Positions 1 through 64,000 of a stretch of 64,000 bases of DNA are shown one piece after another. The notes under the pieces are model-generated. The model made no database searches, was not told the origin of the DNA, and saw only the letters and a program-made list of their open reading frames with translations. The first letter of the stretch is position 1. Every line of letters begins with the position of its first letter. The translations under genes were made by a program, and so were the position numbers. Source of the DNA: Vulcanimicrobiota bacterium (GTDB lineage Bacteria; Vulcanimicrobiota; Vulcanimicrobiia; Vulcanimicrobiales; Vulcanimicrobiaceae); contig JAFAJV010000108.1 in NCBI GenBank assembly GCA_019235995.1, positions 62,001 through 126,000 of the forward strand, in the 5' to 3' direction.

Positions 1-48
1 GTCGTCGAGCGTTTGACATAACGGAAAAGCTTACGTTAGGAGTTCGTT

Positions 49-393
49 ATGCAAATCGCAGTGTTGTTGATGCTTTCCCAGTTCTTTGTCTGGCCGATCC
101 CGATCGATTGGCAGAGGAATCAGCAGAACGTCGTGGTGAGGGGCACGGTCGTCGATGCGGCCGGGCAGCCCGTGCCGCGTGCGAACGTTTTCGCAACGTC
201 GCCCGCCTTCGATGCGCGCACCATCTCGGATTCGAAGGGCAACTTTATCTTCCTCACGCTCTTTCCGGGCACGTACTATCTTGCCGCGTCGAACAATGAC
301 GCGGACATGGGCGTCTACGGTTCGCTCGACAGCGTGCCGCCGCAGCTGTTCGCCGGCTTCGAGTACGGCGCCACCATCGTTCTCTCGCGCTAG
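49..393 (+). CDS. Small secreted protein with carboxypeptidase-regulatory-like fold
   Basis: This is a 114-residue protein. The N-terminus is hydrophobic (residues 1-17) and may be a signal peptide or anchor. From about residue 28 a single CarboxypepD_reg/SdrD B-like beta-sandwich is visible: VVVRGTVVDAAGQPVPRA, then a D-x-x-G-N-F turn and an F-PGTYYLAA strand. Such domains are usually structural modules of envelope proteins, so a surface or periplasmic location is inferred. The start is supported by TAGGAG seven bases upstream of the ATG. A TTGACA-like hexamer lies at 13-18 but has no convincing -10 partner. The gene converges on the uracil-DNA glycosylase gene with a 4-nt overlap of stops. 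No specific function can be assigned. Confidence 0.7.
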   Translation: MQIAVLLMLSQFFVWPIPIDWQRNQQNVVVRGTVVDAAGQPVPRANVFATSPAFDARTISDSKGNFIFLTLFPGTYYLAASNNDADMGVYGSLDSVPPQLFAGFEYGATIVLSR

Positions 394-1079
394 CGTTCCA
401 ACAACTCTTTCGCACGTCTAAAAATGGCATCGAACATCGGTACCGTAAGCTTGCCGGTGTTCGTGTTTTGCCGGCTGGGGTGGTACGACGCGATGACCGT
501 GACCGTTCGCGCGCGGCGAGTGGCGATCAGCTCCGCGCCGTGCGCGAACGCGGCGGTCCCTGCGAGGGCGAAGTCGCGCGCGCGGAGCATGCGTAGGATC
601 GCACTGTGCGCGATCGAGCCCAATGCGATCGCCACACGTAAGCGCCGCAACGCGTCGAACTCGGCGACCAGATAGGAGAAGCAGTTCCGCAGCTCGCCTG
701 GCGTGGGCTTGTTGTGGGGCGGCGCGCAGCGCAACGCGGCCGTGATGAAGCAGTCGCTCAAGGTGAGCCCGTCGCCGCGATCGACCGCGTCCGGCTGCGA
801 CGCGAAGCCGGCGCGATGCAGCGCCGGGTAGAGAAAGCCGCCGGAGGCGTCCCCGGTGAAGGGACGACCCGTACGGTTGCTGCCGTGCGCGCCGGGCGCG
901 AGGCCGACGATTGCGACGCGGGCGCGCGGATCGCCGAACCCCGGTACCGGCTTGCCCCAGTAGACGCAGTCGCGATGCGCCCGTTTCTTGTCGCGGGCGA
1001 TCTGCGCGGTGTAGGCGCGTAGCTCGGGGCAGCGCCGGCAGCGCACGACGGCCGTCTCGATCCGAGTGAGAGCGCTCAC
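390..1079 (-). CDS. Uracil-DNA glycosylase, family 5 (UDGb type)
   Basis: This 229-residue protein removes uracil and other deaminated bases from DNA. Motif 1 reads GLAPGAHGSNRTGRPFTGD and motif 2 reads SYHPSRQNTNTG, the pattern of the UDGb (family 5) clade, which lacks the Asp/Asn found in motif 1 of classical UDGs. Conserved cysteines (CRRC near residues 13-16, further Cys at DCVYW, LRCAPP and NCF) fit the family's 4Fe-4S cluster. The start is the GTG whose GTGA overlaps the TGA of the upstream peptidase gene; the frame is open further upstream but that part overlaps the peptidase. It is the last gene of a five-gene operon otherwise concerned with peptides. Confidence 0.88.
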   Translation of the reverse strand: MSALTRIETAVVRCRRCPELRAYTAQIARDKKRAHRDCVYWGKPVPGFGDPRARVAIVGLAPGAHGSNRTGRPFTGDASGGFLYPALHRAGFASQPDAVDRGDGLTLSDCFITAALRCAPPHNKPTPGELRNCFSYLVAEFDALRRLRVAIALGSIAHSAILRMLRARDFALAGTAAFAHGAELIATRRARTVTVIASYHPSRQNTNTGKLTVPMFDAIFRRAKELLER

Positions 1080-1960
1080 GGGCGCGCGAGCACGTCGGCG
1101 TACTCGATGCCGATAGGCGCGATGACGTAGGCGGCGCCGTCGTTGCGCTGCCAGACGTACTCGAGTGCGGCGCGCGGATAGACGACGCGCACGTTCGGCG
1201 CGGCGGGATCGTTGATCGCGCAGTCGCCGTCGCGGGTGAAGCCGCAGAGAACGGCCAGATGTCCGTCGGAGTGCTCGAGCGGGGCGCCCGGCAGCTCGCC
1301 GTCCCGCCACGAATACGAGATCGCGACGGGGATGTTGCGCTCGATCAGGCGCAGGGCGTGGTCGAGGTTGCAGAGGTGCGCGACGACGGCGCGTAACCCG
1401 AGGCGGCCGCTGTACGCGACGTTGAACGCCCAGTTACCCGTCCCGTTGTACGCGCGATCGAAGACCGCTCGCGCCGCCTGTGCGACCGAATGATCGATCG
1501 CGTGAAAAGCATGGATCATCGTCAGCGTCGCCGGGCTGCACCAGCCGCGCTCGCTTTCGTCGTCCGAATATTGAGAGCGAGGGGGAACGTCGAGGATCAG
1601 CGCGTCGCGGGCGTAGGGAAGCGACGGCCGCGGCCGCAGCGGCGACGAGAACGCCACGAGCTCGAACTCCACGCCGTTCGCGCGCACCTCGATACCGTCG
1701 AAGGGCTGTGCCGCTCGGATGACGTCGATGTCGACGCGTACGCCCTCGTGCTCGGGGCTGAACGACTTCGCGCCGCCGGGCTGCCATTCCGAATGGTCGA
1801 GCCAATCGCTCGCCGCCCGGCGCGCGCGCAGGATGCGAAACTGCAGCCTGCCCTGGGGCGCGTGCGTGTTCCAGCTCAACACGCCGCCGCGCGCCGGTTC
1901 GAATTCAAGCCGGGCGACTTCGCGTGCCGACCGCGCTTGCGCGAAGGAACCCGGGCTCAC
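1076..1960 (-). CDS. C39-like papain-fold peptidase
   Basis: A 294-residue protein with a C-terminal C39-like cysteine peptidase domain. The catalytic Cys is in GWCSPATLTM, the His in DGHLAVLCG and the Asp/Asn in AINDPAA. The N-terminal ~130 residues look like a beta-rich domain of unknown function. No signal peptide is apparent from the GTG start, which overlaps the upstream stop as GTGA. Placement between a peptide-binding lipoprotein and a DNA glycosylase, in an operon with a dipeptide-epimerase-like enzyme, suggests a role in processing short (possibly murein-derived) peptides; this is inference. The peptidase family call is firm, the substrate unknown. Confidence 0.8.
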   Translation of the reverse strand: MSPGSFAQARSAREVARLEFEPARGGVLSWNTHAPQGRLQFRILRARRAASDWLDHSEWQPGGAKSFSPEHEGVRVDIDVIRAAQPFDGIEVRANGVEFELVAFSSPLRPRPSLPYARDALILDVPPRSQYSDDESERGWCSPATLTMIHAFHAIDHSVAQAARAVFDRAYNGTGNWAFNVAYSGRLGLRAVVAHLCNLDHALRLIERNIPVAISYSWRDGELPGAPLEHSDGHLAVLCGFTRDGDCAINDPAAPNVRVVYPRAALEYVWQRNDGAAYVIAPIGIEYADVLARP

Positions 1961-3579
1961 ACGTTCCACTCCCACGCGTTCCAGCTGTCGCCGATGAACG
2001 CCGCCGGGACGTAATGTTTCACGTCGTCGTTGATCGCCGTGTAGTTGGTCTGCCAGCTGAAGAACACAGCCGGGACGAGCTCGCGAAGGCGCTCCTCCTC
2101 GCGTTGGTACAGCATCTTGCGGCTCGCCGTGTCGAACGTGCTCGCCGCGGCCGAGCTCGTTTCGTTGACGAGAGGGTCGTCGAGCCACGACGTGTTGGCA
2201 CCGCGTGGCGGGATGAAGGCGCCGTTCCAGTCGCCGGCGTTGTCCGGGTCCGGCCCATTAGTCTCGATCGACCATTCGAGATCGTACTTGCCGGTATAGA
2301 GTGGACCGTCCATCGCGAAGAGGTAGCTTCCGGGATAGTTTCGGACAGCGACGTCCACGCCGACGTCGCGCAGCATCGATTGAATGAGCACCTGAGATTC
2401 CGTATTCTCTTGATGCCCCGTCGTTGCATAGATCGTCAGCCGCATCGTGAGCGAGCCTTTGCGTAGGACGCCGTCGCCGCCGGCGCGCCAGCCCGCGGCG
2501 GCCAGCAGACGGCGCGCGTCGCCGGGATCGTAACGGTACGGCGGCAGGGATGGCGCCGCCCACGATTGCGGAAAGATGTCCGATACCGCGAGCTGATCGA
2601 GCGAGTGAAACACGGTGCGCTCGATGCGATCCCAATCGACCGCCTCGGCGATGGCGCGGCGCACTCTGACGTCACGCAGCTGCGGTCTGCTCGTGTTGAT
2701 TCCGAGGTGACGCCAGTTGGCGATGAGACCGCGGGCGACGGTGATGCCGTTGACGCTCGATAGGCGCGCGATCGCGTTGGCGTTAACGTTGGGATAGACG
2801 TCGATCTCGTGGGTCGCCAGCTCGTTGAAGAGCGTATTGACATCCGGAATGACCTTCCAAATCACTTCCTTCAGCTTCGGAGCGCCGCGAAAGTAGCGCG
2901 GGTTTGGCGCGAACACGAGGGACGTGCCGTGGTTCCACGCCTTGAGAAGATAGGGTCCGCTCGAGAGCGGGCTCTGGTTGAACGACGCGCGGTTGAGGTC
3001 GGGGAGCTTCGCGAGTGAGTGCGCGGGCAGCGGCGGGTACGCCGCGCCGCCGATCGCCAGAATACCGAGCACGGCGACGTTCGGTTTCTTGAGACGAATG
3101 ACGATCGTGTACGGGTCGGGCACGCTCGCCGCTGCGATTCCGTCCCATCCGTAGCGCGTCTTGACGGTATTTGCCGGGTTCATGACGGCGTGATAGGTGA
3201 AGAGCCAGTCCGCCGCGGTCAGCGGCGCACCATCGGCCCAGCGCGCACCCTTGCGAACGTGCAGGACGATGCGCCTGCCGTCGCGGCTGATGCCGCCGTT
3301 GCGCAGCGTGGGAACGGCGACGGCGAGATCGGGAATGAGGTTGCCGTGAGCGTCGTAGCGGAGCAGGAACGAGAAGAGCAGGCCGGCGACCGCGTCGGCC
3401 GCCGCAGTGTGCGCGTACATGAGGTTCAGGCTGTCGGGCTCTTCGTCTGCGCCCAGCCGCAGCACGCCCGGCACGGTCCACGGGTTGCGCTCGCCGGCGG
3501 CGCCGGTCCTCGCTCGCGCGCAACCGCCAAGCGCGACGAGCAGCGCGAGCGCCGCCGCGCCGAGCCGCGTCGCAGTCAT
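1957..3579 (-). CDS. Peptide ABC transporter substrate-binding lipoprotein (SBP_bac_5)
   Basis: A 540-residue periplasmic solute-binding protein of the DppA/OppA family. Residues 1-20 form a lipoprotein signal with lipobox LGGC. Family hallmarks include LRLGADEEPDSLNLMY near the mature N-terminus, RKGARWADGAPLTAADW and WRHLGINTSRPQLRDVRVRR. These proteins bind oligopeptides, murein peptides, nickel or opines. The ATG start overlaps the stop of the DUF1611 gene (ATGA). No permease or ATPase lies in the operon, so it must use a transporter encoded elsewhere or act as an orphan binding protein. The neighbours suggest a D-amino-acid-containing peptide as ligand. Confidence 0.88.
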   Translation of the reverse strand: MTATRLGAAALALLVALGGCARARTGAAGERNPWTVPGVLRLGADEEPDSLNLMYAHTAAADAVAGLLFSFLLRYDAHGNLIPDLAVAVPTLRNGGISRDGRRIVLHVRKGARWADGAPLTAADWLFTYHAVMNPANTVKTRYGWDGIAAASVPDPYTIVIRLKKPNVAVLGILAIGGAAYPPLPAHSLAKLPDLNRASFNQSPLSSGPYLLKAWNHGTSLVFAPNPRYFRGAPKLKEVIWKVIPDVNTLFNELATHEIDVYPNVNANAIARLSSVNGITVARGLIANWRHLGINTSRPQLRDVRVRRAIAEAVDWDRIERTVFHSLDQLAVSDIFPQSWAAPSLPPYRYDPGDARRLLAAAGWRAGGDGVLRKGSLTMRLTIYATTGHQENTESQVLIQSMLRDVGVDVAVRNYPGSYLFAMDGPLYTGKYDLEWSIETNGPDPDNAGDWNGAFIPPRGANTSWLDDPLVNETSSAAASTFDTASRKMLYQREEERLRELVPAVFFSWQTNYTAINDDVKHYVPAAFIGDSWNAWEWNV

Positions 3580-4637
3580 GCGCCGCAAATCAGCGGGGGC
3601 CGCTTCGCGATCATCGGTGCGATGTCGGCGTAGAATCGTGCGGCGCCGAAGCGCACCACGTCGTCGGCGGGCAAGCCCGTCGCGTCGTGCGCCCGGGCGA
3701 TCTCGGCGCGCGCGTCGGCCTCGCTCAACCCTTGCGTGTTGAGTGCGATCCCGACGACCTCGGCGGGCTTGGTCGTCCGCAGCAAGCGCTCGTGGATCTC
3801 GATCGCCTCGGCGTACGGCAGCGTAGGCGTCCCGTACGACTCGATCTGCGCGCGGCGCGGGTCGGCCACGAGAATCAGCGCGTCCGGTGCCGTGCCGGTC
3901 ATCAGCGCGAGCGTGACGGGGGCGTACGCCGGATGGTTGATTGCGCCCTGACCCTCCACGACGATCAGGTCGGCGCCCTCGTGGGCGGCATAGAGGACGA
4001 GCTGTTCGGCGGCGCCGGGCGCGAAGTCCGATATGACGCGGTCGACCGAGATCCCCCACCCCGCGATCAGGATGCCGGTCTGCCCCGTCGGCACGAACCG
4101 CGCGTTTTTGCCTGCGGCGTTCGCGGCGCGAACGACCTCGAGGGCCGCGCTCATCTTACCGACGGCGCAGTCGTTGCCGACGGTCAGCACGATCGGCGCC
4201 GGCACGCCGTAGACGTCTCCGGAAAAGAGCGGCACGTCCGGCGGCTCGCGCACGTCCCAGATCGAGGTTCCGGCCGCGACGGCCGCGACGTGCAGCTCGC
4301 GGTCGGCGTCGAGTATGTCGTGCAGGCCGCTCACGATCTCGAGCTTCGCGGCGATCGCTTCGAGGAGGGCCGCGCGCCACTCGGGCGCGAGGCCGCCGCC
4401 TTTCGGGGCGGTTCCGATCAGCAGCGCGGTGGGAGCGAATGCGAGCGACTCGGCGACGCACGCGACGATCGGCGCGTCGCTTCCCAAGTGCGGCATCACC
4501 TCGCTGACGCGCTTGCCTGCGAGCGACGGATCGATCACCACGACGACCTCGTCGTTTCCGTAACGAACCACGCCGTGCGCGGTCTTCGCGTCGGTCGCGA
4601 AGCGGTCGGGAGCTAGGATCGCGTAACGTCGCGTCAC
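3576..4637 (-). CDS. DUF1611 P-loop protein, DgcN-like
   Basis: A 353-residue member of the DUF1611 family: an N-terminal Rossmann-like domain (residues 1-130) followed by a P-loop domain with VGNDCAVGKMSAALEV and VVEGQGAINHPAY. In the DgcN-DgcA pathway of marine Proteobacteria, a DUF1611 protein N-acetylates D-glutamate and an enolase-superfamily partner epimerises the product. Here the same two families are adjacent and coupled by a 4-nt overlap, so a D-glutamate or related D-amino-acid role is likely. The start is GTG at 4637, overlapping the epimerase stop. The assignment rests on family plus neighbour, not on substrate-specific residues. Confidence 0.8.
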   Translation of the reverse strand: MTRRYAILAPDRFATDAKTAHGVVRYGNDEVVVVIDPSLAGKRVSEVMPHLGSDAPIVACVAESLAFAPTALLIGTAPKGGGLAPEWRAALLEAIAAKLEIVSGLHDILDADRELHVAAVAAGTSIWDVREPPDVPLFSGDVYGVPAPIVLTVGNDCAVGKMSAALEVVRAANAAGKNARFVPTGQTGILIAGWGISVDRVISDFAPGAAEQLVLYAAHEGADLIVVEGQGAINHPAYAPVTLALMTGTAPDALILVADPRRAQIESYGTPTLPYAEAIEIHERLLRTTKPAEVVGIALNTQGLSEADARAEIARAHDATGLPADDVVRFGAARFYADIAPMIAKRPPLICGA

Positions 4638-5653
4638 GCGAGCGCGCCTTCTCGGACGCCGAGACCCGGCGCCTCCGGCAGAACGAGCTTTCCGTCGCGG
4701 TACGTCACGCCGGAGAACGGATCGCGCGCGACGAGGAACGGTCCGTCGATGTCCGCCCAGTCGGCGAGCGGTGAAACGTGCGCCGCGGCCGTCGACGCGA
4801 TCGCGCTCTCCACCATGCAGCCGATCATCACGCGCAGCCCCATTGCGCGTGCCGTGTGGATCATCGCGACCGCGCCGCGGATCCCTCCGGCCTTGGCTAA
4901 CTTCACGTTCACGCCGTCGACGCAGCCGATCAATCGCGGCAGATCGTTTGCGACGAGCGCGTCCTCATCGGCGACGATCGGAATCGAGACCCGTTCGTGA
5001 ACGGCGCGCAGCTGCTCGGGATGTCCGGCCGGGACCGGCTGCTCGCAGAGCTCGATCTCGTAACGATGAAGCTCGCGCAGGATTTGGACCGCGGTCTCGA
5101 CGTCCCAGCCTTCGTTAGCGTCGATGCGCAGCACGCCGCGGTAGCGCGCGCGGATCGCGGCGATCGTCTCGATCTGGTGCGCGGGAGTGCCGATGCCCAG
5201 CTTGACCTTGAGGATCGGGTGGTCTCCGGCCTCGGTTACCTTGCGCAGCGTCAGCTCCGGGTCGGCGATTCCGATCGTGAACGAGGTCGTCGGCGTCGCC
5301 GCCGGGTCGAGTCCGAGCAGCTCGTAGAGCGGTTTGCCGACGTCCTTGCCGATCAGATCGTGCAGCGCGAGGTCGAGTCCCGCGCGCGCGGCCGGGGGAA
5401 TCTCCGAATGCAGCAGCGCCTCCAGCCGGTACGGATCGTCCGCAGCGAGCGGATGCGACGCGAAATATGCCGCGACGCTTTCTACGGACTCGCCATAGCG
5501 TTCGATCGGCGCCGCTTCGCCGATCCCTTCGCGAACGTCTGCCCGAACGCGCACGATCGCGGTGCGTGCCACGGACTCTTCGCCGCGCGCGATCTTGAAC
5601 GGATGAACGAGCGGCAACTCGATCGGCGTAACGGAGAGGCGCATCCTTGGCAT
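4634..5653 (-). CDS. Enolase-superfamily dipeptide/N-acyl-amino-acid epimerase (DgcA-like)
   Basis: A 339-residue muconate-lactonizing-subgroup enolase. The catalytic KxK is in HPILKVKLGIG, the second acid/base Lys in VNVKLAKAGGI, and the metal ligands in LRIDANEGWD, ELCEQPVP and VADEDAL. This is the signature of L-Ala-D/L-Glu-type dipeptide epimerases, which invert the alpha carbon of the C-terminal residue; DgcA homologues act on N-acetyl-D-glutamate. It is the first gene of the operon. The ATG at 5653 is preceded by GGAAAGGA about ten bases upstream; a second ATG three codons in lacks a usable ribosome site. A structured leader precedes it. Confidence 0.87.
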   Translation of the reverse strand: MPRMRLSVTPIELPLVHPFKIARGEESVARTAIVRVRADVREGIGEAAPIERYGESVESVAAYFASHPLAADDPYRLEALLHSEIPPAARAGLDLALHDLIGKDVGKPLYELLGLDPAATPTTSFTIGIADPELTLRKVTEAGDHPILKVKLGIGTPAHQIETIAAIRARYRGVLRIDANEGWDVETAVQILRELHRYEIELCEQPVPAGHPEQLRAVHERVSIPIVADEDALVANDLPRLIGCVDGVNVKLAKAGGIRGAVAMIHTARAMGLRVMIGCMVESAIASTAAAHVSPLADWADIDGPFLVARDPFSGVTYRDGKLVLPEAPGLGVREGALA

Positions 5654-5887
5654 TGGGCCTTGGTCCTTTCCTGTAGCCGCGGGACCCTCCTTGACTGCGG
5701 ATGATACGGTAGAGAGGCTCGACTGCGCATAGGCGCGCAGCGCCCATAGGTACCGAACCGACTACTATGACCTAGGGAGCATCAGCTCCGGTCACGACGA
5801 TGTGGAGGGCAAGTACGCCCGACGGATCGGCGCCCGGGCCGCACCCACCTGCGAGAATGCAGGTTCGATCACCACGAGCGCAAGACG
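5654..5887 (-). promoter_or_regulatory. Structured leader/intergenic region ahead of the epimerase operon
   Basis: These 234 bases hold no supportable gene. Read on the minus strand they contain several perfect short hairpins in series: ACCTGC/GCAGGT (5848-5865), GGGC/GCCC (5807-5820), GGAGC/GCTCC (5775-5788) and GGTCC/GGACC (5661-5685), the last enclosing the stretch just before the ribosome site. A strong AAGGAGG lies about 35 bases before the epimerase ATG, too far to serve it. The hairpin nearest 5888 may terminate the upstream gene; the rest could be a regulatory leader. No known riboswitch class fits. Confidence 0.35.
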
Positions 5888-6601
5888 CTATGTGCGGTTG
5901 AGTTCATCGCGCCAGGCGCGAATAGCGGCGGCGGCGAGCGCGGCTTGCGCCGTACCCGAGCGCTCGTCGAGCGCGACGTGCCCGCGAAAGCCCGCAAATG
6001 CAGCGATCGTCGCCGCGATCGACTCGAAGCCTTGCGTGCGGAGATCGCTCCACAGCAGCACAGTGTTCTGTAGCAGCGCCGCGGGATCGCTCCCGCCTTC
6101 CAGCGTTTCCGGCTCCGGTCCGAAGCGCAACCATGCGGAATCCGATTCTTTGGCAACGCGCTTGAGGTCGTGCGTGCCGGCGGCAAAGGTGTCCGGGGCG
6201 TTGCGAACGGCGAGCGTGACGTTGAGCGCCTTCGCCAGAGAGGTTGCAACGCCGAGACGCGAGAGCTGATCGCTCCACGAGCAGCTGACCTCGCGTTCTA
6301 GCGGGGCCGCCACCAGCGGGGCGCCGAGAGCGTCGGCAAAGCGCAGGACCTCACCCATGCGTTCGGGCGCGGAAGCAAAAAAGCTTGGATCGGCCAGTGC
6401 GGCGAGCGACAGCCCTCGATCGGTCGCCATCTTCTTGACTTGCGCGAGGTAGTCGTCGTCGGTCCGCGGAAAATGCCGCACGTCTAAGACGACGCCATCG
6501 CAGGCCAGTTCGCGCGCGCAGAGGTCGAGGAACTCCAGCTGAGTAAGGTCGCCGCGCTCGATGTCGCGGTGGAACGAACCGCTCGCGCAAGCAAGCTTCA
6601 T
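5888..6601 (-). CDS. Sugar-phosphate isomerase/epimerase-like TIM-barrel protein
   Basis: A 237-residue protein resembling the AP-endonuclease-2/xylose-isomerase TIM-barrel family: CDGVVLDVRHFP, LAALADPSFF, LAVRNAPDTFAAGTHDL and a terminal GHVALDERSG strand are spaced as alternating beta/alpha units. Several canonical metal-ligand positions are not obviously conserved (for example the usual ExH of the family appears as RNA), so it may be non-catalytic or act on an unusual substrate. It is transcribed divergently from rpiB with 61 bases between the starts, which hints at a sugar-phosphate link. The ATG at 6601 is the natural start. Confidence 0.6.
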   Translation of the reverse strand: MKLACASGSFHRDIERGDLTQLEFLDLCARELACDGVVLDVRHFPRTDDDYLAQVKKMATDRGLSLAALADPSFFASAPERMGEVLRFADALGAPLVAAPLEREVSCSWSDQLSRLGVATSLAKALNVTLAVRNAPDTFAAGTHDLKRVAKESDSAWLRFGPEPETLEGGSDPAALLQNTVLLWSDLRTQGFESIAATIAAFAGFRGHVALDERSGTAQAALAAAAIRAWRDELNRT

Positions 6602-6662
6602 CGGCGTCGAAGCTTCGACCGCTTATCCTGAGTCACCCTTGCCGCTGGACATCCGAAAAACT

Positions 6663-7184
6663 ATGAAAATCGCTCTGGGCGCAGACCATGCCGGTTATCA
6701 ATACAAGGATCGCATCGCGCAGATTCTGCGCGACCGCGGGTACGACGTGCTCGATTTCGGCACGCATGACTCGACGCCGGTGGATTATCCTCAGTACGGT
6801 TATGCCGTCGGCGAAGCCGTCGCCACGGGGCAGGTGGATCGCGGGATCCTCGTCTGCGGGTCCAGCCTGGGTATCGCGATGGCGGCGAACAAAGTGCCCG
6901 GCATACGCTGCGCCCCGGTCGACGAGCCGTATGCCGCGGAGCTCGCGCGACGGCACAACGACGCGAACGTGATCGCATTCTCGGAGCGGCTAACCGGTTG
7001 GGAGATGATCGAGCGAATGCTCGACGTGTATCTGGCGACGCCCTTCGACGGAGGGCGCCACGCGTATCGGACGCAGCAGCTTTTCGATTTCGGCGAGGCC
7101 CAGCGCGTCCGCACGCTCAAGGACCTGGAGCGCGGCGAAGTGACCGACGCGCGAACGCCCAAAGACCTGGTCGGAGTGCCCTAA
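6663..7184 (+). CDS. rpiB: Ribose-5-phosphate isomerase B
   Basis: A 173-residue RpiB/LacAB-family isomerase interconverting ribose-5-phosphate and ribulose-5-phosphate in the pentose phosphate pathway. The N-terminal ALGADHAGY loop, Cys65 in [14 protein letters not shown] and the [12 protein letters not shown] segment are diagnostic. It is about 20 residues longer at the C-terminus than the typical ~150-residue enzyme, ending in a charged tail. The start [11 protein letters not shown] matches family starts. Its TAA overlaps the glyA ATG by one base (TAATG), so the two genes are translationally coupled. Confidence 0.93.
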
Positions 7185-8431
7185 TGGAAATACTCACGCC
7201 CTCTGCGATCGAAGCGCAGGACGCCGAGCTCTATTCGGCCATCGCCGGCGAGGAGCGCCGGCAAAAGGAGAACCTGGAGCTCATCGCGTCGGAAAACTAC
7301 GCAAGCCGCGCCGTCCGGGAAGCGATGGGCTGTGTCATGACCAACAAGTACGCGGAAGGCTATCCCGGCAAGCGCTACTACGGAGGATGCGAGTGGGTCG
7401 ACGTCGCCGAAACGCTCGCGCTCGGCCGCGTCAAGCAGATCTTCGGCGCCGAGCATGCCAACGTGCAGCCGCATTCCGGCGCGCAGGCCAACATGGCCGT
7501 GTTCATGGCGGCGCTGCAGCCCGGCGATACCGTCCTCGGGATGTCGCTCGCGCATGGTGGGCACCTCACGCACGGTACGAAGGTCAGTTTCTCGGGCAAG
7601 CTCTACAACGCGGTCGCGTACGGCGTGAGAAGCGACACCGAGCTCATCGACTTCGATCAAGTGCGGGCGCTGGCGCGCGAACACAGGCCCAAGCTGATCG
7701 TCGCGGGCGCGAGCGCGTATCCGCGCGTGATGGAGTACGCGCCGTTCCGCGAGATCGCCGAAGAGATCGGCGCGCCGCTGCTCGTAGATTTCGCCCACGT
7801 CGCGGGGCTCGTCGCCGCAGGACTGCATCCTTCACCGGTTCCGGTCGCGGACTTCGTGACGTCGACGACGCACAAGACACTGCGAGGCCCGCGCGGCGGT
7901 TTCGTGTTGTCGACCGCGAAGTGGGGGCAGCCAATCGACAAGACGGTCTTCCCCGGAATTCAGGGCGGCCCGTTGATGCACACGATCGCCGCGAAGGCGG
8001 TTGCGTTCGGCGAGGCGCTCCGGCCGGAGTTCGCAGGCTACCAGCGTCAGGTCGTCGCCAACGCTCGGGCGATGGCGGACGTGTTCACGCGTGAGGGGCT
8101 TCGTCTGGTAGCGGGAGGCACCGATACGCATTTGATCCTAGTCGACGTCTCCGTCAAGGGCCTGACGGGCAAGGCGGTCGAGGCGTACCTCGACGAGATC
8201 GGCATCACGGTGAACAAGAACGCGATCCCGTTCGACAAGCAAAAGCCGATGGTCGCGAGCGGCATCCGCCTCGGCACGCCGGCGATCACCGCGCGCGGAC
8301 TCGGTGTCGAGGAATGCCGCGAGGTCGCGCAGATCATCTGCGCGGGCTTCGGCGACGTCGAGGAGCGCGCGCAGATCGAAAGGCTGCGCGGCCGCGTTCG
8401 CGAGCTGACCTCGCGCTACGACGTTCCGTAG
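7184..8431 (+). CDS. glyA: Serine hydroxymethyltransferase
   Basis: A 415-residue PLP enzyme converting serine and tetrahydrofolate to glycine and 5,10-methylene-THF. Recognised by [13 protein letters not shown] near residue 30, [12 protein letters not shown], the SGAQAN loop and the PLP-binding Lys231 in [12 protein letters not shown]. Length and all core motifs are complete. It starts at the ATG overlapping the rpiB stop. The following dCMP deaminase may draw on the same one-carbon/thymidylate economy. No regulatory site is visible within the operon. Confidence 0.97.
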
Positions 8432-8487
8432 CGCCTTTTGGCGGCGTGGCGAAGGGCGCCGCGCCGTCCGTTACTAACCAGCAGTAC

Positions 8488-8925
8488 ATGCGCCCAGGCT
8501 GGGACGAGTACTTCATGCAGATTGCGCACACGGTCGGCTCGCGTGCGACATGCCCGCGTGCGTCCGTCGGCTGCGTGCTGATCCGCGAGCACAGGATCTT
8601 GACCACCGGGTATAACGGAGCGCCGCGCGGCGTGGCGCATTGCACCGAAGTGGGCTGCACGCTGGTCAACGAGCACTGCCTGCGCGCGACTCACGCGGAA
8701 GCGAACGCGGTCGTGCAGGGAGCGCTGCACGGCGTGAGCCTCGATCGCGCGACCGCATACTGTACGCACCAGCCGTGCGTGAATTGCTCCAAGCTGCTGA
8801 TCAGCGCCGGCGTTGTGAAGATCGTCTACGACGAGGCCTATCCGGACGAGGTCGCAAGCCGGCTGCTGGCCGAGGCCGGGGTCGCGCTGGTCGCATACGG
8901 CGCGCTGGAGGGCGCGCGCGGGTGA
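8488..8925 (+). CDS. dCMP deaminase family protein (ComEB-like)
   Basis: A 145-residue zinc-dependent deoxycytidylate deaminase-type protein. The zinc site is THAEANAV (His and the catalytic Glu) plus QPCVNCSK (PCxxC). WDEYFMQIA at the N-terminus and TGYNGAPRG are typical of the ComEB/dCMP deaminase subgroup, which makes dUMP for thymidylate synthesis. I chose the ATG at 8488 because homologues begin MRPxWDEYFM; the frame stays open upstream. The TGA overlaps the GTG of the next gene. Confidence 0.88.
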   Translation: MRPGWDEYFMQIAHTVGSRATCPRASVGCVLIREHRILTTGYNGAPRGVAHCTEVGCTLVNEHCLRATHAEANAVVQGALHGVSLDRATAYCTHQPCVNCSKLLISAGVVKIVYDEAYPDEVASRLLAEAGVALVAYGALEGARG

Positions 8926-9971
8926 ACGCATACGACATCAGTCCCGGCGTCCTGTACGCGGCCGCGTTCGTCATCGCCGGCATCGTGAGCGCGCTCGCAA
9001 CGCCGCTCGTGCTACGCCTCGCCAATCACCTCGGGATCGTCGACAACGACGGCTCCGAGCGCCGCATGCACGACCTGCCGAAGCCGAGGGTCGGCGGCAT
9101 CGCCGTCTTCTTCGGCTTTGCGTTCGCGCTCTTCACCGTGCTCGGCGTGTCGCTCGCGTCCCCGCGCGCGCTGATGCCCGCCAGCGAACAGGTCGACGCC
9201 ATTCACCGGCTCGTCGGGCTGTTGTTCGGCAGTCTGTTGATCCTGGGAGTCGGCATCTGGGACGACGTCATGCACATGCGCGCGCGAAACAAGCTCGTGG
9301 CGCAGATCGTGGTGGCGCTGATCTCGATGCTCTACGGCTTCGTCATCCCGGGGATCAACAATCCGTTCGACCACAACCCTGGCACAAACTGGATCGACTT
9401 TCCGCTGTGGGTCGGCGTGCCGCTGACTCTCCTCTGGTACGTCGGCATGATGAACGCGATCAACTTCCTCGACGGCCTGGATGGCCTGCTTGCGGGCGTC
9501 GCCGCGATTTCCAGCGTCTTCCTCTTCGTCATCGCGGTGCTGCACGCAAACCCGGTCGTGGCGCTGGTCGTCATCGCCCTGGCCGGGGCCGCGCTAGGCT
9601 TCCTGCCCTACAACTTCAACCCCGCGCGGATCATCCTCGGAGACGCCGGTTCCCTCTTCATCGGCTACGCCTTCGCGACGGTGTCGATCATCGGCGCGAG
9701 CAAGACGGCGATCGCGATCAGCGTGGTCGTGCCTCTGCTCGTCCTAGCGCTCCCGGTCATCGATACGGCGGCAGCGATCGTGCGCCGGGCGAGCACCGGC
9801 AAGCGCATCACTGAAGCGGATCGGGGCCATTTCCACCATCAGCTGATCTTTCGGTTCGGTCTCAACGTGCGGCAGGCCGTGCTGCTGCTCTATGCGGTCT
9901 GCCTCGTCTTGGGGGCGGTAGCACTGGCATTCTCCGGCGAATTCACGCACGTGTTTCGTCACGCGACATAG
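8922..9971 (+). CDS. Undecaprenyl-phosphate GlcNAc-1-phosphate transferase (WecA/TagO family)
   Basis: A 349-residue polytopic membrane enzyme of the MraY/WecA family that starts polysaccharide assembly by moving a sugar-1-phosphate onto undecaprenyl phosphate. Motifs include IWDDVMHMRARNK, NFLDGLDGLLAG (the catalytic Asp pair), GDAGSLFIG and a HFHHQL loop. About ten hydrophobic helices are visible. HFHHQL and adjacency to wecB favour the WecA/TagO branch over MraY. The start is GTG at 8922 overlapping the deaminase stop. Confidence 0.9.
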   Translation: MNAYDISPGVLYAAAFVIAGIVSALATPLVLRLANHLGIVDNDGSERRMHDLPKPRVGGIAVFFGFAFALFTVLGVSLASPRALMPASEQVDAIHRLVGLLFGSLLILGVGIWDDVMHMRARNKLVAQIVVALISMLYGFVIPGINNPFDHNPGTNWIDFPLWVGVPLTLLWYVGMMNAINFLDGLDGLLAGVAAISSVFLFVIAVLHANPVVALVVIALAGAALGFLPYNFNPARIILGDAGSLFIGYAFATVSIIGASKTAIAISVVVPLLVLALPVIDTAAAIVRRASTGKRITEADRGHFHHQLIFRFGLNVRQAVLLLYAVCLVLGAVALAFSGEFTHVFRHAT

Positions 9972-9982
9972 GCCATTAGACC

Positions 9983-11125
9983 GTGGCAAACCGGCTGCGC
10001 ATCATGAGCGTCTTCGGGACGCGCCCGGACACGATCAAGATGGCGCCCGTCGTGGCCGCCTTGCGGGCTCGCCCGGAGATCGACCACGTCGTCTGCGTTA
10101 CGGCGCAACACCGTAAGATGCTCGACGATCTGTTAATGCTGTTCTCGATCACGCCGGATTACGATCTCGACGTGATGACCGACGACCAATCGTTGACAGA
10201 GATCACGACCCGCGTGCTCGCGCGGATGGAACCGGTGCTCAACGAGTCGCATCCCGAGGTCGTGCTCGTTCACGGGGACACGACGACGAGTACCGCGGCG
10301 GCGCTCGCCGCCTTCTATCAGCAAATCCCTGTCGGACACGTCGAGGCGGGTCTGCGCACGAACGATCCCTGGCTGCCGTATCCCGAGGAGATGAACCGGC
10401 GCCTCACGAGCACGATCGCGTCGTATCACTTCGCTCCAACGACGCTGGCCCGCGATCATCTGCTGCGAGAGCACGTCGCTTCCGAGGACGTGGCCGTCAC
10501 CGGGAACACCGTTATCGACGCGTTCCTGGCGACCGCGGCTCGCGAGGACCTTCCGTCCCCGCCGCGTTGGAGCGAGCTCGACGGCGAACGGCCCACGATC
10601 GTCGTAACCGCGCACCGCCGGGAGAATCACGCCCACATGCCCGAGATTTGCGAGGCGCTGCGCGCGATTGCCGAGCTTCCCGACCGGCCGCAGCTGTATT
10701 GGCCCGTTCATCCCTCGCCGCGAGTCGCTCCGGTCGCTCACGACGTGCTCGACGGCGTTGACGGCGTGCTGTTGGTCGATCCGATCGACTACGCCGAGAT
10801 GGTGGCGGCCGTGCGTGCCTCGCAGTTCGTGCTCACCGACTCGGGAGGTCTCCAAGAGGAAGCGCCATGCCTCGGGAAGCCGGTGCTGGTGATGCGCGAA
10901 GAGACGGAACGCCCCGAGGGAATCCGCGCAGGGACGCTCCGGCTGATCGGCCACGATCGCGGCTGGATCGTCGAAGCGGCGCGCGAGCTGCTCGAAGATT
11001 CGGCGGCCTACACGCGCATGGCGCAGTCGGCCAATCCCTACGGCGACGGACGCGCTGCGGCTCGCATCGCGGCCTGGCTCTTGGCGCGACTCCGCGGCGC
11101 GGCGTACCCCGAGCCGTTTGCGTGA
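9983..11125 (+). CDS. wecB: UDP-N-acetylglucosamine 2-epimerase (non-hydrolysing)
   Basis: A 380-residue GT-B-fold epimerase making UDP-ManNAc for cell-surface polysaccharide. Diagnostic segments are VFGTRPDTIKMAPVV, VHGDTTTS, GHVEAGLRT, PEEMNRR, TAHRRENH and LTDSGGLQEEAP. It starts at a GTG 11 bases after the wecA/tagO-like gene, which points to a shared pathway for a secondary polymer or outer-membrane glycan. The TGA overlaps the GTG of atpZ, so the sugar genes run straight into the ATP synthase operon. Confidence 0.95.
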   Translation: MANRLRIMSVFGTRPDTIKMAPVVAALRARPEIDHVVCVTAQHRKMLDDLLMLFSITPDYDLDVMTDDQSLTEITTRVLARMEPVLNESHPEVVLVHGDTTTSTAAALAAFYQQIPVGHVEAGLRTNDPWLPYPEEMNRRLTSTIASYHFAPTTLARDHLLREHVASEDVAVTGNTVIDAFLATAAREDLPSPPRWSELDGERPTIVVTAHRRENHAHMPEICEALRAIAELPDRPQLYWPVHPSPRVAPVAHDVLDGVDGVLLVDPIDYAEMVAAVRASQFVLTDSGGLQEEAPCLGKPVLVMREETERPEGIRAGTLRLIGHDRGWIVEAARELLEDSAAYTRMAQSANPYGDGRAAARIAAWLLARLRGAAYPEPFA

Positions 11126-11310
11126 AGACGCTGCTGCCGGTCATCGCGGCCGGGAGCGCGTTCGCGGGCGCCGCCGTCCTCGGTCTTCTCGCGGGCGTGC
11201 TCGTCGCGAGCCGCCGCGGCGAACCGCTGTGGGCGCCGGCCGGATTGATGCTGGGTGCTGCGGTGGGAGCCTACTCCGCCTTCCGCATGCTCGCCAAGAG
11301 CATGCGATGA
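11122..11310 (+). CDS. AtpZ/AtpI-family small membrane protein
   Basis: A 62-residue protein with two hydrophobic helices (residues ~5-30 and ~38-56), LLAGVLVASRRGEPLWAPAG in the turn and a basic C-terminus. This is the usual size and shape of the ATPase_gene1 (AtpZ) proteins that precede atp operons and are proposed to take part in Mg2+ handling or rotor assembly. The start is GTG in the overlap with wecB (GTGA); its own TGA overlaps the next ATG. Assignment relies on topology and position. Confidence 0.7.
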   Translation: MKTLLPVIAAGSAFAGAAVLGLLAGVLVASRRGEPLWAPAGLMLGAAVGAYSAFRMLAKSMR

Positions 11311-11684
11311 ACGCCTCCGAATCGGCGACACTCGCGCGGTTGAGAGTCTCGGTGGTCGCGACGACCCTGGTGGTGGCTGCGATCGCGGCGGTAGCGCTTC
11401 TGCCGGCGCTTCCTTACGCCGCGCTCGCCGTGGGTGTCGGGGCGGCGTGCGGCGTCGCGAACATGCTCGCAATCATGCGAGGAAGCGAGCGCCTGCTAAA
11501 CACGCGGAACGCGGCGTTCTTTGGGTTAAGTAGTTTACTGCGGCTGGCCGCCTTTAGTATAGTAGCCGCGGCATTGGCGGTTCGGGGGCCCTGGTGGGCG
11601 CTCGGGCCGTTTCTCGCCGCTTTTTTTCTCCCGCTTGCCACGTACGCGTTTCGCGCGTGGCGACTCTTCCGCAGCAAGACGTAA
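11307..11684 (+). CDS. atpI: ATP synthase subunit I-like protein
   Basis: A 125-residue protein with four predicted membrane helices, preceding atpB as AtpI does. AtpI proteins assist assembly of the c-ring. The segment GVGAACGVANMLAIMRGSERLL resembles the middle loop of AtpI. Sequence conservation in this family is weak, so position in the operon is the main support. The ATG overlaps the atpZ stop (ATGA). Confidence 0.7.
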   Translation: MNASESATLARLRVSVVATTLVVAAIAAVALLPALPYAALAVGVGAACGVANMLAIMRGSERLLNTRNAAFFGLSSLLRLAAFSIVAAALAVRGPWWALGPFLAAFFLPLATYAFRAWRLFRSKT

Positions 11685-11698
11685 CGGAATCGTAACGC

Positions 11699-12430
11699 GT
11701 GCACGAACAGATCGGCGAACACATCCTATGGCATCTGCCGCTGGTCGGCGGGGTCCATGCCGACACGATCATGACGACATGGCTCGTCATGATCATCGCG
11801 TTGCTGTTCTTCGGGTGGATTGGGGCGAGTTATCGCTCTCCTTACGTCACGAAGCGTCAGGCCGTGCTCGAGGCGGTGTTCAATTACATAGCCGACCTCG
11901 TGACGAGCGTCCTGGGGGAGGGTGGCGAGCCGTTCGTGCCCTTCTTCGTCGCGCTCTTCATCTTTATTTTTCTGCTCAACCAGTTCGGCATGTTGCCGTT
12001 CAAGGCGTTCGATCTTCCATTCGGCGGATCGCCGACGGCCGATCTCAACACCGTCGTGCCGCTGGCCCTCGTCGTCTTCTGCATGATCCAAGCCGTCGCG
12101 TTCCGGAAGAAGGGGCTTTCGTACCTCGGCCACGTGTTCAAGCCGTTTCCGGCGCTCTTTCCCGTGAACGTCCTCGACGAGATTCTGCGCCCGATCACGC
12201 TCGCAGCCCGGCTCTTCTTCAACATCTTCGTGGGAGAGCTGCTCTTCGTTATCGTCACGTCCATCATCGTGGCGCGCATCAGCATCGGGTTCTTCAACTT
12301 GTCATTGGGCGTGGCCGTAGTACCGATCCTCATCCAATTCTTCAATTTCTTCGTGGGAACGATCCAGGCTTTCGTTTTCACGTTGCTGGCAATCGTGTAT
12401 CTCTCGCTAGCGCTTGCCGACGAACACTAG
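11699..12430 (+). CDS. atpB: F0F1 ATP synthase subunit a
   Basis: A 243-residue membrane subunit forming the proton half-channels against the c-ring. The essential Arg is in ITLAARLFFNIFVGELL; the C-terminal FFNFFVGTIQAFVFTLLAIVYL helix is also conserved. Five to six transmembrane helices are visible. The GTG start at 11699 gives VHEQIGEHILWHLP, a normal N-terminus. It is followed by atpE after 22 bases. Confidence 0.96.
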   Translation: MHEQIGEHILWHLPLVGGVHADTIMTTWLVMIIALLFFGWIGASYRSPYVTKRQAVLEAVFNYIADLVTSVLGEGGEPFVPFFVALFIFIFLLNQFGMLPFKAFDLPFGGSPTADLNTVVPLALVVFCMIQAVAFRKKGLSYLGHVFKPFPALFPVNVLDEILRPITLAARLFFNIFVGELLFVIVTSIIVARISIGFFNLSLGVAVVPILIQFFNFFVGTIQAFVFTLLAIVYLSLALADEH

Positions 12431-12452
12431 GTCCACCAAGAAAGGCAGTCAA

Positions 12453-12731
12453 GTGAACGCAGAATCCTTAATCGCAGCCTCCGCCCTGATATGCTTCGGC
12501 ATCATCATATCGGGCGTGGCATTTGGCTCAGCCGTCGGCGACGGCACCGTGGCGTCGAAGGCCGTCGAATCGATCGCGCGCCAGCCCGAGGCGCGCCCGA
12601 ACATCTTCCTCTTCATGTTCCTCGGCGTCGGCGTGCTGGAGGCCGTGCCGTTCATCGCGATCGCCTTGTCGTTCTACATCCTTCTCGTGGTCGCGAAGGT
12701 TCCGGCGATCATCTCCGCGCTGGTGAAGTAG
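12453..12731 (+). CDS. atpE: F0F1 ATP synthase subunit c
   Basis: A 92-residue hairpin of two membrane helices with the conserved polar loop ARQPEARP. The ion-binding carboxylate is Glu63 in GVLEAVPFIA. Helix 1 reads GSAVGDG, putting Asp30 where Na+-type c subunits have Gln; mycobacterial c subunits also have GIGDG. The ES/T sodium signature is absent, so proton coupling is expected. A GTG start at 12453 with GAAAGG about nine bases upstream is preferred over the longer open frame, which overlaps atpB. Confidence 0.95.
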   Translation: MNAESLIAASALICFGIIISGVAFGSAVGDGTVASKAVESIARQPEARPNIFLFMFLGVGVLEAVPFIAIALSFYILLVVAKVPAIISALVK

Positions 12732-12737
12732 GAGCCG

Positions 12738-13172
12738 ATGTCGTTCCTTTCGGTCGACGGGACCCTGATCGTGCAGCTGATCAATTTCGCGATCTTCTTC
12801 GCCGTGCTCAACGTCGTGTTTCTGCGGCCCGTGGCGGCGGCGATCCGGCGGCGGCGGGAATACATCAACAGTCTCGTTTCCGATTACGACCGATATCAGG
12901 CGGAAGCGCGCAGCCTGCGCGCCGAGGCCGAATCGATCCGCGGCGAAGCTCGGCGTGACGCCGAGAATCGCGTCGCGGCCGCGCGCGCCCAGGCGTCGAA
13001 TGAAGCCGCGGAGCTCTCCGGCCGCTACGCGCGGCAGGCGCAGGACATCGTCGAGGCGGCGCAGCGCAAGGCGCAGGAGGAGCTCGAGGCCGCGCGCGCC
13101 GGCGAGGACGAGGCGGCGCGTCGTGTTGCCGATTTCATGCTGGATCGCGTCATTCCGGAGGCGGCGCAATGA
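12738..13172 (+). CDS. atpF: F0F1 ATP synthase subunit b (first b-type gene)
   Basis: A 144-residue peripheral-stalk subunit: an N-terminal membrane helix (LIVQLINFAIFFAVLNVVFL) followed by a long charged coiled coil rich in Ala, Glu and Arg. Two b-type genes in tandem, as here, give a b/b' heterodimeric stalk in cyanobacteria and alphaproteobacteria. The ATG follows atpE by six bases; the TGA overlaps the next ATG. Confidence 0.9.
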   Translation: MSFLSVDGTLIVQLINFAIFFAVLNVVFLRPVAAAIRRRREYINSLVSDYDRYQAEARSLRAEAESIRGEARRDAENRVAAARAQASNEAAELSGRYARQAQDIVEAAQRKAQEELEAARAGEDEAARRVADFMLDRVIPEAAQ

Positions 13173-13672
13173 GCGGCGACGCCCGGCTTTACATCGAAAT
13201 CGCGATTTGGAGCCAGGTCATTTCGTCGATCGTCTTCATCGCCGCGCTGGTCTTCATGTGGTACCGCTGGCTCTTGCCGGTCTTTCTCAACGCCCAAGAT
13301 CGCAGCAATAAGCAGATCGCGGAGGCGGAACAACACCGCGACGAGGTCAAGGCGGCACTTGAGACGCTCCGGGAGCAAATCGAGACGGCCCGCCACGACG
13401 CCGAGCTCATCATTGCTCGCGCGGGCGATCACGCCGAGCACGAGCGAGCGGCAACGCTGCAGGAATGCACGGATGCGGGTAAGCGTACGCTGCTCGATGC
13501 CGGAAAGGAGATCTTCCGCGCGCGCGCCGCGGCGCAGCGCCGTCTTCGCGACGACCTGCTCGCTCGGGCGCTGCGCGAGGCGCGTGAGGACGCGGTCAAG
13601 CGCGTCGGACCCGAGCAGGATCGGCGGCTGATCGACGGACTCGTGGGATCGCTGGAGCGCGCTCGTGGTTAA
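13169..13672 (+). CDS. F0F1 ATP synthase b-type subunit (second b gene)
   Basis: A 167-residue protein with one N-terminal transmembrane segment (residues ~12-32, SQVISSIVFIAALVFMWYRW) and a long coiled coil (RSNKQIAEAEQHRDEVKAAL onward). It starts inside the stop of the first b gene (ATGA) and overlaps atpH by eight bases. Which of the two is b and which is b' cannot be told from sequence inspection alone. Confidence 0.87.
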   Translation: MSGDARLYIEIAIWSQVISSIVFIAALVFMWYRWLLPVFLNAQDRSNKQIAEAEQHRDEVKAALETLREQIETARHDAELIIARAGDHAEHERAATLQECTDAGKRTLLDAGKEIFRARAAAQRRLRDDLLARALREAREDAVKRVGPEQDRRLIDGLVGSLERARG

Positions 13673-14207
13673 TCGGACGCTCGCGCGCCGCTACGCCGTC
13701 GCGGTATCGTCGCTGGCCGGGGAGCAGCAGGCCACGGACCGCGTCGGTTCCGACCTGACGACGGTCGCCGATGCGATCGCCGCCAACACCGAGGCGCGCG
13801 AGTTCTTCTTGTCGCCCGTTATCCCGAAGCCGGATAAGGAACGCCTCCTTGCCGCCGCCTTCGAGGGAAAGCTTCACACGATCGCGCTGCACACGCTGCT
13901 GCTGCTCGTCCGCAAGCGCCGCGAGGCCTTGCTGCCGGCTCTCGTCGCAGAATATCTCGAGTTGCAGCGCGCCGCGCGCGGCGCGCAGACCCTCACGCTG
14001 ACCTCGGCGCGCGCCCTGGACCGCGCCGAGTATGCGTCGCTGCTCCAGCGGCTGGAGCGCCTCTACGGAAAGAAATTCGAGGTCGCCGAGGTCATCGATC
14101 CGTCGCTGATCGGAGGCGTTCGCATCACGATGGGCGACCGGCGCATCGACGCATCGATCTCGGGACGGCTCGACGCTCTGGCGCGCGAGCTCTCACATGC
14201 AAGTTAA
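13665..14207 (+). CDS. atpH: F0F1 ATP synthase subunit delta
   Basis: A 180-residue OSCP/delta protein linking the peripheral stalk to the F1 head. The N-terminal ARRYAVAVSSLA and the C-terminal VIDPSLIGGVRITMGDRRID-type segment are characteristic of the family. The start is GTG at 13665, inside the end of the second b gene. Length is normal. Confidence 0.93.
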   Translation: MVNRTLARRYAVAVSSLAGEQQATDRVGSDLTTVADAIAANTEAREFFLSPVIPKPDKERLLAAAFEGKLHTIALHTLLLLVRKRREALLPALVAEYLELQRAARGAQTLTLTSARALDRAEYASLLQRLERLYGKKFEVAEVIDPSLIGGVRITMGDRRIDASISGRLDALARELSHAS

Positions 14208-14231
14208 CATTGCTCCTAGGAAAGTTGACGG

Positions 14232-15731
14232 ATGATAAACGCTGACGAAATCGCCGGCATTCTCAAACAACAGATCGAACAGTTCAAGACCGGCGTCCAA
14301 GAAGACGAGGTCGGAACCGTCATCGAGGTCGGAGCCAACCTCGCGCGCGTCTACGGTCTGCGCGGCGTTCGATCGTCCGAGCTGGTGGAGTTTGAGAACG
14401 GCCTGCAGGGCGTGGCGCTCAATCTCGAAGAGGACAACGTCGGCGTGGTGATCATGGGGCCCGACGTCGAGATCAAAGAGGGCGCGCGCGTCCGGCGCAC
14501 GGGGCGCATCGCGTCCGTGCCCGTTGGTGAGGCGCTGCTCGGCCGCGTCGTCAATCCGCTGGGCCAGGCGATCGACGGCAAGGGCGACATCGCGGCGTCG
14601 CGCTATCGCACGATCGAGAACATCGCGCCGAGCGTCGTCCAGCGCCAACCCGTCAAGCAGCCTTTGCAGACGGGAATTCGCGCCATCGACGCGCTGATTC
14701 CGATCGGCAAGGGACAGCGGGAGCTGATCATCGGCGACCGGTCGACCGGCAAGACGGCGATGGCCGTCGACACGATCATCAATCAGAAAGGCCGCGACGT
14801 ATTCTGCGTTTACGTCGCGATCGGACAGAAGAACTCGACGGTGGCCGCGCTGGCGCAGATTCTCGAGCAGAAGGGCGCGATGGCCTACACGACGATCGTC
14901 GCGGTGAGCCCATCGGAAGCGGCCGCGTTGCGCTGGCTGGCCCCGTTCGCGGGCTGCGCGATGGCCGAAGAGCTGATGTACGCGGGCAAAGACGTGCTGA
15001 TCGTCTACGACGATCTCACCAAGCACGCGCAGTCGTACCGCGAGATGTCGTTACTGCTGCGGCGACCACCGGGGCGCGAAGCCTATCCGGGCGACGTCTT
15101 CTACCTCCATTCGCGTCTGCTGGAACGCGCCGCGAAGCTCTCGGACGACATGGGCGGGGGCTCATTGACGGCGCTTCCCGTAATCGAGACGCAGGCGGGG
15201 GACTTCTCGGCCTATATTCCGACGAACGTGATCTCGATCACGGACGGCCAGATCTATCTGACGCCGCAGTTGTTCTTCCAGGGCATCCGTCCCGCCGTCG
15301 ACATCGGGCTCTCCGTCTCGCGGGTCGGCGGCGCCGCGCAGACGAAGGCGATGAAGTCGGTCGCGGGACAGCTGAAGCTCGAGCTTGCTCAATATCGCGA
15401 CCTGGCGGCATTCGCGAAGCTCGCGAGCGACCTCGATAAGGCCACCCAGAATCAGCTGATGCGCGGCGAGAAGCTCACCGAGCTCCTGAAACAGCCGCAG
15501 TACCAGCCCCAGTCGATGGAGGATCAAGTCGCGATCATCTACGCCGCGACGAGCGGCTTCGTGAACGACATCCCGACCGCGCGGCTGCAGAGCTGGGCCG
15601 CCGGTCTGATCGACTTTCTCCGCGATAAGCATCCGCACGTACTGGACGCGATCGCACAGAGCGGCCAGGTGTCGGACGACACGAAGAAGCAGCTCGACGC
15701 CGCCGTGGCCGAGTTCAACAAGGGCTTCTAA
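14232..15731 (+). CDS. atpA: F0F1 ATP synthase subunit alpha
   Basis: A 499-residue non-catalytic nucleotide-binding subunit. Walker A is [11 protein letters not shown] and the [20 protein letters not shown] segment is standard. The N-terminus is conserved ([14 protein letters not shown]) and the length normal. A 24-base gap with TCCTAGGAAAG precedes the ATG. The stop abuts the GTG of atpG with no spacer. Confidence 0.98.
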
Positions 15732-16610
15732 GTGCCGTCGGTCCGCGACCTGCGCGATCGCATTCGATCGCTCAAGAACACGCAGCAGATCACCAAGGCG
15801 ATGAAGCAGGTCGCTGCGGCGAAGATTCGCCGCGCCGAGGCCGCGCAGAAGCGCGCCCGCCCGTATGCGGACGCGCTGGCACAGATGCTGCACGATCTGA
15901 TCGGCGCGGTGTCTTCGGTTGACCATCCGTTCATGCAGCCCGGAAAGAGCGGCGCTCCGGCCGGCATCGTGCTGGTCAGCGCCGACAAGGGGCTCGCGGG
16001 CGCGTTCAACTCCAACGTCATTCACGCCGCCGAGGCGCTCGCGCGGCGACAGGGCGGCGCGCGCTATTACACGATCGGCCTCAAGGCGCGCAATGCGGTG
16101 CGGCGCATGGGAATGCCCGATCACGCGACCTGGGCGCTCGGCAGCGGCGAAAAGATCGACACGGCCCGCGCTGCGGCGCGGCGCGCCTCCGACGACTTTC
16201 GGCACGGAGAGATCTCGGAGATCGTCCTCGTCTCCCAGCAGCTGATCACCATGATGTCGCAGCGCCCGCAAACCCGCAAGCTCATCCCCATCCTCGCTTC
16301 GGACTTCGAGTCCGCTCGAGACGGCGAAGCCGGCGGCAGACCGCGCGGCGCCATAGAGTTCGCGCCGTCACCGGAATTCGTGCTATCCAGACTTCTCCCA
16401 AAATATCTCGAGTTCACGATCTACTCCGCGATGCTGGAGACCGACGCCGCGTTCTTCGCGGCGCAGCTCGTGGCGATGACCAACGCAACCGACAACGCAT
16501 CGAAGCTCATCGACGAGCTGACGATTGCGATGAACAACGCTCGCCAAGCCGCAATCACGAAGGAATTGCTAGAAATCGTCGCTGGCGCGGAGGCGCTCGG
16601 CGTTGAGTGA
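15732..16610 (+). CDS. atpG: F0F1 ATP synthase subunit gamma
   Basis: A 292-residue central-stalk subunit. The N-terminal coiled coil RDRIRSLKNTQQITKAMKQV and C-terminal AMNNARQAAITKELLEIVAGAEAL are diagnostic. The start is GTG immediately after the atpA stop. The gene is followed by an unusual 185-base gap before atpD that contains a long inverted repeat. Confidence 0.97.
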   Translation: MPSVRDLRDRIRSLKNTQQITKAMKQVAAAKIRRAEAAQKRARPYADALAQMLHDLIGAVSSVDHPFMQPGKSGAPAGIVLVSADKGLAGAFNSNVIHAAEALARRQGGARYYTIGLKARNAVRRMGMPDHATWALGSGEKIDTARAAARRASDDFRHGEISEIVLVSQQLITMMSQRPQTRKLIPILASDFESARDGEAGGRPRGAIEFAPSPEFVLSRLLPKYLEFTIYSAMLETDAAFFAAQLVAMTNATDNASKLIDELTIAMNNARQAAITKELLEIVAGAEALGVE

Positions 16611-16734
16611 CGACGTATCGGTCCGGCGGCGTGTGAATGCGCCGTGGAGCCACGGATGGCGGGAACGGCGCAGAGGCCGAGTGCAGCGAGGCGCCGGATG
16701 CGCCGAGCAAACGGCCGCCGGACCGATATGTCGG
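16610..16734. repeat. Palindromic element between atpG and atpD
   Basis: A 15-base arm TATCGGTCCGGCGGC (16616-16630) is repeated perfectly inverted at 16714-16728; allowing one mismatch, the arms extend to about 20 bases. The ~83-base interior is GC-rich and contains smaller palindromes (for example the near-palindrome GGCGCCGGATGCGCC at 16690-16704). It occupies most of the only sizeable gap in the atp operon. It could be a dispersed palindromic repeat or an RNA processing/stability hairpin. There is no T-tract, so it does not look like an intrinsic terminator. Confidence 0.7.
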
Positions 16735-16774
16735 CACTCGGCGCCGAACGCCTCACCTGAGCAAAGCAACATAA

Positions 16775-18695
<1,921 letters not shown>

Positions 18696-18729
18696 GCGAG
18701 CCAAGGGGCTGCGCGTAACGTAAATCGGC

Positions 18730-21739
<3,010 letters not shown>

Positions 21740-21743
<4 letters not shown>

Positions 21744-22507
21744 TCCGACTCATCTCTGCACTCGCCGCCGCCGTCGCACTCGTCACCGCGCCGGTGGTGG
21801 CCGCCGCTCCGCCTCGTTCGCCCGCGCCGGCGCGCTCGCCGGCGCCGGCCGCGCGTGCGCGTTCGCCGGTTCCGTCGGCCGCCGCCTCGCCGAACGGCAG
21901 CCAGGCCTCATTCGACCTCGGCGTCTGGACCGTGCATGCCAGCTCGATCGACGCAAACTTCAAGAGCGGCGACTTCAGCACGCCCGCTAAGATCGTCATG
22001 ACGCGTGTTGGCGGCGACGTGTCGGCGGATCGCGCGAACGGCAACTACAAGCACCAGATGCTCTACCTCAACGGCCACGTCGTCATGCACGACTCGCAGG
22101 GGAACGGCATGAGCAGCCTCGAGGGCGGCGCGCCGTCGCATTCCGCCGGCCCCTCGACTCTGACCGCAGATCAGGCACAGATCGATGGCGCCGCGAAGGT
22201 CTACAAAGCAATAGGGAACGTTCACTACGTCCAAGCCGATACGGTCGTCGATGCGGACACCGGAACGCTCAACGACGCTACGCACAGCCTCTTGCTCGAA
22301 GGCACTGTCCACATCACGCAGGGCACTCGCAGCATGGCTGCGCGCAAGGTGCTCTACAACACCGAGACGGGAAGCGCGCACGCCGAAGGCGACGTCACGA
22401 TGCAATTTCCCGGCGAGGTTCACCGCGGCATAGCGACGCCGAAACCCCTCAAGATCCCGAAGAACGGCTTGACGCAGCCGGCCGCGCCGCCCAGCGCCCG
22501 GCCGTGA
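21740..22507 (+). CDS. OstA/LptA-like periplasmic protein
   Basis: A 255-residue exported protein: signal peptide (residues 1-23), a low-complexity Pro/Ala/Arg/Ser linker (24-50), then repeated beta-strands of the OstA_N jellyroll (YLNGHVVMHDSQGNGM, TADQAQIDGAAKVYKAIGNV, LEGTVHITQGTRSMAARKVLYN, GSAHAEGDVTMQFPG). LptA-type proteins bridge lipopolysaccharide across the periplasm, so this supports a diderm cell with LPS. No other lpt genes are nearby. A second possibility is a general OstA-fold protein of unknown ligand. Confidence 0.75.
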
Positions 22508-22535
22508 GTTGCCGATAGCGCGCTCCGGCGGCGAA

Positions 22536-23789
22536 ATGCCGTTCGACTTCGCCCGCCGAGAGCTGCCGCTCGCGGCCCGGATGCGGCCGCGCACGCCCGT
22601 CGAGTTCGTCGGCCAGGAGGAGCTGATGGGGCCGGGTCGCGCTCTGCGCAACGCGATCGAGCGCGACGCCGTGCCGTCGATGATCCTCTGGGGGCCGCCG
22701 GGCAGCGGGAAGACGACGCTCGCGGAAATTGTCGCGCGCTCGACCGGCGCGCACTTCGAGCGCATGTCGGCGGTCAGCGCAGGCGTCGCGGACCTCCGCC
22801 GCGTCGTGAATGAAGCCAAAGCGCGGGAACGATCCGGCAAGCGGACCGTGCTTTTTATCGACGAGATCCATCGTTTCAACAAGGCGCAGCAAGACGCGAT
22901 CCTACCCTACGTCGAGGACGGCACGGTCGTTTTCATCGGCGCGACGACCGAGAATCCTTCCTTCGAAGTGAACTCGGCGTTGCTTTCGCGAGCGCGCGTC
23001 TTCGTGCTGCATCAGCTGTCGGACGGCGATATAACGACGATCGTCAACCGCACGCTATCGGATGCGGAGCGCGGTTTGGGCGCCCAGAACGTGGCGCTCG
23101 ACGAGGAGGCGATGCGCGTTCTCGTCGGCCTCGCCAACGGCGACGCGCGGGCGGCGCTCAATGCGCTCGAGTTCGCCGCCGCTTTGGCACCGCATCGCGA
23201 CGGTCTGCGGTCGATCGATGTTGCGCTCGTGCGCGAGGCGATGCAGCGGCGCAGCACCGGCTACGACAAGTCGGGCGAGATGCATTACGACACGATCAGC
23301 GCGTTCATAAAGTCCATCCGGGCGAGCGATCCGGACGCGGCGCTCTACTGGCTCGCCCGCATGATCGACGGCGGCGAAGACCCGCTCTTCATCGCGCGCC
23401 GGCTCGTCATTGCGGCGTCGGAAGACATCGGGCTCGCCGACTCAAACGGATTGAGCGTCGCGGTCGCTGCGCAGCAGGCGGTGCATTTCGTCGGAATGCC
23501 GGAGGGATTCTTTCCGCTGGCTCACGCGACACTGTATCTCGCGAACGCGCCGAAGAGCAACAGCGTCGGCTCGTCGTTCGGCGCGGCGATGGCGGACGTG
23601 CAAGAGACTCGCAACGATCCCGTGCCGCTGCATCTGCGCAACGCGCCGACCGGACTCATGCGGAAGCTCGGCTACGGAGAGGGGTATCATTATGCGCACG
23701 ACGACTACGACGTCAAGCAGCGCAACCTACCGGAAAACCTCAGCGGCCGCCGGTACTATCAGCCCGACAAAAAAAGGCGGTCCGAGTGA
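22536..23789 (+). CDS. rarA: Replication-associated recombination protein A (MgsA/RarA)
   Basis: A 417-residue AAA+ ATPase related to clamp loaders, acting at stalled replication forks. Walker A GPPGSGKTTLAE, Walker B VLFIDEIHRFNKAQQD, sensor 1 GATTENPSFEVN and the C-terminal DYDVKQRNLPENLSGRRYY tail are complete. The ATG at 22536 gives MPFDFARRELPLAARMRP, matching the family; an upstream TTG at 22509 is possible. The stop codon sits in the loop of the hairpin at 23776-23802. Confidence 0.94.
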   Translation: MPFDFARRELPLAARMRPRTPVEFVGQEELMGPGRALRNAIERDAVPSMILWGPPGSGKTTLAEIVARSTGAHFERMSAVSAGVADLRRVVNEAKARERSGKRTVLFIDEIHRFNKAQQDAILPYVEDGTVVFIGATTENPSFEVNSALLSRARVFVLHQLSDGDITTIVNRTLSDAERGLGAQNVALDEEAMRVLVGLANGDARAALNALEFAAALAPHRDGLRSIDVALVREAMQRRSTGYDKSGEMHYDTISAFIKSIRASDPDAALYWLARMIDGGEDPLFIARRLVIAASEDIGLADSNGLSVAVAAQQAVHFVGMPEGFFPLAHATLYLANAPKSNSVGSSFGAAMADVQETRNDPVPLHLRNAPTGLMRKLGYGEGYHYAHDDYDVKQRNLPENLSGRRYYQPDKKRRSE

Positions 23790-23802
23790 TACTCGGACCG
23801 CC
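23776..23802. terminator. 12-bp hairpin at the end of rarA
   Basis: GGCGGTCCGAGT (23776-23787) and ACTCGGACCGCC (23791-23802) form a perfect stem with a 3-base GAT loop; the rarA TGA spans stem and loop. On the plus strand only AGTTT follows, so termination there would be weak. On the minus strand the stem is followed by seven T, a classic intrinsic terminator, though no minus-strand gene ends here. It probably serves as a boundary hairpin for the rarA transcript. Confidence 0.8.
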
Positions 23803-23833
23803 AGTTTCCCGTTGCTACTTCTCGGAGTGTGCG

Positions 23834-23860
23834 TTGGAGCTTCGCACGAACCGATAATAT
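23834..23860 (+). promoter_or_regulatory. Possible promoter for the cysteine desulfurase gene
   Basis: TTGGAG at 23834-23839 and TAATAT at 23855-23860 lie 15 bases apart, just after the rarA hairpin and 22 bases before the GTG start of the next gene. The AT-rich patch stands out from its GC-rich surroundings. The short spacer makes this a weak call. Confidence 0.35.
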
Positions 23861-23882
23861 AGCTGCATACTGTGAGCGACCT

Positions 23883-25031
23883 GTGAATTCGGATCGAATT
23901 TATCTCGACAATGCGGCGACTACTGCGCTACGTCCCGAGGCAGCCGACGCGATGCGCAACGCGTTTGCTTCCGGCGGCTTCAATCCGAGTTCCCTGCACG
24001 CGGAAGGGCGGCGTGCCCGTGCGGTACTGGACGACGCGCGCGATCGCGTCGCCGCCGTGCTCGGGGCCAAGCGCACGGAGATCGTTTTCACGGCCGGCGG
24101 AACCGAGGCAGACAACCAGGCGATCTTAGGCGTTGCTAGGGCGGCGCCGCGACCAGCGCACGTCGTCGCCGGCGCAACCGAGCATCACGCCGTACTAGCG
24201 TCCCTCGAGCAGCTTGCGGCAGAAGGATTCGATACGACGGTGCTCCCGGTCGAGCGCGATGGAACCGTGCCGCCGGCGGCGTTGGAAAACGCGCTGCGGG
24301 AAGCGACTATCCTGGTTTCAATAATGTACGTCAACAATGAAATCGGCACCGTGCAGCCGATAGCCCAGCTCGCGGAAATAGCTCGGCGGCGGGGCGTCCT
24401 CGTTCACTGCGATGCAGTGCAGGCGCCCAGCTGGCTGCCGATCGACGTATCCGCGTTGGGCGTGGATCTGCTCTCGCTGTCGGCGCACAAGTTCGGGGGC
24501 CCGAAGGGCGTCGGGGTCCTGTACGCACGCGAGGGTGTCGCCGTTGCGCCGCTAGTGCACGGCGGGGGCCAGGAGTCGGGGCGTCGGGCCGGTACGGAGA
24601 ACGTCGCCGGTGCTGCGGGCCTGGCCGCCGCGTTAGAGCTGGCCGCCGCGGAGCGCGCCGAAAAGGCGCCGCGGATCAGCGAGCTGCGCGACCGGCTGGA
24701 AGCCGGCATACGCTCGACCGTTCCAGATGTCCGCGTCAACGGCGCGTCCGCCCGCAGGTCGGCCAACATCGCCAATCTCAGTTTCGCGGGAGTCGACTCG
24801 GCGGCGCTGTTGATCGGGCTCGATCTTGCAGGAATCGCGGTGTCGTCAGGCAGCGCCTGCACCTCCGGAGCGCTCGAGCCGAGCCACGTCCTCGCTGCGC
24901 TCGGCCTGGACGACGGCTGGAGCCGCGGCGCGGTCCGGTTCTCCCTGGGAGTCTCGACAACGGCCTTGGAAATCGACCGGACCCTCGCGGTATTGCCCGA
25001 ATTGATCGTCCGGCTCCGGGGGAATGGGTAG
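23883..25031 (+). CDS. Cysteine desulfurase (NifS/IscS family)
   Basis: A 382-residue PLP enzyme releasing sulfur from cysteine for Fe-S clusters or thiolated tRNA. YLDNAATT starts the fold; the PLP Lys203 is in SAHKFGGPKGVG and the persulfide Cys326 in SSGSACTSGALEPSHVL, as in group I desulfurases. The GTG at 23883 gives the normal VNSDRIYLDNAATT start. No iscU, iscR or mnmA is adjacent, so the acceptor is unclear. Confidence 0.93.
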   Translation: MNSDRIYLDNAATTALRPEAADAMRNAFASGGFNPSSLHAEGRRARAVLDDARDRVAAVLGAKRTEIVFTAGGTEADNQAILGVARAAPRPAHVVAGATEHHAVLASLEQLAAEGFDTTVLPVERDGTVPPAALENALREATILVSIMYVNNEIGTVQPIAQLAEIARRRGVLVHCDAVQAPSWLPIDVSALGVDLLSLSAHKFGGPKGVGVLYAREGVAVAPLVHGGGQESGRRAGTENVAGAAGLAAALELAAAERAEKAPRISELRDRLEAGIRSTVPDVRVNGASARRSANIANLSFAGVDSAALLIGLDLAGIAVSSGSACTSGALEPSHVLAALGLDDGWSRGAVRFSLGVSTTALEIDRTLAVLPELIVRLRGNG

Positions 25032-25067
25032 ACTCGAGACGAACGGCGCGCGGCTGGAGGCAGAAGC

Positions 25068-25433
25068 TTGAGCAGTAGCGAGTATGGAAGTCTGATTCTC
25101 GACGTATTCGCGGGCGTGGGTGCGCTCTTGGTGGGCATTGGCGTGCTCGTTGGGATGCTGGCGCTCGCCAAGACGCTGCGGCGGTTGCAGGTGACGCTCG
25201 ACGAGGTGGATCGGCAGCTGGAGACCGTCGCCACGCCGCTGCGCGACGCGCTTGCCCACGTAGACGGCGTGACGAAGTCGCTGCAGGATACCGCAGGCAC
25301 GCTGTCTTCAACGGCCGACCTCACCAAAAGCGCCGTGGTGCCGGCCATCGTGAACCTGGGCGCGACGCTCGGCGGCGTGACCGCCGGTTTACGACGCTTG
25401 GTTACGGGAAAAGACCGACAGACTAGGGAGTAG
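25068..25433 (+). CDS. DUF948 general-stress-type membrane protein
   Basis: A 121-residue protein with one N-terminal transmembrane segment (residues ~9-32) and a helical, coiled-coil-like remainder (LAKTLRRLQVTLDEVDRQLE). It matches the DUF948 layout (YtxG of Bacillus). It starts at a TTG with GGAGG nine bases upstream. Its neighbour is a YtxH-type protein and the rsbV-rsbW-sigma genes follow, so membership of a general stress regulon is a reasonable inference. Confidence 0.8.
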   Translation: MSSSEYGSLILDVFAGVGALLVGIGVLVGMLALAKTLRRLQVTLDEVDRQLETVATPLRDALAHVDGVTKSLQDTAGTLSSTADLTKSAVVPAIVNLGATLGGVTAGLRRLVTGKDRQTRE

Positions 25434-25439
25434 CTTCGT

Positions 25440-25781
25440 ATGGATAAGGGCAATGGCGGAGGCGGAGGTTTCTTCGCCGGTTTTCTTATCGGTGCCGTCG
25501 TTGGTGGTGCCGCAGCGGTCCTGCTCGCGCAGCAGGAGACTCGTGATCGTCTCGCCGGCAAGGCGCGCGAGGCGAGTGATTTTGCGATGGGCGCGACGGA
25601 CGACTTGCGAGGAAAGTTTGGCGATGTCACCTCACAATGGCAGTCGAGTGTGTCCGAACTCTACGAGCGAGGACGGCAAGTCGTTGAAAGCGCGAGGGCA
25701 AATATCGACGCCGCCGTCGCAGAAGGCCGCGAGACGGCGGAGCAGACCGGCGACGACCTTCAACGGAAAGCCGAGGAATAG
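25440..25781 (+). CDS. YtxH-like general stress protein
   Basis: A 113-residue protein: Gly-rich start, one membrane helix (FFAGFLIGAVVGGAAAVLLA, residues ~10-30), then a charged helical tail. This is the YtxH architecture. In Bacillus ytxG-ytxH are sigma-B-dependent; here the same pair sits directly upstream of the partner-switching genes. The biochemical function of the family is unknown. Confidence 0.82.
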   Translation: MDKGNGGGGGFFAGFLIGAVVGGAAAVLLAQQETRDRLAGKAREASDFAMGATDDLRGKFGDVTSQWQSSVSELYERGRQVVESARANIDAAVAEGRETAEQTGDDLQRKAEE

Positions 25782-25785
25782 GAAC

Positions 25786-26130
25786 TTGGACATCAAGGTA
25801 AACGTGCGCGAAGCGCCGGGTGACTGTTACGTCGTCGACTTGAGCGGTGAGATCGACGTCTATACGTCCCCGAAGGTAAAGGATGCCATCGGGGACTTGA
25901 TAGATCGCGGCGTGTATCACCTGATCATCAATCTCGAGAAGGTGCGGTACATCGATTCGACCGGCCTGGGCGTTCTGATCGGCGGCCTCAAGCGTGTGCG
26001 CGAGCATGGCGGATCGGTGAATCTCGTTTGCACGAACCCACAGATCAAGAAAATCTTCGACATTACGGGACTCGTCAAGATCTTCGGCATCTTCGACAGC
26101 GAGGATTCGGCGATGAAAGCCTTGGTATGA
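25786..26130 (+). CDS. Anti-sigma factor antagonist (RsbV/SpoIIAA type)
   Basis: A 114-residue STAS-domain protein. The phosphorylatable Ser58 lies in YIDSTGLGVLIGGLK, at the same number as in SpoIIAA. DLSGEIDVYTSPKV at residues 18-31 is also conserved. When unphosphorylated such proteins bind the anti-sigma kinase and free the sigma factor. The start is a TTG at 25786 after AGGAATAGG; the longer open frame runs into the ytxH-like gene. The TGA overlaps the kinase ATG (ATGA). Confidence 0.9.
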   Translation: MDIKVNVREAPGDCYVVDLSGEIDVYTSPKVKDAIGDLIDRGVYHLIINLEKVRYIDSTGLGVLIGGLKRVREHGGSVNLVCTNPQIKKIFDITGLVKIFGIFDSEDSAMKALV

Positions 26131-26558
26131 ATCAGGCCGTGCAGCACGCGATTCCGGAGCTCGTCGAGTTGCGCATCCCATCGCGTGCCGAATGGGTTGC
26201 GCTCGCACGGCTCGCGGCCGCGACCGTGGCGAACCGGTTGAGTTTCTCGATCGAAGAGATCGAGGACGTGAAGCTCGCCGTCGCGGAGGCGTGCACCGCC
26301 GTGATCCAACACGAGGGTCACGGCGAGTTCATCCAGCTGACGTGCGAGGCATTATCGGACTGTCTTCGCATACGCGTCCACGACAGCGGTCGGCACGGCA
26401 CTGCGGTGAGTAGCGGCCGGCACATGGATTTCGACGAGGCTCGAATCGCAGGGCTCGGCGTCTTCCTCATTCGGACCTTGATGGATGAGGTGAGCTACGA
26501 CGTACATCCGCAATTGGGGACTGACTTGCTGATGGTGAAGAGGTTGGCCGGTCGTTAG
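26127..26558 (+). CDS. RsbW/SpoIIAB-type anti-sigma protein with altered N-box
   Basis: A 143-residue GHKL-fold protein. The catalytic-base Glu54 is kept in VAEACTAVIQH but the N-box Asn that holds Mg-ATP in RsbW and SpoIIAB (EACTN) is Ala58. The G1-like VHDSGRHGT and G2-like GLGVFLIRTLMDEV segments are present. In the known scheme this protein binds the sigma factor or phosphorylates the antagonist. The Asn loss suggests weak or altered nucleotide handling. It is coupled to the antagonist and followed by the sigma gene after one base. Confidence 0.85.
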   Translation: MNQAVQHAIPELVELRIPSRAEWVALARLAAATVANRLSFSIEEIEDVKLAVAEACTAVIQHEGHGEFIQLTCEALSDCLRIRVHDSGRHGTAVSSGRHMDFDEARIAGLGVFLIRTLMDEVSYDVHPQLGTDLLMVKRLAGR

Positions 26559-26559
26559 T

Positions 26560-27363
26560 GTGACCGCACGGGACGACGCACGTCCGGACCGCGAGCGGAC
26601 GCGTGCGCTCTTTACCAAATTCATCCGGACCCGCGAGCGGCATTCCAGGCGGCCGGAACACTCCGACGCCGAGCTCGAGCGCCTTCGTGACGAGCTCATT
26701 GTCGTGCATCTCAACTTGGTTCGTTTTCTCGCGGTGCGGTTCGCGAATCGCGGCGAGCCGCTGGACGACCTCGTACAGGTCGGGACGGTGGGTTTGCTCA
26801 AGGCCATCGATCGCTTCGATCTAGGCCGCGGGGTCGAGTTTACGACCTACGCGACCCCGACGATCGTCGGCGAGATCAAGCGGTATTTCCGCGACAAAGG
26901 CTGGGCCGTCAAGGTCCCGCGCCGGCTGCAAGAGCTCAACCTGGCCGTCAACCGCGCTAGCGACAAGCTCGCGATCGAGCTCGGGCGCAGCCCCACCGTG
27001 GCGGAGCTGGCCGCGCACCTCAACGCCGGCGAGGACGAAATCCTCGAGGCGCAAGAGCTCGGCCAGGCGTACAACCTGCTCTCGCTGGACAGCGAAGTCT
27101 CGGGCGAGGCCGACAAGAAGTCGCAGACGCTCGCGGATACCGTCGGCGTCTCCGATGCGGGCCTCGAACTGCTCGAGGACCGCGCCAATCTCGAGCGCGC
27201 GTTCCGGGTGCTCAGCGGGCGCGAACGCGTGATCATCTACCTCCGCTTTTACGAGTCCGTCTCGCAGACCGAGATCGCTAAGCGACTCAACGTGTCGCAG
27301 ATGCACGTCTCGCGCCTTCAGGCAAAGGCTTTGGAGAAACTCCGCGCCGTTCTCGCCGAGTAG
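26560..27363 (+). CDS. RNA polymerase sigma factor, SigB/SigF/SigG type
   Basis: A 267-residue group 3 sigma factor with regions 2, 3 and 4: DDLVQVGTVGLLKAIDRFDLGRGVEFTTYATPTIVGEIKRYFRDKGW (start positions 26769 to 26900), LGRSPTVAELAAHL (region 3) and SQTEIAKRLNVSQMHVSRLQAKALEKLR (region 4 helix-turn-helix). The GTG start lies one base after the kinase stop. With the antagonist and kinase it forms a partner-switching module, probably for general stress. Confidence 0.94.
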   Translation: MTARDDARPDRERTRALFTKFIRTRERHSRRPEHSDAELERLRDELIVVHLNLVRFLAVRFANRGEPLDDLVQVGTVGLLKAIDRFDLGRGVEFTTYATPTIVGEIKRYFRDKGWAVKVPRRLQELNLAVNRASDKLAIELGRSPTVAELAAHLNAGEDEILEAQELGQAYNLLSLDSEVSGEADKKSQTLADTVGVSDAGLELLEDRANLERAFRVLSGRERVIIYLRFYESVSQTEIAKRLNVSQMHVSRLQAKALEKLRAVLAE

Positions 27364-27437
27364 TTCTTTCCCGGCCGTTACCGCTCGGCACGAAGCTTCA
27401 GGATGACAAAGGGGTCAGGTCGAACGCTGCGAGCGGG

Positions 27438-30059
27438 ATGAAGAGCCAGGAGCTGCGGCAGGCGTGGATCGATTTCTTCGTCGGGAAGCAACACAAGCTG
27501 CTTGCGCCGGCTACGCTCGTTCCGCACGAAATGTCGACGACGCTCTTCACGATCGCCGGAATGGAGCAGTTCGTCCCGGTCTTCCTCGGCGAGCAGCCCG
27601 CACCCGCGCCGCGGGTCGTTACGGTGCAGCGGTGCCTCCGAGTCGCGGGCGCGAAGAGCGACATCGAGAGCGTGGGTCGCACCGGACGTCATGGGACGTT
27701 CCTCGAGATGCTCGGCAACTTCAGCTTCGGCGACTATTACAAGCGTGAAGCGATCGCTTGGGCGTGGGAGTTCATGACGGAGGTTCTGAAGCTCGATCCG
27801 CGGCGGCTCTACGTGACGGTCCACACCGGCGACGACGAAGCCGAACGCATTTGGGTCGGCGAGATCGGCCTCGATCCCGCACGCGTGACCCGCTTCCACG
27901 AAGAGAATTTCTGGACGATGGGCGCCACGGGCCCGTGCGGACCGTGCACCGAGATCTTTTACGACACGGGTGCCGAGCACGCGAGTGGACCCGACGATAT
28001 CGGTCCTAACCTCGGTAACCGCTACGTCGAGGTCTGGAACATCGTCTTTCAACAGTACAACCGCGGTGCCGACGGCCAGCTGGCCGACCTTCCACGCAAG
28101 GCGATCGACACCGGAGCCGGGCTCGAGCGCATGCTCGCGGTCTGCAACGGCGTCGCGTCCATGTACGACACGGATCTCTTCACGGATATCGTCGCCGCGC
28201 AGCCGCCGGTCGGGCGCACGTCGCTTTCCCCCGAGGAGCAACCGGCGCGCCGCAACATCATCGCCGACCATCTGCGCGCCGCGACGTTCCTGATCAATGA
28301 CGGCGTGTACCCGTCCAACACGGATCGCGGCTTCGTCTTGCGGTTCCTCGTCCGTCGTGCGATCCGCAACGGCAGGCTGCTCGGGTATCCCAACGGGTTT
28401 CTCGCCGCCCTCGTGCCGGCGGTCGTGCGTTCCCTCGAACCGGGATATCCCGAGTTGCGCGAGAGTACGTCGCGTATCGCCTCGGCGCTGCGGTTGGAGG
28501 AGCAGACCTTCGATCGTACGCTGGAGCGTGGAATGGCGATGCTCGACCGCGTGATCGAAGAGACGCTCGCGCGCGGCGAGCACGTGATCGGCGGCGGCGA
28601 GGCCTTTCTGCTGCACGATACGTATGGATTTCCGCTGGAGCTCACGCGCGAGATCGCGGCGGAGCGAGGCACGGTCGTGGACGCCGTCGGCTTCGATCGG
28701 CTCATGGCGGAACAGCGCGAGCGCGCGCGGCAGGATGCGGCGGCGAAGCGCGACGTCGTAGAAGTGTCCGACCTGCCCGCGCTGCGCAGCGAGTTTACCG
28801 GATATGACGAAGGCCTGGAGTCCGACGGCGAAGTGGTCGCGCTCTTGCGAGGCGGGGCGAGCGCGGAGTCGCTCCGTTCCGGCGAAGAAGGCACGGTCGT
28901 TTTGAGCCGTACGTCGTTCTATGCGGAGCGCGGGGGCCAGATCGGCGACCGCGGGACGATCGAGTGCTCGGGCCCCAATGTCGCGCGGTTCGAAGTCCGC
29001 GACACGCAGTACATGGGTGAAGCGATCGCGCACCAGGGCGTCGTGCTCGAGGGCGAGCTGGCGGTCGGCGAGCGCGTGCGCACGAGCGTTTCCGAACGAT
29101 GGCGGCGAGAGATCCGCCGCCATCATACGTCGGCGCACCTGTTGCAGCGCGCGCTCAAGGACGTCCTGGGCGAGGAGGTCAATCAGGCCGGCTCGTGGGT
29201 CGGCATCGACCGCATGCGCTTCGACTTTCGCTGGCCCGGCGGGGCGCTGACGCAAGCGCAGAAGCGGGACGTCGCCCACCGCGTCAACGCGATGATCCGC
29301 GACGATTCGCACCTCGTCACGCGCGTGCTCCCGCCCGACGAGGCCAAGAAGACCGGCGCGATCTGGATGGCAGGTGAGAAATACGGCGACATGATTCGCG
29401 TGGTCCAGGCCGGTCCTTCCATCGAATTCTGTGGCGGCACGCATTCGCACACGACCGGAGAGCTCGGTATGTTCGTGATCCTCTCCGAATTCTCGATCGG
29501 GAGCGGCATACGCCGAATCGAGTCCTGCGTGTCCGATGCCGCGGAAGAGTACGTCGCCAAGCAGTCCGACTTGATCGGAACCCTTGCCTCGACGCTCGCA
29601 GCGGCTCCGGACGAGCTCAGCGAACGGGTCGAAAGGATGCAGCGCGACGTCAAGGAGCTGCAGACGGCGCTGGGTCAGCTGCGCGCCAAGCTCGCCGCTG
29701 CCGAAGCGGCGGCGTATGTGGAGAGGGCGCAGCGAAGCGGCGACCGGGCCTTCGTCGGCGCCGTCGTGCCCGAGGCCGACGGCGAGGCTCTCCGCCACTT
29801 GAGCAACGCGATTCGCGCGCGGCTTCGCAGCGGCGTGGTCGCGTTGGCCGGGATCGACGACGGCCGGGTGAGCCTCCTCGTCAGCGCAAGCGACGACCTC
29901 GTAAAAGCCGGAGTGCACGCGGGCAATCTCGTGAAGCTCGCTGCGCCGCTCGTTTCGGGCAAAGGGGGCGGCCAGGCGGCCGTAGCGCAGGGCGGCGGAA
30001 CCGACGCGGGCGGGGCGGAGGCCGCACTGCAAGCGATTCGCGACGCCGTCTTTGCATGA
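27438..30059 (+). CDS. alaS: Alanyl-tRNA synthetase
   Basis: An 873-residue class II synthetase. Class II core: GMEQFVPVFLGEQPAP and RTGRHGTFLEMLGNFSFGDYY region; editing domain zinc ligands HHTSAHLL (HxxxH) and CGGTHSHTTGE; C-terminal coiled coil and DHHA1 domain with KGGGQAAVAQGGG. Length and order are normal. The 74 bases before the ATG contain CTTCAGGATGACA, a word also common in dispersed repeats, but no obvious T-box. The TGA overlaps the next ATG. Confidence 0.97.
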   Translation: MKSQELRQAWIDFFVGKQHKLLAPATLVPHEMSTTLFTIAGMEQFVPVFLGEQPAPAPRVVTVQRCLRVAGAKSDIESVGRTGRHGTFLEMLGNFSFGDYYKREAIAWAWEFMTEVLKLDPRRLYVTVHTGDDEAERIWVGEIGLDPARVTRFHEENFWTMGATGPCGPCTEIFYDTGAEHASGPDDIGPNLGNRYVEVWNIVFQQYNRGADGQLADLPRKAIDTGAGLERMLAVCNGVASMYDTDLFTDIVAAQPPVGRTSLSPEEQPARRNIIADHLRAATFLINDGVYPSNTDRGFVLRFLVRRAIRNGRLLGYPNGFLAALVPAVVRSLEPGYPELRESTSRIASALRLEEQTFDRTLERGMAMLDRVIEETLARGEHVIGGGEAFLLHDTYGFPLELTREIAAERGTVVDAVGFDRLMAEQRERARQDAAAKRDVVEVSDLPALRSEFTGYDEGLESDGEVVALLRGGASAESLRSGEEGTVVLSRTSFYAERGGQIGDRGTIECSGPNVARFEVRDTQYMGEAIAHQGVVLEGELAVGERVRTSVSERWRREIRRHHTSAHLLQRALKDVLGEEVNQAGSWVGIDRMRFDFRWPGGALTQAQKRDVAHRVNAMIRDDSHLVTRVLPPDEAKKTGAIWMAGEKYGDMIRVVQAGPSIEFCGGTHSHTTGELGMFVILSEFSIGSGIRRIESCVSDAAEEYVAKQSDLIGTLASTLAAAPDELSERVERMQRDVKELQTALGQLRAKLAAAEAAAYVERAQRSGDRAFVGAVVPEADGEALRHLSNAIRARLRSGVVALAGIDDGRVSLLVSASDDLVKAGVHAGNLVKLAAPLVSGKGGGQAAVAQGGGTDAGGAEAALQAIRDAVFA

Positions 30060-30742
30060 TGCGTCGCGCTGCGGCGGGCGCGCTGCTCTTCGCGCTCGGT
30101 GCGGCGCCGGCGCAGCTCGACTCGCAGTACGTGTTACGGCACTACGTTCTCGCGGTCCAAGACGTCGCCGTCCCGAAGACCGTCGTGTACTCGTACACGG
30201 TCTCGCAGGTCGGCCCGAGCAACATCGAACAACGCCATCGCGTCTATCGCAGCGGCAGTGCGGTACGCGACGAGATCGTTTGGGTCGACGGCATGACGCT
30301 GCGCCGCAAGATCGTGCGCTTCTCGCACCGCGAGGACCGTTACGCGGTCGGCAGGTTCGCGCCGCGCCCGGACGCCTATCAGATGCTCTTTCTGGGCGTG
30401 ACGCGCGACGGGCGCCACCTGGACTACGTCTACGACGTGACCCCGCTGACGCGTCCGTCCGGCGCGTGGATCGACCGCTTGACGATCGACGGAGAGAACT
30501 TTCTGCCGAGGGCCGTCCACTTTCACACGAGCGGCATCGGCGCGAGCGGCACCGGCAACATCGAGTTCGCGCCGTTCGGTAAGTACTGGATGCCGGTGGC
30601 GGCCGTTGCGCAGGCGCACGTGAAAGGCAAGCCGGCGCGCGAGCTGATCACGTGGAGCGACTACCGGTTCCCTTCGAGCCTGCCGCCCTCGACGTTCCAG
30701 CCACCCGAACCGCTTCCGCACGCAACCTCGCCATCGATGTGA
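30056..30742 (+). CDS. Secreted hypothetical protein
   Basis: A 228-residue protein with an N-terminal signal peptide (residues 1-20) and a beta-rich body containing RHRVYRSGSAVRDEIVWVDG, GVTRDGRHLDYVYDV and ITWSDYRFPSSLPPSTF. The strand pattern resembles outer-membrane lipoprotein-carrier-like folds, but I do not recognise a family. It starts within the alaS stop (ATGA) and overlaps the following membrane protein (GTGA). No function assigned. Confidence 0.7.
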   Translation: MMRRAAAGALLFALGAAPAQLDSQYVLRHYVLAVQDVAVPKTVVYSYTVSQVGPSNIEQRHRVYRSGSAVRDEIVWVDGMTLRRKIVRFSHREDRYAVGRFAPRPDAYQMLFLGVTRDGRHLDYVYDVTPLTRPSGAWIDRLTIDGENFLPRAVHFHTSGIGASGTGNIEFAPFGKYWMPVAAVAQAHVKGKPARELITWSDYRFPSSLPPSTFQPPEPLPHATSPSM

Positions 30743-31881
30743 CGGAGCGGATCAAGCCGGCTTATCTCGCCGCTCTCATCGCGTTCATCGTAACGGCACT
30801 GATCTCGCGACTCCATCCGACGCCGTATAACAACTTCGTTCTCCTCGCGGAGGCGCTGCTGCACGGGCACACCTGGATCGACTGGCCCGGGCAGTACATC
30901 GACGCGCTCCCATACGGCGGCCGGTACTACGTGATCGAGGCGCCGATGCCGGCGCTGCTGCTGCTGCCGTTCGTAGCCATCTTCGGCCAGCACACGAATC
31001 AGACGATCCTCGCCGCCGTCCTCGCCGCTATCGCAGTCGGCGCCGCTTGGGAGCTCGGCGAGCGGCTCGGCGTGCGCCGTTCGAGCATCGCCTGGATCTG
31101 CGCGTTTCTCCTGGCAGGCACGGACCTCTTGTGGTGTGCGATCCTCGGCGACGTATGGTTCCTCGCGCACGTCAGCGCCGTCTGCTTCACGATGCTCGCG
31201 CTGGTCGAGCTCGCCGGAAAGCGGCGCGGTTGGCTGGTCGCGCTGTTTGCCGCGTGCGCCTTCGAATCGCGCTTCACGATGGCGCTGGCCGTCCCCGTGT
31301 ACGCGTACGTTCTCTGGCAACCCCATCGGAACCGGTCCATTGCGTCGTTTGTCGGCGTTCTCGCCGGCGTCGCGCTGCTGTGGATCGCGTACAACTATGC
31401 GCGCTGGGGGATGTGGAGCGACATCGGATACACGGCGTGGTATCACCAGGATCAGGCCGGCATGCCGACCGGATCGCCGTTTCGCCTGGAGTATTTGCGC
31501 TACGAGCTCTGGTCGTTCTTCGTGCAGATGCCGACGCAGCTGTCGGAATTTCCCGGGTTGCGCCCGGAGTATTCCGGAGTCGCGCTCACGTGGACGTCGC
31601 CGGCGCTCGTCCTGGCGTTCTTCGCGCGCGGCCCTCGGCGCTGGGTGCTCTCGCTGTGGGCGGCCGCGCTGCTGGTCGCCGCGCCGAACTTCCTCTACTA
31701 CGTCAACGGTTACGCGCAGTTCGGCATGCGCCACGCGCTGGACTTCGAGCCGTTTCTGGTGGCGCTCATGCTGCTCGCCGCGCGCGAGCGCATCGCGGTG
31801 TGGGCGCGCGTCCTGATCGCGTACTCGTGCGCCGCGGGGTTATGGGGCTGCTGGTACTGGCTAACTTACGTCCGTGTCTAA
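30739..31881 (+). CDS. Polytopic membrane protein, glycosyltransferase-39-like
   Basis: A 380-residue integral membrane protein with about ten hydrophobic helices. The N-terminal part (YNNFVLLAEALLHGHTWIDWP, then YYVIEAPMPALLLLPF) looks like the first periplasmic loop and helix pairs of PMT/ArnT-type lipid-linked-sugar transferases, but the usual acidic DE/DD motif of loop 1 is not obvious. The start is GTG at 30739, coupled to the upstream gene. Its stop overlaps the stop of the DUF255 gene on the other strand. Confidence 0.6.
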   Translation: MTERIKPAYLAALIAFIVTALISRLHPTPYNNFVLLAEALLHGHTWIDWPGQYIDALPYGGRYYVIEAPMPALLLLPFVAIFGQHTNQTILAAVLAAIAVGAAWELGERLGVRRSSIAWICAFLLAGTDLLWCAILGDVWFLAHVSAVCFTMLALVELAGKRRGWLVALFAACAFESRFTMALAVPVYAYVLWQPHRNRSIASFVGVLAGVALLWIAYNYARWGMWSDIGYTAWYHQDQAGMPTGSPFRLEYLRYELWSFFVQMPTQLSEFPGLRPEYSGVALTWTSPALVLAFFARGPRRWVLSLWAAALLVAAPNFLYYVNGYAQFGMRHALDFEPFLVALMLLAARERIAVWARVLIAYSCAAGLWGCWYWLTYVRV

Positions 31882-33599
31882 GGGAGCAGCGCGTCGTACG
31901 CCGACCGGATCGCGGCGGGCTCGCGTACCGGCGGACCGCAGGTCGTTCCGGAACAGACGTAGGCGATTGCCGTCTCGTTCTCGGGCGCGAGCGTCCGAAT
32001 CGAGACGAACGGCGAGGGCAGCCGCAGCGCGGCCTCGCGAAACGCGTCCGTCGCAGCGGCGGAGCCGCTGATGCGAACCGTGACCTCGGCAGCGAGATAT
32101 CGCTGCAGCGCGCGGGCGTACGTCGCCGCGAACGGTCCCGCGGCAGCGGAAGCGTGCGAGTAAAACCGCAATATCGCCGCGGCGCGCTCGCGATAGTCGG
32201 CCGAGCCCATGAGCGCCGCCAGGCGCAGCAGCACATCGGCAAACGTGCCGTTATCGACGATCGGCCGATCGGTCAAGGCCAGCCTTCCCAGCGCGTCCTG
32301 TGCGCCGAGCCGATCGTAGAAGGCGCCCCCTTCCGCCGCGAAGCGCGCGATCACCACATCGCAGAGCGTCCGCGCGCGATCGAGAAAGCGAGCCTCTCCC
32401 GAGACTTCGTGGGCGTCGAGCAGCGCCCGCGCGTAGGCGACCTGATCGGCGAACAGGCCGCGCACCTCCGGCGCTCCGCCGGGCTGGAGAACGTGATGTG
32501 CCAGGCCGTCTTCGTCGAGCAGCAGTTCATGCACGTTGTCGAGCGTGCGTTGCGCGAGTGTCAGCAGGGCGTCATCGTCGAGGGCTCGTGCCGACAGGCA
32601 GCACGCTCCCGCGAGTGCGCACGTCCAGTTCGTGTACGACGTTTGGTCCACGTACGGCGCGCCCCGCTCGCGCCGCGCCTCCAGCGGTAACGCGAAGTAG
32701 CTCTCGTCGGCGTCCTGGCTGCCGGCGAAGAAGCCGGTCTTCGCATCGTACAAGACGGAACGCACGTATCGCAGCGTGGAGACGAGCGTTGCGCGGAGCT
32801 CGTCCGTCGGGGCGAACGTCACGAGAGCCGCCAGGACGCGAAGCAGTCCGGCGTGGTCCTCGGCCATCTTCTCGAAGTGGGGCACGCTCCAGTCGCGCGT
32901 CGTCGAGTACCGGAAAAAGCCGCCCTCGACGTGGTCGTACATGGCCCCGCGCGTCATCGCGAGCATCGTCCTCGCCGCCATGTCGTGGAGGTCCGGCTCG
33001 CCCCGCAGCCGCCACTGCGCGACGAGAAATTCGTGAACTTCAGGCTGCGGGAACTTCGGCGCGTCGCCGAACCCGGCGTATTCCTCGTCGAACGTCGCCC
33101 GCAGCAGCTCGATGAGCGACGCGATCGGCGCGTCGCTCGGCTCGTCGCCGGACGCGGTCGCGCGCGGCGGGCGCGCGCGAAATTCGGCGGCGCGGGACGC
33201 GATCTCGTCCTTGCGCTCGGCGTAGAAGCGCGCGATCTCCGCCAACGCATTGCGCATCTGCTGCGGCGGAAGATAGGTGGCGCCCGTCAGCGTCGTTCCG
33301 TCCGGCGCAAGAAACGCGGTCGTCGGCCATCCGCCCATGTTGTAGCGTGCGTTGATGTCGGGCCGGCGGTCGTTGTCGACCCGCACCGGCACGTAGCTGC
33401 GGTTGATTGTCTCAATTACCCCAGCGTCGGAATAGGATGTCTCGTCCATCACGTGACACCAGTGGCACCACACCGCCGAGATCGAGAGCAGGATCGGCTT
33501 GTCTTCGGCAGCCGCACGGGCGAACGCGTCCTCGCCCCACGGCATCCAGCCGATTTCACCGGCGCGGTTCGGGCGCGGAGAGAAACGAAAATCACTCAT
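31878..33599 (-). CDS. Thioredoxin-domain DUF255 protein (YyaL/SSP411 family)
   Basis: A 573-residue protein with an N-terminal thioredoxin-like domain (LSISAVWCHWCHVMDETSYS, residues ~40-60, with the WCHWCH motif typical of DUF255) and an (alpha/alpha)6-barrel C-terminus (PKFPQPEVHEFLV, EGGFFRYSTTRDW, HFEKMAEDHAGLLRVLAAL). Homologues are usually ~650-700 residues, so this one is compact. The biochemical role of the family is not settled. It is co-directional with, and overlaps by eight bases, the small membrane protein upstream. Confidence 0.88.
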   Translation of the reverse strand: MSDFRFSPRPNRAGEIGWMPWGEDAFARAAAEDKPILLSISAVWCHWCHVMDETSYSDAGVIETINRSYVPVRVDNDRRPDINARYNMGGWPTTAFLAPDGTTLTGATYLPPQQMRNALAEIARFYAERKDEIASRAAEFRARPPRATASGDEPSDAPIASLIELLRATFDEEYAGFGDAPKFPQPEVHEFLVAQWRLRGEPDLHDMAARTMLAMTRGAMYDHVEGGFFRYSTTRDWSVPHFEKMAEDHAGLLRVLAALVTFAPTDELRATLVSTLRYVRSVLYDAKTGFFAGSQDADESYFALPLEARRERGAPYVDQTSYTNWTCALAGACCLSARALDDDALLTLAQRTLDNVHELLLDEDGLAHHVLQPGGAPEVRGLFADQVAYARALLDAHEVSGEARFLDRARTLCDVVIARFAAEGGAFYDRLGAQDALGRLALTDRPIVDNGTFADVLLRLAALMGSADYRERAAAILRFYSHASAAAGPFAATYARALQRYLAAEVTVRISGSAAATDAFREAALRLPSPFVSIRTLAPENETAIAYVCSGTTCGPPVREPAAIRSAYDALLP

Positions 33600-33876
33600 C
33601 TCGATCGGGGGCTCCCTGAAGAAACGACGCGGCGTAGAGCACGGCGATCAGCGCATACAGCGCGAGGCCGGCGATGCCTGCTGCGCGCCAGCGCGCGGCG
33701 CACGTTATTAGGAAGAAGGCGGCGAACGCCAAGCTGGCGATCGCATAGCGGCGGTGCGTCGCGCGCTCCATCCCATACACCTCGCGGTCGTAGAATCCGC
33801 CCGCGCCCCTGCTACGGCGCCACGCCAATAGCGCCACGCCGAGTGCGAGCACGATGCCAGCGATGCTGTACGCCAT
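33592..33876 (-). CDS. Small membrane protein
   Basis: A 94-residue protein with three hydrophobic segments (residues ~3-19, ~47-61, ~67-85) separated by a basic linker with GGFYDREVYGM. No family recognised. Overlap of its end with the DUF255 start suggests an operon and a possible membrane anchor or partner role. The ATG at 33876 is the natural start; the NHEJ operon begins 44 bases away on the other strand. Confidence 0.65.
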   Translation of the reverse strand: MAYSIAGIVLALGVALLAWRRSRGAGGFYDREVYGMERATHRRYAIASLAFAAFFLITCAARWRAAGIAGLALYALIAVLYAASFLQGAPDRDE

Positions 33877-33920
33877 CGACGCTCTAAGAGTACCGCGATG
33901 AGCCGTCGAAGGCCAACGCG

Positions 33921-35543
33921 ATGGCGGTCAAGCACGAATCGTCGCGTCCTGGTTCGCTCGAGCGCTACCATAAGAAGCGCGACTTCGCTCAGACGCCCGA
34001 GCCGAGCGGTCGCACGCGTCGGGGCGGAGCGGCAGCCGGACGGCGGAAGATGCGCTTCGTGGTGCAGATGCACCGCGCCACGCGGTTGCATTACGACTTC
34101 CGCCTCGAGGCCGGCGGCGTATTGGCGTCATGGGCGGTCCCCAAGGGGCCGACGCTCGTTTCCGGCGATCGGCGTCTCGCCATGCACGTCGAGGATCATC
34201 CGCTCGACTATCGGGACTTCGAGGGCAACATCCCGGCCGGGCAGTACGGCGCGGGCAGCGTCATCGTCTGGGACCGCGGCACCTACACGCTCGCCGAGGG
34301 CGACGATCCGGCGGCCGAGATCGGGGCCGGGAAAATCACATTCATCCTGCATGGCAAGAAGCTTCGTGGCGAATTCACGCTCGTGAAAATCAAGGCGCGC
34401 GAGGGCGAGAGCGGCGAGCCGTGGCTGCTGATCAAGGATCGCGACGAGTACTCGGACGCGAGGTACGATCCCGCGAAGCATCCCGAGTCCGTCAAGAGCG
34501 GGAAGACGCTCGCGGACGTCGCCGGCGACAAGCGCGCGCGCACGTGGCAGTCGAAACCCAGCGCGCGGCAGGCGACGGCGACGCGCCGGCGATCGAGCGC
34601 CGGACGCGACCCGCTGCCGCACCCGAAGGCGCTCATGCTCGCGACGCTGATCGACGAACCGTTCGACGATCCGGAATGGCTGTTCGAGATCAAGTGGGAC
34701 GGCTATCGCGCGCTCTGCACCATCGACGCCGGAAAGTTGTCCCTCGTTTCGCGCAACGGGCTCGACATGCTCGCGCGCTTCCCGGACCTGGCGCAGCTGT
34801 CGACCGCATTTGCGAGCGTTCCCGTCATGGTCGACGGCGAGATCGTCAGCCTCGACTCACGCGGACGCTCGTCGTTCCAGCGACTGCAGGAGTCGCAGAA
34901 GAAGCCGGCCGGCCTTACGTACGCCGCCTTCGACCTGCTCTACGCCGACGGCGCGGATCTGCGGTCCAAGCCGCTCGAGGAGCGCAAGGCGCTGCTCGAA
35001 CGATTGATTCGCGACGACGGCGTCGTGTTGTATTCCAAGCACGTCGTCGAGCGCGGCGTGAAGCTCTTCGAGAACGCGCGCAAACGCGGGCTTGAGGGGA
35101 TCATCGGAAAGAAGCGCAGCTCGACCTACCAAGAGCGGCGCAGCCGCGACTGGGTGAAGATCAAAACGGGCCACGAGCAGGAGTTCGTCGTGGGAGGCTG
35201 GACCGATCCGAAGGGAAGCCGCAAGGGCTTCGGAGCGCTGCTCCTCGGCGTCTATCACGGTGGAGCGCTGCGCTACGTCGGCTCGGTCGGAACCGGCTTT
35301 AGCGCGAAGCTTCTCACCGAGCTTGCGGCGAGGCTGCGCAAGCTGGAGCGTAAGACGTCCCCCTTCGGCAACGACGTCGAGGTGCGCCCGCGGCCGCACT
35401 GGACGTCACCGGAGCTCGTGGTCGAGGTCCGCTTCTCCGAATGGACGCGCGACGGTTACCTGCGTCAGCCGGCCTATCTCGGCCTTCGTCCGGACAAACG
35501 GGCGCGCGACGTCGTGGCCGAAATACCGGTGCACGCGCAGTGA
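33921..35543 (+). CDS. ligD: LigD: 3'-phosphoesterase plus ATP-dependent DNA ligase
   Basis: A 540-residue protein combining a phosphoesterase domain (residues ~43-150: MRFVVQMHRATRLHYDFRLE, HVEDHPLDYRDFEG, GAGSVIVWDRG) with an ATP-dependent ligase (residues ~225-540). The adenylated Lys258 is in FEIKWDGYRA; GLEGIIGKK and SRDWVKIK are the later ligase motifs. In bacterial NHEJ LigD cleans 3' ends and seals the break. The polymerase domain is a separate gene just downstream, coupled by GTGA. Confidence 0.94.
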   Translation: MAVKHESSRPGSLERYHKKRDFAQTPEPSGRTRRGGAAAGRRKMRFVVQMHRATRLHYDFRLEAGGVLASWAVPKGPTLVSGDRRLAMHVEDHPLDYRDFEGNIPAGQYGAGSVIVWDRGTYTLAEGDDPAAEIGAGKITFILHGKKLRGEFTLVKIKAREGESGEPWLLIKDRDEYSDARYDPAKHPESVKSGKTLADVAGDKRARTWQSKPSARQATATRRRSSAGRDPLPHPKALMLATLIDEPFDDPEWLFEIKWDGYRALCTIDAGKLSLVSRNGLDMLARFPDLAQLSTAFASVPVMVDGEIVSLDSRGRSSFQRLQESQKKPAGLTYAAFDLLYADGADLRSKPLEERKALLERLIRDDGVVLYSKHVVERGVKLFENARKRGLEGIIGKKRSSTYQERRSRDWVKIKTGHEQEFVVGGWTDPKGSRKGFGALLLGVYHGGALRYVGSVGTGFSAKLLTELAARLRKLERKTSPFGNDVEVRPRPHWTSPELVVEVRFSEWTRDGYLRQPAYLGLRPDKRARDVVAEIPVHAQ

Positions 35544-36508
35544 CATCTGCACGCGTAACGCGACGCGTCGGATCCCGCGAGCTGTCGCTCTCGAACCTCG
35601 AAAAGATTCTCTGGCCGAAGGACGGCTACACGAAGGGCGATCTCATCGCGTATTACGAGCGCGTCGCTTCCCTCGCGATCCCGCACCTGAAAGGCAGGCC
35701 GCTGACGCTGCAGCGCTATCCGGACGGCATCGATCGCCAGACATTCTTCGAAAAGCAGATCCCGCGCGGCGTCCCCGACTGGGTGGAACGCGTGACGGTC
35801 CCCACTCCCAGCGGCTCGCGCAGCCACATCACGTTCATGTTATGCAACGACGCGCCGACGCTGGTCTTGCTTGCCAACCTCGCGACGATCGTGTTGCACG
35901 TCTGGACGTCGCGCCTTCCCGCGCTCGAGGAGCCCGACTTCGTCATCTTCGATCTCGATCCGGGCGAGCGATGCACGCTGCGCACGCTCGGCGAGGTCGC
36001 GCTGGGCGTTCGCGACTTGCTCGGAGAGATAGGGCTGAACCCGCTCGTGAAGACGACGGGCGGATACGGGCTGCACGTCGTGTTGCCGTTGCGTTCCGGC
36101 TACTCCTACGATACCGCGAAGGTCTTCGCGGAGGTCGTCGCGCGGGAGGCGGCACGGCGGCTCGGAGCGAGCGTCACACTGCAGCGGGCGATCGCCAAGC
36201 GCCCGCAGCAGGCCGTCTATCTCGACTACGTGCAGGTCGGCCTCGGCAAGACGATCGTCGCGCCCTACTCCGTGCGGGCGCGCGATGAGGCTCCCGTCTC
36301 GACGCCGTTGCATTGGTCCGAGGTGGAGGCGTTCGCACGCCGCCGCGGGACGATCGCCCCAGCCGATGAGTTCGCGAAGCACACGATTGCCACGGCGCCC
36401 AAGCGCTTCGCGCGCGAGGGCGACCTATGGGGGGTGCGCCACTGGAAGAAGCAGCGGCTCGAGGCCGCTATCCGCAAGGCGCAGCGACTTTGGTCGCAGG
36501 CGGGATAG
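35540..36508 (+). CDS. LigD polymerase domain (archaeo-eukaryotic primase type)
   Basis: A 322-residue stand-alone LigD polymerase (LigD-Pol/PolDom). ELSLSNLEKILWPKDGYTKGDL at the N-terminus (28036-independent: 35579 onward), the catalytic DLDPG acid pair in DFVIFDLDPG, and GGYGLHVVLPL and RPQQAVYLDYVQ are characteristic. It adds (ribo)nucleotides at broken ends during NHEJ. The GTG start lies in the ligase stop, and Ku follows after 35 bases, so the three proteins should be made together. Confidence 0.93.
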   Translation: MTSARVTRRVGSRELSLSNLEKILWPKDGYTKGDLIAYYERVASLAIPHLKGRPLTLQRYPDGIDRQTFFEKQIPRGVPDWVERVTVPTPSGSRSHITFMLCNDAPTLVLLANLATIVLHVWTSRLPALEEPDFVIFDLDPGERCTLRTLGEVALGVRDLLGEIGLNPLVKTTGGYGLHVVLPLRSGYSYDTAKVFAEVVAREAARRLGASVTLQRAIAKRPQQAVYLDYVQVGLGKTIVAPYSVRARDEAPVSTPLHWSEVEAFARRRGTIAPADEFAKHTIATAPKRFAREGDLWGVRHWKKQRLEAAIRKAQRLWSQAG

Positions 36509-36543
36509 ACGCGGGCATGCAGCTTGGGTAGAATATTCGGGCT

Positions 36544-37377
36544 ATGGCGCACGCAATTTGGTCCGGGGCGATCAATTTCGGCCTCGTTACGATTCCGGTC
36601 AAGCTCTTCACGGCGGTAAAGACGGACGATCTCTCGTTCAACTTACTGCACGCCAAGGACGAAGGCCGAATCAAGTACGAGCGTATCTGCAGCGTCGACG
36701 GAAAGCCGGTGCCGTGGGACGAGATCGTCAAGGGTTATGAGTACGAAAAGGGCGAGTACGTGACGCTCACCGACGAGGATTTCAAGGCCGTCAATCCCGA
36801 GGCGACGCAGTCCGTGGACATCGTGGAGTTCGTCGAACTCGACAAGATCAACCCGATGTTTTTCGACAAGCCGTACTATCTCGAGCCGACCAAGCAGGGG
36901 CGCCATGCCTACGCGCTGCTGCGCGAGGCGCTCGCCACGACGAACCGCGTGGCCATCGCTCGCGTCGTCATCCGCACGAGGGAATACATCGCCGCCGTCA
37001 AGCCCAGCGAAGACGCGCTCGTGCTCGAGCTGATGCACTGGGCGAACGAGATCGTCGCGGCCGACACGCTCGAGATTCCGGGTCGCGAAAAACTTCCGGA
37101 GCAGGAGATGAAGATGGCGCGCATGCTCATCGATACGATGAGCGTAGACGAATTCGAGCCGGAGAAGTTCAAGAACAACTACTACGATCAGGTGATGACG
37201 ATGATCGAGGCGCGCGCCGCCGGCAAGGAGCTGCCCAAGCCCAAGAAGGCGCCCGCGCGAGCGAAGGTCGTCAACCTCATGGACGTCTTGGCGCAGAGCC
37301 TCGAGGAGAGCAAGAAGCGCCGCGGAGCGAGTGCGGAGAGGCCCGCGTCGCGCCGCCGCAAGAAAACCGCCGCCTAA
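36544..37377 (+). CDS. ku: Non-homologous end-joining protein Ku
   Basis: A 277-residue bacterial Ku that rings DNA ends and recruits LigD. It starts MAHAIWSGAINFGLVTIPVKL, the family's standard N-terminus, with VSIP-like strands, KPYYLEPTKQG and ALREALATTNRVAIARVVIR following. The C-terminus is a short basic tail (RRGASAERPASRRRKKTAA) typical of DNA-binding extensions. Together with the two LigD genes it forms a complete NHEJ operon. Confidence 0.96.
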   Translation: MAHAIWSGAINFGLVTIPVKLFTAVKTDDLSFNLLHAKDEGRIKYERICSVDGKPVPWDEIVKGYEYEKGEYVTLTDEDFKAVNPEATQSVDIVEFVELDKINPMFFDKPYYLEPTKQGRHAYALLREALATTNRVAIARVVIRTREYIAAVKPSEDALVLELMHWANEIVAADTLEIPGREKLPEQEMKMARMLIDTMSVDEFEPEKFKNNYYDQVMTMIEARAAGKELPKPKKAPARAKVVNLMDVLAQSLEESKKRRGASAERPASRRRKKTAA

Positions 37378-37385
37378 GGAGACCG

Positions 37386-38639
37386 CTATCCGCGGGTGAT
37401 GTTCGCGGTTTCCACGTCGCAGTGCAAACGCAGCGCCGCGTCTTCGTCGGCGCGCGCGGCGATCCGCTCGCCGCGCGCGTTGCGCAGACCGAGCGCGAGC
37501 GCAATCGCGGCCATCGTGAACGACTCCATTCCGGCGAAGCGCGAGCCGTAGGCGCTCAGCACGCCGGTGGAGACCGGCGGGGCGAGGATTCCGGAGAGCG
37601 AGTCGAGCGACGAGCTCGTGCCGAGGACCGTCCCCTGTTCGCGATCCGAGGCTGCGTTGCTGATCAACGCCGTGATGCCTGTGTTGGTCAGCGCCATCCC
37701 AAATGCGAAGAGCAGCATGTTGGCCGAGAGCAGAGCGAGGGTGTGGACGAACGGAACTAACGCGAAACCCGCAACGAGCGAGATCAGCCCGACGTTGGAC
37801 ATCATGCGATCGCCCAGGCGCGCCGAGACGCGCCCCACTACGACGGCGTTCATGACGACGTTGAAGACGGCGAAGATCGAGAAGAGATAGTCGGTTTGCG
37901 CGAGGGAGAACCCGAGCTGTCGCGCGAGGTAAAGCGCGAAGACCGCAAACCAGCCGTAGAGCGCGAGCGATATGGCGAGCTTCTGCACGAGCAGCGGCGC
38001 CAGCCTCGGATTGCGGAAGCTCTTGGCGAACGCGCCCATGCCGACGCGCTCCGCGTCGGCGTCCCGCGCGTGCGACTCGGGGAGCATCGTGATCGTGAGC
38101 AGGAGCGTGACCAGCTGCAGGCCGGCGGCGACCAAGAACGGCGTCGCGAACCCGTAGCGCGCGTAGAGAATTCCGCCTCCGAACGGACCGAAGACCATGC
38201 CGGCCGCGAACATCGCTCCGATCAGTCCGAACGCGCGCGCGCGCTCGTGAGGCGCCACGAGATCGGCGACGTACGCCTGCGTGATGCTGATGTTCCCGCC
38301 CGAGATACCCTCGAGGACCCGCGCGGCGAAGACGACGCCGATGGGCGCGACGGCGAGCGCCGCCGCGATCCCCGGCGCGAGGCCGAGCATCGCCCAACCG
38401 ATCGTCGCGCCGATCTGGCTGACGATCAGCACCATCTTGCGGCCGATCCGGTCGGAGACGTTGCCCCACAGCGGCGCCGATACGAACTGACAGAACGAGA
38501 ACGTCGCCATGAGCAGTCCGACGACGTAGGGCGACGCTCCGAAGTGCGTCACGAAGTACGGCAGCATCGGAATCAGCATGCTGAAGCCGACGATGTCGAT
38601 GAACGTGATGCCGAGGATCGGCAACAGCCTGCGAATCAT
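37386..38639 (-). CDS. MFS transporter (TetA-like, 12 helices)
   Basis: A 417-residue major-facilitator protein. The loop 2-3 motif GNVSDRIGRKMVLIVSQIG is the GxxxDRxGRR signature, and GGNISITQAYVADL resembles the motif C region of drug:H+ antiporters of the TetA class. The substrate is unknown. It follows the HtrA-like gene by 20 bases on the same strand, so the two may be co-transcribed, and converges on ku with an eight-base gap. Confidence 0.87.
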   Translation of the reverse strand: MIRRLLPILGITFIDIVGFSMLIPMLPYFVTHFGASPYVVGLLMATFSFCQFVSAPLWGNVSDRIGRKMVLIVSQIGATIGWAMLGLAPGIAAALAVAPIGVVFAARVLEGISGGNISITQAYVADLVAPHERARAFGLIGAMFAAGMVFGPFGGGILYARYGFATPFLVAAGLQLVTLLLTITMLPESHARDADAERVGMGAFAKSFRNPRLAPLLVQKLAISLALYGWFAVFALYLARQLGFSLAQTDYLFSIFAVFNVVMNAVVVGRVSARLGDRMMSNVGLISLVAGFALVPFVHTLALLSANMLLFAFGMALTNTGITALISNAASDREQGTVLGTSSSLDSLSGILAPPVSTGVLSAYGSRFAGMESFTMAAIALALGLRNARGERIAARADEDAALRLHCDVETANITRG

Positions 38640-38659
38640 GGGCGGGGGTGATTCGACAC

Positions 38660-39604
38660 TTATTCCGGCGACTCTACCGGCAGTACGATTCGCGATAGCC
38701 GCTCGTTCTTGCGGACGAGATCGAGCTTGTAGGGCCTGCTCAAATCGATGCTCGTCAACACCCTGTGAAGGGCGTCGACGCCGGCGAGTCGCTCGCCCTC
38801 AAAGGCAAGCAGCACGTCGCCGGCCCGCAGTCCGGCCGTGTCGGAGGGGCTCCCGGGCTCGATCGACGCGACGACGATCGCGCGGCGGTCACCCAGCTGC
38901 AGGCGTCGCGCCGCGGCCGCGCCGAGCACGACGTCCTGGCCCGCGATGCCGAGGTAGCCGCGCCGGACCTTGCCGTCACGCAATAGCAGGCTCGCGACGT
39001 GTTGTGCGGTGTCGCTCGCAATCGCGAAGCACAGCCCCTGGCCGGGAAGCACGGCGGTGTTCACGCCGATCACCTCGCCGCGCGCGTTGACCAGTGGGCC
39101 GCCCGAGTTGCCCGGGTTCAGCGCCGCGTCGGTCTGGATGATGTTGTCCATCAACCGTCCGGATTGCGAGCGAAGCGAGCGGCCGAGCGCGCTCACGACG
39201 CCGGCGGTCACGGTGTACGCGAGCCCGTACGGATTCCCGACCGCGACGACGAGCTGACCGGGGCGCAGCGCACTCGAGTGCCCCAGCGACGCGAAGGCGA
39301 GGTCGGGCGCGTCGACGCGCAGGACCGCGAGGTCGGAGTGCGGATCGTCGCCGACGAGCGCGGCCGGCAGCTCGCGCCCGTCGAGCAACGCCACGCCGAT
39401 GTGCTGCGCGTCGTGGACGACGTGACTGTTCGTAATGACGAAGCCGTCCGGCGTGAAGACGAAACCGCTGCCGTTTCCGCCGCGCCGGCCGCGCGTTTCG
39501 ATGCATACGACCGCCGGGCTCACGCGCTCGGCCGCGGCGGTGACGGCGCGAGAATATGGGTCGAGTTCGGTGGAGTTTTCGGTGGGGATCAACGGGAGAA
39601 CCAT
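38660..39604 (-). CDS. HtrA-like trypsin/PDZ serine protease without export signal
   Basis: A 314-residue S1C protease: His in ITNSHVVH, Asp in HSDLAVLRV, Ser in NPGNSGGPL, followed by one PDZ domain (residues ~215-310: [30 protein letters not shown]). The ATG at 39604 has TTGGAG eight bases upstream; a GTG three codons earlier is possible, and going further would cross the tRNA. From either start there is no signal peptide or membrane helix, unlike most DegP/HtrA proteins. A cytoplasmic quality-control role is inferred. Confidence 0.88.
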
Positions 39605-39693
39605 TTCGGTCACTCCAAACCGCGCGCGGCGACCCGGGTTTCCGACCGCGCGAAGGGGCGTTGCCGACCGCCCCGAATCGTGCTCTGCTCCGC

Positions 39694-39780
39694 GCCCAGA
39701 TGGCGGAATTGGTAGACGCGCTGGTTTCAGGTACCAGTGGTGGCAACACCGTGGGGGTTCGAGTCCCTTTCTGGGCACCA
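39694..39780 (+). tRNA. tRNA-Leu (anticodon CAG)
   Basis: An 87-base tRNA with the CCA end encoded. Acceptor stem GCCCAGA pairs with TCTGGGC (39770-39776). The anticodon stem CTGGT/ACCAG holds the loop TTCAGGT, giving CAG and thus leucine CUG. A long class II variable arm (GTGGTGGCAACACC) and the T-loop GGTTCGAGTCC are intact. It reads CUG codons, the main Leu codon in this GC-rich genome. It is divergent from the protease gene. Confidence 0.95.
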
Positions 39781-39806
39781 AGGACGGCGCACCCACGGTG
39801 TTGCCA
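39741..39806. repeat. Inverted repeat linking tRNA-Leu variable arm and its 3' flank
   Basis: TGGCAACACCGTGGG at 39741-39755, inside the tRNA, is matched perfectly by its reverse complement CCCACGGTGTTGCCA at 39792-39806, twelve bases after the CCA end. With one mismatch the match extends to 19 bases. In an unprocessed transcript the 3' trailer could pair with the variable arm and T-stem. The origin is unclear: partial inverted copy, or a folding switch. Confidence 0.75.
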
Positions 39807-39850
39807 GCACAGCGGAGCGCGAAGCGAAGCGGGATTTTAACACACGGGGT

Positions 39851-39876
39851 CCCCGGCCGCAGTTATGCGGCTGGGG
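39851..39876. other. Strong hairpin downstream of tRNA-Leu
   Basis: CCCCGGCCGCA pairs with TGCGGCTGGGG (one G-T wobble) around a GTTA loop: an 11-bp stem. It directly follows a CGGGGTCCCCG palindrome and a GATTTTAAC patch. No T-run follows on either strand, so it is not a standard intrinsic terminator. It lies between the tRNA and the stop of the small membrane gene and could end transcripts from both sides or belong to a small RNA. Confidence 0.5.
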
Positions 39877-39898
39877 AATGCACGGCGCAGTGAGGCGG

Positions 39899-40102
39899 TT
39901 AGATGCATCGGTGCCCTATCCAACAGATGACCATGAGATACAGGTTTAGCCCCGTAAAGCCGCCGACGATGATCGTAAGCAGGGTGCCGGCAAAAAGCAG
40001 CAAGGTTTTTCGTTCACGATAGCCCTTGACGGCCCAAAATACGCCGACGCCGATCAGCGCGAAGAGCACCGCCAAAAAGACAATTGAGATCAGTGTCGCC
40101 AC
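39899..40102 (-). CDS. Small two-helix membrane protein
   Basis: A 67-residue protein with two transmembrane helices (residues ~2-23 and ~35-58) and a basic turn GYRERKTLL, so both ends probably face outward. The GTG at 40102 has CGGAG five bases upstream; a second GTG two codons earlier is possible. It lies 16 bases downstream of an MFS transporter gene on the same strand and may be co-transcribed. Function unknown. Confidence 0.6.
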   Translation of the reverse strand: MATLISIVFLAVLFALIGVGVFWAVKGYRERKTLLLFAGTLLTIIVGGFTGLNLYLMVICWIGHRCI

Positions 40103-40118
40103 ATGCACTCCGATTCGG

Positions 40119-41372
40119 CTATGACGAGGAGTGCGCGGCGATCGCGCGGCTCACCATCGCGCTCGCGAGCAACGCGGGGACGACCCCGACGAGCTCGAAC
40201 GCCGCCAGCGCGCGCCAAGCCGCGGGAAACCCAAGCGCCTGCACCAGCGCACCGAAGATCACCGGCGTCACGAAGCCGGCGAACAGCGTCCAGGTTAGCC
40301 CGACCCCGAGCGCGCTGCCGCAGCGCTCCTCGCCGCCGATCTCCGCGAAGCCGATGATGCTCAGTCCGAGCCAGCCTTCCGCCGCGAATCCCAACGCCGC
40401 TGCGATGGCCGCGGCCAGCCAGAGGGGCGTGGCCGGCGAGATCGACGCGACGCCGAATGCGACGAGGGCCACCAGAACGCAGACCAGCGCGAGCGGCAGT
40501 GCACGGCTCGCACCGAAGAATCGATCGCTCATCCAGCCCCACGAGAGCCTGCCGAAAATGGCCGCGAACTGTGCCAGCGTGAACAGGGCAACCGCGAGCG
40601 CTAACGAGTAGCCGGCGCTGTGGACGAGCGTCAGCGTAAAGAACCCCATCAGCGCGAACTGTGCGCAGATCAGGACCATCGCGTTGAGCGTGAGAAAGAT
40701 GAGGGGAGCCTCGCGCGCGATCGTCAGCATGTCCGCCAGCATCGCGCGCACCGAGACGCGCTCGCCGGCCAGCTCGCGCGGCTCGCGGTAGAGCAGCGAG
40801 GCGATCGAGCAGGTAGCGACCGTGAAAAGGCCGGCGGCCGCGAGCGCGCCGGTATAGCGAAAGTGCAGCGCGATCGCGGGCAGTACGACGGAACCCAACG
40901 CCCCGGCGATCGGCACGCCGCACTGTCGCACGCCCATCGCGAAACCGCGGTCCGCCTTACGGAAAAAGAAGATGATTGCGTGGCTGCCGGCGGGCGTGAC
41001 CGCCGCATAGCCGATCCCGTAGATCAGCAGCCAGCAGATCAGCCAACGGTAATTCTCGGCCAGCGATGCGGCGATCAGCGCCAGACCCATGACGGCCCCG
41101 CTCCAAAGCACGACCGCCTTGTCGCCGAAACGATCGGTCAGGAGCCCGGCAACCGACGTCATCGCGACCGAGCCGACGAGCTGAATCGAGAGGATCAATC
41201 CCAGCTGCGTCTGCCCCACGTGGAGTTCGGCTGTGAAGAATGGCATGAGCGCTCCGGTAGACATGATCCACAGCGACGCGCCGGCCATCGCCCCAGTGAA
41301 GAGCGCCAGCACCTCGTACGGCGACTCGGGGAGCGGGTTGTGCGGCCTAGGATTACGCGTGCGCGCCTTCAT
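40119..41372 (-). CDS. MFS transporter (NarK/oxalate-formate-like)
   Basis: A 417-residue protein with twelve hydrophobic helices. Loop 2-3 reads AGLLTDRFGDKAVVLWSG and the second-half loop LSWGWMSDRFFG, both variants of the MFS signature. The pattern FFRKADRGFAMGVRQCGVPIAG resembles organic-anion or cyanate-type MFS members. I begin at the ATG at 41372; the frame continues upstream but that part is arginine-rich and overlaps the divergent small gene. Substrate unknown. Confidence 0.82.
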   Translation of the reverse strand: MKARTRNPRPHNPLPESPYEVLALFTGAMAGASLWIMSTGALMPFFTAELHVGQTQLGLILSIQLVGSVAMTSVAGLLTDRFGDKAVVLWSGAVMGLALIAASLAENYRWLICWLLIYGIGYAAVTPAGSHAIIFFFRKADRGFAMGVRQCGVPIAGALGSVVLPAIALHFRYTGALAAAGLFTVATCSIASLLYREPRELAGERVSVRAMLADMLTIAREAPLIFLTLNAMVLICAQFALMGFFTLTLVHSAGYSLALAVALFTLAQFAAIFGRLSWGWMSDRFFGASRALPLALVCVLVALVAFGVASISPATPLWLAAAIAAALGFAAEGWLGLSIIGFAEIGGEERCGSALGVGLTWTLFAGFVTPVIFGALVQALGFPAAWRALAAFELVGVVPALLASAMVSRAIAAHSSS

Positions 41373-41414
41373 CGGCGGAGGGTTTCGTCGCGGGATGACG
41401 GCGAAGCTGCCGTC

Positions 41415-41675
41415 GTGGCGGCCCGCGATGAGTTGAAGCGGCATCTGTTGATCGTCGCGCTCGCCGCGCCGGGCGCCGCGATCGTGTGGTGGATCTTTCA
41501 CGGCGTCTACGAGGATCTCACGATATCGGCCAAGGCCGTTGGATACGTCGATTCGATGACTCAGGCCGGAATCGATTTCGGATATCTCGTCATGATTGGA
41601 GGCACGGTGTTGCTCGCGGCGGTCGCACTGCGGTCGGCGTTCGTGTGCGTCGTGCTTCTTTTGAAGCGCCGCTAG
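41415..41675 (+). CDS. Small two-helix membrane protein
   Basis: An 86-residue protein from a GTG start, with two hydrophobic segments (LLIVALAAPGAAIVWWIFHGVY at ~11-32, YLVMIGGTVLLAAVALRSAF at ~56-80). No family recognised. It is divergent from the MFS gene and lies 18 bases before the lipid kinase, so it may be co-transcribed with it. The start is uncertain because there is no strong ribosome site. Confidence 0.5.
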   Translation: MAARDELKRHLLIVALAAPGAAIVWWIFHGVYEDLTISAKAVGYVDSMTQAGIDFGYLVMIGGTVLLAAVALRSAFVCVVLLLKRR

Positions 41676-41693
41676 GCTCTCGAGTCAGACACG

Positions 41694-42536
41694 ATGCGAG
41701 TGCTCCTGGTCGTCAACCCGCACGCGCGACGCGGCCGCGTGCTCGGGGACGACGTGCGCCGCCGGCTCGCGCTACACGGCGTGGAAACGGTCGAAACGGC
41801 ATCGAGCCCGCAAGGACTGGACGCGATCGTCGTGGCCGGCGGGGACGGGACGTTCGCTCGGGCGATCGGGAGGGGGCTGACGCTCGGGTTACCGATGGGG
41901 CTCGTGCCTCTGGGAACCTTCAACGATCTCGCGCGCACGCTCGACATTCCGGCCGACATCGACGGGGCGTGCGCGACGATCGCGCAGCGCCGCACTCGCG
42001 CGATCGACGTCGCGCGTGTGAACTCGGCCTACTACGTCAGCGAGGCGAGCATCGGTGTCTCGAGCCGCCTCACGCGGCTGCAGAAGACGCGGGACAAGCA
42101 GCGCTTTGGTCTGCTTGCCGTCCTCGCCAGCGCGCTCGCGGCGGTCAAATACCTGCAGCCGTTTCACGCCGAGGTCGCGTATGAAGACGCGCGCGTGAAC
42201 TTGCGCACCGTTCAGCTCACCATCGCCAACAGCAACCACTTCGGCGGCGTCATCACCGTCGAGGGCGCCGCGGTCGACGACGGCTGGCTGGACTTGTACT
42301 CGGTGGAGATCGACGGCCCCAGGAGCGTCTTGGCCCTGATGAGCGCGGTACTTGCCGGCCGGCCACGGGCGGCGCAGAACGTGCGTACGATCCGATCGGC
42401 CGCCTTCAGCGTCTCGACGCGACGGCCCAGGGCGATCGTCGCCGACGGGGAGCCCGCCGGGAAGACGCCAGCGCGCTTCGAGCTCATCCGGGGCGCGTTG
42501 CGGGTCTTCGCACCCGACGGCGCCCCATCCGATTAA
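41694..42536 (+). CDS. Diacylglycerol kinase-family lipid kinase
   Basis: A 280-residue YegS/BmrU-type protein with the catalytic-domain signature VVAGGDGTFARAI and GLVPLGTFNDLAR, and a second beta-sandwich domain ending in VDDGWLDLYSVE and VVADGEPAGKTP-like residues. Members phosphorylate diacylglycerol or other lipids. Length is slightly short (usual ~300). The neighbouring genes do not indicate the substrate. Confidence 0.88.
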   Translation: MRVLLVVNPHARRGRVLGDDVRRRLALHGVETVETASSPQGLDAIVVAGGDGTFARAIGRGLTLGLPMGLVPLGTFNDLARTLDIPADIDGACATIAQRRTRAIDVARVNSAYYVSEASIGVSSRLTRLQKTRDKQRFGLLAVLASALAAVKYLQPFHAEVAYEDARVNLRTVQLTIANSNHFGGVITVEGAAVDDGWLDLYSVEIDGPRSVLALMSAVLAGRPRAAQNVRTIRSAAFSVSTRRPRAIVADGEPAGKTPARFELIRGALRVFAPDGAPSD

Positions 42537-42626
42537 GCAACCGAGCATCCTCTCGTGAAAACTTTACCGGCCGGCGCGCGTATATACGTTTGAAGGGCAT
42601 CGAACGTTCTCTGCAGGAGCGCCACA

Positions 42627-44051
42627 ATGAGCCTCTATCTTTTCGGACCATTTGAGCTCGACGCCGAGCGTCTTCTCTTGCTCGACGGCGGCGAGCCGAT
42701 TCCGATCGGCCCGAAGGTCGTTGAGACGCTGCTGGCGCTCGTCGAGCATCCGGGAGAGCTGTTCGCAAAGGGAGCGCTGCTCGCGAGGATTTGGCCCGAG
42801 GGGTACGTCGACGAGGCAAACCTCGCGCAGAACATCTACGTCTTGCGCAAGACGCTGCGATCGCGATGGAACGTTGAAGCGATCGAGACGATTCCTCGGC
42901 GCGGCTATCGCTTCATCGCTCCCGTTGCGCGTCGCGACGACGCGCAGCGCCCGCAGCCCTCGCACGTGCCGGCGCCGCCCGCTGCACGGCCGAGCTATCG
43001 CGGCTGGGCCGTGGTGGCGGCATCGTGCGTCGCGCTGGCTGCGGTATTGACGCTGGCGGTCGCTATTCCGCGCGGCGCGGGCGCGCGCTCCGGTCTCTCC
43101 GCCGAGGGTTCGCGCTTGTACGAAATCGGCCGCTACTACTGGAACCTTCGCACGCGTGACGGCATAGCGAAGAGCGTCGACTATTTCTCGCGCGTGGTCG
43201 ACACCGATCCGCACGATGCGCGCGGTTACGCAGGACTCGCCTCTGCCGATGCGATGATGGCAGATTACGGATACGGGGAGGCCCCGGCCAAAGTCTACGT
43301 GGCGCGGGCGCGAGCCTACGCCCACAAGGCCCTCGTGTTGGATCCGGACAGCGGTGAAGCGTACGCCGTGCTCGGCATGCTCGCTACCGAAAAGAAGAGC
43401 GGCACGATGCCGAACTTGGTTGAGGCGTTCAAGGATTTGCGACGCGCGATCGCGCTCGATCCGGCGAGCGGACCGGCCCACGAGTGGTACGGCGTCGCTT
43501 TGCTCGAGAAGGGCAACGTGACCGCGGCATACGCCGAGCTGAACAAGGCCGCGGAGCTCGACCCGCTGTCGGTGGCGACGACCGCGTGGCTTGGAACCGC
43601 GGCGTACCTGGAGCGCCGCTACGGCGACGCGGTGGCGTACGCTCGTGAGACCTTGGATCTGTCGCCGCAGCGCGGCGACGCCTACGAGACCCTGGGACTC
43701 GCATATCAGGCGCTCGGCGACGACGCGCGCGCGGCCGCGGCCTTCACGCGCCTTGCGGAGGTTTGCGCGGAGTGCCGCGGCCAGGCGGCGGCCCTGCTGG
43801 CCCCGATCTATGCCCGTGCCAAACGGCCGGACGAGGCCCGCGCCGAGATCGCTTTCGCGCAGAGCCACCATGCCGAGGTGGCACCCGAGGATTTGGCGCT
43901 CGCCTTCGAGGCGGTCGGCCGCCGCGACGCCGCACTCTCGCTGCTGCGCCACGCGCGCAGCGACTACTTGGCCGCGGAGCTGGCCGACGACCCGCGCTTC
44001 GCGTCGTTCCGGGGTGACGCCCGGCTGGCCGCCCTACCGAAACCAGCCTAG
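42627..44051 (+). CDS. CadC-like membrane transcription regulator with TPR sensor
   Basis: A 474-residue one-component regulator. Residues 1-100 are an OmpR-type winged helix (FGPFELDAERLLLL, PIGPKVVETLLALVEHPGEL, LRKTLRSRWNVEAIETIPRRGYRF). A single membrane helix follows (residues ~128-148). The rest is a row of TPR-like helical repeats (from ~155) presumably outside the membrane. CadC/ToxR-type proteins bind DNA while anchored in the membrane. AGGAG lies ahead of the ATG. Its targets are unknown; the GntR/ABC operon starts 24 bases after its stop. Confidence 0.87.
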   Translation: MSLYLFGPFELDAERLLLLDGGEPIPIGPKVVETLLALVEHPGELFAKGALLARIWPEGYVDEANLAQNIYVLRKTLRSRWNVEAIETIPRRGYRFIAPVARRDDAQRPQPSHVPAPPAARPSYRGWAVVAASCVALAAVLTLAVAIPRGAGARSGLSAEGSRLYEIGRYYWNLRTRDGIAKSVDYFSRVVDTDPHDARGYAGLASADAMMADYGYGEAPAKVYVARARAYAHKALVLDPDSGEAYAVLGMLATEKKSGTMPNLVEAFKDLRRAIALDPASGPAHEWYGVALLEKGNVTAAYAELNKAAELDPLSVATTAWLGTAAYLERRYGDAVAYARETLDLSPQRGDAYETLGLAYQALGDDARAAAAFTRLAEVCAECRGQAAALLAPIYARAKRPDEARAEIAFAQSHHAEVAPEDLALAFEAVGRRDAALSLLRHARSDYLAAELADDPRFASFRGDARLAALPKPA

Positions 44052-44074
44052 CGGAAAAATCTTTCGCCGCACCC

Positions 44075-44103
44075 TTGACAGGATCGTACCATCGAGCTAT
44101 TGT
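44075..44103 (+). promoter_or_regulatory. Sigma-70-type promoter of the GntR-ABC operon
   Basis: A perfect TTGACA at 44075-44080 is followed after 17 bases by TATTGT at 44098-44103. This is the clearest promoter in the window. The -10 element overlaps the left arm of the GTACTAGT palindrome, as expected for a repressor-controlled promoter. Confidence 0.8.
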
Positions 44104-44119
44104 ACTAGTGTACTAGTAC
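44102..44119. promoter_or_regulatory. Palindromic operator for the GntR regulator
   Basis: GTACTAGT (44102-44109) and ACTAGTAC (44112-44119) form a near-perfect palindrome across a two-base centre. Another GTACTAG copy lies at 44132-44138. AT-rich GTACTA repeats of this kind are out of keeping with the GC-rich background. Overlap with the -10 box and the GntR gene 165 bases downstream imply autorepression; binding by this regulator is inferred. Confidence 0.75.
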
Positions 44120-44159
44120 GACAGTTTGATGGTACTAGACTCTGAAAAGGATGCAAACC

Positions 44160-44273
44160 ATGACGCACACGACTTTCTCCGCCGAGGCCGAGGCCCGCGA
44201 GACGCGGACGCCGGTGCGGCTTCCCGACCGCCGGCCGGCCGGGCTCTTCCCTGGCTGGGGACCGAAGTTCTAG
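44160..44273 (+). CDS. Small protein leading the GntR-ABC operon (37 residues)
   Basis: An open frame of 37 codons runs from ATG 44160 to TAG 44273, with AAAAGG nine bases upstream; an earlier in-frame ATG at 44151 has no room for a ribosome site. The product is soluble, starting MTHTTFSAEAEARE and ending PAGLFPGWGPKF. It lies between the operator-promoter and the GntR gene, ten bases from the latter, so it would be the first product of the operon. No family recognised. It may be a leader peptide or a small regulator. Confidence 0.55.
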   Translation: MTHTTFSAEAEARETRTPVRLPDRRPAGLFPGWGPKF

Positions 44274-44283
44274 GATCGGCGGG

Positions 44284-44682
44284 ATGCCGGCCGTCCTCAC
44301 GGTCGATCCACGCAGCGGCGTGCCGATCTACCTGCAGATCATCGAGCAAATAAAACGCTCCGTCGCGCTCGGAGTCTTGCAGGCGGGCGAGCAGCTTCCC
44401 ACGGTGAAGCAGCTCGCGATCGATCTCACCGTCAATCCAAACACCGTCGCGCGTGCATACCGCGAACTGGAGCGCGAGCAAGTCATCGAGACTTCCCCCG
44501 GCAGGGGATCCTTCGTTCGCTCCAACGGCGTAACCGAGTCGCCCAAGGTGGCGGCAGAGATCGGCCGCGACGCACTCGACGTCGCGCTGCGCGAAGCGAA
44601 ATCGGTGGGGTTGGCGCGCGACGAAGTCCGCGAGCTTTTCGATGCGGCCCTTCTGCGCTGGTTCCCGACGTTTGAGAAGTGA
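44284..44682 (+). CDS. GntR-family regulator, YtrA subfamily
   Basis: A 132-residue repressor. The N-terminal winged helix has GVPIYLQIIEQIKRSVALG, LPTVKQLAIDLTVNPNTVARAYRELE and GRGSFV, the standard GntR motif. The short C-terminal helical part (~50 residues) defines the YtrA subfamily, which typically controls a linked ABC exporter. It is followed four bases later by the ATPase gene. The palindrome at 44102-44119 is the likely operator. Confidence 0.93.
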   Translation: MPAVLTVDPRSGVPIYLQIIEQIKRSVALGVLQAGEQLPTVKQLAIDLTVNPNTVARAYRELEREQVIETSPGRGSFVRSNGVTESPKVAAEIGRDALDVALREAKSVGLARDEVRELFDAALLRWFPTFEK

Positions 44683-44686
44683 AGAG

Positions 44687-45601
44687 ATGAGCACGATCAC
44701 GATTTCGAGTCTGCGAAAATTTTACGGCAAGATCCCGGCGGTCGACGGCTTCTCGCTCGAGATCCCGAGCGCCAGCGTCTTCGGCCTCCTCGGCCCGAAC
44801 GGCGCCGGAAAGACCACGACGTTCAAGTGCATGCTCGGACTTGCGCGTCCGAGCAGCGGAGAGATTCGCTACGACGGAAAGCCGCTCGTACCCGAGACCT
44901 TCGAACGCATCGCCTACATACCGGAGCGCAGCGTCCTCTACGACTGGATGACGGTCGAAGAGCACGTCGAGATGACGCGCCGCGCCTTTCGGTCGTTCGA
45001 TTCGAGGCGGGCGTTCGAGCTGCTGGCAACGTTCGGCATCGACCGGCGCCGCCGCGCGCGCGCGCTCTCCAAGGGCATGCGCACGGCCGTCATGGTCGCG
45101 CTCGCGTTCGCACGCAACGCGGAGATCCTCGTGCTCGACGAGCCGACCGGCGGCCTCGATCCGGTCAACCAGCGCCACGTGTTGAGTCTGATGATCAACG
45201 AGGCGGCCAAGGGCAACTCCATCATCTTCTCGTCGCACCAGATCGGCCAAGTCGAGCGTGCCGCCGAGCACATCGCGGTCATGGACCACGGCCGGCTGGT
45301 CTTGCAGGGACTCGTCGACGACTTGAAGGCCGATCGCAAGATCGTGGAGGGAATCTTCCCCGACGTCAGCTTTACGCTCGACGGAATCACCAACGACGCG
45401 CGCGTGGCGCGGGCGGACCGCACCGAGCGGATCGTCCGCCTGCTGGTGACGGCCGGCGCCGATGAGATCGCCGCGCGGCTCTCGAGCGCCGGCGCCATGG
45501 GCGTTCGCGTGCTCGACCTGAATCTCGAGGACATCTTCCTCTACGCCGTTTCGCCGGCGACGGCCACTACCGACGTCGTCGCAAAGGAAACCTCGACATG
45601 A
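44687..45601 (+). CDS. ABC exporter ATP-binding protein
   Basis: A 304-residue ATPase. Walker A GPNGAGKTTTFK, Walker B VLDEPTGGLDP and H-loop SSHQIGQVE are intact. The signature loop reads ALSKGMRTAVMVAL in place of LSGGQ, a variant usual in YtrB/BcrA-like exporters. A C-terminal ~90-residue accessory domain follows. It pairs with the permease that overlaps its end. Exporters with YtrA regulators often respond to cell-wall antibiotics; here that is only inferred. Confidence 0.93.
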   Translation: MSTITISSLRKFYGKIPAVDGFSLEIPSASVFGLLGPNGAGKTTTFKCMLGLARPSSGEIRYDGKPLVPETFERIAYIPERSVLYDWMTVEEHVEMTRRAFRSFDSRRAFELLATFGIDRRRRARALSKGMRTAVMVALAFARNAEILVLDEPTGGLDPVNQRHVLSLMINEAAKGNSIIFSSHQIGQVERAAEHIAVMDHGRLVLQGLVDDLKADRKIVEGIFPDVSFTLDGITNDARVARADRTERIVRLLVTAGADEIAARLSSAGAMGVRVLDLNLEDIFLYAVSPATATTDVVAKETST

Positions 45602-46617
45602 ATTACGTCGAATGGCTGCGCGTCCGCAACCTGCTGAAGATCGTCGCGATCATCTTGGCGATCCTGGTGGTCCTCGCGGTCGCTCTGCGCATCTCCGTTT
45701 CGCGTTACCTCTCGCCGGAAGCGTGGGTCGCGCACTATGCGATGGAGCGCGGAACGAGCGAGACCCGCATGACGCTGCCGGATGGGACGAAGCGCCTGAT
45801 CCTCGATAATCCGTCCGAACGCACGCGCATCGTCCTCGACGATCACGGCTACGCCGGCAGGCACATCGTCATCACGGAGCCCAGCGGGCACTCGCGTAGC
45901 GACGCCGACCACGTGAACGTGGGGAGCATCCAGGTCGTGGAATCGCGCCACGGCGGGATGACGACGACGGTCATCGATACGAACGGGGCGGTGCCGGTGC
46001 TCTACTACATGCTGATGGCCGACGTCGTCGCGCTGATCGTGGCGACGATACTGGCGGCGCCGTTCGCGCGCGAGGCCGACGGCCACCTCGAGATCGCGCT
46101 GACGAAACCGATCCCGCGAGCTCGGTTCGCGGTCGGCGCCATCGGCGCGGACGTGGCGGGCATCGTCGCGGCCTCGTTCCTCACCGTCGTGGCGTTCTAT
46201 ATCTGCCAGCTGCTCTTCGAGACGGCCCGGCTGGACTTCAGCGGGGTCAACTCGCGCGCCATCGCCATGGGCATTGCGTGCCCGCTCGCATGGTACGCGA
46301 TGCTGTGCGCGGCGACGACCTGGCTTCACCGCTCGTATGGTGCCGTGCTCGGCTTCGCCTGGCCGGTCGTCATTCTGATCGGGGTCCTCACCATCATCCA
46401 CCCGGCCAATGTCGTGGCGTTCTTCATTCACGACGTCGCCCGCGTGCTGTCTTACCTGATCCCGTTCACGTACGTCTCGTTCGCGTCGCCGGACTCGCAT
46501 AACACGCTCCTCTACGAGGGCGGCGGCGATTTCACGCGGCGGCTCTCGATCGAAATACTGCTCTTCGTGGTGTACAGCGCGCTGACCATCTGGAAGTGGC
46601 AGCGCGTGGAGGCTTGA
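45598..46617 (+). CDS. ABC-2-type permease
   Basis: A 339-residue membrane protein with six hydrophobic helices: one N-terminal (residues ~10-32), then a ~100-residue extracytoplasmic loop, and five from ~140 onward. TKPIPRARFAVGAIGADVAG is a typical cytoplasmic coupling segment of ABC-2 permeases. The start overlaps the ATPase stop (ATGA). Substrate unknown. Confidence 0.88.
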   Translation: MNYVEWLRVRNLLKIVAIILAILVVLAVALRISVSRYLSPEAWVAHYAMERGTSETRMTLPDGTKRLILDNPSERTRIVLDDHGYAGRHIVITEPSGHSRSDADHVNVGSIQVVESRHGGMTTTVIDTNGAVPVLYYMLMADVVALIVATILAAPFAREADGHLEIALTKPIPRARFAVGAIGADVAGIVAASFLTVVAFYICQLLFETARLDFSGVNSRAIAMGIACPLAWYAMLCAATTWLHRSYGAVLGFAWPVVILIGVLTIIHPANVVAFFIHDVARVLSYLIPFTYVSFASPDSHNTLLYEGGGDFTRRLSIEILLFVVYSALTIWKWQRVEA

Positions 46618-46619
46618 TC

Positions 46620-46772
46620 GTGGAAATCATTGGAACGAACTTTACGCTATCGCTCGGCTCGCTGCGGCTTCGCTTCGTCCTCGCGCTCGAAGACAACGAG
46701 GAACGACCGAAGGAGAAAATCAAGCCACCCCACCGCCTACGCGTCATCCCTGAGGACGAATACGTTCGCTAA
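46620..46772 (+). CDS. Small protein ending the ABC operon (50 residues)
   Basis: From GTG 46620 to TAA 46772 there is a 50-codon frame with an excellent ribosome site (GGAGG eight bases upstream, inside the end of the permease gene). The product starts MEIIGTNFTLSLGSLRLRFV and has a charged C-terminal half (LEDNEERPKEKIKPP). It has a short amphipathic N-terminus and no full membrane helix. It is probably translated with the permease. No family recognised; it could be a small accessory of the exporter. Confidence 0.55.
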   Translation: MEIIGTNFTLSLGSLRLRFVLALEDNEERPKEKIKPPHRLRVIPEDEYVR

Positions 46773-46784
46773 CGTGGAGCGGCG

Positions 46785-47966
46785 CTACAGAATGAAGCCA
46801 GTCCGAACGGCAGGACGCGCGTACTTGAATCCGTCTTTCGTGATGGTGTAGAGAAAGATGTTCGGGATCAGCGGATCGCCGCTGATGTTGAAGGCGAACT
46901 GTCCGACGAGCGTCGTGAACGTCCCGCCGGACTGGAGCGAATGCAGCAGGCCGAACTTGCTGGTGGCGTTCGCGCGCTGCACCGCGGCGAAAATCAGCTG
47001 CGCGGAAGCGTAACCGTACGCGGAGAACGCGGTGATCTGGCTGACCTCGCGCTGAAAATCGGTGACGAGCTGGATGGCGCTCGGGATCTTGTCGAGCGGG
47101 GGCAGGGCCGAGGCGACGTAGGCACCCTGCAGCGTCGTCGCATAGCTCGTGATCGTGTCGAGGTTGAAGAAGCCGTCGCTTGCACCGAAGTCGCCGGCAT
47201 ATCGCGCGAGGCGCATCGCGTCGGCGACCGGTCCGAGCTCCGCGGTCTTGCCGGCGAGGAAGACGAACCCGGGCGCGCGGTCGAGCACGGTGCGGGCCGC
47301 AGCCGCCGGGTCGGTGCGCGCGAACGGGAAGAGGAGCATGTCGGCCGGGTGACCGTCGGCCTTGGCCTGATCGACGAAGCCGCGGGCTACGTCGTAGCCG
47401 TAGTCGCCGTCGAAGGCGACGGCGATTGCGGAGACGCCGCGCTTTCCTTCCAGCGCGGTGCTCGCGAAGAGCCGTCCGGCCGAGCTGTCCTTAGCGGGAA
47501 GACGATAGACGTTGTGAAAGCCGCGCTTCGTCACGGCATCCGCGGTGACGGTCGGCACAATGACCGCAAGCCCCTGCTGCGCGTATCGCGGGAGCGCTGC
47601 GAGCGTCATCGCGCTGGTGAGGCTCCCGATCGCCCCGATGACCGAGAAATCCGCTCCGGCGACGTTGACGTTGGAGGCGGCGACGCCGGGATCGTTGCGA
47701 TCATCCAATGGACGCAGGCCCCAGACGTGCGAAACCGGCGCGTTGAATCGGTTCGTCTCGTCCACCGCGGCCTGAACGCCCTTCACGACCTCCTGCCCGT
47801 ATTTCTGCAGGGAGCCGCTCAGCGTTACGTTTACGGCGATGTTGAACTGCGGAAGAAACTGCTGCTGCGGCTGGATCGGCTGACCCGGAATGATCTGGGC
47901 CCGGGCGCGGGCTCCCGCTCCGGCGGTCGCGGCCGCGACGCCGGCGATGAATCGCCCGCGCCTCAT
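46785..47966 (-). CDS. Periplasmic binding protein, LivJ/type 1 fold
   Basis: A 393-residue exported solute-binding protein. The N-terminal MRRGRFIAGVAAATAGAGARA is a signal peptide ending near ARAQ (Arg-rich but without a clear twin-Arg motif). NIAVNVTLSGSLQKYGQEVVKGVQAAVDETN and GAIGSLTSAMTLAALPRYAQQG are typical of branched-chain amino-acid-type receptors (Peripla_BP_6). No liv permease genes are present. Its start overlaps the ubiA stop (ATGA), an unusual partner. Confidence 0.85.
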   Translation of the reverse strand: MRRGRFIAGVAAATAGAGARARAQIIPGQPIQPQQQFLPQFNIAVNVTLSGSLQKYGQEVVKGVQAAVDETNRFNAPVSHVWGLRPLDDRNDPGVAASNVNVAGADFSVIGAIGSLTSAMTLAALPRYAQQGLAVIVPTVTADAVTKRGFHNVYRLPAKDSSAGRLFASTALEGKRGVSAIAVAFDGDYGYDVARGFVDQAKADGHPADMLLFPFARTDPAAAARTVLDRAPGFVFLAGKTAELGPVADAMRLARYAGDFGASDGFFNLDTITSYATTLQGAYVASALPPLDKIPSAIQLVTDFQREVSQITAFSAYGYASAQLIFAAVQRANATSKFGLLHSLQSGGTFTTLVGQFAFNISGDPLIPNIFLYTITKDGFKYARPAVRTGFIL

Positions 47967-48811
47967 ACGAAGCCGCCGACGGTCGTGAGCAGGAAGAGGA
48001 CCGAAAACAGCATGTTGGAGATGAAGACCCGCTCGTTGATGATGAAAAGATTAGCGCCGGTGCGAAAGAGGTATTCTTCGTAGAGGATAAGTCCGGCGAC
48101 TGAGACGACGCCGAGATAATACGTTCGTCCGGCGCCCGCGAGCATGCCGGCGCCGGCTAGGAGCAACAGCATTCCGAGGTGCAGCAGGATCGGCAGGCTG
48201 CGCCCGCTGCGCTCCCCGAAGCGCACCGGGAGCGAGCGGATTCCCTGCTGCCGACCGACCCCGAGGTCCATGAGCGCGTAGATGATGTCGAAGCCGGCCA
48301 CCCAGATCGTGACGGCGGCGAACAGCAGCACGGCGGGAAGCGTGATTTTCCCGGCGATCGCGACGTATGCGCCCAGCGGCGCGAGCCCATCCACCGCGCC
48401 CAGCACGAAGTGCCCGGCCCACGTGAAGCGCTTGCAGAGCGGGTACACGAGCAGCAGCACGATCGCGATCGGCATGAGCTCGACGCATAGGGGATTGAGA
48501 TTGCTTGCAGCCCAGAACAGCACCGCGATGCCCGCGGCGGCCGCCCAGAGCATCGCCGACGGTGCGAGCGCGCCGCTCGCGACGGCACGCCGCGCGGTCC
48601 GGGGATTGCGCGCGTCGATCTCGCGGTCGAGGAAGCGATTCGCCGCCATCGCGGCCGTACGCGCGCCGACGACCGCGAGCGTGATCCAGCCGAGCGCGGC
48701 CAACGACGGAATGCCTCTCGCCGCGAGTATCGCGCCGACGTACGCGAAGGGCAGCGCGAACAGGGTGTGCTCGATGCGAATTTCGCGCAGGAAGATCGCG
48801 AAGAGCCTCAC
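47963..48811 (-). CDS. UbiA-family polyprenyltransferase
   Basis: A 282-residue membrane prenyltransferase with eight or nine helices. The two Asp-rich motifs are AANRFLDREIDARNPRT and ALMDLGVGRQQGIRSLPVRFG. UbiA members adjacent to UbiD in non-ubiquinone bacteria usually belong to the futalosine menaquinone pathway (MqnP-like), which is the favoured reading here. The GTG start overlaps the UbiD stop (GTGA). No mqnA-D genes occur in the window. Confidence 0.9.
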   Translation of the reverse strand: MRLFAIFLREIRIEHTLFALPFAYVGAILAARGIPSLAALGWITLAVVGARTAAMAANRFLDREIDARNPRTARRAVASGALAPSAMLWAAAAGIAVLFWAASNLNPLCVELMPIAIVLLLVYPLCKRFTWAGHFVLGAVDGLAPLGAYVAIAGKITLPAVLLFAAVTIWVAGFDIIYALMDLGVGRQQGIRSLPVRFGERSGRSLPILLHLGMLLLLAGAGMLAGAGRTYYLGVVSVAGLILYEEYLFRTGANLFIINERVFISNMLFSVLFLLTTVGGFV

Positions 48812-50307
48812 GGTCTGCGATGCGGTCCCTGTCCCGACCACGCGTCGGGCGTCAGCGCATGTTCGAGCCTTTCTAGGCCGTATTCGCGCCAGCGCTTGGT
48901 CACGAGCTCGCGCGTCGCGCCGTCCATGATCATGTCGGGCGGCCACTGCCGCGTGTAACCTTCGGAGGCGTCTTTGCGCGTGGCGTCGACCCCAATCTTG
49001 ACGCCGTACGCGACGCTATACGAGCCGTGGTCGAGATCGTCGACGGGGCCCGGCATCATGACGACGTCACGCTCCGGCGCCAGATTATTGAGGACGAACC
49101 ATGCGACCTCACGCGTGTTCTGGACATCGACGTCGGAATCGACGACGATCAAGACGCGCGTCAGCATCATCATGTGGCCCAATCCCCACAGCGCGTTCAT
49201 CACCTTCTTGGCTTGGCCCGGATACGACTTGCGAATCGAGACGATCGCGAGGTTGTGAAATCCGCCTTCGACGGGGAGATTCATGTCGACGACCTCGGGA
49301 AGCATAGCTTGAAGCAGCGGCAGGAAGATGCGCTCCGTGGCCTTTCCGAGCCACGCGTCCTCCATCGGCGGCTTGCCCACGACGGTGGCGGCATAGATTG
49401 GGTCGCGACGATGTGTGATGCAGGTGACGTGAAAGGTCGGATAACGATCCGCGAGGCTGTAGACGCCGGTATGATCGCCGAAGGGGCCTTCGACGCGCAC
49501 GTCGTCGTTGTCCACATATCCCTCGAGGACGAACTCGGCCTCTGCCGGCACCACGAGATCCACGGTGCGCGCATGGGTGAGTTCCACCGGTTTTCCGCGC
49601 AGCAGGCCGGCGAACGCGAACTCGTCGAGCAAGGGCGGCAGCGGCGCCGTCGCGGCGTACGTCAGGGCAGGATCGGTGCCGATCGCGACGGCCGCGGGAA
49701 CCTTCGCGCCCCACGCGTCCGCGTGCTCGCGCCCCTGCTTATGACGCTGCCAGTGCATCGCCGTCTCGCGCGCCCCGAACACTTGCATGCGATACATCCC
49801 GACGTTGTTGCGGTTCGTGCGCGGGTCTTTCGTGATGACCAGCGGAAGGGTGATGAAGGGACCGGCGTCGAGCGGCCATGTCGTGAGCACCGGTAGCTTC
49901 GTCAGGTCGGGTTCGTTCACGACGACGTCTTGCACGCTCCCGCCGCGCACGATCCTGGGAATCGCGTTGGCGAGCGGCGCGAGCCGCAACGCTCCGCGCA
50001 CCTTTCCGAAAAGCGATGCTTCCGGAGGCGCCAGCGCGATGAGCTCGCGCACGCGTTGGCCTACCGCGTCGAGATCGGGCGCATCCAGAGCCATTGCCAT
50101 GCGGCGGCGCGTCCCGAACTGGTTCGTGAGCACCCGAAAGTTGGAGCCCCTGACCTTCGAGAACAGCAGGGCGGGTCCGCCGGCCTTCACGACCCGGTCC
50201 GTGATCTCGCTCACCTCGAGGCGCGGATCGACGCTCGCGGTGACGACTTGCAGCTCGCCGGCTTTGCGTAGCGCGCCGACGAAGGCGCCCAGGGATTCAA
50301 AGGGCAT
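48808..50307 (-). CDS. UbiD-family decarboxylase
   Basis: A 499-residue prenylated-FMN-dependent (de)carboxylase. EGPFGDHTGVYSLADRYPTFHV, KPPMEDAWLGKATERIF and DLDHGSYSVAYGVKIGVDATRK are family landmarks. It likely decarboxylates a menaquinone precursor together with the coupled UbiA enzyme. UbiX, needed for the cofactor, is not in the window. It starts 32 bases after the end of the histidine kinase gene, so it may share a transcript with the cytochrome-cupredoxin array. Confidence 0.92.
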   Translation of the reverse strand: MPFESLGAFVGALRKAGELQVVTASVDPRLEVSEITDRVVKAGGPALLFSKVRGSNFRVLTNQFGTRRRMAMALDAPDLDAVGQRVRELIALAPPEASLFGKVRGALRLAPLANAIPRIVRGGSVQDVVVNEPDLTKLPVLTTWPLDAGPFITLPLVITKDPRTNRNNVGMYRMQVFGARETAMHWQRHKQGREHADAWGAKVPAAVAIGTDPALTYAATAPLPPLLDEFAFAGLLRGKPVELTHARTVDLVVPAEAEFVLEGYVDNDDVRVEGPFGDHTGVYSLADRYPTFHVTCITHRRDPIYAATVVGKPPMEDAWLGKATERIFLPLLQAMLPEVVDMNLPVEGGFHNLAIVSIRKSYPGQAKKVMNALWGLGHMMMLTRVLIVVDSDVDVQNTREVAWFVLNNLAPERDVVMMPGPVDDLDHGSYSVAYGVKIGVDATRKDASEGYTRQWPPDMIMDGATRELVTKRWREYGLERLEHALTPDAWSGQGPHRRP

Positions 50308-50338
50308 GGCGCCGTGATTTACGCGCCCAGGGCGCCGA

Positions 50339-51286
50339 CTACTCCACGCGCGCGGGAATGGCCGCTACGAAGCGCGCGCCGCCGCTGGGCGCTTCGCCCA
50401 CCGTTACGGCCCCCTCGTGTGCGCGCGCGATCCAGCGTACGATGGCGAGCCCGAGCCCTGTTCCCGAGCCGTCGTCGGCGCGGCGATAAAATCGCTCGAA
50501 GATGCGCTCCCGCTGCGCCGGCGGAACTCCGTCCCCGTCGTCGTCGACGACGATCTCGCAACAACGTCCGTTCCGGCGCGACGCTACGGACACGCTCCGC
50601 CGCGCGTGACGGATCGCGTTCTCGAGCAGGTTGCGGGTCAGCTCGCGCAGGCGCCGCTCGTCGCCGTCGACGATCGCACTCCCGGGCGAGACCTCGAGCG
50701 CGACGCCGCGCGCGTCTGCGATGGGTCGCGTGTCGCGCGAGGAACGCGACACGATCGCCGCGAGGTCGACCGGCTCGCAGTGCAAGGCGCGCCGCGCGGG
50801 ATCTCGGGCAAGGGTGAGCAAGTCGCTGACGACGTCGGACGCCTCGAGCGCGCCCCGCGCGATGTCCTCGAACGCGGCGCGGCTGTCCGGCGTGGCACCG
50901 GCGCGCGCCGCCTGCGCGACGGCCGCGATCGCCGTGAGCGGCGAGCGCAGCTCGTGCGCGGCATCGGCCGCGAAGAGACGCTCGCGCTGACGCGCCGTTT
51001 CGAGCGGAGCAATAGTCGCGCGTGCGAGCGCGTACGATGCGATGGCGACGACGATGACGAGCGGCAAGTCCATCGCCGCGATCGTGAGGACGACGCGGCG
51101 CATGGCGGTCGCGAACGCGCGGCTCCCCTCGGGCGTGCCGAGGGCGGGAGCCAGCATGGACGAGTACTCGACGGCCATGAACGCGTAGGCGCCTGCGCTC
51201 AGCGCGAGCAGCACGCAGACGAAGATCCCGAGATAGAGCGCCGCCGCGCGGACGGTCAGGCTCGTAGGCGGTATCCGATACCCCAC
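50339..51286 (-). CDS. Sensor histidine kinase
   Basis: A 315-residue kinase with two membrane helices (residues ~13-35, ~65-90) enclosing a very short (~30-residue) periplasmic loop, a H-box AAHELRSPLTAIAAV, N-box LTRNLLENAIRHA, and G-boxes DDDGDGVP and GSGTGLGLAIV. There is no extended sensor domain, so it may sense membrane or redox state. The only plausible start is a GTG at 51286, 31 bases inside the response regulator gene. Confidence 0.93.
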   Translation of the reverse strand: MGYRIPPTSLTVRAAALYLGIFVCVLLALSAGAYAFMAVEYSSMLAPALGTPEGSRAFATAMRRVVLTIAAMDLPLVIVVAIASYALARATIAPLETARQRERLFAADAAHELRSPLTAIAAVAQAARAGATPDSRAAFEDIARGALEASDVVSDLLTLARDPARRALHCEPVDLAAIVSRSSRDTRPIADARGVALEVSPGSAIVDGDERRLRELTRNLLENAIRHARRSVSVASRRNGRCCEIVVDDDGDGVPPAQRERIFERFYRRADDGSGTGLGLAIVRWIARAHEGAVTVGEAPSGGARFVAAIPARVE

Positions 51287-51924
51287 ACGGTCTCTATCAC
51301 ACCCTGCGCGCCCAGTCCCTTCAGCTTGCGGCGAAGCTGGCTGACGTACACGTCCACGATGTTGCTCGAGCCGTCGAAATCATAGTCCCAGATGCGTTCC
51401 ACGATCTGCGCGCGCGAAAGCGCGATGCCGGCGTTGCGCGCGAGGAATTCCAGCAGCCGAAACTCCGTCGCACCCAGGACGATCGGCTTTTCGCCGTACG
51501 CGACGGTCCGAGCCGTGAGGTCGACGCGCAGTTCTCCCGCCTCGACGATCCCCATCAGCGGGCGTTCGGCGCGCCGGAGGATCGCGGCGACGCGCGCGAT
51601 GAGCTCCTCTTCGTCGAAGGGTTTGACGAGATAGTCGTCCGCTCCGCAGTTGAGGCCCGCCACGCGATCCTCGACGGCGTCGCGCGCGGTCAGCATGAGG
51701 ATCGGGGTCTGGACTCCCTCCGCCCGCGCCGCGCGCGCCAACGCGAAGCCGTCCATGCCGGGGAGACCGACGTCCACGACGGCCGCGTCGTAGCAGCGGC
51801 GCAGCAGGTGATCGAGTCCGGCCTCGCCGTCGGCCACGACGTTCGTGGCGAACTTGCGCGCCTCGAGCATCTTGCGTATCGACTCCGCCACCGCGGCATG
51901 ATCCTCGACGACCAATACTCGCAT
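51256..51924 (-). CDS. Response regulator, OmpR/PhoB type
   Basis: A 222-residue regulator: receiver domain with phospho-acceptor Asp in AAVVDVGLPGMDG and Lys in DDYLVKPF, then a winged helix (LGATEFRLLEFLARNAGIALSR, SSNIVDVYVSQLRRKL). AGAGAGG precedes the ATG. It begins 14 bases after the cytochrome-porin gene on the same strand, so the two-component system is probably part of, and may control, that operon. Confidence 0.95.
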   Translation of the reverse strand: MRVLVVEDHAAVAESIRKMLEARKFATNVVADGEAGLDHLLRRCYDAAVVDVGLPGMDGFALARAARAEGVQTPILMLTARDAVEDRVAGLNCGADDYLVKPFDEEELIARVAAILRRAERPLMGIVEAGELRVDLTARTVAYGEKPIVLGATEFRLLEFLARNAGIALSRAQIVERIWDYDFDGSSNIVDVYVSQLRRKLKGLGAQGVIETVWGIGYRLRA

Positions 51925-51937
51925 TTTGGAAACCTCT

Positions 51938-53068
51938 CTAATACTTCAACGGCCCGGGGAAGGCGACCGTCAACGCTCCGCTCAGGTAGGGATGCTGTCC
52001 GGGTTGCTGCACCTCTTGCATCAGGACGCGAAACGGCGCGATCTGAACGGCGCCATAGTACACGAAGTCGCGATTGATGAACGGGTTGGCATAGGCATCG
52101 TAACGGACGCCGAGATACGCGTGCGGTATCGGATAGTACTTCAGGCGCGCGTATCCGCCGGAGGAGTGCTGATTCGTCAAGAAGCCGTCCGCGTCGTGGT
52201 CGTCTCCGTACCACTGCTCCGCCTGAAAGTCGAGATCGCCGTAGCTAGCGTGCGCGAGGAGGCCGTAGCGCTGGTACAGATCCGCGAATGGGAGCCTTCC
52301 CGTCGGTAAGATGCCGAGCGACCCTCCCAGCACGGTTCCCCCGACGTCGGCCTCCGCGTGCTGGCTTTGCACGAGCGTCTGGCGTAGCCAGAGTCCCAGC
52401 TCGGGCTGCGTGAGCCATGTCGTCTCGCCCGTCGCGATCGGCTTTCCGCCGTAGGCCGAGCCCTGATAGGATCCGAACACGGCGGTGGCGTCAACCTTGA
52501 AGTTTCCGAACGTCCGCTCCGCCATGATGCCCCAGCGCGGCGACGAGAGCGGCAGGTTGTTCAAGCCCACGTGCGCGCCGTAATAGCCGTACTGCTGAAG
52601 GTCGTCGAGCCGTTGACCGGGCGATTGCGCGAGCGGCAGCTCGAAGAGGCCGCCGCGGACCAGCGTCTGCGTGTGGGCGTCGTATCCGGCCGCGAACAAG
52701 AGGTACGTTGCCGACGGGCCGCCGGCGGCGCCGAGGTTGTAGTGTAAGAACAGCGTGATCGGCCCGATGTTGCCGCTCCCGAGCACGATTCCGCCTCCCT
52801 GCCATTGGCGCGCGCCCGCCGCGGGATGTTCGTCGTATTCCATCTGATAGCGAATCGCGAAGACGGTCGTGCCGTGCTCGGGCAATGGCAGGCGATATCC
52901 GTGCGAGCGGAAGTAGTTGCCGAAGGCGTTGAGCTCGGGCAGGACGCTGTGACACTGCCCGCAGCGCAGGTGATAGCGCTGCGCGAAGATCGGGATCGCC
53001 GAGGCCGGCGCGGCCTCGACCAGAACGAAGAGCGCGGCGAGCGCCGCGACGTAGAGCTTACTGCGCAA
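51938..53068 (-). CDS. Cyc2-like monoheme cytochrome fused to outer-membrane barrel
   Basis: A 376-residue protein from a TTG start. Signal peptide residues 1-24 end in ASA; the mature protein begins IPIFAQRYHLRCGQCHSVLP with one heme site (C36, C39, H40). FAxxY before CxxCH and PELNAFG after it match the N-terminal cap of Cyc2-type cytochrome-porins. The rest is a series of amphipathic beta-strands ending in an aromatic residue (PLKY), as in outer-membrane barrels. Cyc2 proteins pass electrons from Fe(II) across the outer membrane. Iron as donor is not proven here; the cupredoxins upstream are plausible acceptors. Confidence 0.8.
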   Translation of the reverse strand: MRSKLYVAALAALFVLVEAAPASAIPIFAQRYHLRCGQCHSVLPELNAFGNYFRSHGYRLPLPEHGTTVFAIRYQMEYDEHPAAGARQWQGGGIVLGSGNIGPITLFLHYNLGAAGGPSATYLLFAAGYDAHTQTLVRGGLFELPLAQSPGQRLDDLQQYGYYGAHVGLNNLPLSSPRWGIMAERTFGNFKVDATAVFGSYQGSAYGGKPIATGETTWLTQPELGLWLRQTLVQSQHAEADVGGTVLGGSLGILPTGRLPFADLYQRYGLLAHASYGDLDFQAEQWYGDDHDADGFLTNQHSSGGYARLKYYPIPHAYLGVRYDAYANPFINRDFVYYGAVQIAPFRVLMQEVQQPGQHPYLSGALTVAFPGPLKY

Positions 53069-53519
53069 CGATGACCCCCCGCATGTTTGCGCCATAGTGG
53101 AAGAAGCAGCCGAAGAAATAGGTCCCGGCCTTGTCGACCGAGATCGTCTGCGAGGACGAGCCCGCGAGCAGCGCGCCGCTGCTGAATCCGCCCGACAGGT
53201 TGTTGCCCGATTGCGTCAGCGCCTTGCCGGTGAAGGGCGATCCGCTGGGAAACTGCGTCACGTTGGGGATCAGCGTAGCGGTGTGGGTGAAGCTGTCGGT
53301 GTTCTGAAAGAAAATTTGGGACCCCACCGCCACCGTCGTGACCGGCGGCGCGTAGCCGGCGCTCAGCCCATAGATCGTGGGCTGCTGCTGATTGAGCGTC
53401 AGATTCACGATGATCTTGGTGCCGCCGCTCGCGCCGTTCGACGTCGGAATGCCGCCGTTCGTGCATGCCGACAACGATGCGAGCGCGAGACTTGCCGAGA
53501 GCCATAGTTTATTGCGCAA
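53058..53519 (-). CDS. Cupredoxin lipoprotein (type 1 copper), copy 2
   Basis: A 153-residue lipoprotein: signal with lipobox LSAC (Cys19), then a plastocyanin-like sandwich. Copper ligands are His in SFTHTATLI and Cys138, His141 and Met146 in GCFFHYGANM, the exact C-x2-H-x4-M spacing of plastocyanin. It starts at a TTG overlapping the previous stop (TTGCGCAATAA). It is very similar to the preceding gene, so the two are a tandem duplication. Role: periplasmic electron carrier, inferred to work with the cytochrome-porin. Confidence 0.88.
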   Translation of the reverse strand: MRNKLWLSASLALASLSACTNGGIPTSNGASGGTKIIVNLTLNQQQPTIYGLSAGYAPPVTTVAVGSQIFFQNTDSFTHTATLIPNVTQFPSGSPFTGKALTQSGNNLSGGFSSGALLAGSSSQTISVDKAGTYFFGCFFHYGANMRGVIVAQ

Positions 53520-53964
53520 CGATTGCCGCCCTCATTGGAGCTCCGTAGTGAAAGAAACAGCCGAAGAGATACGTTCCGGCGCGATCGGCCGTGATCGTTT
53601 GGGAGGACGAGCCGCCCTGCAGCGCGCCGCTGCTGAATCCGCCCGAGAGCGTCGTGCCGTGTTGCATCAGCGCCGACAGTCCGAACGGCGAACCCTTCGG
53701 AAACTCCGTAGCGCTCGGGATGAGCGTCGCCGTGTGCGTGAAGCTGTCGGTGTTGATGAAATGAATCTGCGATCCGACCGCGACCGTCGTGACGGGCGGA
53801 TCGTAACCGCCGCTCTCGCCATAGGGGGTGCCCACCGGGGCGTTCAGCGTGAGGTTGACGTTGAGCGTGATCCCGCCGCCGCCGCCCGAAGACGCGGGGA
53901 CGCCTCCGCCCGTGCACGCGGCTAATGCGCCCAGCGCGATCGCGATGAAGGACCGCCGGATCAT
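53509..53964 (-). CDS. Cupredoxin lipoprotein (type 1 copper), copy 1
   Basis: A 151-residue lipoprotein with lipobox LAAC (Cys17) and a Gly-rich linker. Copper ligands are His in SFTHTATLIP and Cys136, His139 and Met144 in GCFFHYGAPM. VTTVAVGSQIHFINTDSFTH and LSGGFSSGAL are shared almost word for word with copy 2. The ATG overlaps the cupredoxin-SCO stop (ATGA). Membrane tethering suggests it shuttles electrons near a membrane surface. Confidence 0.88.
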   Translation of the reverse strand: MIRRSFIAIALGALAACTGGGVPASSGGGGGITLNVNLTLNAPVGTPYGESGGYDPPVTTVAVGSQIHFINTDSFTHTATLIPSATEFPKGSPFGLSALMQHGTTLSGGFSSGALQGGSSSQTITADRAGTYLFGCFFHYGAPMRAAIVAQ

Positions 53965-55052
53965 CGGCGTGAGACGAGGTTGCGGTCGCGGAATGCGTCG
54001 AGCAGCGCGTCGGTGAGCGCCGTCGAGGCCAGCATCGTTTGCACGAGCTTTCCGTCCGAGTCGAACAGGTAGACGAAGGTCGTGTGCCGGTCGTGATACC
54101 CGTGCTGGCCCTCGACCGAGATCACGCCGAACGCCCGCATGATGCGATGCACGTTCGCGATGGCGCCCGATGCCAGCAGCCAATGGCGCGGATCGGCGTC
54201 GAAGCGTTGCGCGAGGTCGCGCATCGTCGCGGGAGAATCGTGCTCGGGATCCAGCGTGATCGTGAGCAGTCGCGCCGGCACGTGCTCGTGCGCGAGCTCT
54301 CGAGCGGCCGTGGAGAACTGCGCGTTGATCAGCGGACACGCGTCGGTACAGTGCGCCGCGATGAACGTCACGGCGAGCGGCCGGCCGCGCAGGGATGCGA
54401 GCGTAAACGAGCGACGCTGCTGGTCGACGAGGGCCGGCTGCGGCGCCGCGGGCGCGGCCGCGGCGCGGTGCGGCCGCGATGCGACGACGGCGTATCCGCC
54501 GGGTCCCGGCGAGGCCGTGGGTCCCGGCGTCGCGCCGGCCTCGACTTGGATCACGTCGCGCATGTGGAACTCGACGTAGTGGAACGCGCACCCGATGAGA
54601 TAGATGCCGACCTTTGACAGCGTCAGCGTCAGGGTGCTTCCCTGGTTGATCGTCCCGCTCGCATAGCCCGCGGCGAGCACGCCGTTGCCCTTCGGGGAAA
54701 ACGACAGGCTCGGGCTGGGTGGAAAATTCGCGGGCGGACCGCTGCTCACCGTGACGACGTTGAGCGTGTGAGGCGTCGTCGTCGAGAGGTTTTTGACGGT
54801 GATCTTCGAGCCGGGCGGAAACGCCATGACCTGCGACGTCGCATTCTGCGTGTATCCGCTGACCGTGCCCCACGTGGGATCGTTCTCGACGCCGATCTTT
54901 CCGGTGGGTATGCCGATCCCGATCCCGCCCGAGGGGAAGGGCGACGGAGTGCCGCCGCCCCCGATGCTTCCCAAACCGCCGCCGTTCGTGCACGCGGCGA
55001 CGACGCAGGCGATTGGAACCACGAGCGCCGCGGCGACGGTTCTCGGCTTCAT
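53961..55052 (-). CDS. Cupredoxin-SCO fusion lipoprotein
   Basis: A 363-residue lipoprotein (lipobox VAAC, Cys21). Residues ~50-172 are a cupredoxin with His95 in TTPHTLNVV and Cys155/His158 in GCAFHYVEFHM; at the axial position there is His163, with Met164 one residue late. A Pro/Ala linker follows, then an SCO1/SenC thioredoxin-fold domain (~205-363) with CTDAC (Cys235, Cys239) and the copper-binding His323 in DRHTTFVYLFD. SCO proteins load copper into cytochrome oxidase CuA. Fusion to a cupredoxin suggests it metallates or reduces the neighbouring copper proteins. Confidence 0.87.
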   Translation of the reverse strand: MKPRTVAAALVVPIACVVAACTNGGGLGSIGGGGTPSPFPSGGIGIGIPTGKIGVENDPTWGTVSGYTQNATSQVMAFPPGSKITVKNLSTTTPHTLNVVTVSSGPPANFPPSPSLSFSPKGNGVLAAGYASGTINQGSTLTLTLSKVGIYLIGCAFHYVEFHMRDVIQVEAGATPGPTASPGPGGYAVVASRPHRAAAAPAAPQPALVDQQRRSFTLASLRGRPLAVTFIAAHCTDACPLINAQFSTAARELAHEHVPARLLTITLDPEHDSPATMRDLAQRFDADPRHWLLASGAIANVHRIMRAFGVISVEGQHGYHDRHTTFVYLFDSDGKLVQTMLASTALTDALLDAFRDRNLVSRR

Positions 55053-55669
55053 TACGCCGATGGTTTCGTTGCTTGCGGGCCGGGCGTCGCGCCCGTATGC
55101 ACGACGAAGACGTCCTGCATGCCTTGGTGATAGTGGAAGGCGCATCCGAAGAGGTACACGCCCGCCTTTCCGAGCGTCACGTTGACCGACCCACCCCACG
55201 GGATCACGCCGCTGCGGTAGCCCTTTTGGAGCTTGCCGCCCGACGCGGTCATCAACAGAGTTGGGCTGGACGGGAACTTCGCCGGGGGCCCGGCGATCTT
55301 CTTGACGACGTTGAGCGTGTGATCGTGTATCGGAGAGATGTTCTTGATCGTCAGTTTGGTGCCGGGCGCGAAGCCGAGGGCTTGCGAGAACTGTTGCTGC
55401 GTGTACCCGCCGAGCGTCGCCTTCCAGAACGGATCGGCGATGGTTCCGAGGCCCTCGACCGGGAGTTCTTCACTGACGGTCCCCGTGGCGTCACGATAGA
55501 CCTGCGCGTTGGAGCCGTCCGGATTCCTTGCGGTCATCTGGAGATCGGGCATGCCGGGCATAGTAAAGGTCGAGCCATTCGACGCGACGCTGCCGTAGCG
55601 GCCGCCGCATGCCGCGAGAACGGCTGCCGCTGCGAGCGCCACGGAGAGAGCTGCGAGTTTTCCAGACAT
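55052..55669 (-). CDS. Cupredoxin lipoprotein heading the operon
   Basis: A 205-residue lipoprotein (lipobox LAAC, Cys21). It has an extra ~60-residue N-terminal region after the signal before the cupredoxin fold. Ligands: His in IHDHTLNVV, and Cys176, His179 and Met184 in GCAFHYHQGM. It resembles the cupredoxin half of the fusion more than copies 1 and 2. The ATG has a strong GGAGG six bases upstream. It is the first gene of the array; its TAA overlaps the fusion ATG by one base. Confidence 0.88.
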   Translation of the reverse strand: MSGKLAALSVALAAAAVLAACGGRYGSVASNGSTFTMPGMPDLQMTARNPDGSNAQVYRDATGTVSEELPVEGLGTIADPFWKATLGGYTQQQFSQALGFAPGTKLTIKNISPIHDHTLNVVKKIAGPPAKFPSSPTLLMTASGGKLQKGYRSGVIPWGGSVNVTLGKAGVYLFGCAFHYHQGMQDVFVVHTGATPGPQATKPSA

Positions 55670-55724
55670 AAGAAGCCTCCAAGAGAGTGGTTGATGTTGA
55701 CCGATGCTACGGGCTATGCATGAA

Positions 55725-55735
55725 GAAAGTCTAAA
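55725..55735. promoter_or_regulatory. GAAAGTCTAAA motif, copy 1
   Basis: This 11-base word occurs in the gap upstream of the first cupredoxin gene, 56 bases before its ATG (minus strand: TTTAGACTTTC). An identical copy lies upstream of the small exported protein at 56848-56858. Both are AT-richer than their surroundings. A shared regulator or promoter element is possible. Confidence 0.35.
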
Positions 55736-55757
55736 ACCTTTCGCTCCGCGGGGGTAC

Positions 55758-56570
55758 TCAAGGACCCTTGATCGAGTCGCGCATCGCGGCGGCGATGTTC
55801 TTGAGCGCGGGATCGCCCGACGCGTCGGCCGTCGCGCGCGCGAATGCGCTGCGCGCCGCGGCGTGCTCACCCTGCCGCAGCAGCACGACGCCGAGCGCGA
55901 AACGCGCGCGCGCGTAGCCGGGCGCGAGCGCGAGCGCGCTATTCAGCTCGCGCTCCGCGGCGTCGAAGCGCCCGAGCCGTTCTTCGGCGAGCGCGAGGTT
56001 GTAGTGCGCGACGGCATACGACGGATTGCCGTGCAGCAGCTTGCCGAAGTCCTCGCGCGCCGTCGCCGCATCGCCGGCCTCCAGCGCGACGATCCCGCGC
56101 GAATAGAGCGCGCGCGCCGAATCGGGAGCAAGGGCCACGTAACGGTCGGCGATCCGGCGCGCTTCCGCCAAGTCGCCGCGCGCCAAGTCGACGGCGACGA
56201 GGTTGGCCATTGCCGCCAAGAATTCGGGGTCGCGGGCGAGGGCCGTGCGCAGCGCGCGCGCCGCGTCGTCGTTGCGTTGCAGGTTCGCGTACGCGATCGC
56301 CAAATCGTATTGCGCCGTCGAGCCCTTCGGCTCGGGCGGATTCAGTTCGACGATGCGGTCGAACTCGGCAGCCGCGCCTTTCCAATCGCCGCGCGCCTCG
56401 GCATCGAGGCCGAACTTGAATCGCTCTTCGACCTCACGTGCCGTCGCGAACGCGCGCAACGCCGGTGCGGAGGTCGTGCGCGGTAGGGGCGTCGAGGGCG
56501 CATACGTCTGCGCCGCTCCCGAGGTCGTCATCAGCTGCACGAGAAGGGCGGCGAGAAGCAGAGCGCGCAT
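55758..56570 (-). CDS. Exported TPR-repeat protein
   Basis: A 270-residue protein with a signal peptide (residues 1-20) and about five TPR units from residue ~48 (AEARGDWKGAAAEFDRIVEL, AQYDLAIAYANLQRNDDAARAL, ALYSRGIVALEAGDAATA, AHYNLALAEERLGRFDAAER, ARFALGVVLLRQGEHAAA). TPR proteins act as assembly scaffolds; here a role in assembling the neighbouring electron-transfer proteins is possible but unproven. It lies 88 bases upstream of the cupredoxin operon. Confidence 0.82.
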   Translation of the reverse strand: MRALLLAALLVQLMTTSGAAQTYAPSTPLPRTTSAPALRAFATAREVEERFKFGLDAEARGDWKGAAAEFDRIVELNPPEPKGSTAQYDLAIAYANLQRNDDAARALRTALARDPEFLAAMANLVAVDLARGDLAEARRIADRYVALAPDSARALYSRGIVALEAGDAATAREDFGKLLHGNPSYAVAHYNLALAEERLGRFDAAERELNSALALAPGYARARFALGVVLLRQGEHAAARSAFARATADASGDPALKNIAAAMRDSIKGP

Positions 56571-56573
56571 CGC

Positions 56574-56843
56574 TCACGGAGTGCTGGGGTCGGTGGGGAG
56601 CTCGGACGCGCGAGCGTCCTTGGATGCCGCCGCATGCTCGGGCTTGCACTGCCAACCGATCCGCCCCGCCGACGTGATGGGGCCGAGCAGGGCGGGGGCA
56701 GACGAGGGCGTCAGCGCTCCATCCAGCATCGCTTGCAGCGAGGCTGCGCCCGCCAGGGCGAAGCGCCCGGACAACAAGGTGCCGGCGAGGAACGCGACCG
56801 CGAGGACGCTGGAGGCCAGGGTTCTTGACACTATCTGTATCAT
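56574..56843 (-). CDS. Small exported protein
   Basis: An 89-residue protein with an N-terminal hydrophobic signal or anchor (residues ~8-34: LASSVLAVAFLAGTLLSGRF) and a polar tail with one Cys (IGWQCKPEHA). No family recognised. The TGA ends three bases before the start of the TPR gene, so they are likely co-transcribed. The ATG at 56843 lies just five bases from a GAAAGTCTAAA motif and 22 bases from the divergent receptor-like gene. Confidence 0.6.
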   Translation of the reverse strand: MIQIVSRTLASSVLAVAFLAGTLLSGRFALAGAASLQAMLDGALTPSSAPALLGPITSAGRIGWQCKPEHAAASKDARASELPTDPSTP

Positions 56844-56847
56844 AGCC

Positions 56848-56858
56848 GAAAGTCTAAA
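56848..56858. promoter_or_regulatory. GAAAGTCTAAA motif, copy 2
   Basis: Exact copy of the 11-base word at 55725-55735, placed in the 21-base gap between the divergent small exported protein and the TonB-receptor-like gene. Its position right next to the minus-strand ATG leaves little space for a normal promoter, so an operator or translational role is as likely as a promoter. Confidence 0.35.
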
Positions 56859-56864
56859 GAATCC

Positions 56865-58706
56865 GTGAATCGCTCGCTGGAGTGCGCCGCGGCGCTGCTG
56901 ATCGTGACGCTCGTGGCGGCACCGGCGTCGGCCCAGGTCCCCCTCATCGTGGGATCCGTCCGGGACCAGCGAGGTACGCCGGTCGACGGAGCGCTCGTCA
57001 GCGGGCGGGGCCCGGACGGCCGCGTCGCCCAGACCCTTACGGACTCCGCGGGAACCTTTGCGCTGCGCGGCCAGGGCCTCGTGTTGCTGGTGACGTGCCG
57101 GTACTGCGAGCCGACCAGGCTCGCGCCCGGCCCCTCGGGCGCGCCGGTCGTGGCCATCGTGCGGCGCTATCAGGCGCTGTTGGCGGACGGGCCGTCGAGC
57201 GCCGATCTCGATAATCTGCCCTACTCGCACGTAGAGTCCGCGCTCGCGCTTCACCCCTTCCAGTTGCTCTCTGCGAGCATGACGCCGTATCCCGGCTCGA
57301 GCCTGAGCGACCGGGGTCTCTCCCCGAGCGGCTCGCTGTTGATCGACGACGGCGTGCCGAACTACGACATCGTCAACGGTCTATCGCCCTACTCGTTCAT
57401 CCCCGCGAGCTACGAGCGCGACGCGGCGTTCACGAATGCGACGGGCGCCTTTCGATACGGAGATCAAGCCGGCGGTGGAGTCGTCGCGCTCTCGCCGTTC
57501 GGCGCGGGTCCCAACGGCCAGGTCGTCACGCTGGGCAGCGACACGATCCTGCGCGCTGCGGCCGGGTCGGATGCCGCGGGAATCGTGGCCGGCTCCTTCA
57601 CGAACAACGAGGAATCTCGCCAACGTACCGATCTCTTTGCGGACGTGCCGCTGCCCGCCGATCAGTCCTTCGGCGTTACCGCCGGGAGCGAGCAGGGGCG
57701 CGATTATGAATCGCCCACGGCGGCGTTTGCGGGCAGCTTTTCGTTCGCGACTGCCACGTTCAGCGATCCGCGCGTCGTGAACTTGCAAGTCTCGGCGACT
57801 GCGGATCGGGGCAACTACGCCATGTCGGAAGACGAGTATCCGATCTCGACCGTCTGGTCGGATTCGGGTTTTTCCGCCGGAATTCACACGACCGGACCCA
57901 TCGTGGGTTTTGCGGACGTCGCGACGCGTTCGTCGACGGGACTCTACGATGCGCAGGCGCTGCCCGGAGCGCTGCCGCGCGTGGGTGCGATGCTCGAGCA
58001 AACGCGAATCGACGCCGGACTCGAAGCGATCGGCAGCGACTACAACGTCGTGGCCGGCGTCGGCGCGTTCTGGGTGAACTACTCGGGCGGAACCAATGGC
58101 GCGTCGCAACCCGCCAACTCGGCGTTCGTTTTACCGTCGGTGGACGCGCAACTCTTTTCCAACGGAAAGCTGAGCGTCACGCTGCAGGGCAGCGGCTCGT
58201 TCACGCTCCCGACCATTGTGGAACAGTATCAGTATGCGGGCGGCCTGCCGATGCCGCTTCAATCGCTGCGCAGCACGCTCTTCGCGGAGGCGCTGAACTA
58301 CACTGACGGCTCTCGGGTGCGCCTCTCGTTCGAGCAAGCATCCGAGAGCGTCAACGGCGTGTGGTCCGGTACCGTGACCTCGACGGGCTTCGCGGGGACC
58401 TGGCAGATCGCGCCGACGCTGTCGTTGCGCGCCTGGACGATGCACGTCACCGACACGGTGCCGCTCTACGGAGGCGGGTTGCCGTACGGGGGCGCCGCGC
58501 CGACGGTCGCCGCGCTTTGGTTGACGTACGATACGGGCGCGGGCCTGCGCGCCGACGTGATCTATCGGAGGGATCTCCTCGAGGGTGCGCCTTTCTATCA
58601 CGTCGACGGCGCGATCTCCGGACCGCTCGCGAGCCGGGTGCGCTGGTATGCCGGCGCCGAGGACTGGCTTCATCGAACCTTCGTCGACGCCGGAATACGA
58701 TTCTAG
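56865..58706 (+). CDS. TonB-dependent-receptor-like outer-membrane protein
   Basis: A 613-residue protein: signal peptide (1-24, cleaved near ASAQ), a CarboxypepD_reg domain (LIVGSVRDQRGTPVDGALVS ... GTFALRG), a plug-like part (SLLIDDGVPNYDIVNG), then a long run of beta-strands ending in DAGIRF, the terminal aromatic of an outer-membrane barrel. It lacks a clear TonB box and is shorter than usual siderophore receptors (650-800). A CRYC pair lies near residue 85. Divergent from the cytochrome-cupredoxin side, it might import metal for that system; unproven. Confidence 0.78.
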   Translation: MNRSLECAAALLIVTLVAAPASAQVPLIVGSVRDQRGTPVDGALVSGRGPDGRVAQTLTDSAGTFALRGQGLVLLVTCRYCEPTRLAPGPSGAPVVAIVRRYQALLADGPSSADLDNLPYSHVESALALHPFQLLSASMTPYPGSSLSDRGLSPSGSLLIDDGVPNYDIVNGLSPYSFIPASYERDAAFTNATGAFRYGDQAGGGVVALSPFGAGPNGQVVTLGSDTILRAAAGSDAAGIVAGSFTNNEESRQRTDLFADVPLPADQSFGVTAGSEQGRDYESPTAAFAGSFSFATATFSDPRVVNLQVSATADRGNYAMSEDEYPISTVWSDSGFSAGIHTTGPIVGFADVATRSSTGLYDAQALPGALPRVGAMLEQTRIDAGLEAIGSDYNVVAGVGAFWVNYSGGTNGASQPANSAFVLPSVDAQLFSNGKLSVTLQGSGSFTLPTIVEQYQYAGGLPMPLQSLRSTLFAEALNYTDGSRVRLSFEQASESVNGVWSGTVTSTGFAGTWQIAPTLSLRAWTMHVTDTVPLYGGGLPYGGAAPTVAALWLTYDTGAGLRADVIYRRDLLEGAPFYHVDGAISGPLASRVRWYAGAEDWLHRTFVDAGIRF

Positions 58707-58726
58707 GCGTTACGCGTTAGAGCGCG

Positions 58727-60976
58727 CTACTCGTCGTGCCGGCCATGAGGACGGCGGCGGCGGCGGGTGGGCGGCGCGCCCGGCGCGCTCGCGGCGCTGG
58801 GTTCGCGAGGTTCGCGCGGCGGGCGCGGGCCTCGGCCCGCGTAGTCCCCATTTGCGGAGACGCCGCCGAGCAGCGCCTTGCGCGACAGATTGACGCGCCC
58901 CTGTGAGTCGATCTCGACGACCTTGACCATGATCTCATCGCCGACCTTGACGACGTCTTCCACCTTTTCGACGCGCGTCGGCGCCAGCTGACTGATGTGG
59001 ACGAGGCCCTCCTTACCGGGAAGGATCTGGACGAAGGCGCCGATCGTGATGATACGTGTGACCGTGCCGCGGTAGGTTTCTCCGACGACGACCTCCTTGG
59101 TGAGGTTCTCGACGATCTGCTTGGCCTTGTCGCCCGCGGCGCCGTTCAGCGACGTGATGAAGACGCTGCCGTCGTCCTCGATGTCGATCTTCTCCACGCC
59201 CGTGTCCGCGATGATCTTGTTGATGACCTTACCGCCCGGACCGATGACGTCTTTGATCTTCGCCGGGTCGATCTTGATCACGATCATGCGCGGCGCGTAC
59301 GGTGACAGCTCGGCGCGCGGCCCAGCGATGGTCTCCACTAGCTTGTCGATGATCGCGTGGCGCGACTTGCGTGCCTGCTGCATCGCCTCGCGCATGATCG
59401 CGACGGTGACGCCCTGCACCTTGATGTCCATCTGGATCGCGGTGATGCCCTTCTTGGTGCCGGCGACCTTGAAGTCCATCTCGCCGAGCGCGTCCTCGAT
59501 ACCTTGAATGTCGGTCAGGATCGCGTACTTGTCGCCCTTGAGAATCAAACCCATCGCGACGCCGGCCACGTGATCGCGAATCGGGACGCCGGCGTCCATC
59601 AACGCGAGCGTGGATCCGCACACTGACGCCATCGACGACGAGCCGTTGGATTCCAGCACCTCGCTGATAAGGCGCAGCGTGTAAGGAAACTCGTCCTTGG
59701 GAGGCAGTAACGGCTCGAGCGCGCGCTCCGCGAGGTGGCCGTGGCCGATCTCGCGGCGTCCGGGCCCGCGCATCGGTCGCGTCTCGCCGACCGAGTAGGG
59801 CGGAAAGTTGTAGAAGTGCATGTAGCGCTTGTCTTCGAGCGCGACGATCCCGTCGAGCCGCTGCGCGTCGCTCGTCGAGCCGAGAGTGGCCGCGGTAAAG
59901 ACCTGCGTCTGGCCCCGAGTGAAGATACCCGAGCCGTGTACGCGCGGGACGTAGTGTACCTTGCACCAAATCGGGCGAACCTCGTCGGGCTTGCGCCCAT
60001 CGGGCCGAATCTTCTCGTCGACGACCATGGTCCGAAGCTCGTCTTCCTCCATGGCCTTGATGACCTTGTAGAACTCTTTCGCCGAGCTGGGGGACTCGAG
60101 CAGCGCCTTGACGGCGTCGTCCTTCTTGCCGCAGCGTGCCAGCGCTTCGTCGACGTTCAGCTCTCCGAACGCCGCCTCGCGCTTGTGCTTATCGACGATG
60201 CGCATCGCCTTCGCGACGTCTTTGCCGAAGTTCTTGCGGAGCCAGCGCTCGAGATCGGGATCGACCGCTGTGACCGGAAACTCGCGCTTGCGTTTACCGG
60301 CCTTTTTCGCGAGGCCATCGATGGCCGCAACGATCTTGCGGATCTCGCCGTGCGCAAACTCGACGGCACCGAGGAAATCTTCCTCGTCGATCTCGTCGCC
60401 GCCGCCCTCGACCATCATGACCGCGTCGGCGGTGCCGGCGATGACGATGTCCATTCCGCCCGTCTCGTATTGCGGCAGCGTGGGATTACAGATGTACTGA
60501 CCGCTCTCGTCGCGGCCGACGCGCACCGCGGCGACGGTGCGATCGAATGGGATGTCGCTCAACGCGAGCGCCGCGCCGGCGGCGCAGACGCCGAGCACGT
60601 CGGCATCGAGCTCGGGATCTACCGAGAAGACGGTCGCGACGATCTGAACGTCGTTGCGAAATCCGTCGGGGAAGAGCGGACGGATCGGGCGATCGATTTG
60701 CCGGGAGCTGAGCACCGCGTGCTCTGGGGGCCGGCCTTCGCGCTTGATGTAACCGCCGGGGATCTTTCCGGCTGCGTACATCTTCTCTTCGAAATCGCAG
60801 GTTAGCGGGAAAAAGTCGATGCCTTCGCGAGGCTTCTCGGAAGCGGTGACGGCGCAAAGCACGACGTTTTGGTCGCCATAACGAACCAGAGCGGAGCCGT
60901 TTGCTTGCTTCGCGAGCTCGCCGGTTTCGATGACCATCGTGCGCCCGCCGACCGTTAAACTTACGGATTCGGGCAC
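58727..60976 (-). CDS. pnp: Polyribonucleotide nucleotidyltransferase (PNPase)
   Basis: A 749-residue 3'-5' exoribonuclease: two RNase PH domains (first from residue ~5, second with [13 protein letters not shown] and [13 protein letters not shown]), then KH ([20 protein letters not shown]) and S1 ([20 protein letters not shown]) domains and a basic Pro/Arg-rich tail ([12 protein letters not shown]). GTG start with TAGGAG five bases upstream. In many bacteria rpsO immediately precedes pnp; here a transketolase pair on the other strand separates them. Confidence 0.97.
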
Positions 60977-61130
60977 ATTATCTCCTAATTCGAAATTCTC
61001 TTATTCTTGATTACGCCGCCCGAGGTTCGGGAGGATTCGAAGTGCGACCTGCCCGGCGCGCTCGCCGAGCTACAAACGTCGCATCGCCTCTCCTAGGTTC
61101 CGAAGCAATCCGGCGGTAATAACGGCTCCC
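60977..61130. other. Divergent promoter region pnp / transketolase
   Basis: These 154 bases hold no gene. The pnp side is AT-rich (CGAAATTCTCTTATTCTTGATT at 60991 onward on the plus strand, given in part) and carries the pnp ribosome site. The transketolase side is GC-rich with no obvious -10. No clear terminator or riboswitch is seen. Confidence 0.4.
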
Positions 61131-61991
61131 ATGCAAACGCTTACGCCGGAGACGTTGAAAGCGCTCCGGCTGAAGGCCAACGACGTCCGCCAAGGCATCA
61201 TCCGTTCGCTGCTCGCCGCGGGCTCCGGACATTCCGCCGGACCGCTCGACATGTCGGACGTGTTCACGGCGCTCTACGGCTACCTGATGCGCCACGACCC
61301 GTCCCGCCCGGACTGGCCCGACCGCGATCGGTTGCTGCTCTCGTGCGGTCACATCGCGCCGGTGCGCTACTCCGCGATGGCGAATTTCGGCTACTTCCCC
61401 ATCGACGAGCTGCTGACGCTGCGGAAGTTCGGCTCGCGCCTGCAAGGCCACCCGGAGCGCGTCAGCCTACCCGCGGTCGAGACGACCTCCGGACCGCTGG
61501 GGGAAGGCCTCGCCCAAGGCGTCGGCATGGCGCTCGGCGCCAAGATGGACGGCAAGGACTTTCGCGTGTGGGTCGTCACCTCGGATGCGGAGCATCAATG
61601 CGGGCTGCATTGGGAAGCGGTGCTGACGGGAGCCAAATTCAAACTCGACAACCTCACCGCCGTCGTCGACCGGAATTTCATCCAGATCGACGGCAGCACC
61701 GAAGACGTCATGCCGCTCGAACCGCTGATCGACAAGTACCGGGCTTTCAACTGGGAGGTGCTCGAGTGCGACGGCAACGACATCGAGGCCTTCGTTGAGA
61801 CCGCGCAGCGCGCCACGCGGTGCACGGACAGGCCGCAGGTGATCGTGGCGCGCACGGTCCCCGGTAAGGGCGTGTCGTTCATGGAAGGCGACTACACGTG
61901 GCACGGAAAGCCGCCGAACGCACAGCAGGCCGACGAAGCGCTGCGGGAGCTCGCTGCGGAACGGGAAAGCATCGCGGCGTGCGCACCTTAG
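61131..61991 (+). CDS. Transketolase, N-terminal (TPP-binding) subunit
   Basis: A 286-residue half-transketolase carrying the pyrophosphate domain. GSGHSAGPLDMSDVFTALY, SCGHIAPVRYSAMANFGYF and TTSGPLGEGLAQGVGMALG are family motifs. The TPP-Mg motif GDGE is SDAE (TSDAEHQCGLHWEA), keeping the Asp, with the partner Asn in VVDRN. Split transketolases are common outside model bacteria. It supplies sugar phosphates together with rpiB. The next subunit overlaps its end by 13 bases. Confidence 0.9.
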   Translation: MQTLTPETLKALRLKANDVRQGIIRSLLAAGSGHSAGPLDMSDVFTALYGYLMRHDPSRPDWPDRDRLLLSCGHIAPVRYSAMANFGYFPIDELLTLRKFGSRLQGHPERVSLPAVETTSGPLGEGLAQGVGMALGAKMDGKDFRVWVVTSDAEHQCGLHWEAVLTGAKFKLDNLTAVVDRNFIQIDGSTEDVMPLEPLIDKYRAFNWEVLECDGNDIEAFVETAQRATRCTDRPQVIVARTVPGKGVSFMEGDYTWHGKPPNAQQADEALRELAAERESIAACAP

Positions 61992-62983
61992 ACGCCGCCG
62001 CCTTCTCCATGCATCTCGTCGACTATCGGGCCGGCGATCTCAAGCAGGTGCCCACGCGCAACGGCTTCGGCGAGGGTCTGATCGAGGCGGGCTCGCGCAA
62101 CCTCAACGTGCTCGGCATCTGCGCCGATCTTTCCGAGTCGACGCGCTTCGAGGGCTTTCGCAAGGCGCATCCGCGGCAATACATCGAGATCGGCGTCTCC
62201 GAGCAGATGCTCGTCGCGATGGCAGGCGGCCTGGCGGCGGTCGGAAAGGTGCCGTGGATCGCAAGCTATGCGATGTTCAACCCGGGCCGATCCTGGGAGC
62301 AAGTGCGCACGATCATGGCGCTCAATGAGACGAACGTGAAGATCGCGGGTGCGCACGCCGGCGTCTCGGTCGGCCCGGACGGCGCCACGCATCAGGCGAT
62401 CGAGGATATCGCGATCATGCGCGTGATTCCGCACATGCTCGTCGTGGTGCCGTGCGACGCGGTGCAGACGAAGAAGGCGACGCTCGCGCTCTCCGAAGCT
62501 TGGGGCCCGACGTATCTTCGGTTCGGCCGCGAGAAGTCGGCGGTGATCACGACGGAGCAGACGCCGTTCGAAATCGGCAAGGCGCAGACGTTCCGTGAGG
62601 GTCGCGACGTCGCCATCGTCGCGTGCGGCATCCTCGTCTATAACGCGCTCATCGCCGCCGATCGCTTAGCCCGTGAGGACGGCATCGAGTGCCGCGTCGT
62701 CAACAATCATACGATCAAGCCGATGGACGAGGCTGCGATCCTGGACGCGGCCCGCGCGTGCGCTGCGATCGTGACGGTCGAGGAGCATCAGCAGCACGGC
62801 GGAATGGGCTCGCGCGTGGCGGAGATCCTCGCCGCGTACCACCCAACGCCGATGGAATTCGTGGGAGTGAACGACCGCTTCGGTCAATCGGGAGACCCCG
62901 CGGAGCTCATCGAGCACTACGGCATGGGCGTCGGAGCGATCGAGCAGGCCGTCCGTCGCGCCTACCGCCGAAAAACGGCCTAA
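61979..62983 (+). CDS. Transketolase, C-terminal subunit
   Basis: A 334-residue partner carrying the pyrimidine-binding and C-terminal domains. The TPP-activating Glu is in [37 protein letters not shown] and [16 protein letters not shown] are standard. I take the GTG at 61979, coupled to the first subunit; an ATG at 62009 is an alternative. The stop overlaps the rpsO stop on the other strand. Confidence 0.92.
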
Positions 62984-63249
62984 CGTCTCAGGCCGAGTTC
63001 GCCGATGAGACTGCGGTAGCGTTCGAGATTCTTGTCGTGGAGGTAGTTGAGCAGGCGGCGGCGCTGGCCGACCTGCAACAGCAGGCCGCGCCGGCTGTGG
63101 TGATCCTTCTTGTGGACCTTCAGGTGTTCGGTCAGCTGATTGATCGACGCCGTTAGCATCGCGATCTGCACTTCGGCGGAACCGGTATCGTTCGATCCCC
63201 GGCCGTATTTTGTGCTGATCTCGGACTTCTGTTCTTTCGTGAGCGGCAC
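62980..63249 (-). CDS. rpsO: 30S ribosomal protein S15
   Basis: An 89-residue S15 binding the 16S central domain. [24 protein letters not shown] and [22 protein letters not shown] are diagnostic. GTG start with AAGGAG nine bases upstream. The ~120-base leader up to the divergent SDR gene is GC-rich and could hold an S15 autoregulatory fold, but no defined pseudoknot can be claimed by eye. Confidence 0.97.
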
Positions 63250-63372
63250 GTAGATTGGCTCCTTGCACAGGATGGTCTCGCTCGGGGACAGATTGCTCGC
63301 GACCGTCCCGGCGACCGGCCTAGGATACCAAAGGCTCCGACACGGCGCAAGGTGAGCGCGCGCGGCCGCACA

Positions 63373-64000
63373 ATGAGCGGACCCATGGAGCTCGGGTTGC
63401 ACGGCAGGGCGGCGGTCGTCACCGGAGCGAGCGCCGGGCTCGGAGAGGCCGTCGCGCTCGCACTGGCGCGCGAAGGCGTCTCGCTTGCGCTGGGAGCGCG
63501 GGACGTCGTGCGGCTCGACGCCGTCGCGCAGAATGCCAAGCGGCTCGGCGCACCGCGGGCGCGCGGCTTCGCGCTCGACCTTCGAGATCCGGACTCGATC
63601 GGCTCGATGCTCGACGCAGCGCGCGGTTTCGTGGGAGATGCCGACATCCTCGTGCTCAACGGCGGCGGCCCGAAGCCGGGACGATTCGGCGACGTCGACT
63701 TCGGCGACTGGGACGCCGCCTACCGGCTGTTGCTGCGCAGCATGCTGCAGCTTACCGGCGCACTGGTTCCGAGGATGCGCGCGAAAGGTTGGGGACGCGT
63801 CGTCGCGCTGACGTCGACCGCGGTCAAGCAGCCGATCGACACGCTCGTGCTCTCCAACGCGTTTCGCACCGCGCTCGTCGCCGCGCTGCGCACGCTCGCC
63901 GCCGAGGTCGCGCGCGAGGGCGTCACGGTCAACTGTATCGCCACCGGGCGCGTGGACACCGCGCGTCTGCGCGCACTCTATGACGACGACGAGACGAAAC
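63373..64000 (+). CDS. Short-chain dehydrogenase/reductase (cut by window end)
   Basis: The first 209 codons of an SDR. The NAD(P) loop [17 protein letters not shown] and NGGGPKP are clear. The catalytic Ser region reads LTSTAVKQP, but the usual YxxxK is absent: [15 protein letters not shown] occupies its place. This matches a known divergent SDR subgroup often mislabelled as 3-oxoacyl-ACP reductase. An ATG at 63385 is an alternative start. The 3' end lies outside the window. Confidence 0.85.

Follow-up and report, generated by a model that had tools for sequence, protein, structure and literature searches.

A cupredoxin-partnered Cyc2-like cytochrome-porin operon in Candidatus Eremiobacterota, a putative outer-membrane electron-uptake conduit

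Introduction

The principal candidate markers of microbial iron oxidation are cytochrome-porins of the Cyc2 type, and the path taken by electrons through the periplasm is poorly known. In A. ferrooxidans, the rus operon (cyc2-cyc1-cup/acoP-coxBACD-rus) is induced by Fe(II), its cup product has been reported as outer-membrane bound, and an iron-induced two-component regulator, regA, has been reported as well (PMC2754497). Cyc2 of the neutrophilic iron oxidisers (Mariprofundus, Gallionellaceae) has a signal peptide, a single CXXCH cap with a PXL motif and a 16-strand OprP/OprO-like barrel, OprP being a template used in its modelling, with a minimum length of 365 aa (PMC8406198). In Sideroxydans lithotrophicus ES-1, the cluster Slit_1812-1818, raised during magnetite oxidation, encodes three cupredoxin-domain proteins, an SCO1/SenC protein and a predicted cytochrome, two of the cupredoxin proteins carrying multicopper-oxidase motifs and being predicted as extracellular (PMC12016527). 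Finally, a Cyc2-like gene was identified by BLAST and tree in an Eremiobacterota genome (MAG 15, order UBP12), the accessible text of that report making no mention of its gene neighbourhood or of a cupredoxin partner (PMC8357290).

The operon described here lies in a 64,000-nucleotide stretch of DNA (the window) from a bacterium that lives in soil and belongs to Candidatus Eremiobacterota, a phylum of which little is known. The bacteria that carry the operon are frequent in permafrost peat and acidic soils. As in the rus operon, a Cyc2-type cytochrome-porin and cupredoxins are encoded together, and the predicted fold of one cupredoxin (CupC) matches AcoP. Indeed, the initial annotation overstated the novelty of joining Cyc2 with a cupredoxin in one operon, since the rus operon already contains cyc2 together with the cupredoxin genes cup and rus (PMC2754497). 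However, the Eremiobacterota operon lacks cyc1 and coxBACD, has, in place of rusticyanin, lipoprotein cupredoxins of the plastocyanin type (with four such domains in the window), includes a fused SCO domain, Sco having gone undetected in A. ferrooxidans (PMC2754497), and is widespread in Eremiobacterota. It shares with Slit_1812-1818 the association of cupredoxin-domain proteins with SCO and a cytochrome, but its cupredoxins are small type 1 lipoproteins encoded beside a cytochrome-porin. With regard to the same annotation's suggestion that such a conduit was undescribed in this lineage, the lineage is not a complete blank, because a Cyc2-like gene was reported from MAG 15 (PMC8357290), likely related to the sister-order copies found here; what appears undescribed so far is that the partnership with a cupredoxin is fixed in two orders. 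By fixing a cupredoxin as the partner, the operon would give a concrete route across the periplasm.

Results

Operon layout

Five coupled minus-strand genes had been proposed between positions 51938 and 55669, encoding three cupredoxin lipoproteins, one cupredoxin-SCO fusion and a single-CXXCH barrel; all five were found, with this gene set. The features of the locus are as follows (window coordinates).

56865..58706, plus strand: TonB-receptor-like outer-membrane protein, divergent, conserved neighbour, with weak CarboxypepD_reg and Plug matches
55758..56570, minus strand: secreted TPR protein, conserved upstream neighbour (family search, neighbourhood)
55720..55735, minus strand: conserved upstream box TTTAGACTTTCTTCAT in the gap between the TPR and CupA genes (sole exact copy genome-wide)
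55052..55669, minus strand: CupA, cupredoxin lipoprotein with C-x2-H-x4-M (ORF call, lipobox, alignment with CupC/CupD)
53961..55052, minus strand: CupB-SCO fusion lipoprotein, a cupredoxin domain plus an SCO1/SenC domain with CTDACP (Pfam, lipobox, alignment)
54048..54431, minus strand: SCO1/SenC domain of the fusion, residues 208-335 (Pfam)
53509..53964, minus strand: CupC, cupredoxin lipoprotein and conserved barrel partner, its site being of the plastocyanin type (H, C-x2-H-x4-M) (Pfam, neighbourhood, homologs, model)
53058..53519, minus strand: CupD, cupredoxin lipoprotein initiating at a TTG that overlaps the stop codon of CupC (Pfam, lipobox, alignment)
51938..53068, minus strand: Cyc2-like cytochrome-porin, 376 aa precursor, TTG start, signal peptide ending in ASA, one CXXCH, 16-strand barrel
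52919..52999, minus strand: heme-cap motif AIPIFAQRYHLRCGQCHSVLPELNAFG (pattern match; aligned to proteobacterial Cyc2-like caps)
51256..51924, minus strand: response regulator of the OmpR family, the next gene downstream of the barrel gene (family search, neighbourhood)
50339..51286, minus strand: sensor histidine kinase, overlapping the response regulator (family search, neighbourhood)

CupD and the barrel both begin with TTG, and in each case this codon overlaps the preceding gene's stop, so that the arrangement ...GTTGCGCARTAA... is repeated. The box TTTAGACTTTCTTCAT is a candidate promoter or response-regulator site. The two-component system formed by the response regulator and the kinase resembles the metal-responsive CopRS/CzcRS types, with scores below the cut-offs (192.9 of 279.2 bits for TIGR01387 and 141.1 of 292.6 bits for TIGR01386).

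Heme cap and barrel of the cytochrome-porin

The barrel protein carries an AXA-type signal peptide, recognised by eye, and a single N-terminal CXXCH immediately followed by the PXL motif (CHSVLPELN), and AIPIFAQRYHLRCGQCHSVLPELNAFG was the only match to the Cyc2-cap pattern across the six frames of the window. The reference set of Cyc2-like proteins consisted of six of the nine plasmid records retrieved with a 37-aa query derived from the published Cyc2 signature. Profile-profile comparison aligned the cap with these six proteobacterial proteins over 46 columns (E 7e-10), while the barrel part could not be aligned with them by sequence. The strict signature AXPXFAR[QK][TY] upstream of CXXCH is not reproduced in the window barrel, where AIPIFAQRY retains 5/7 fixed positions; its spacing equals that of the plasmid caps, and two paralogs of the same lineage, L078 and L086, match the signature exactly. 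Thus, the Cyc2-type N-terminal cap initially annotated holds as far as homology is concerned but not for the strict signature, and since the cap is homologous to that of Cyc2 yet departs from the published signature at two residues, the protein is here named Cyc2-like rather than Cyc2. A Cyc2-like HMM matched the barrels only, among all ORFs called in the examined loci. No match was obtained when the plasmid collection was searched with the window barrel or when viral contigs were scanned with the Cyc2-cap pattern, and searches of the barrel sequence against PDB, Pfam and NCBIfam returned nothing usable and no family match.

The heme-capped barrel of about 16 strands expected from the initial annotation was predicted confidently: the AlphaFold2 model (38 homologs) shows N-terminal helices capping a porin barrel of exactly 16 strands (pLDDT 85.9, pTM 0.83), its nearest solved folds being porins, with OprP having the best TM-score listed (0.63). 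With 376 aa, the precursor exceeds the Cyc2 minimum length (PMC8406198). Eight barrel arginines are invariant in both the window's order and the sister order, reminiscent of the arginine ladder of OprP; the pore may therefore bind an anion.

Cupredoxins and SCO domain

A lipobox is present in CupA, CupB-SCO, CupC and CupD. Against PF00127 (cut-off 21.2 bits), CupC (25.0 bits) and CupD (26.2 bits) scored above and CupA (15.4 bits) below the threshold, and CupB gave no match; CupA and CupB retain the His-Cys-His-Met set and align with CupC and CupD. CupD is a tandem duplicate of CupC (66% identical). In CupC, all four copper ligands (His, Cys, His, Met) are invariant among 36 homologs, and its model (pLDDT 91.8) returned plastocyanin as top match in the fold search and also AcoP, in agreement with the type 1 copper sites previously claimed. 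Sites of this H/C/H/M type serve electron transfer in characterised relatives. The SCO domain scored 74.8 bits against PF02630 (cut-off 22.8 bits) and contains the CxxxCP motif as CTDACP.

Two other assignments were considered and rejected. The rusticyanin ligand loop is C-x4-H-x4-M, whereas that of the window is C-x2-H-x4-M, and rusticyanin was absent among the profile matches; for sulfocyanin (TIGR03094), the best score was 19.2 bits against a cut-off of 168.4.

Conservation and genome context

The gene immediately upstream of the barrel gene codes for a cupredoxin in 39/40 loci of the window's order and in 11/11 of the sister order. The operon linkage of cytochrome-porin and cupredoxins put forward in the initial annotation, with a search for CxxCH-barrel plus cupredoxin pairs as its check, is therefore retained in 50/51 loci of two orders. 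Together with this retention, the barrel orthologs, which at 42-91% identity keep the cap residues invariant (including CXXCH, PEL and FG, with the P and L of the PXL motif), exclude chance. The sister order has cupredoxin and barrel alone, with neither SCO nor a two-component system adjacent, so that the minimal conserved unit consists of two electron-transfer proteins; SCO and the two-component system are found beside them only in the window's order and are missing from some of its loci. Paralogous barrels within the same genomes have different partners. The six proteobacterial Cyc2-like loci, which belong to plasmids and not to iron-oxidiser genomes, have a c-type cytochrome gene nearby and no adjacent cupredoxin.

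Neither cyc1 nor coxBACD was present around the operon, whether in the window or in the relatives that were examined, and, unlike rus, the operon itself contains no oxidase or cytochrome c gene. The window genome encodes three heme-copper oxidases, a bc complex and ResB/CcsA genes. RuBisCO was sought in this genome and not found, so that lithoautotrophy is not supported.

Discussion

With a probability of roughly 60%, we read the operon as a cupredoxin-partnered outer-membrane electron-uptake conduit, with putative donor and direction. Of the initial annotation, the logic of a candidate conduit is upheld, as are cap homology, the 16-strand barrel, the copper sites and the linkage. In the proposed mechanism, the predicted barrel would sit in the outer membrane with a single c-type heme in the N-terminal cap plugging its periplasmic side, heme attachment and plugging being suggested by the presence of CXXCH, by the model of Cyc2 and by the genome's CcsA/ResB system. 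The heme would receive one electron from a reductant outside the cell, the most plausible being Fe(II) or some other donor of high potential in acidic soil, and would pass it to CupC, the outer-membrane-tethered blue-copper lipoprotein whose site and pairing with the barrel are conserved. CupA, CupB and CupD might relay the electron across the periplasm to a heme-copper oxidase encoded elsewhere or to the bc complex, while SCO may load, or keep reduced, the copper of the cupredoxins or of the oxidase CuA site. Expression could be switched on by the neighbouring two-component system and by the upstream box, which has no second exact copy in the genome.

As parallels we counted the Fe(II)-induced rus operon (PMC2754497) and the Sideroxydans cluster raised on magnetite (PMC12016527). 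Counted on the other side were the lack of an oxidase or cytochrome c gene in the operon, the departure from the strict Cyc2 signature, the unalignable barrel, the lack of RuBisCO, the CopRS/CzcRS-like two-component system, and SCO with the TonB-like neighbour, which could also mean copper handling.

A copper acquisition or homeostasis locus, in which cupredoxins and SCO would bind and deliver copper (e.g., to cytochrome oxidase), the two-component system would sense it and the heme-capped barrel would act as redox-gated pore or copper reductase, seems unlikely to us. The SCO domain of the fusion, the several copper proteins in tandem, the TonB-receptor-like neighbour and the high, though sub-threshold, scores of regulator and kinase against Cu/Ag/heavy-metal two-component families are consistent with it. 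However, the core common to the two orders is one blue-copper protein plus the cytochrome-porin only, SCO and two-component system being absent beside the sister-order pair and in some loci of the window's order; the cupredoxin sites are of the electron-transferring plastocyanin type, and no copper ATPase, CusCBA part or multicopper oxidase occurs among the neighbours identified by family search.

Somewhat less probable still is that the heme-porin disposes of electrons outwards, or oxidises a soluble substrate in its pore (a phenolic, sulfur or nitrogen compound), with the cupredoxins as partners. The eight invariant, OprP-ladder-like arginines fit a pore binding an anion, and the other partners of the paralogous barrels mean that the family is not bound to a single donor; nevertheless, characterised cytochrome-porins oxidise Fe(II) (PMC8406198), and high-potential cupredoxins suit donor oxidation towards O2 better than the reduction of an external acceptor. 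That the barrel is an ordinary porin whose CXXCH is decorative or structural and whose linkage to cupredoxins is accidental would agree with its lack of a Pfam or NCBIfam family but is largely refuted by conservation, given the invariant CXXCH, PEL and FG, the cap homology and the linkage kept in two orders, and is highly improbable.

Returning to electron uptake, we advance more tentatively, as a possibility falling somewhat short of even odds, that an outer-membrane module for electron uptake, ancestral and specific to the lineage, exists in Eremiobacterota. Its Cyc2-like heme-porin would deliver to outer-membrane-tethered plastocyanin-type cupredoxins instead of c-type cytochromes, with a minimal two-gene form kept in two orders, one of which would have added further cupredoxins, SCO and a two-component switch of its own. 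If so, aerobic soil heterotrophs and phototrophs like Vulcanimicrobium could draw electrons from minerals or metals. One of the operon-bearing genomes matches the cultured Vulcanimicrobium alpinum, which makes extracellular electron uptake directly testable in this phylum.

Operon organization

The Cyc2-like cytochrome-porin (376 aa precursor, one CXXCH motif; hereafter the barrel) is encoded within a minus-strand cluster, listed here in transcription order:

55758-56570 (-): secreted TPR protein, first in order
55052-55669 (-): CupA, cupredoxin lipoprotein
53961-55052 (-): CupB-SCO fusion
53509-53964 (-): CupC
53058-53519 (-): CupD, TTG start codon
51938-53068 (-): barrel, TTG start codon
51256-51924 (-): response regulator
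50339-51286 (-): histidine kinase, last in the order listed

From CupA to the barrel each gene overlaps or abuts the next, the TTG starts of CupD and of the barrel falling within the end of the preceding gene. A lipobox is present in all four cupredoxins of the window, none of which carries Asp at position +2. By the E. coli Lol rule, lipoproteins without Asp at +2 are retained at the outer membrane, and such retention is thus predicted for the four cupredoxins.

The sequence TTTAGACTTTCTTCAT sits in the gap before CupA and, identical or as a close variant, at the matching place in all ten other relatives aligned. It has no second exact copy in the genome and would be expected 0.12 times per window, even allowing three mismatches; it may serve as a promoter element or a response-regulator box. 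The response regulator and histidine kinase are similar to metal-responsive types, with scores under their cut-offs.

A short secreted protein (56574-56843, 89 aa) without family match adjoins the TPR gene in 19 loci. In the window's genus and in certain others, the histidine kinase is followed by closely spaced genes of menaquinone type (UbiD-family decarboxylase, MqnP-like prenyltransferase) and one for a periplasmic binding protein (46785-50307), an arrangement suggestive of a connection with the quinone pool.

Barrel, heme cap and copper sites

In the AlphaFold2 prediction, run on 38 homologs, a pair of N-terminal helices precedes exactly 16 strands (pLDDT 85.9, pTM 0.83), in line with the heme-capped barrel of about 16 strands anticipated by the initial annotation; heme attachment itself may be assumed from a CcsA/ResB pair, recognised by eye 20-30 kb past the window end. 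Foldseek matches were porins, the best TM-score listed (0.63) being with OprP, one template used for Cyc2 (PMC8406198). Eight arginines of the barrel, invariant in the window's order and its sister order, recall the OprP arginine ladder, and the nearly invariant His316 (precursor numbering) could be a distal heme ligand.

Cap residues F28, A29, R31, Y32, C36, C39, H40, P44, E45, L46, N47, F49 and G50 are kept in 36/36 orthologs. The Cyc2-like reference comprised six proteobacterial proteins found on plasmids: the cap could be aligned with them (46 columns; probability 96.6, E 7e-10), the barrel portion could not. When all called ORFs of the Eremiobacterota loci were scanned, the HMM built from these six significantly matched barrels alone (window barrel, E 3.6e-5). 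The claimed Cyc2 relationship holds for the cap, but the window protein reads AIPIFAQRY where the published signature is AXPXFAR[QK][TY] (PMC8406198), and for this reason it is classed by sequence as Cyc2-like.

The copper sites proposed for the cupredoxins were borne out in CupC, whose ligands H61, C120, H123 and M128 (mature window protein) are kept in 36/36 orthologs. Its model (pLDDT 91.8) matched plastocyanins, purple cupredoxin, amicyanin, pseudoazurin, auracyanin and A. ferrooxidans AcoP; plastocyanin was also matched by the CupC profile at sequence level. The ligand spacing C-x2-H-x4-M is of plastocyanin type, as distinct from that of rusticyanin. CupC and CupD, 66% identical, are a recent tandem duplicate, present both in the window and in the relative nearest to it.

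Conservation of the cupredoxin-barrel pair

Across 84,980 species genomes of bacteria and archaea, the search retrieved 45 loci with a barrel relative, all labelled Candidatus Eremiobacterota/Eremiobacteria except four labelled only 'bacterium'. In whole genomes, a full-length or clearly orthologous barrel was found in about 68/117 of the class (own count) and in 0/32 others of the phylum. The expected synteny was recovered: in 39 of the 40 ortholog loci of the order, the gene directly upstream of the barrel encodes a cupredoxin, the sole exception (L058) having cupredoxins nearby on the opposite strand, and in the sister order the pair occurs alone in 11/11 loci. By own count, the 40 loci include a response regulator in 38 and SCO in 34, the latter as a fusion with CupB in the window's genus and as a separate gene in most other loci. 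In the tree, cupredoxin-linked barrels of both orders form one group (SH-aLRT 96), from which two paralog groups are separate.

The cupredoxin pairing is the distinctive feature here, since none of the six proteobacterial plasmid loci, a small, plasmid-derived sample not representative of iron-oxidiser genomes, has an adjacent cupredoxin, a c-type cytochrome gene being nearby instead (6/6).

The operon is also present (L056) in the single-contig genome G090, which encodes PufL/PufM-type reaction-centre genes and RuBisCO and probably corresponds to Vulcanimicrobium alpinum WC8-2, described with pufLM and RuBisCO IE (PMC9758169); a term search of that article found no mention of iron oxidation by V. 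alpinum.

Comparison with known systems and putative electron path

In A. ferrooxidans the rus operon contains cyc2 together with rusticyanin and an outer-membrane cupredoxin (cup/AcoP), and its two-component regulator is iron-induced (PMC2754497). A cyc2-type gene and cupredoxins occur together in both systems, whereas cyc1 and the oxidase are missing from the window operon. In Sideroxydans, a cluster encoding three cupredoxins, SCO and a cytochrome is raised on magnetite (PMC12016527). The conduit had been considered undescribed in this lineage; a Cyc2-like gene is already known from an Eremiobacterota MAG (PMC8357290), but a cytochrome-porin with a fixed cupredoxin partner across two orders, without cyc1 or oxidase in the operon, was not found described in the open-licence literature, and this partnership is what appears new.

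In the proposed path, electrons would enter through the heme of a barrel presumably located in the outer membrane and pass to CupC, from which a relay may lead to one of the three heme-copper oxidases or to the bc complex encoded in the genome; the SCO domain, which retains its motif, would load copper. Fe(II) in acidic soil would be the first-choice donor, given that Fe(II) is oxidised by the characterised cytochrome-porins and that cupredoxins have high potentials. RuBisCO was not detected in the window genome, therefore any electron uptake would supplement heterotrophy.

Paralogous barrels and other observations

The segment 6358-11678 of contig C97 (L071) in the same genome holds a second Cyc2-like barrel, 20% identical, next to a triheme cytochrome c, a ba3-like oxidase (COX1 and COX2) and a small CuA-like cupredoxin. 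Together these make up nearly the whole route from electron uptake to oxygen on a single contig, and some of these components also flank related barrels at L080 and L082-L084. In a third group (L073, L076, L081, L085, L086) a YceI-like gene directly follows the barrel, and in this wider group the barrels of L078 and L086 carry the strict AXPXFAR[QK][TY] signature. Elsewhere in the window (34050-37377), genes resembling LigD ligase pieces and Ku, as read from translations, cluster as a probable non-homologous end-joining set.
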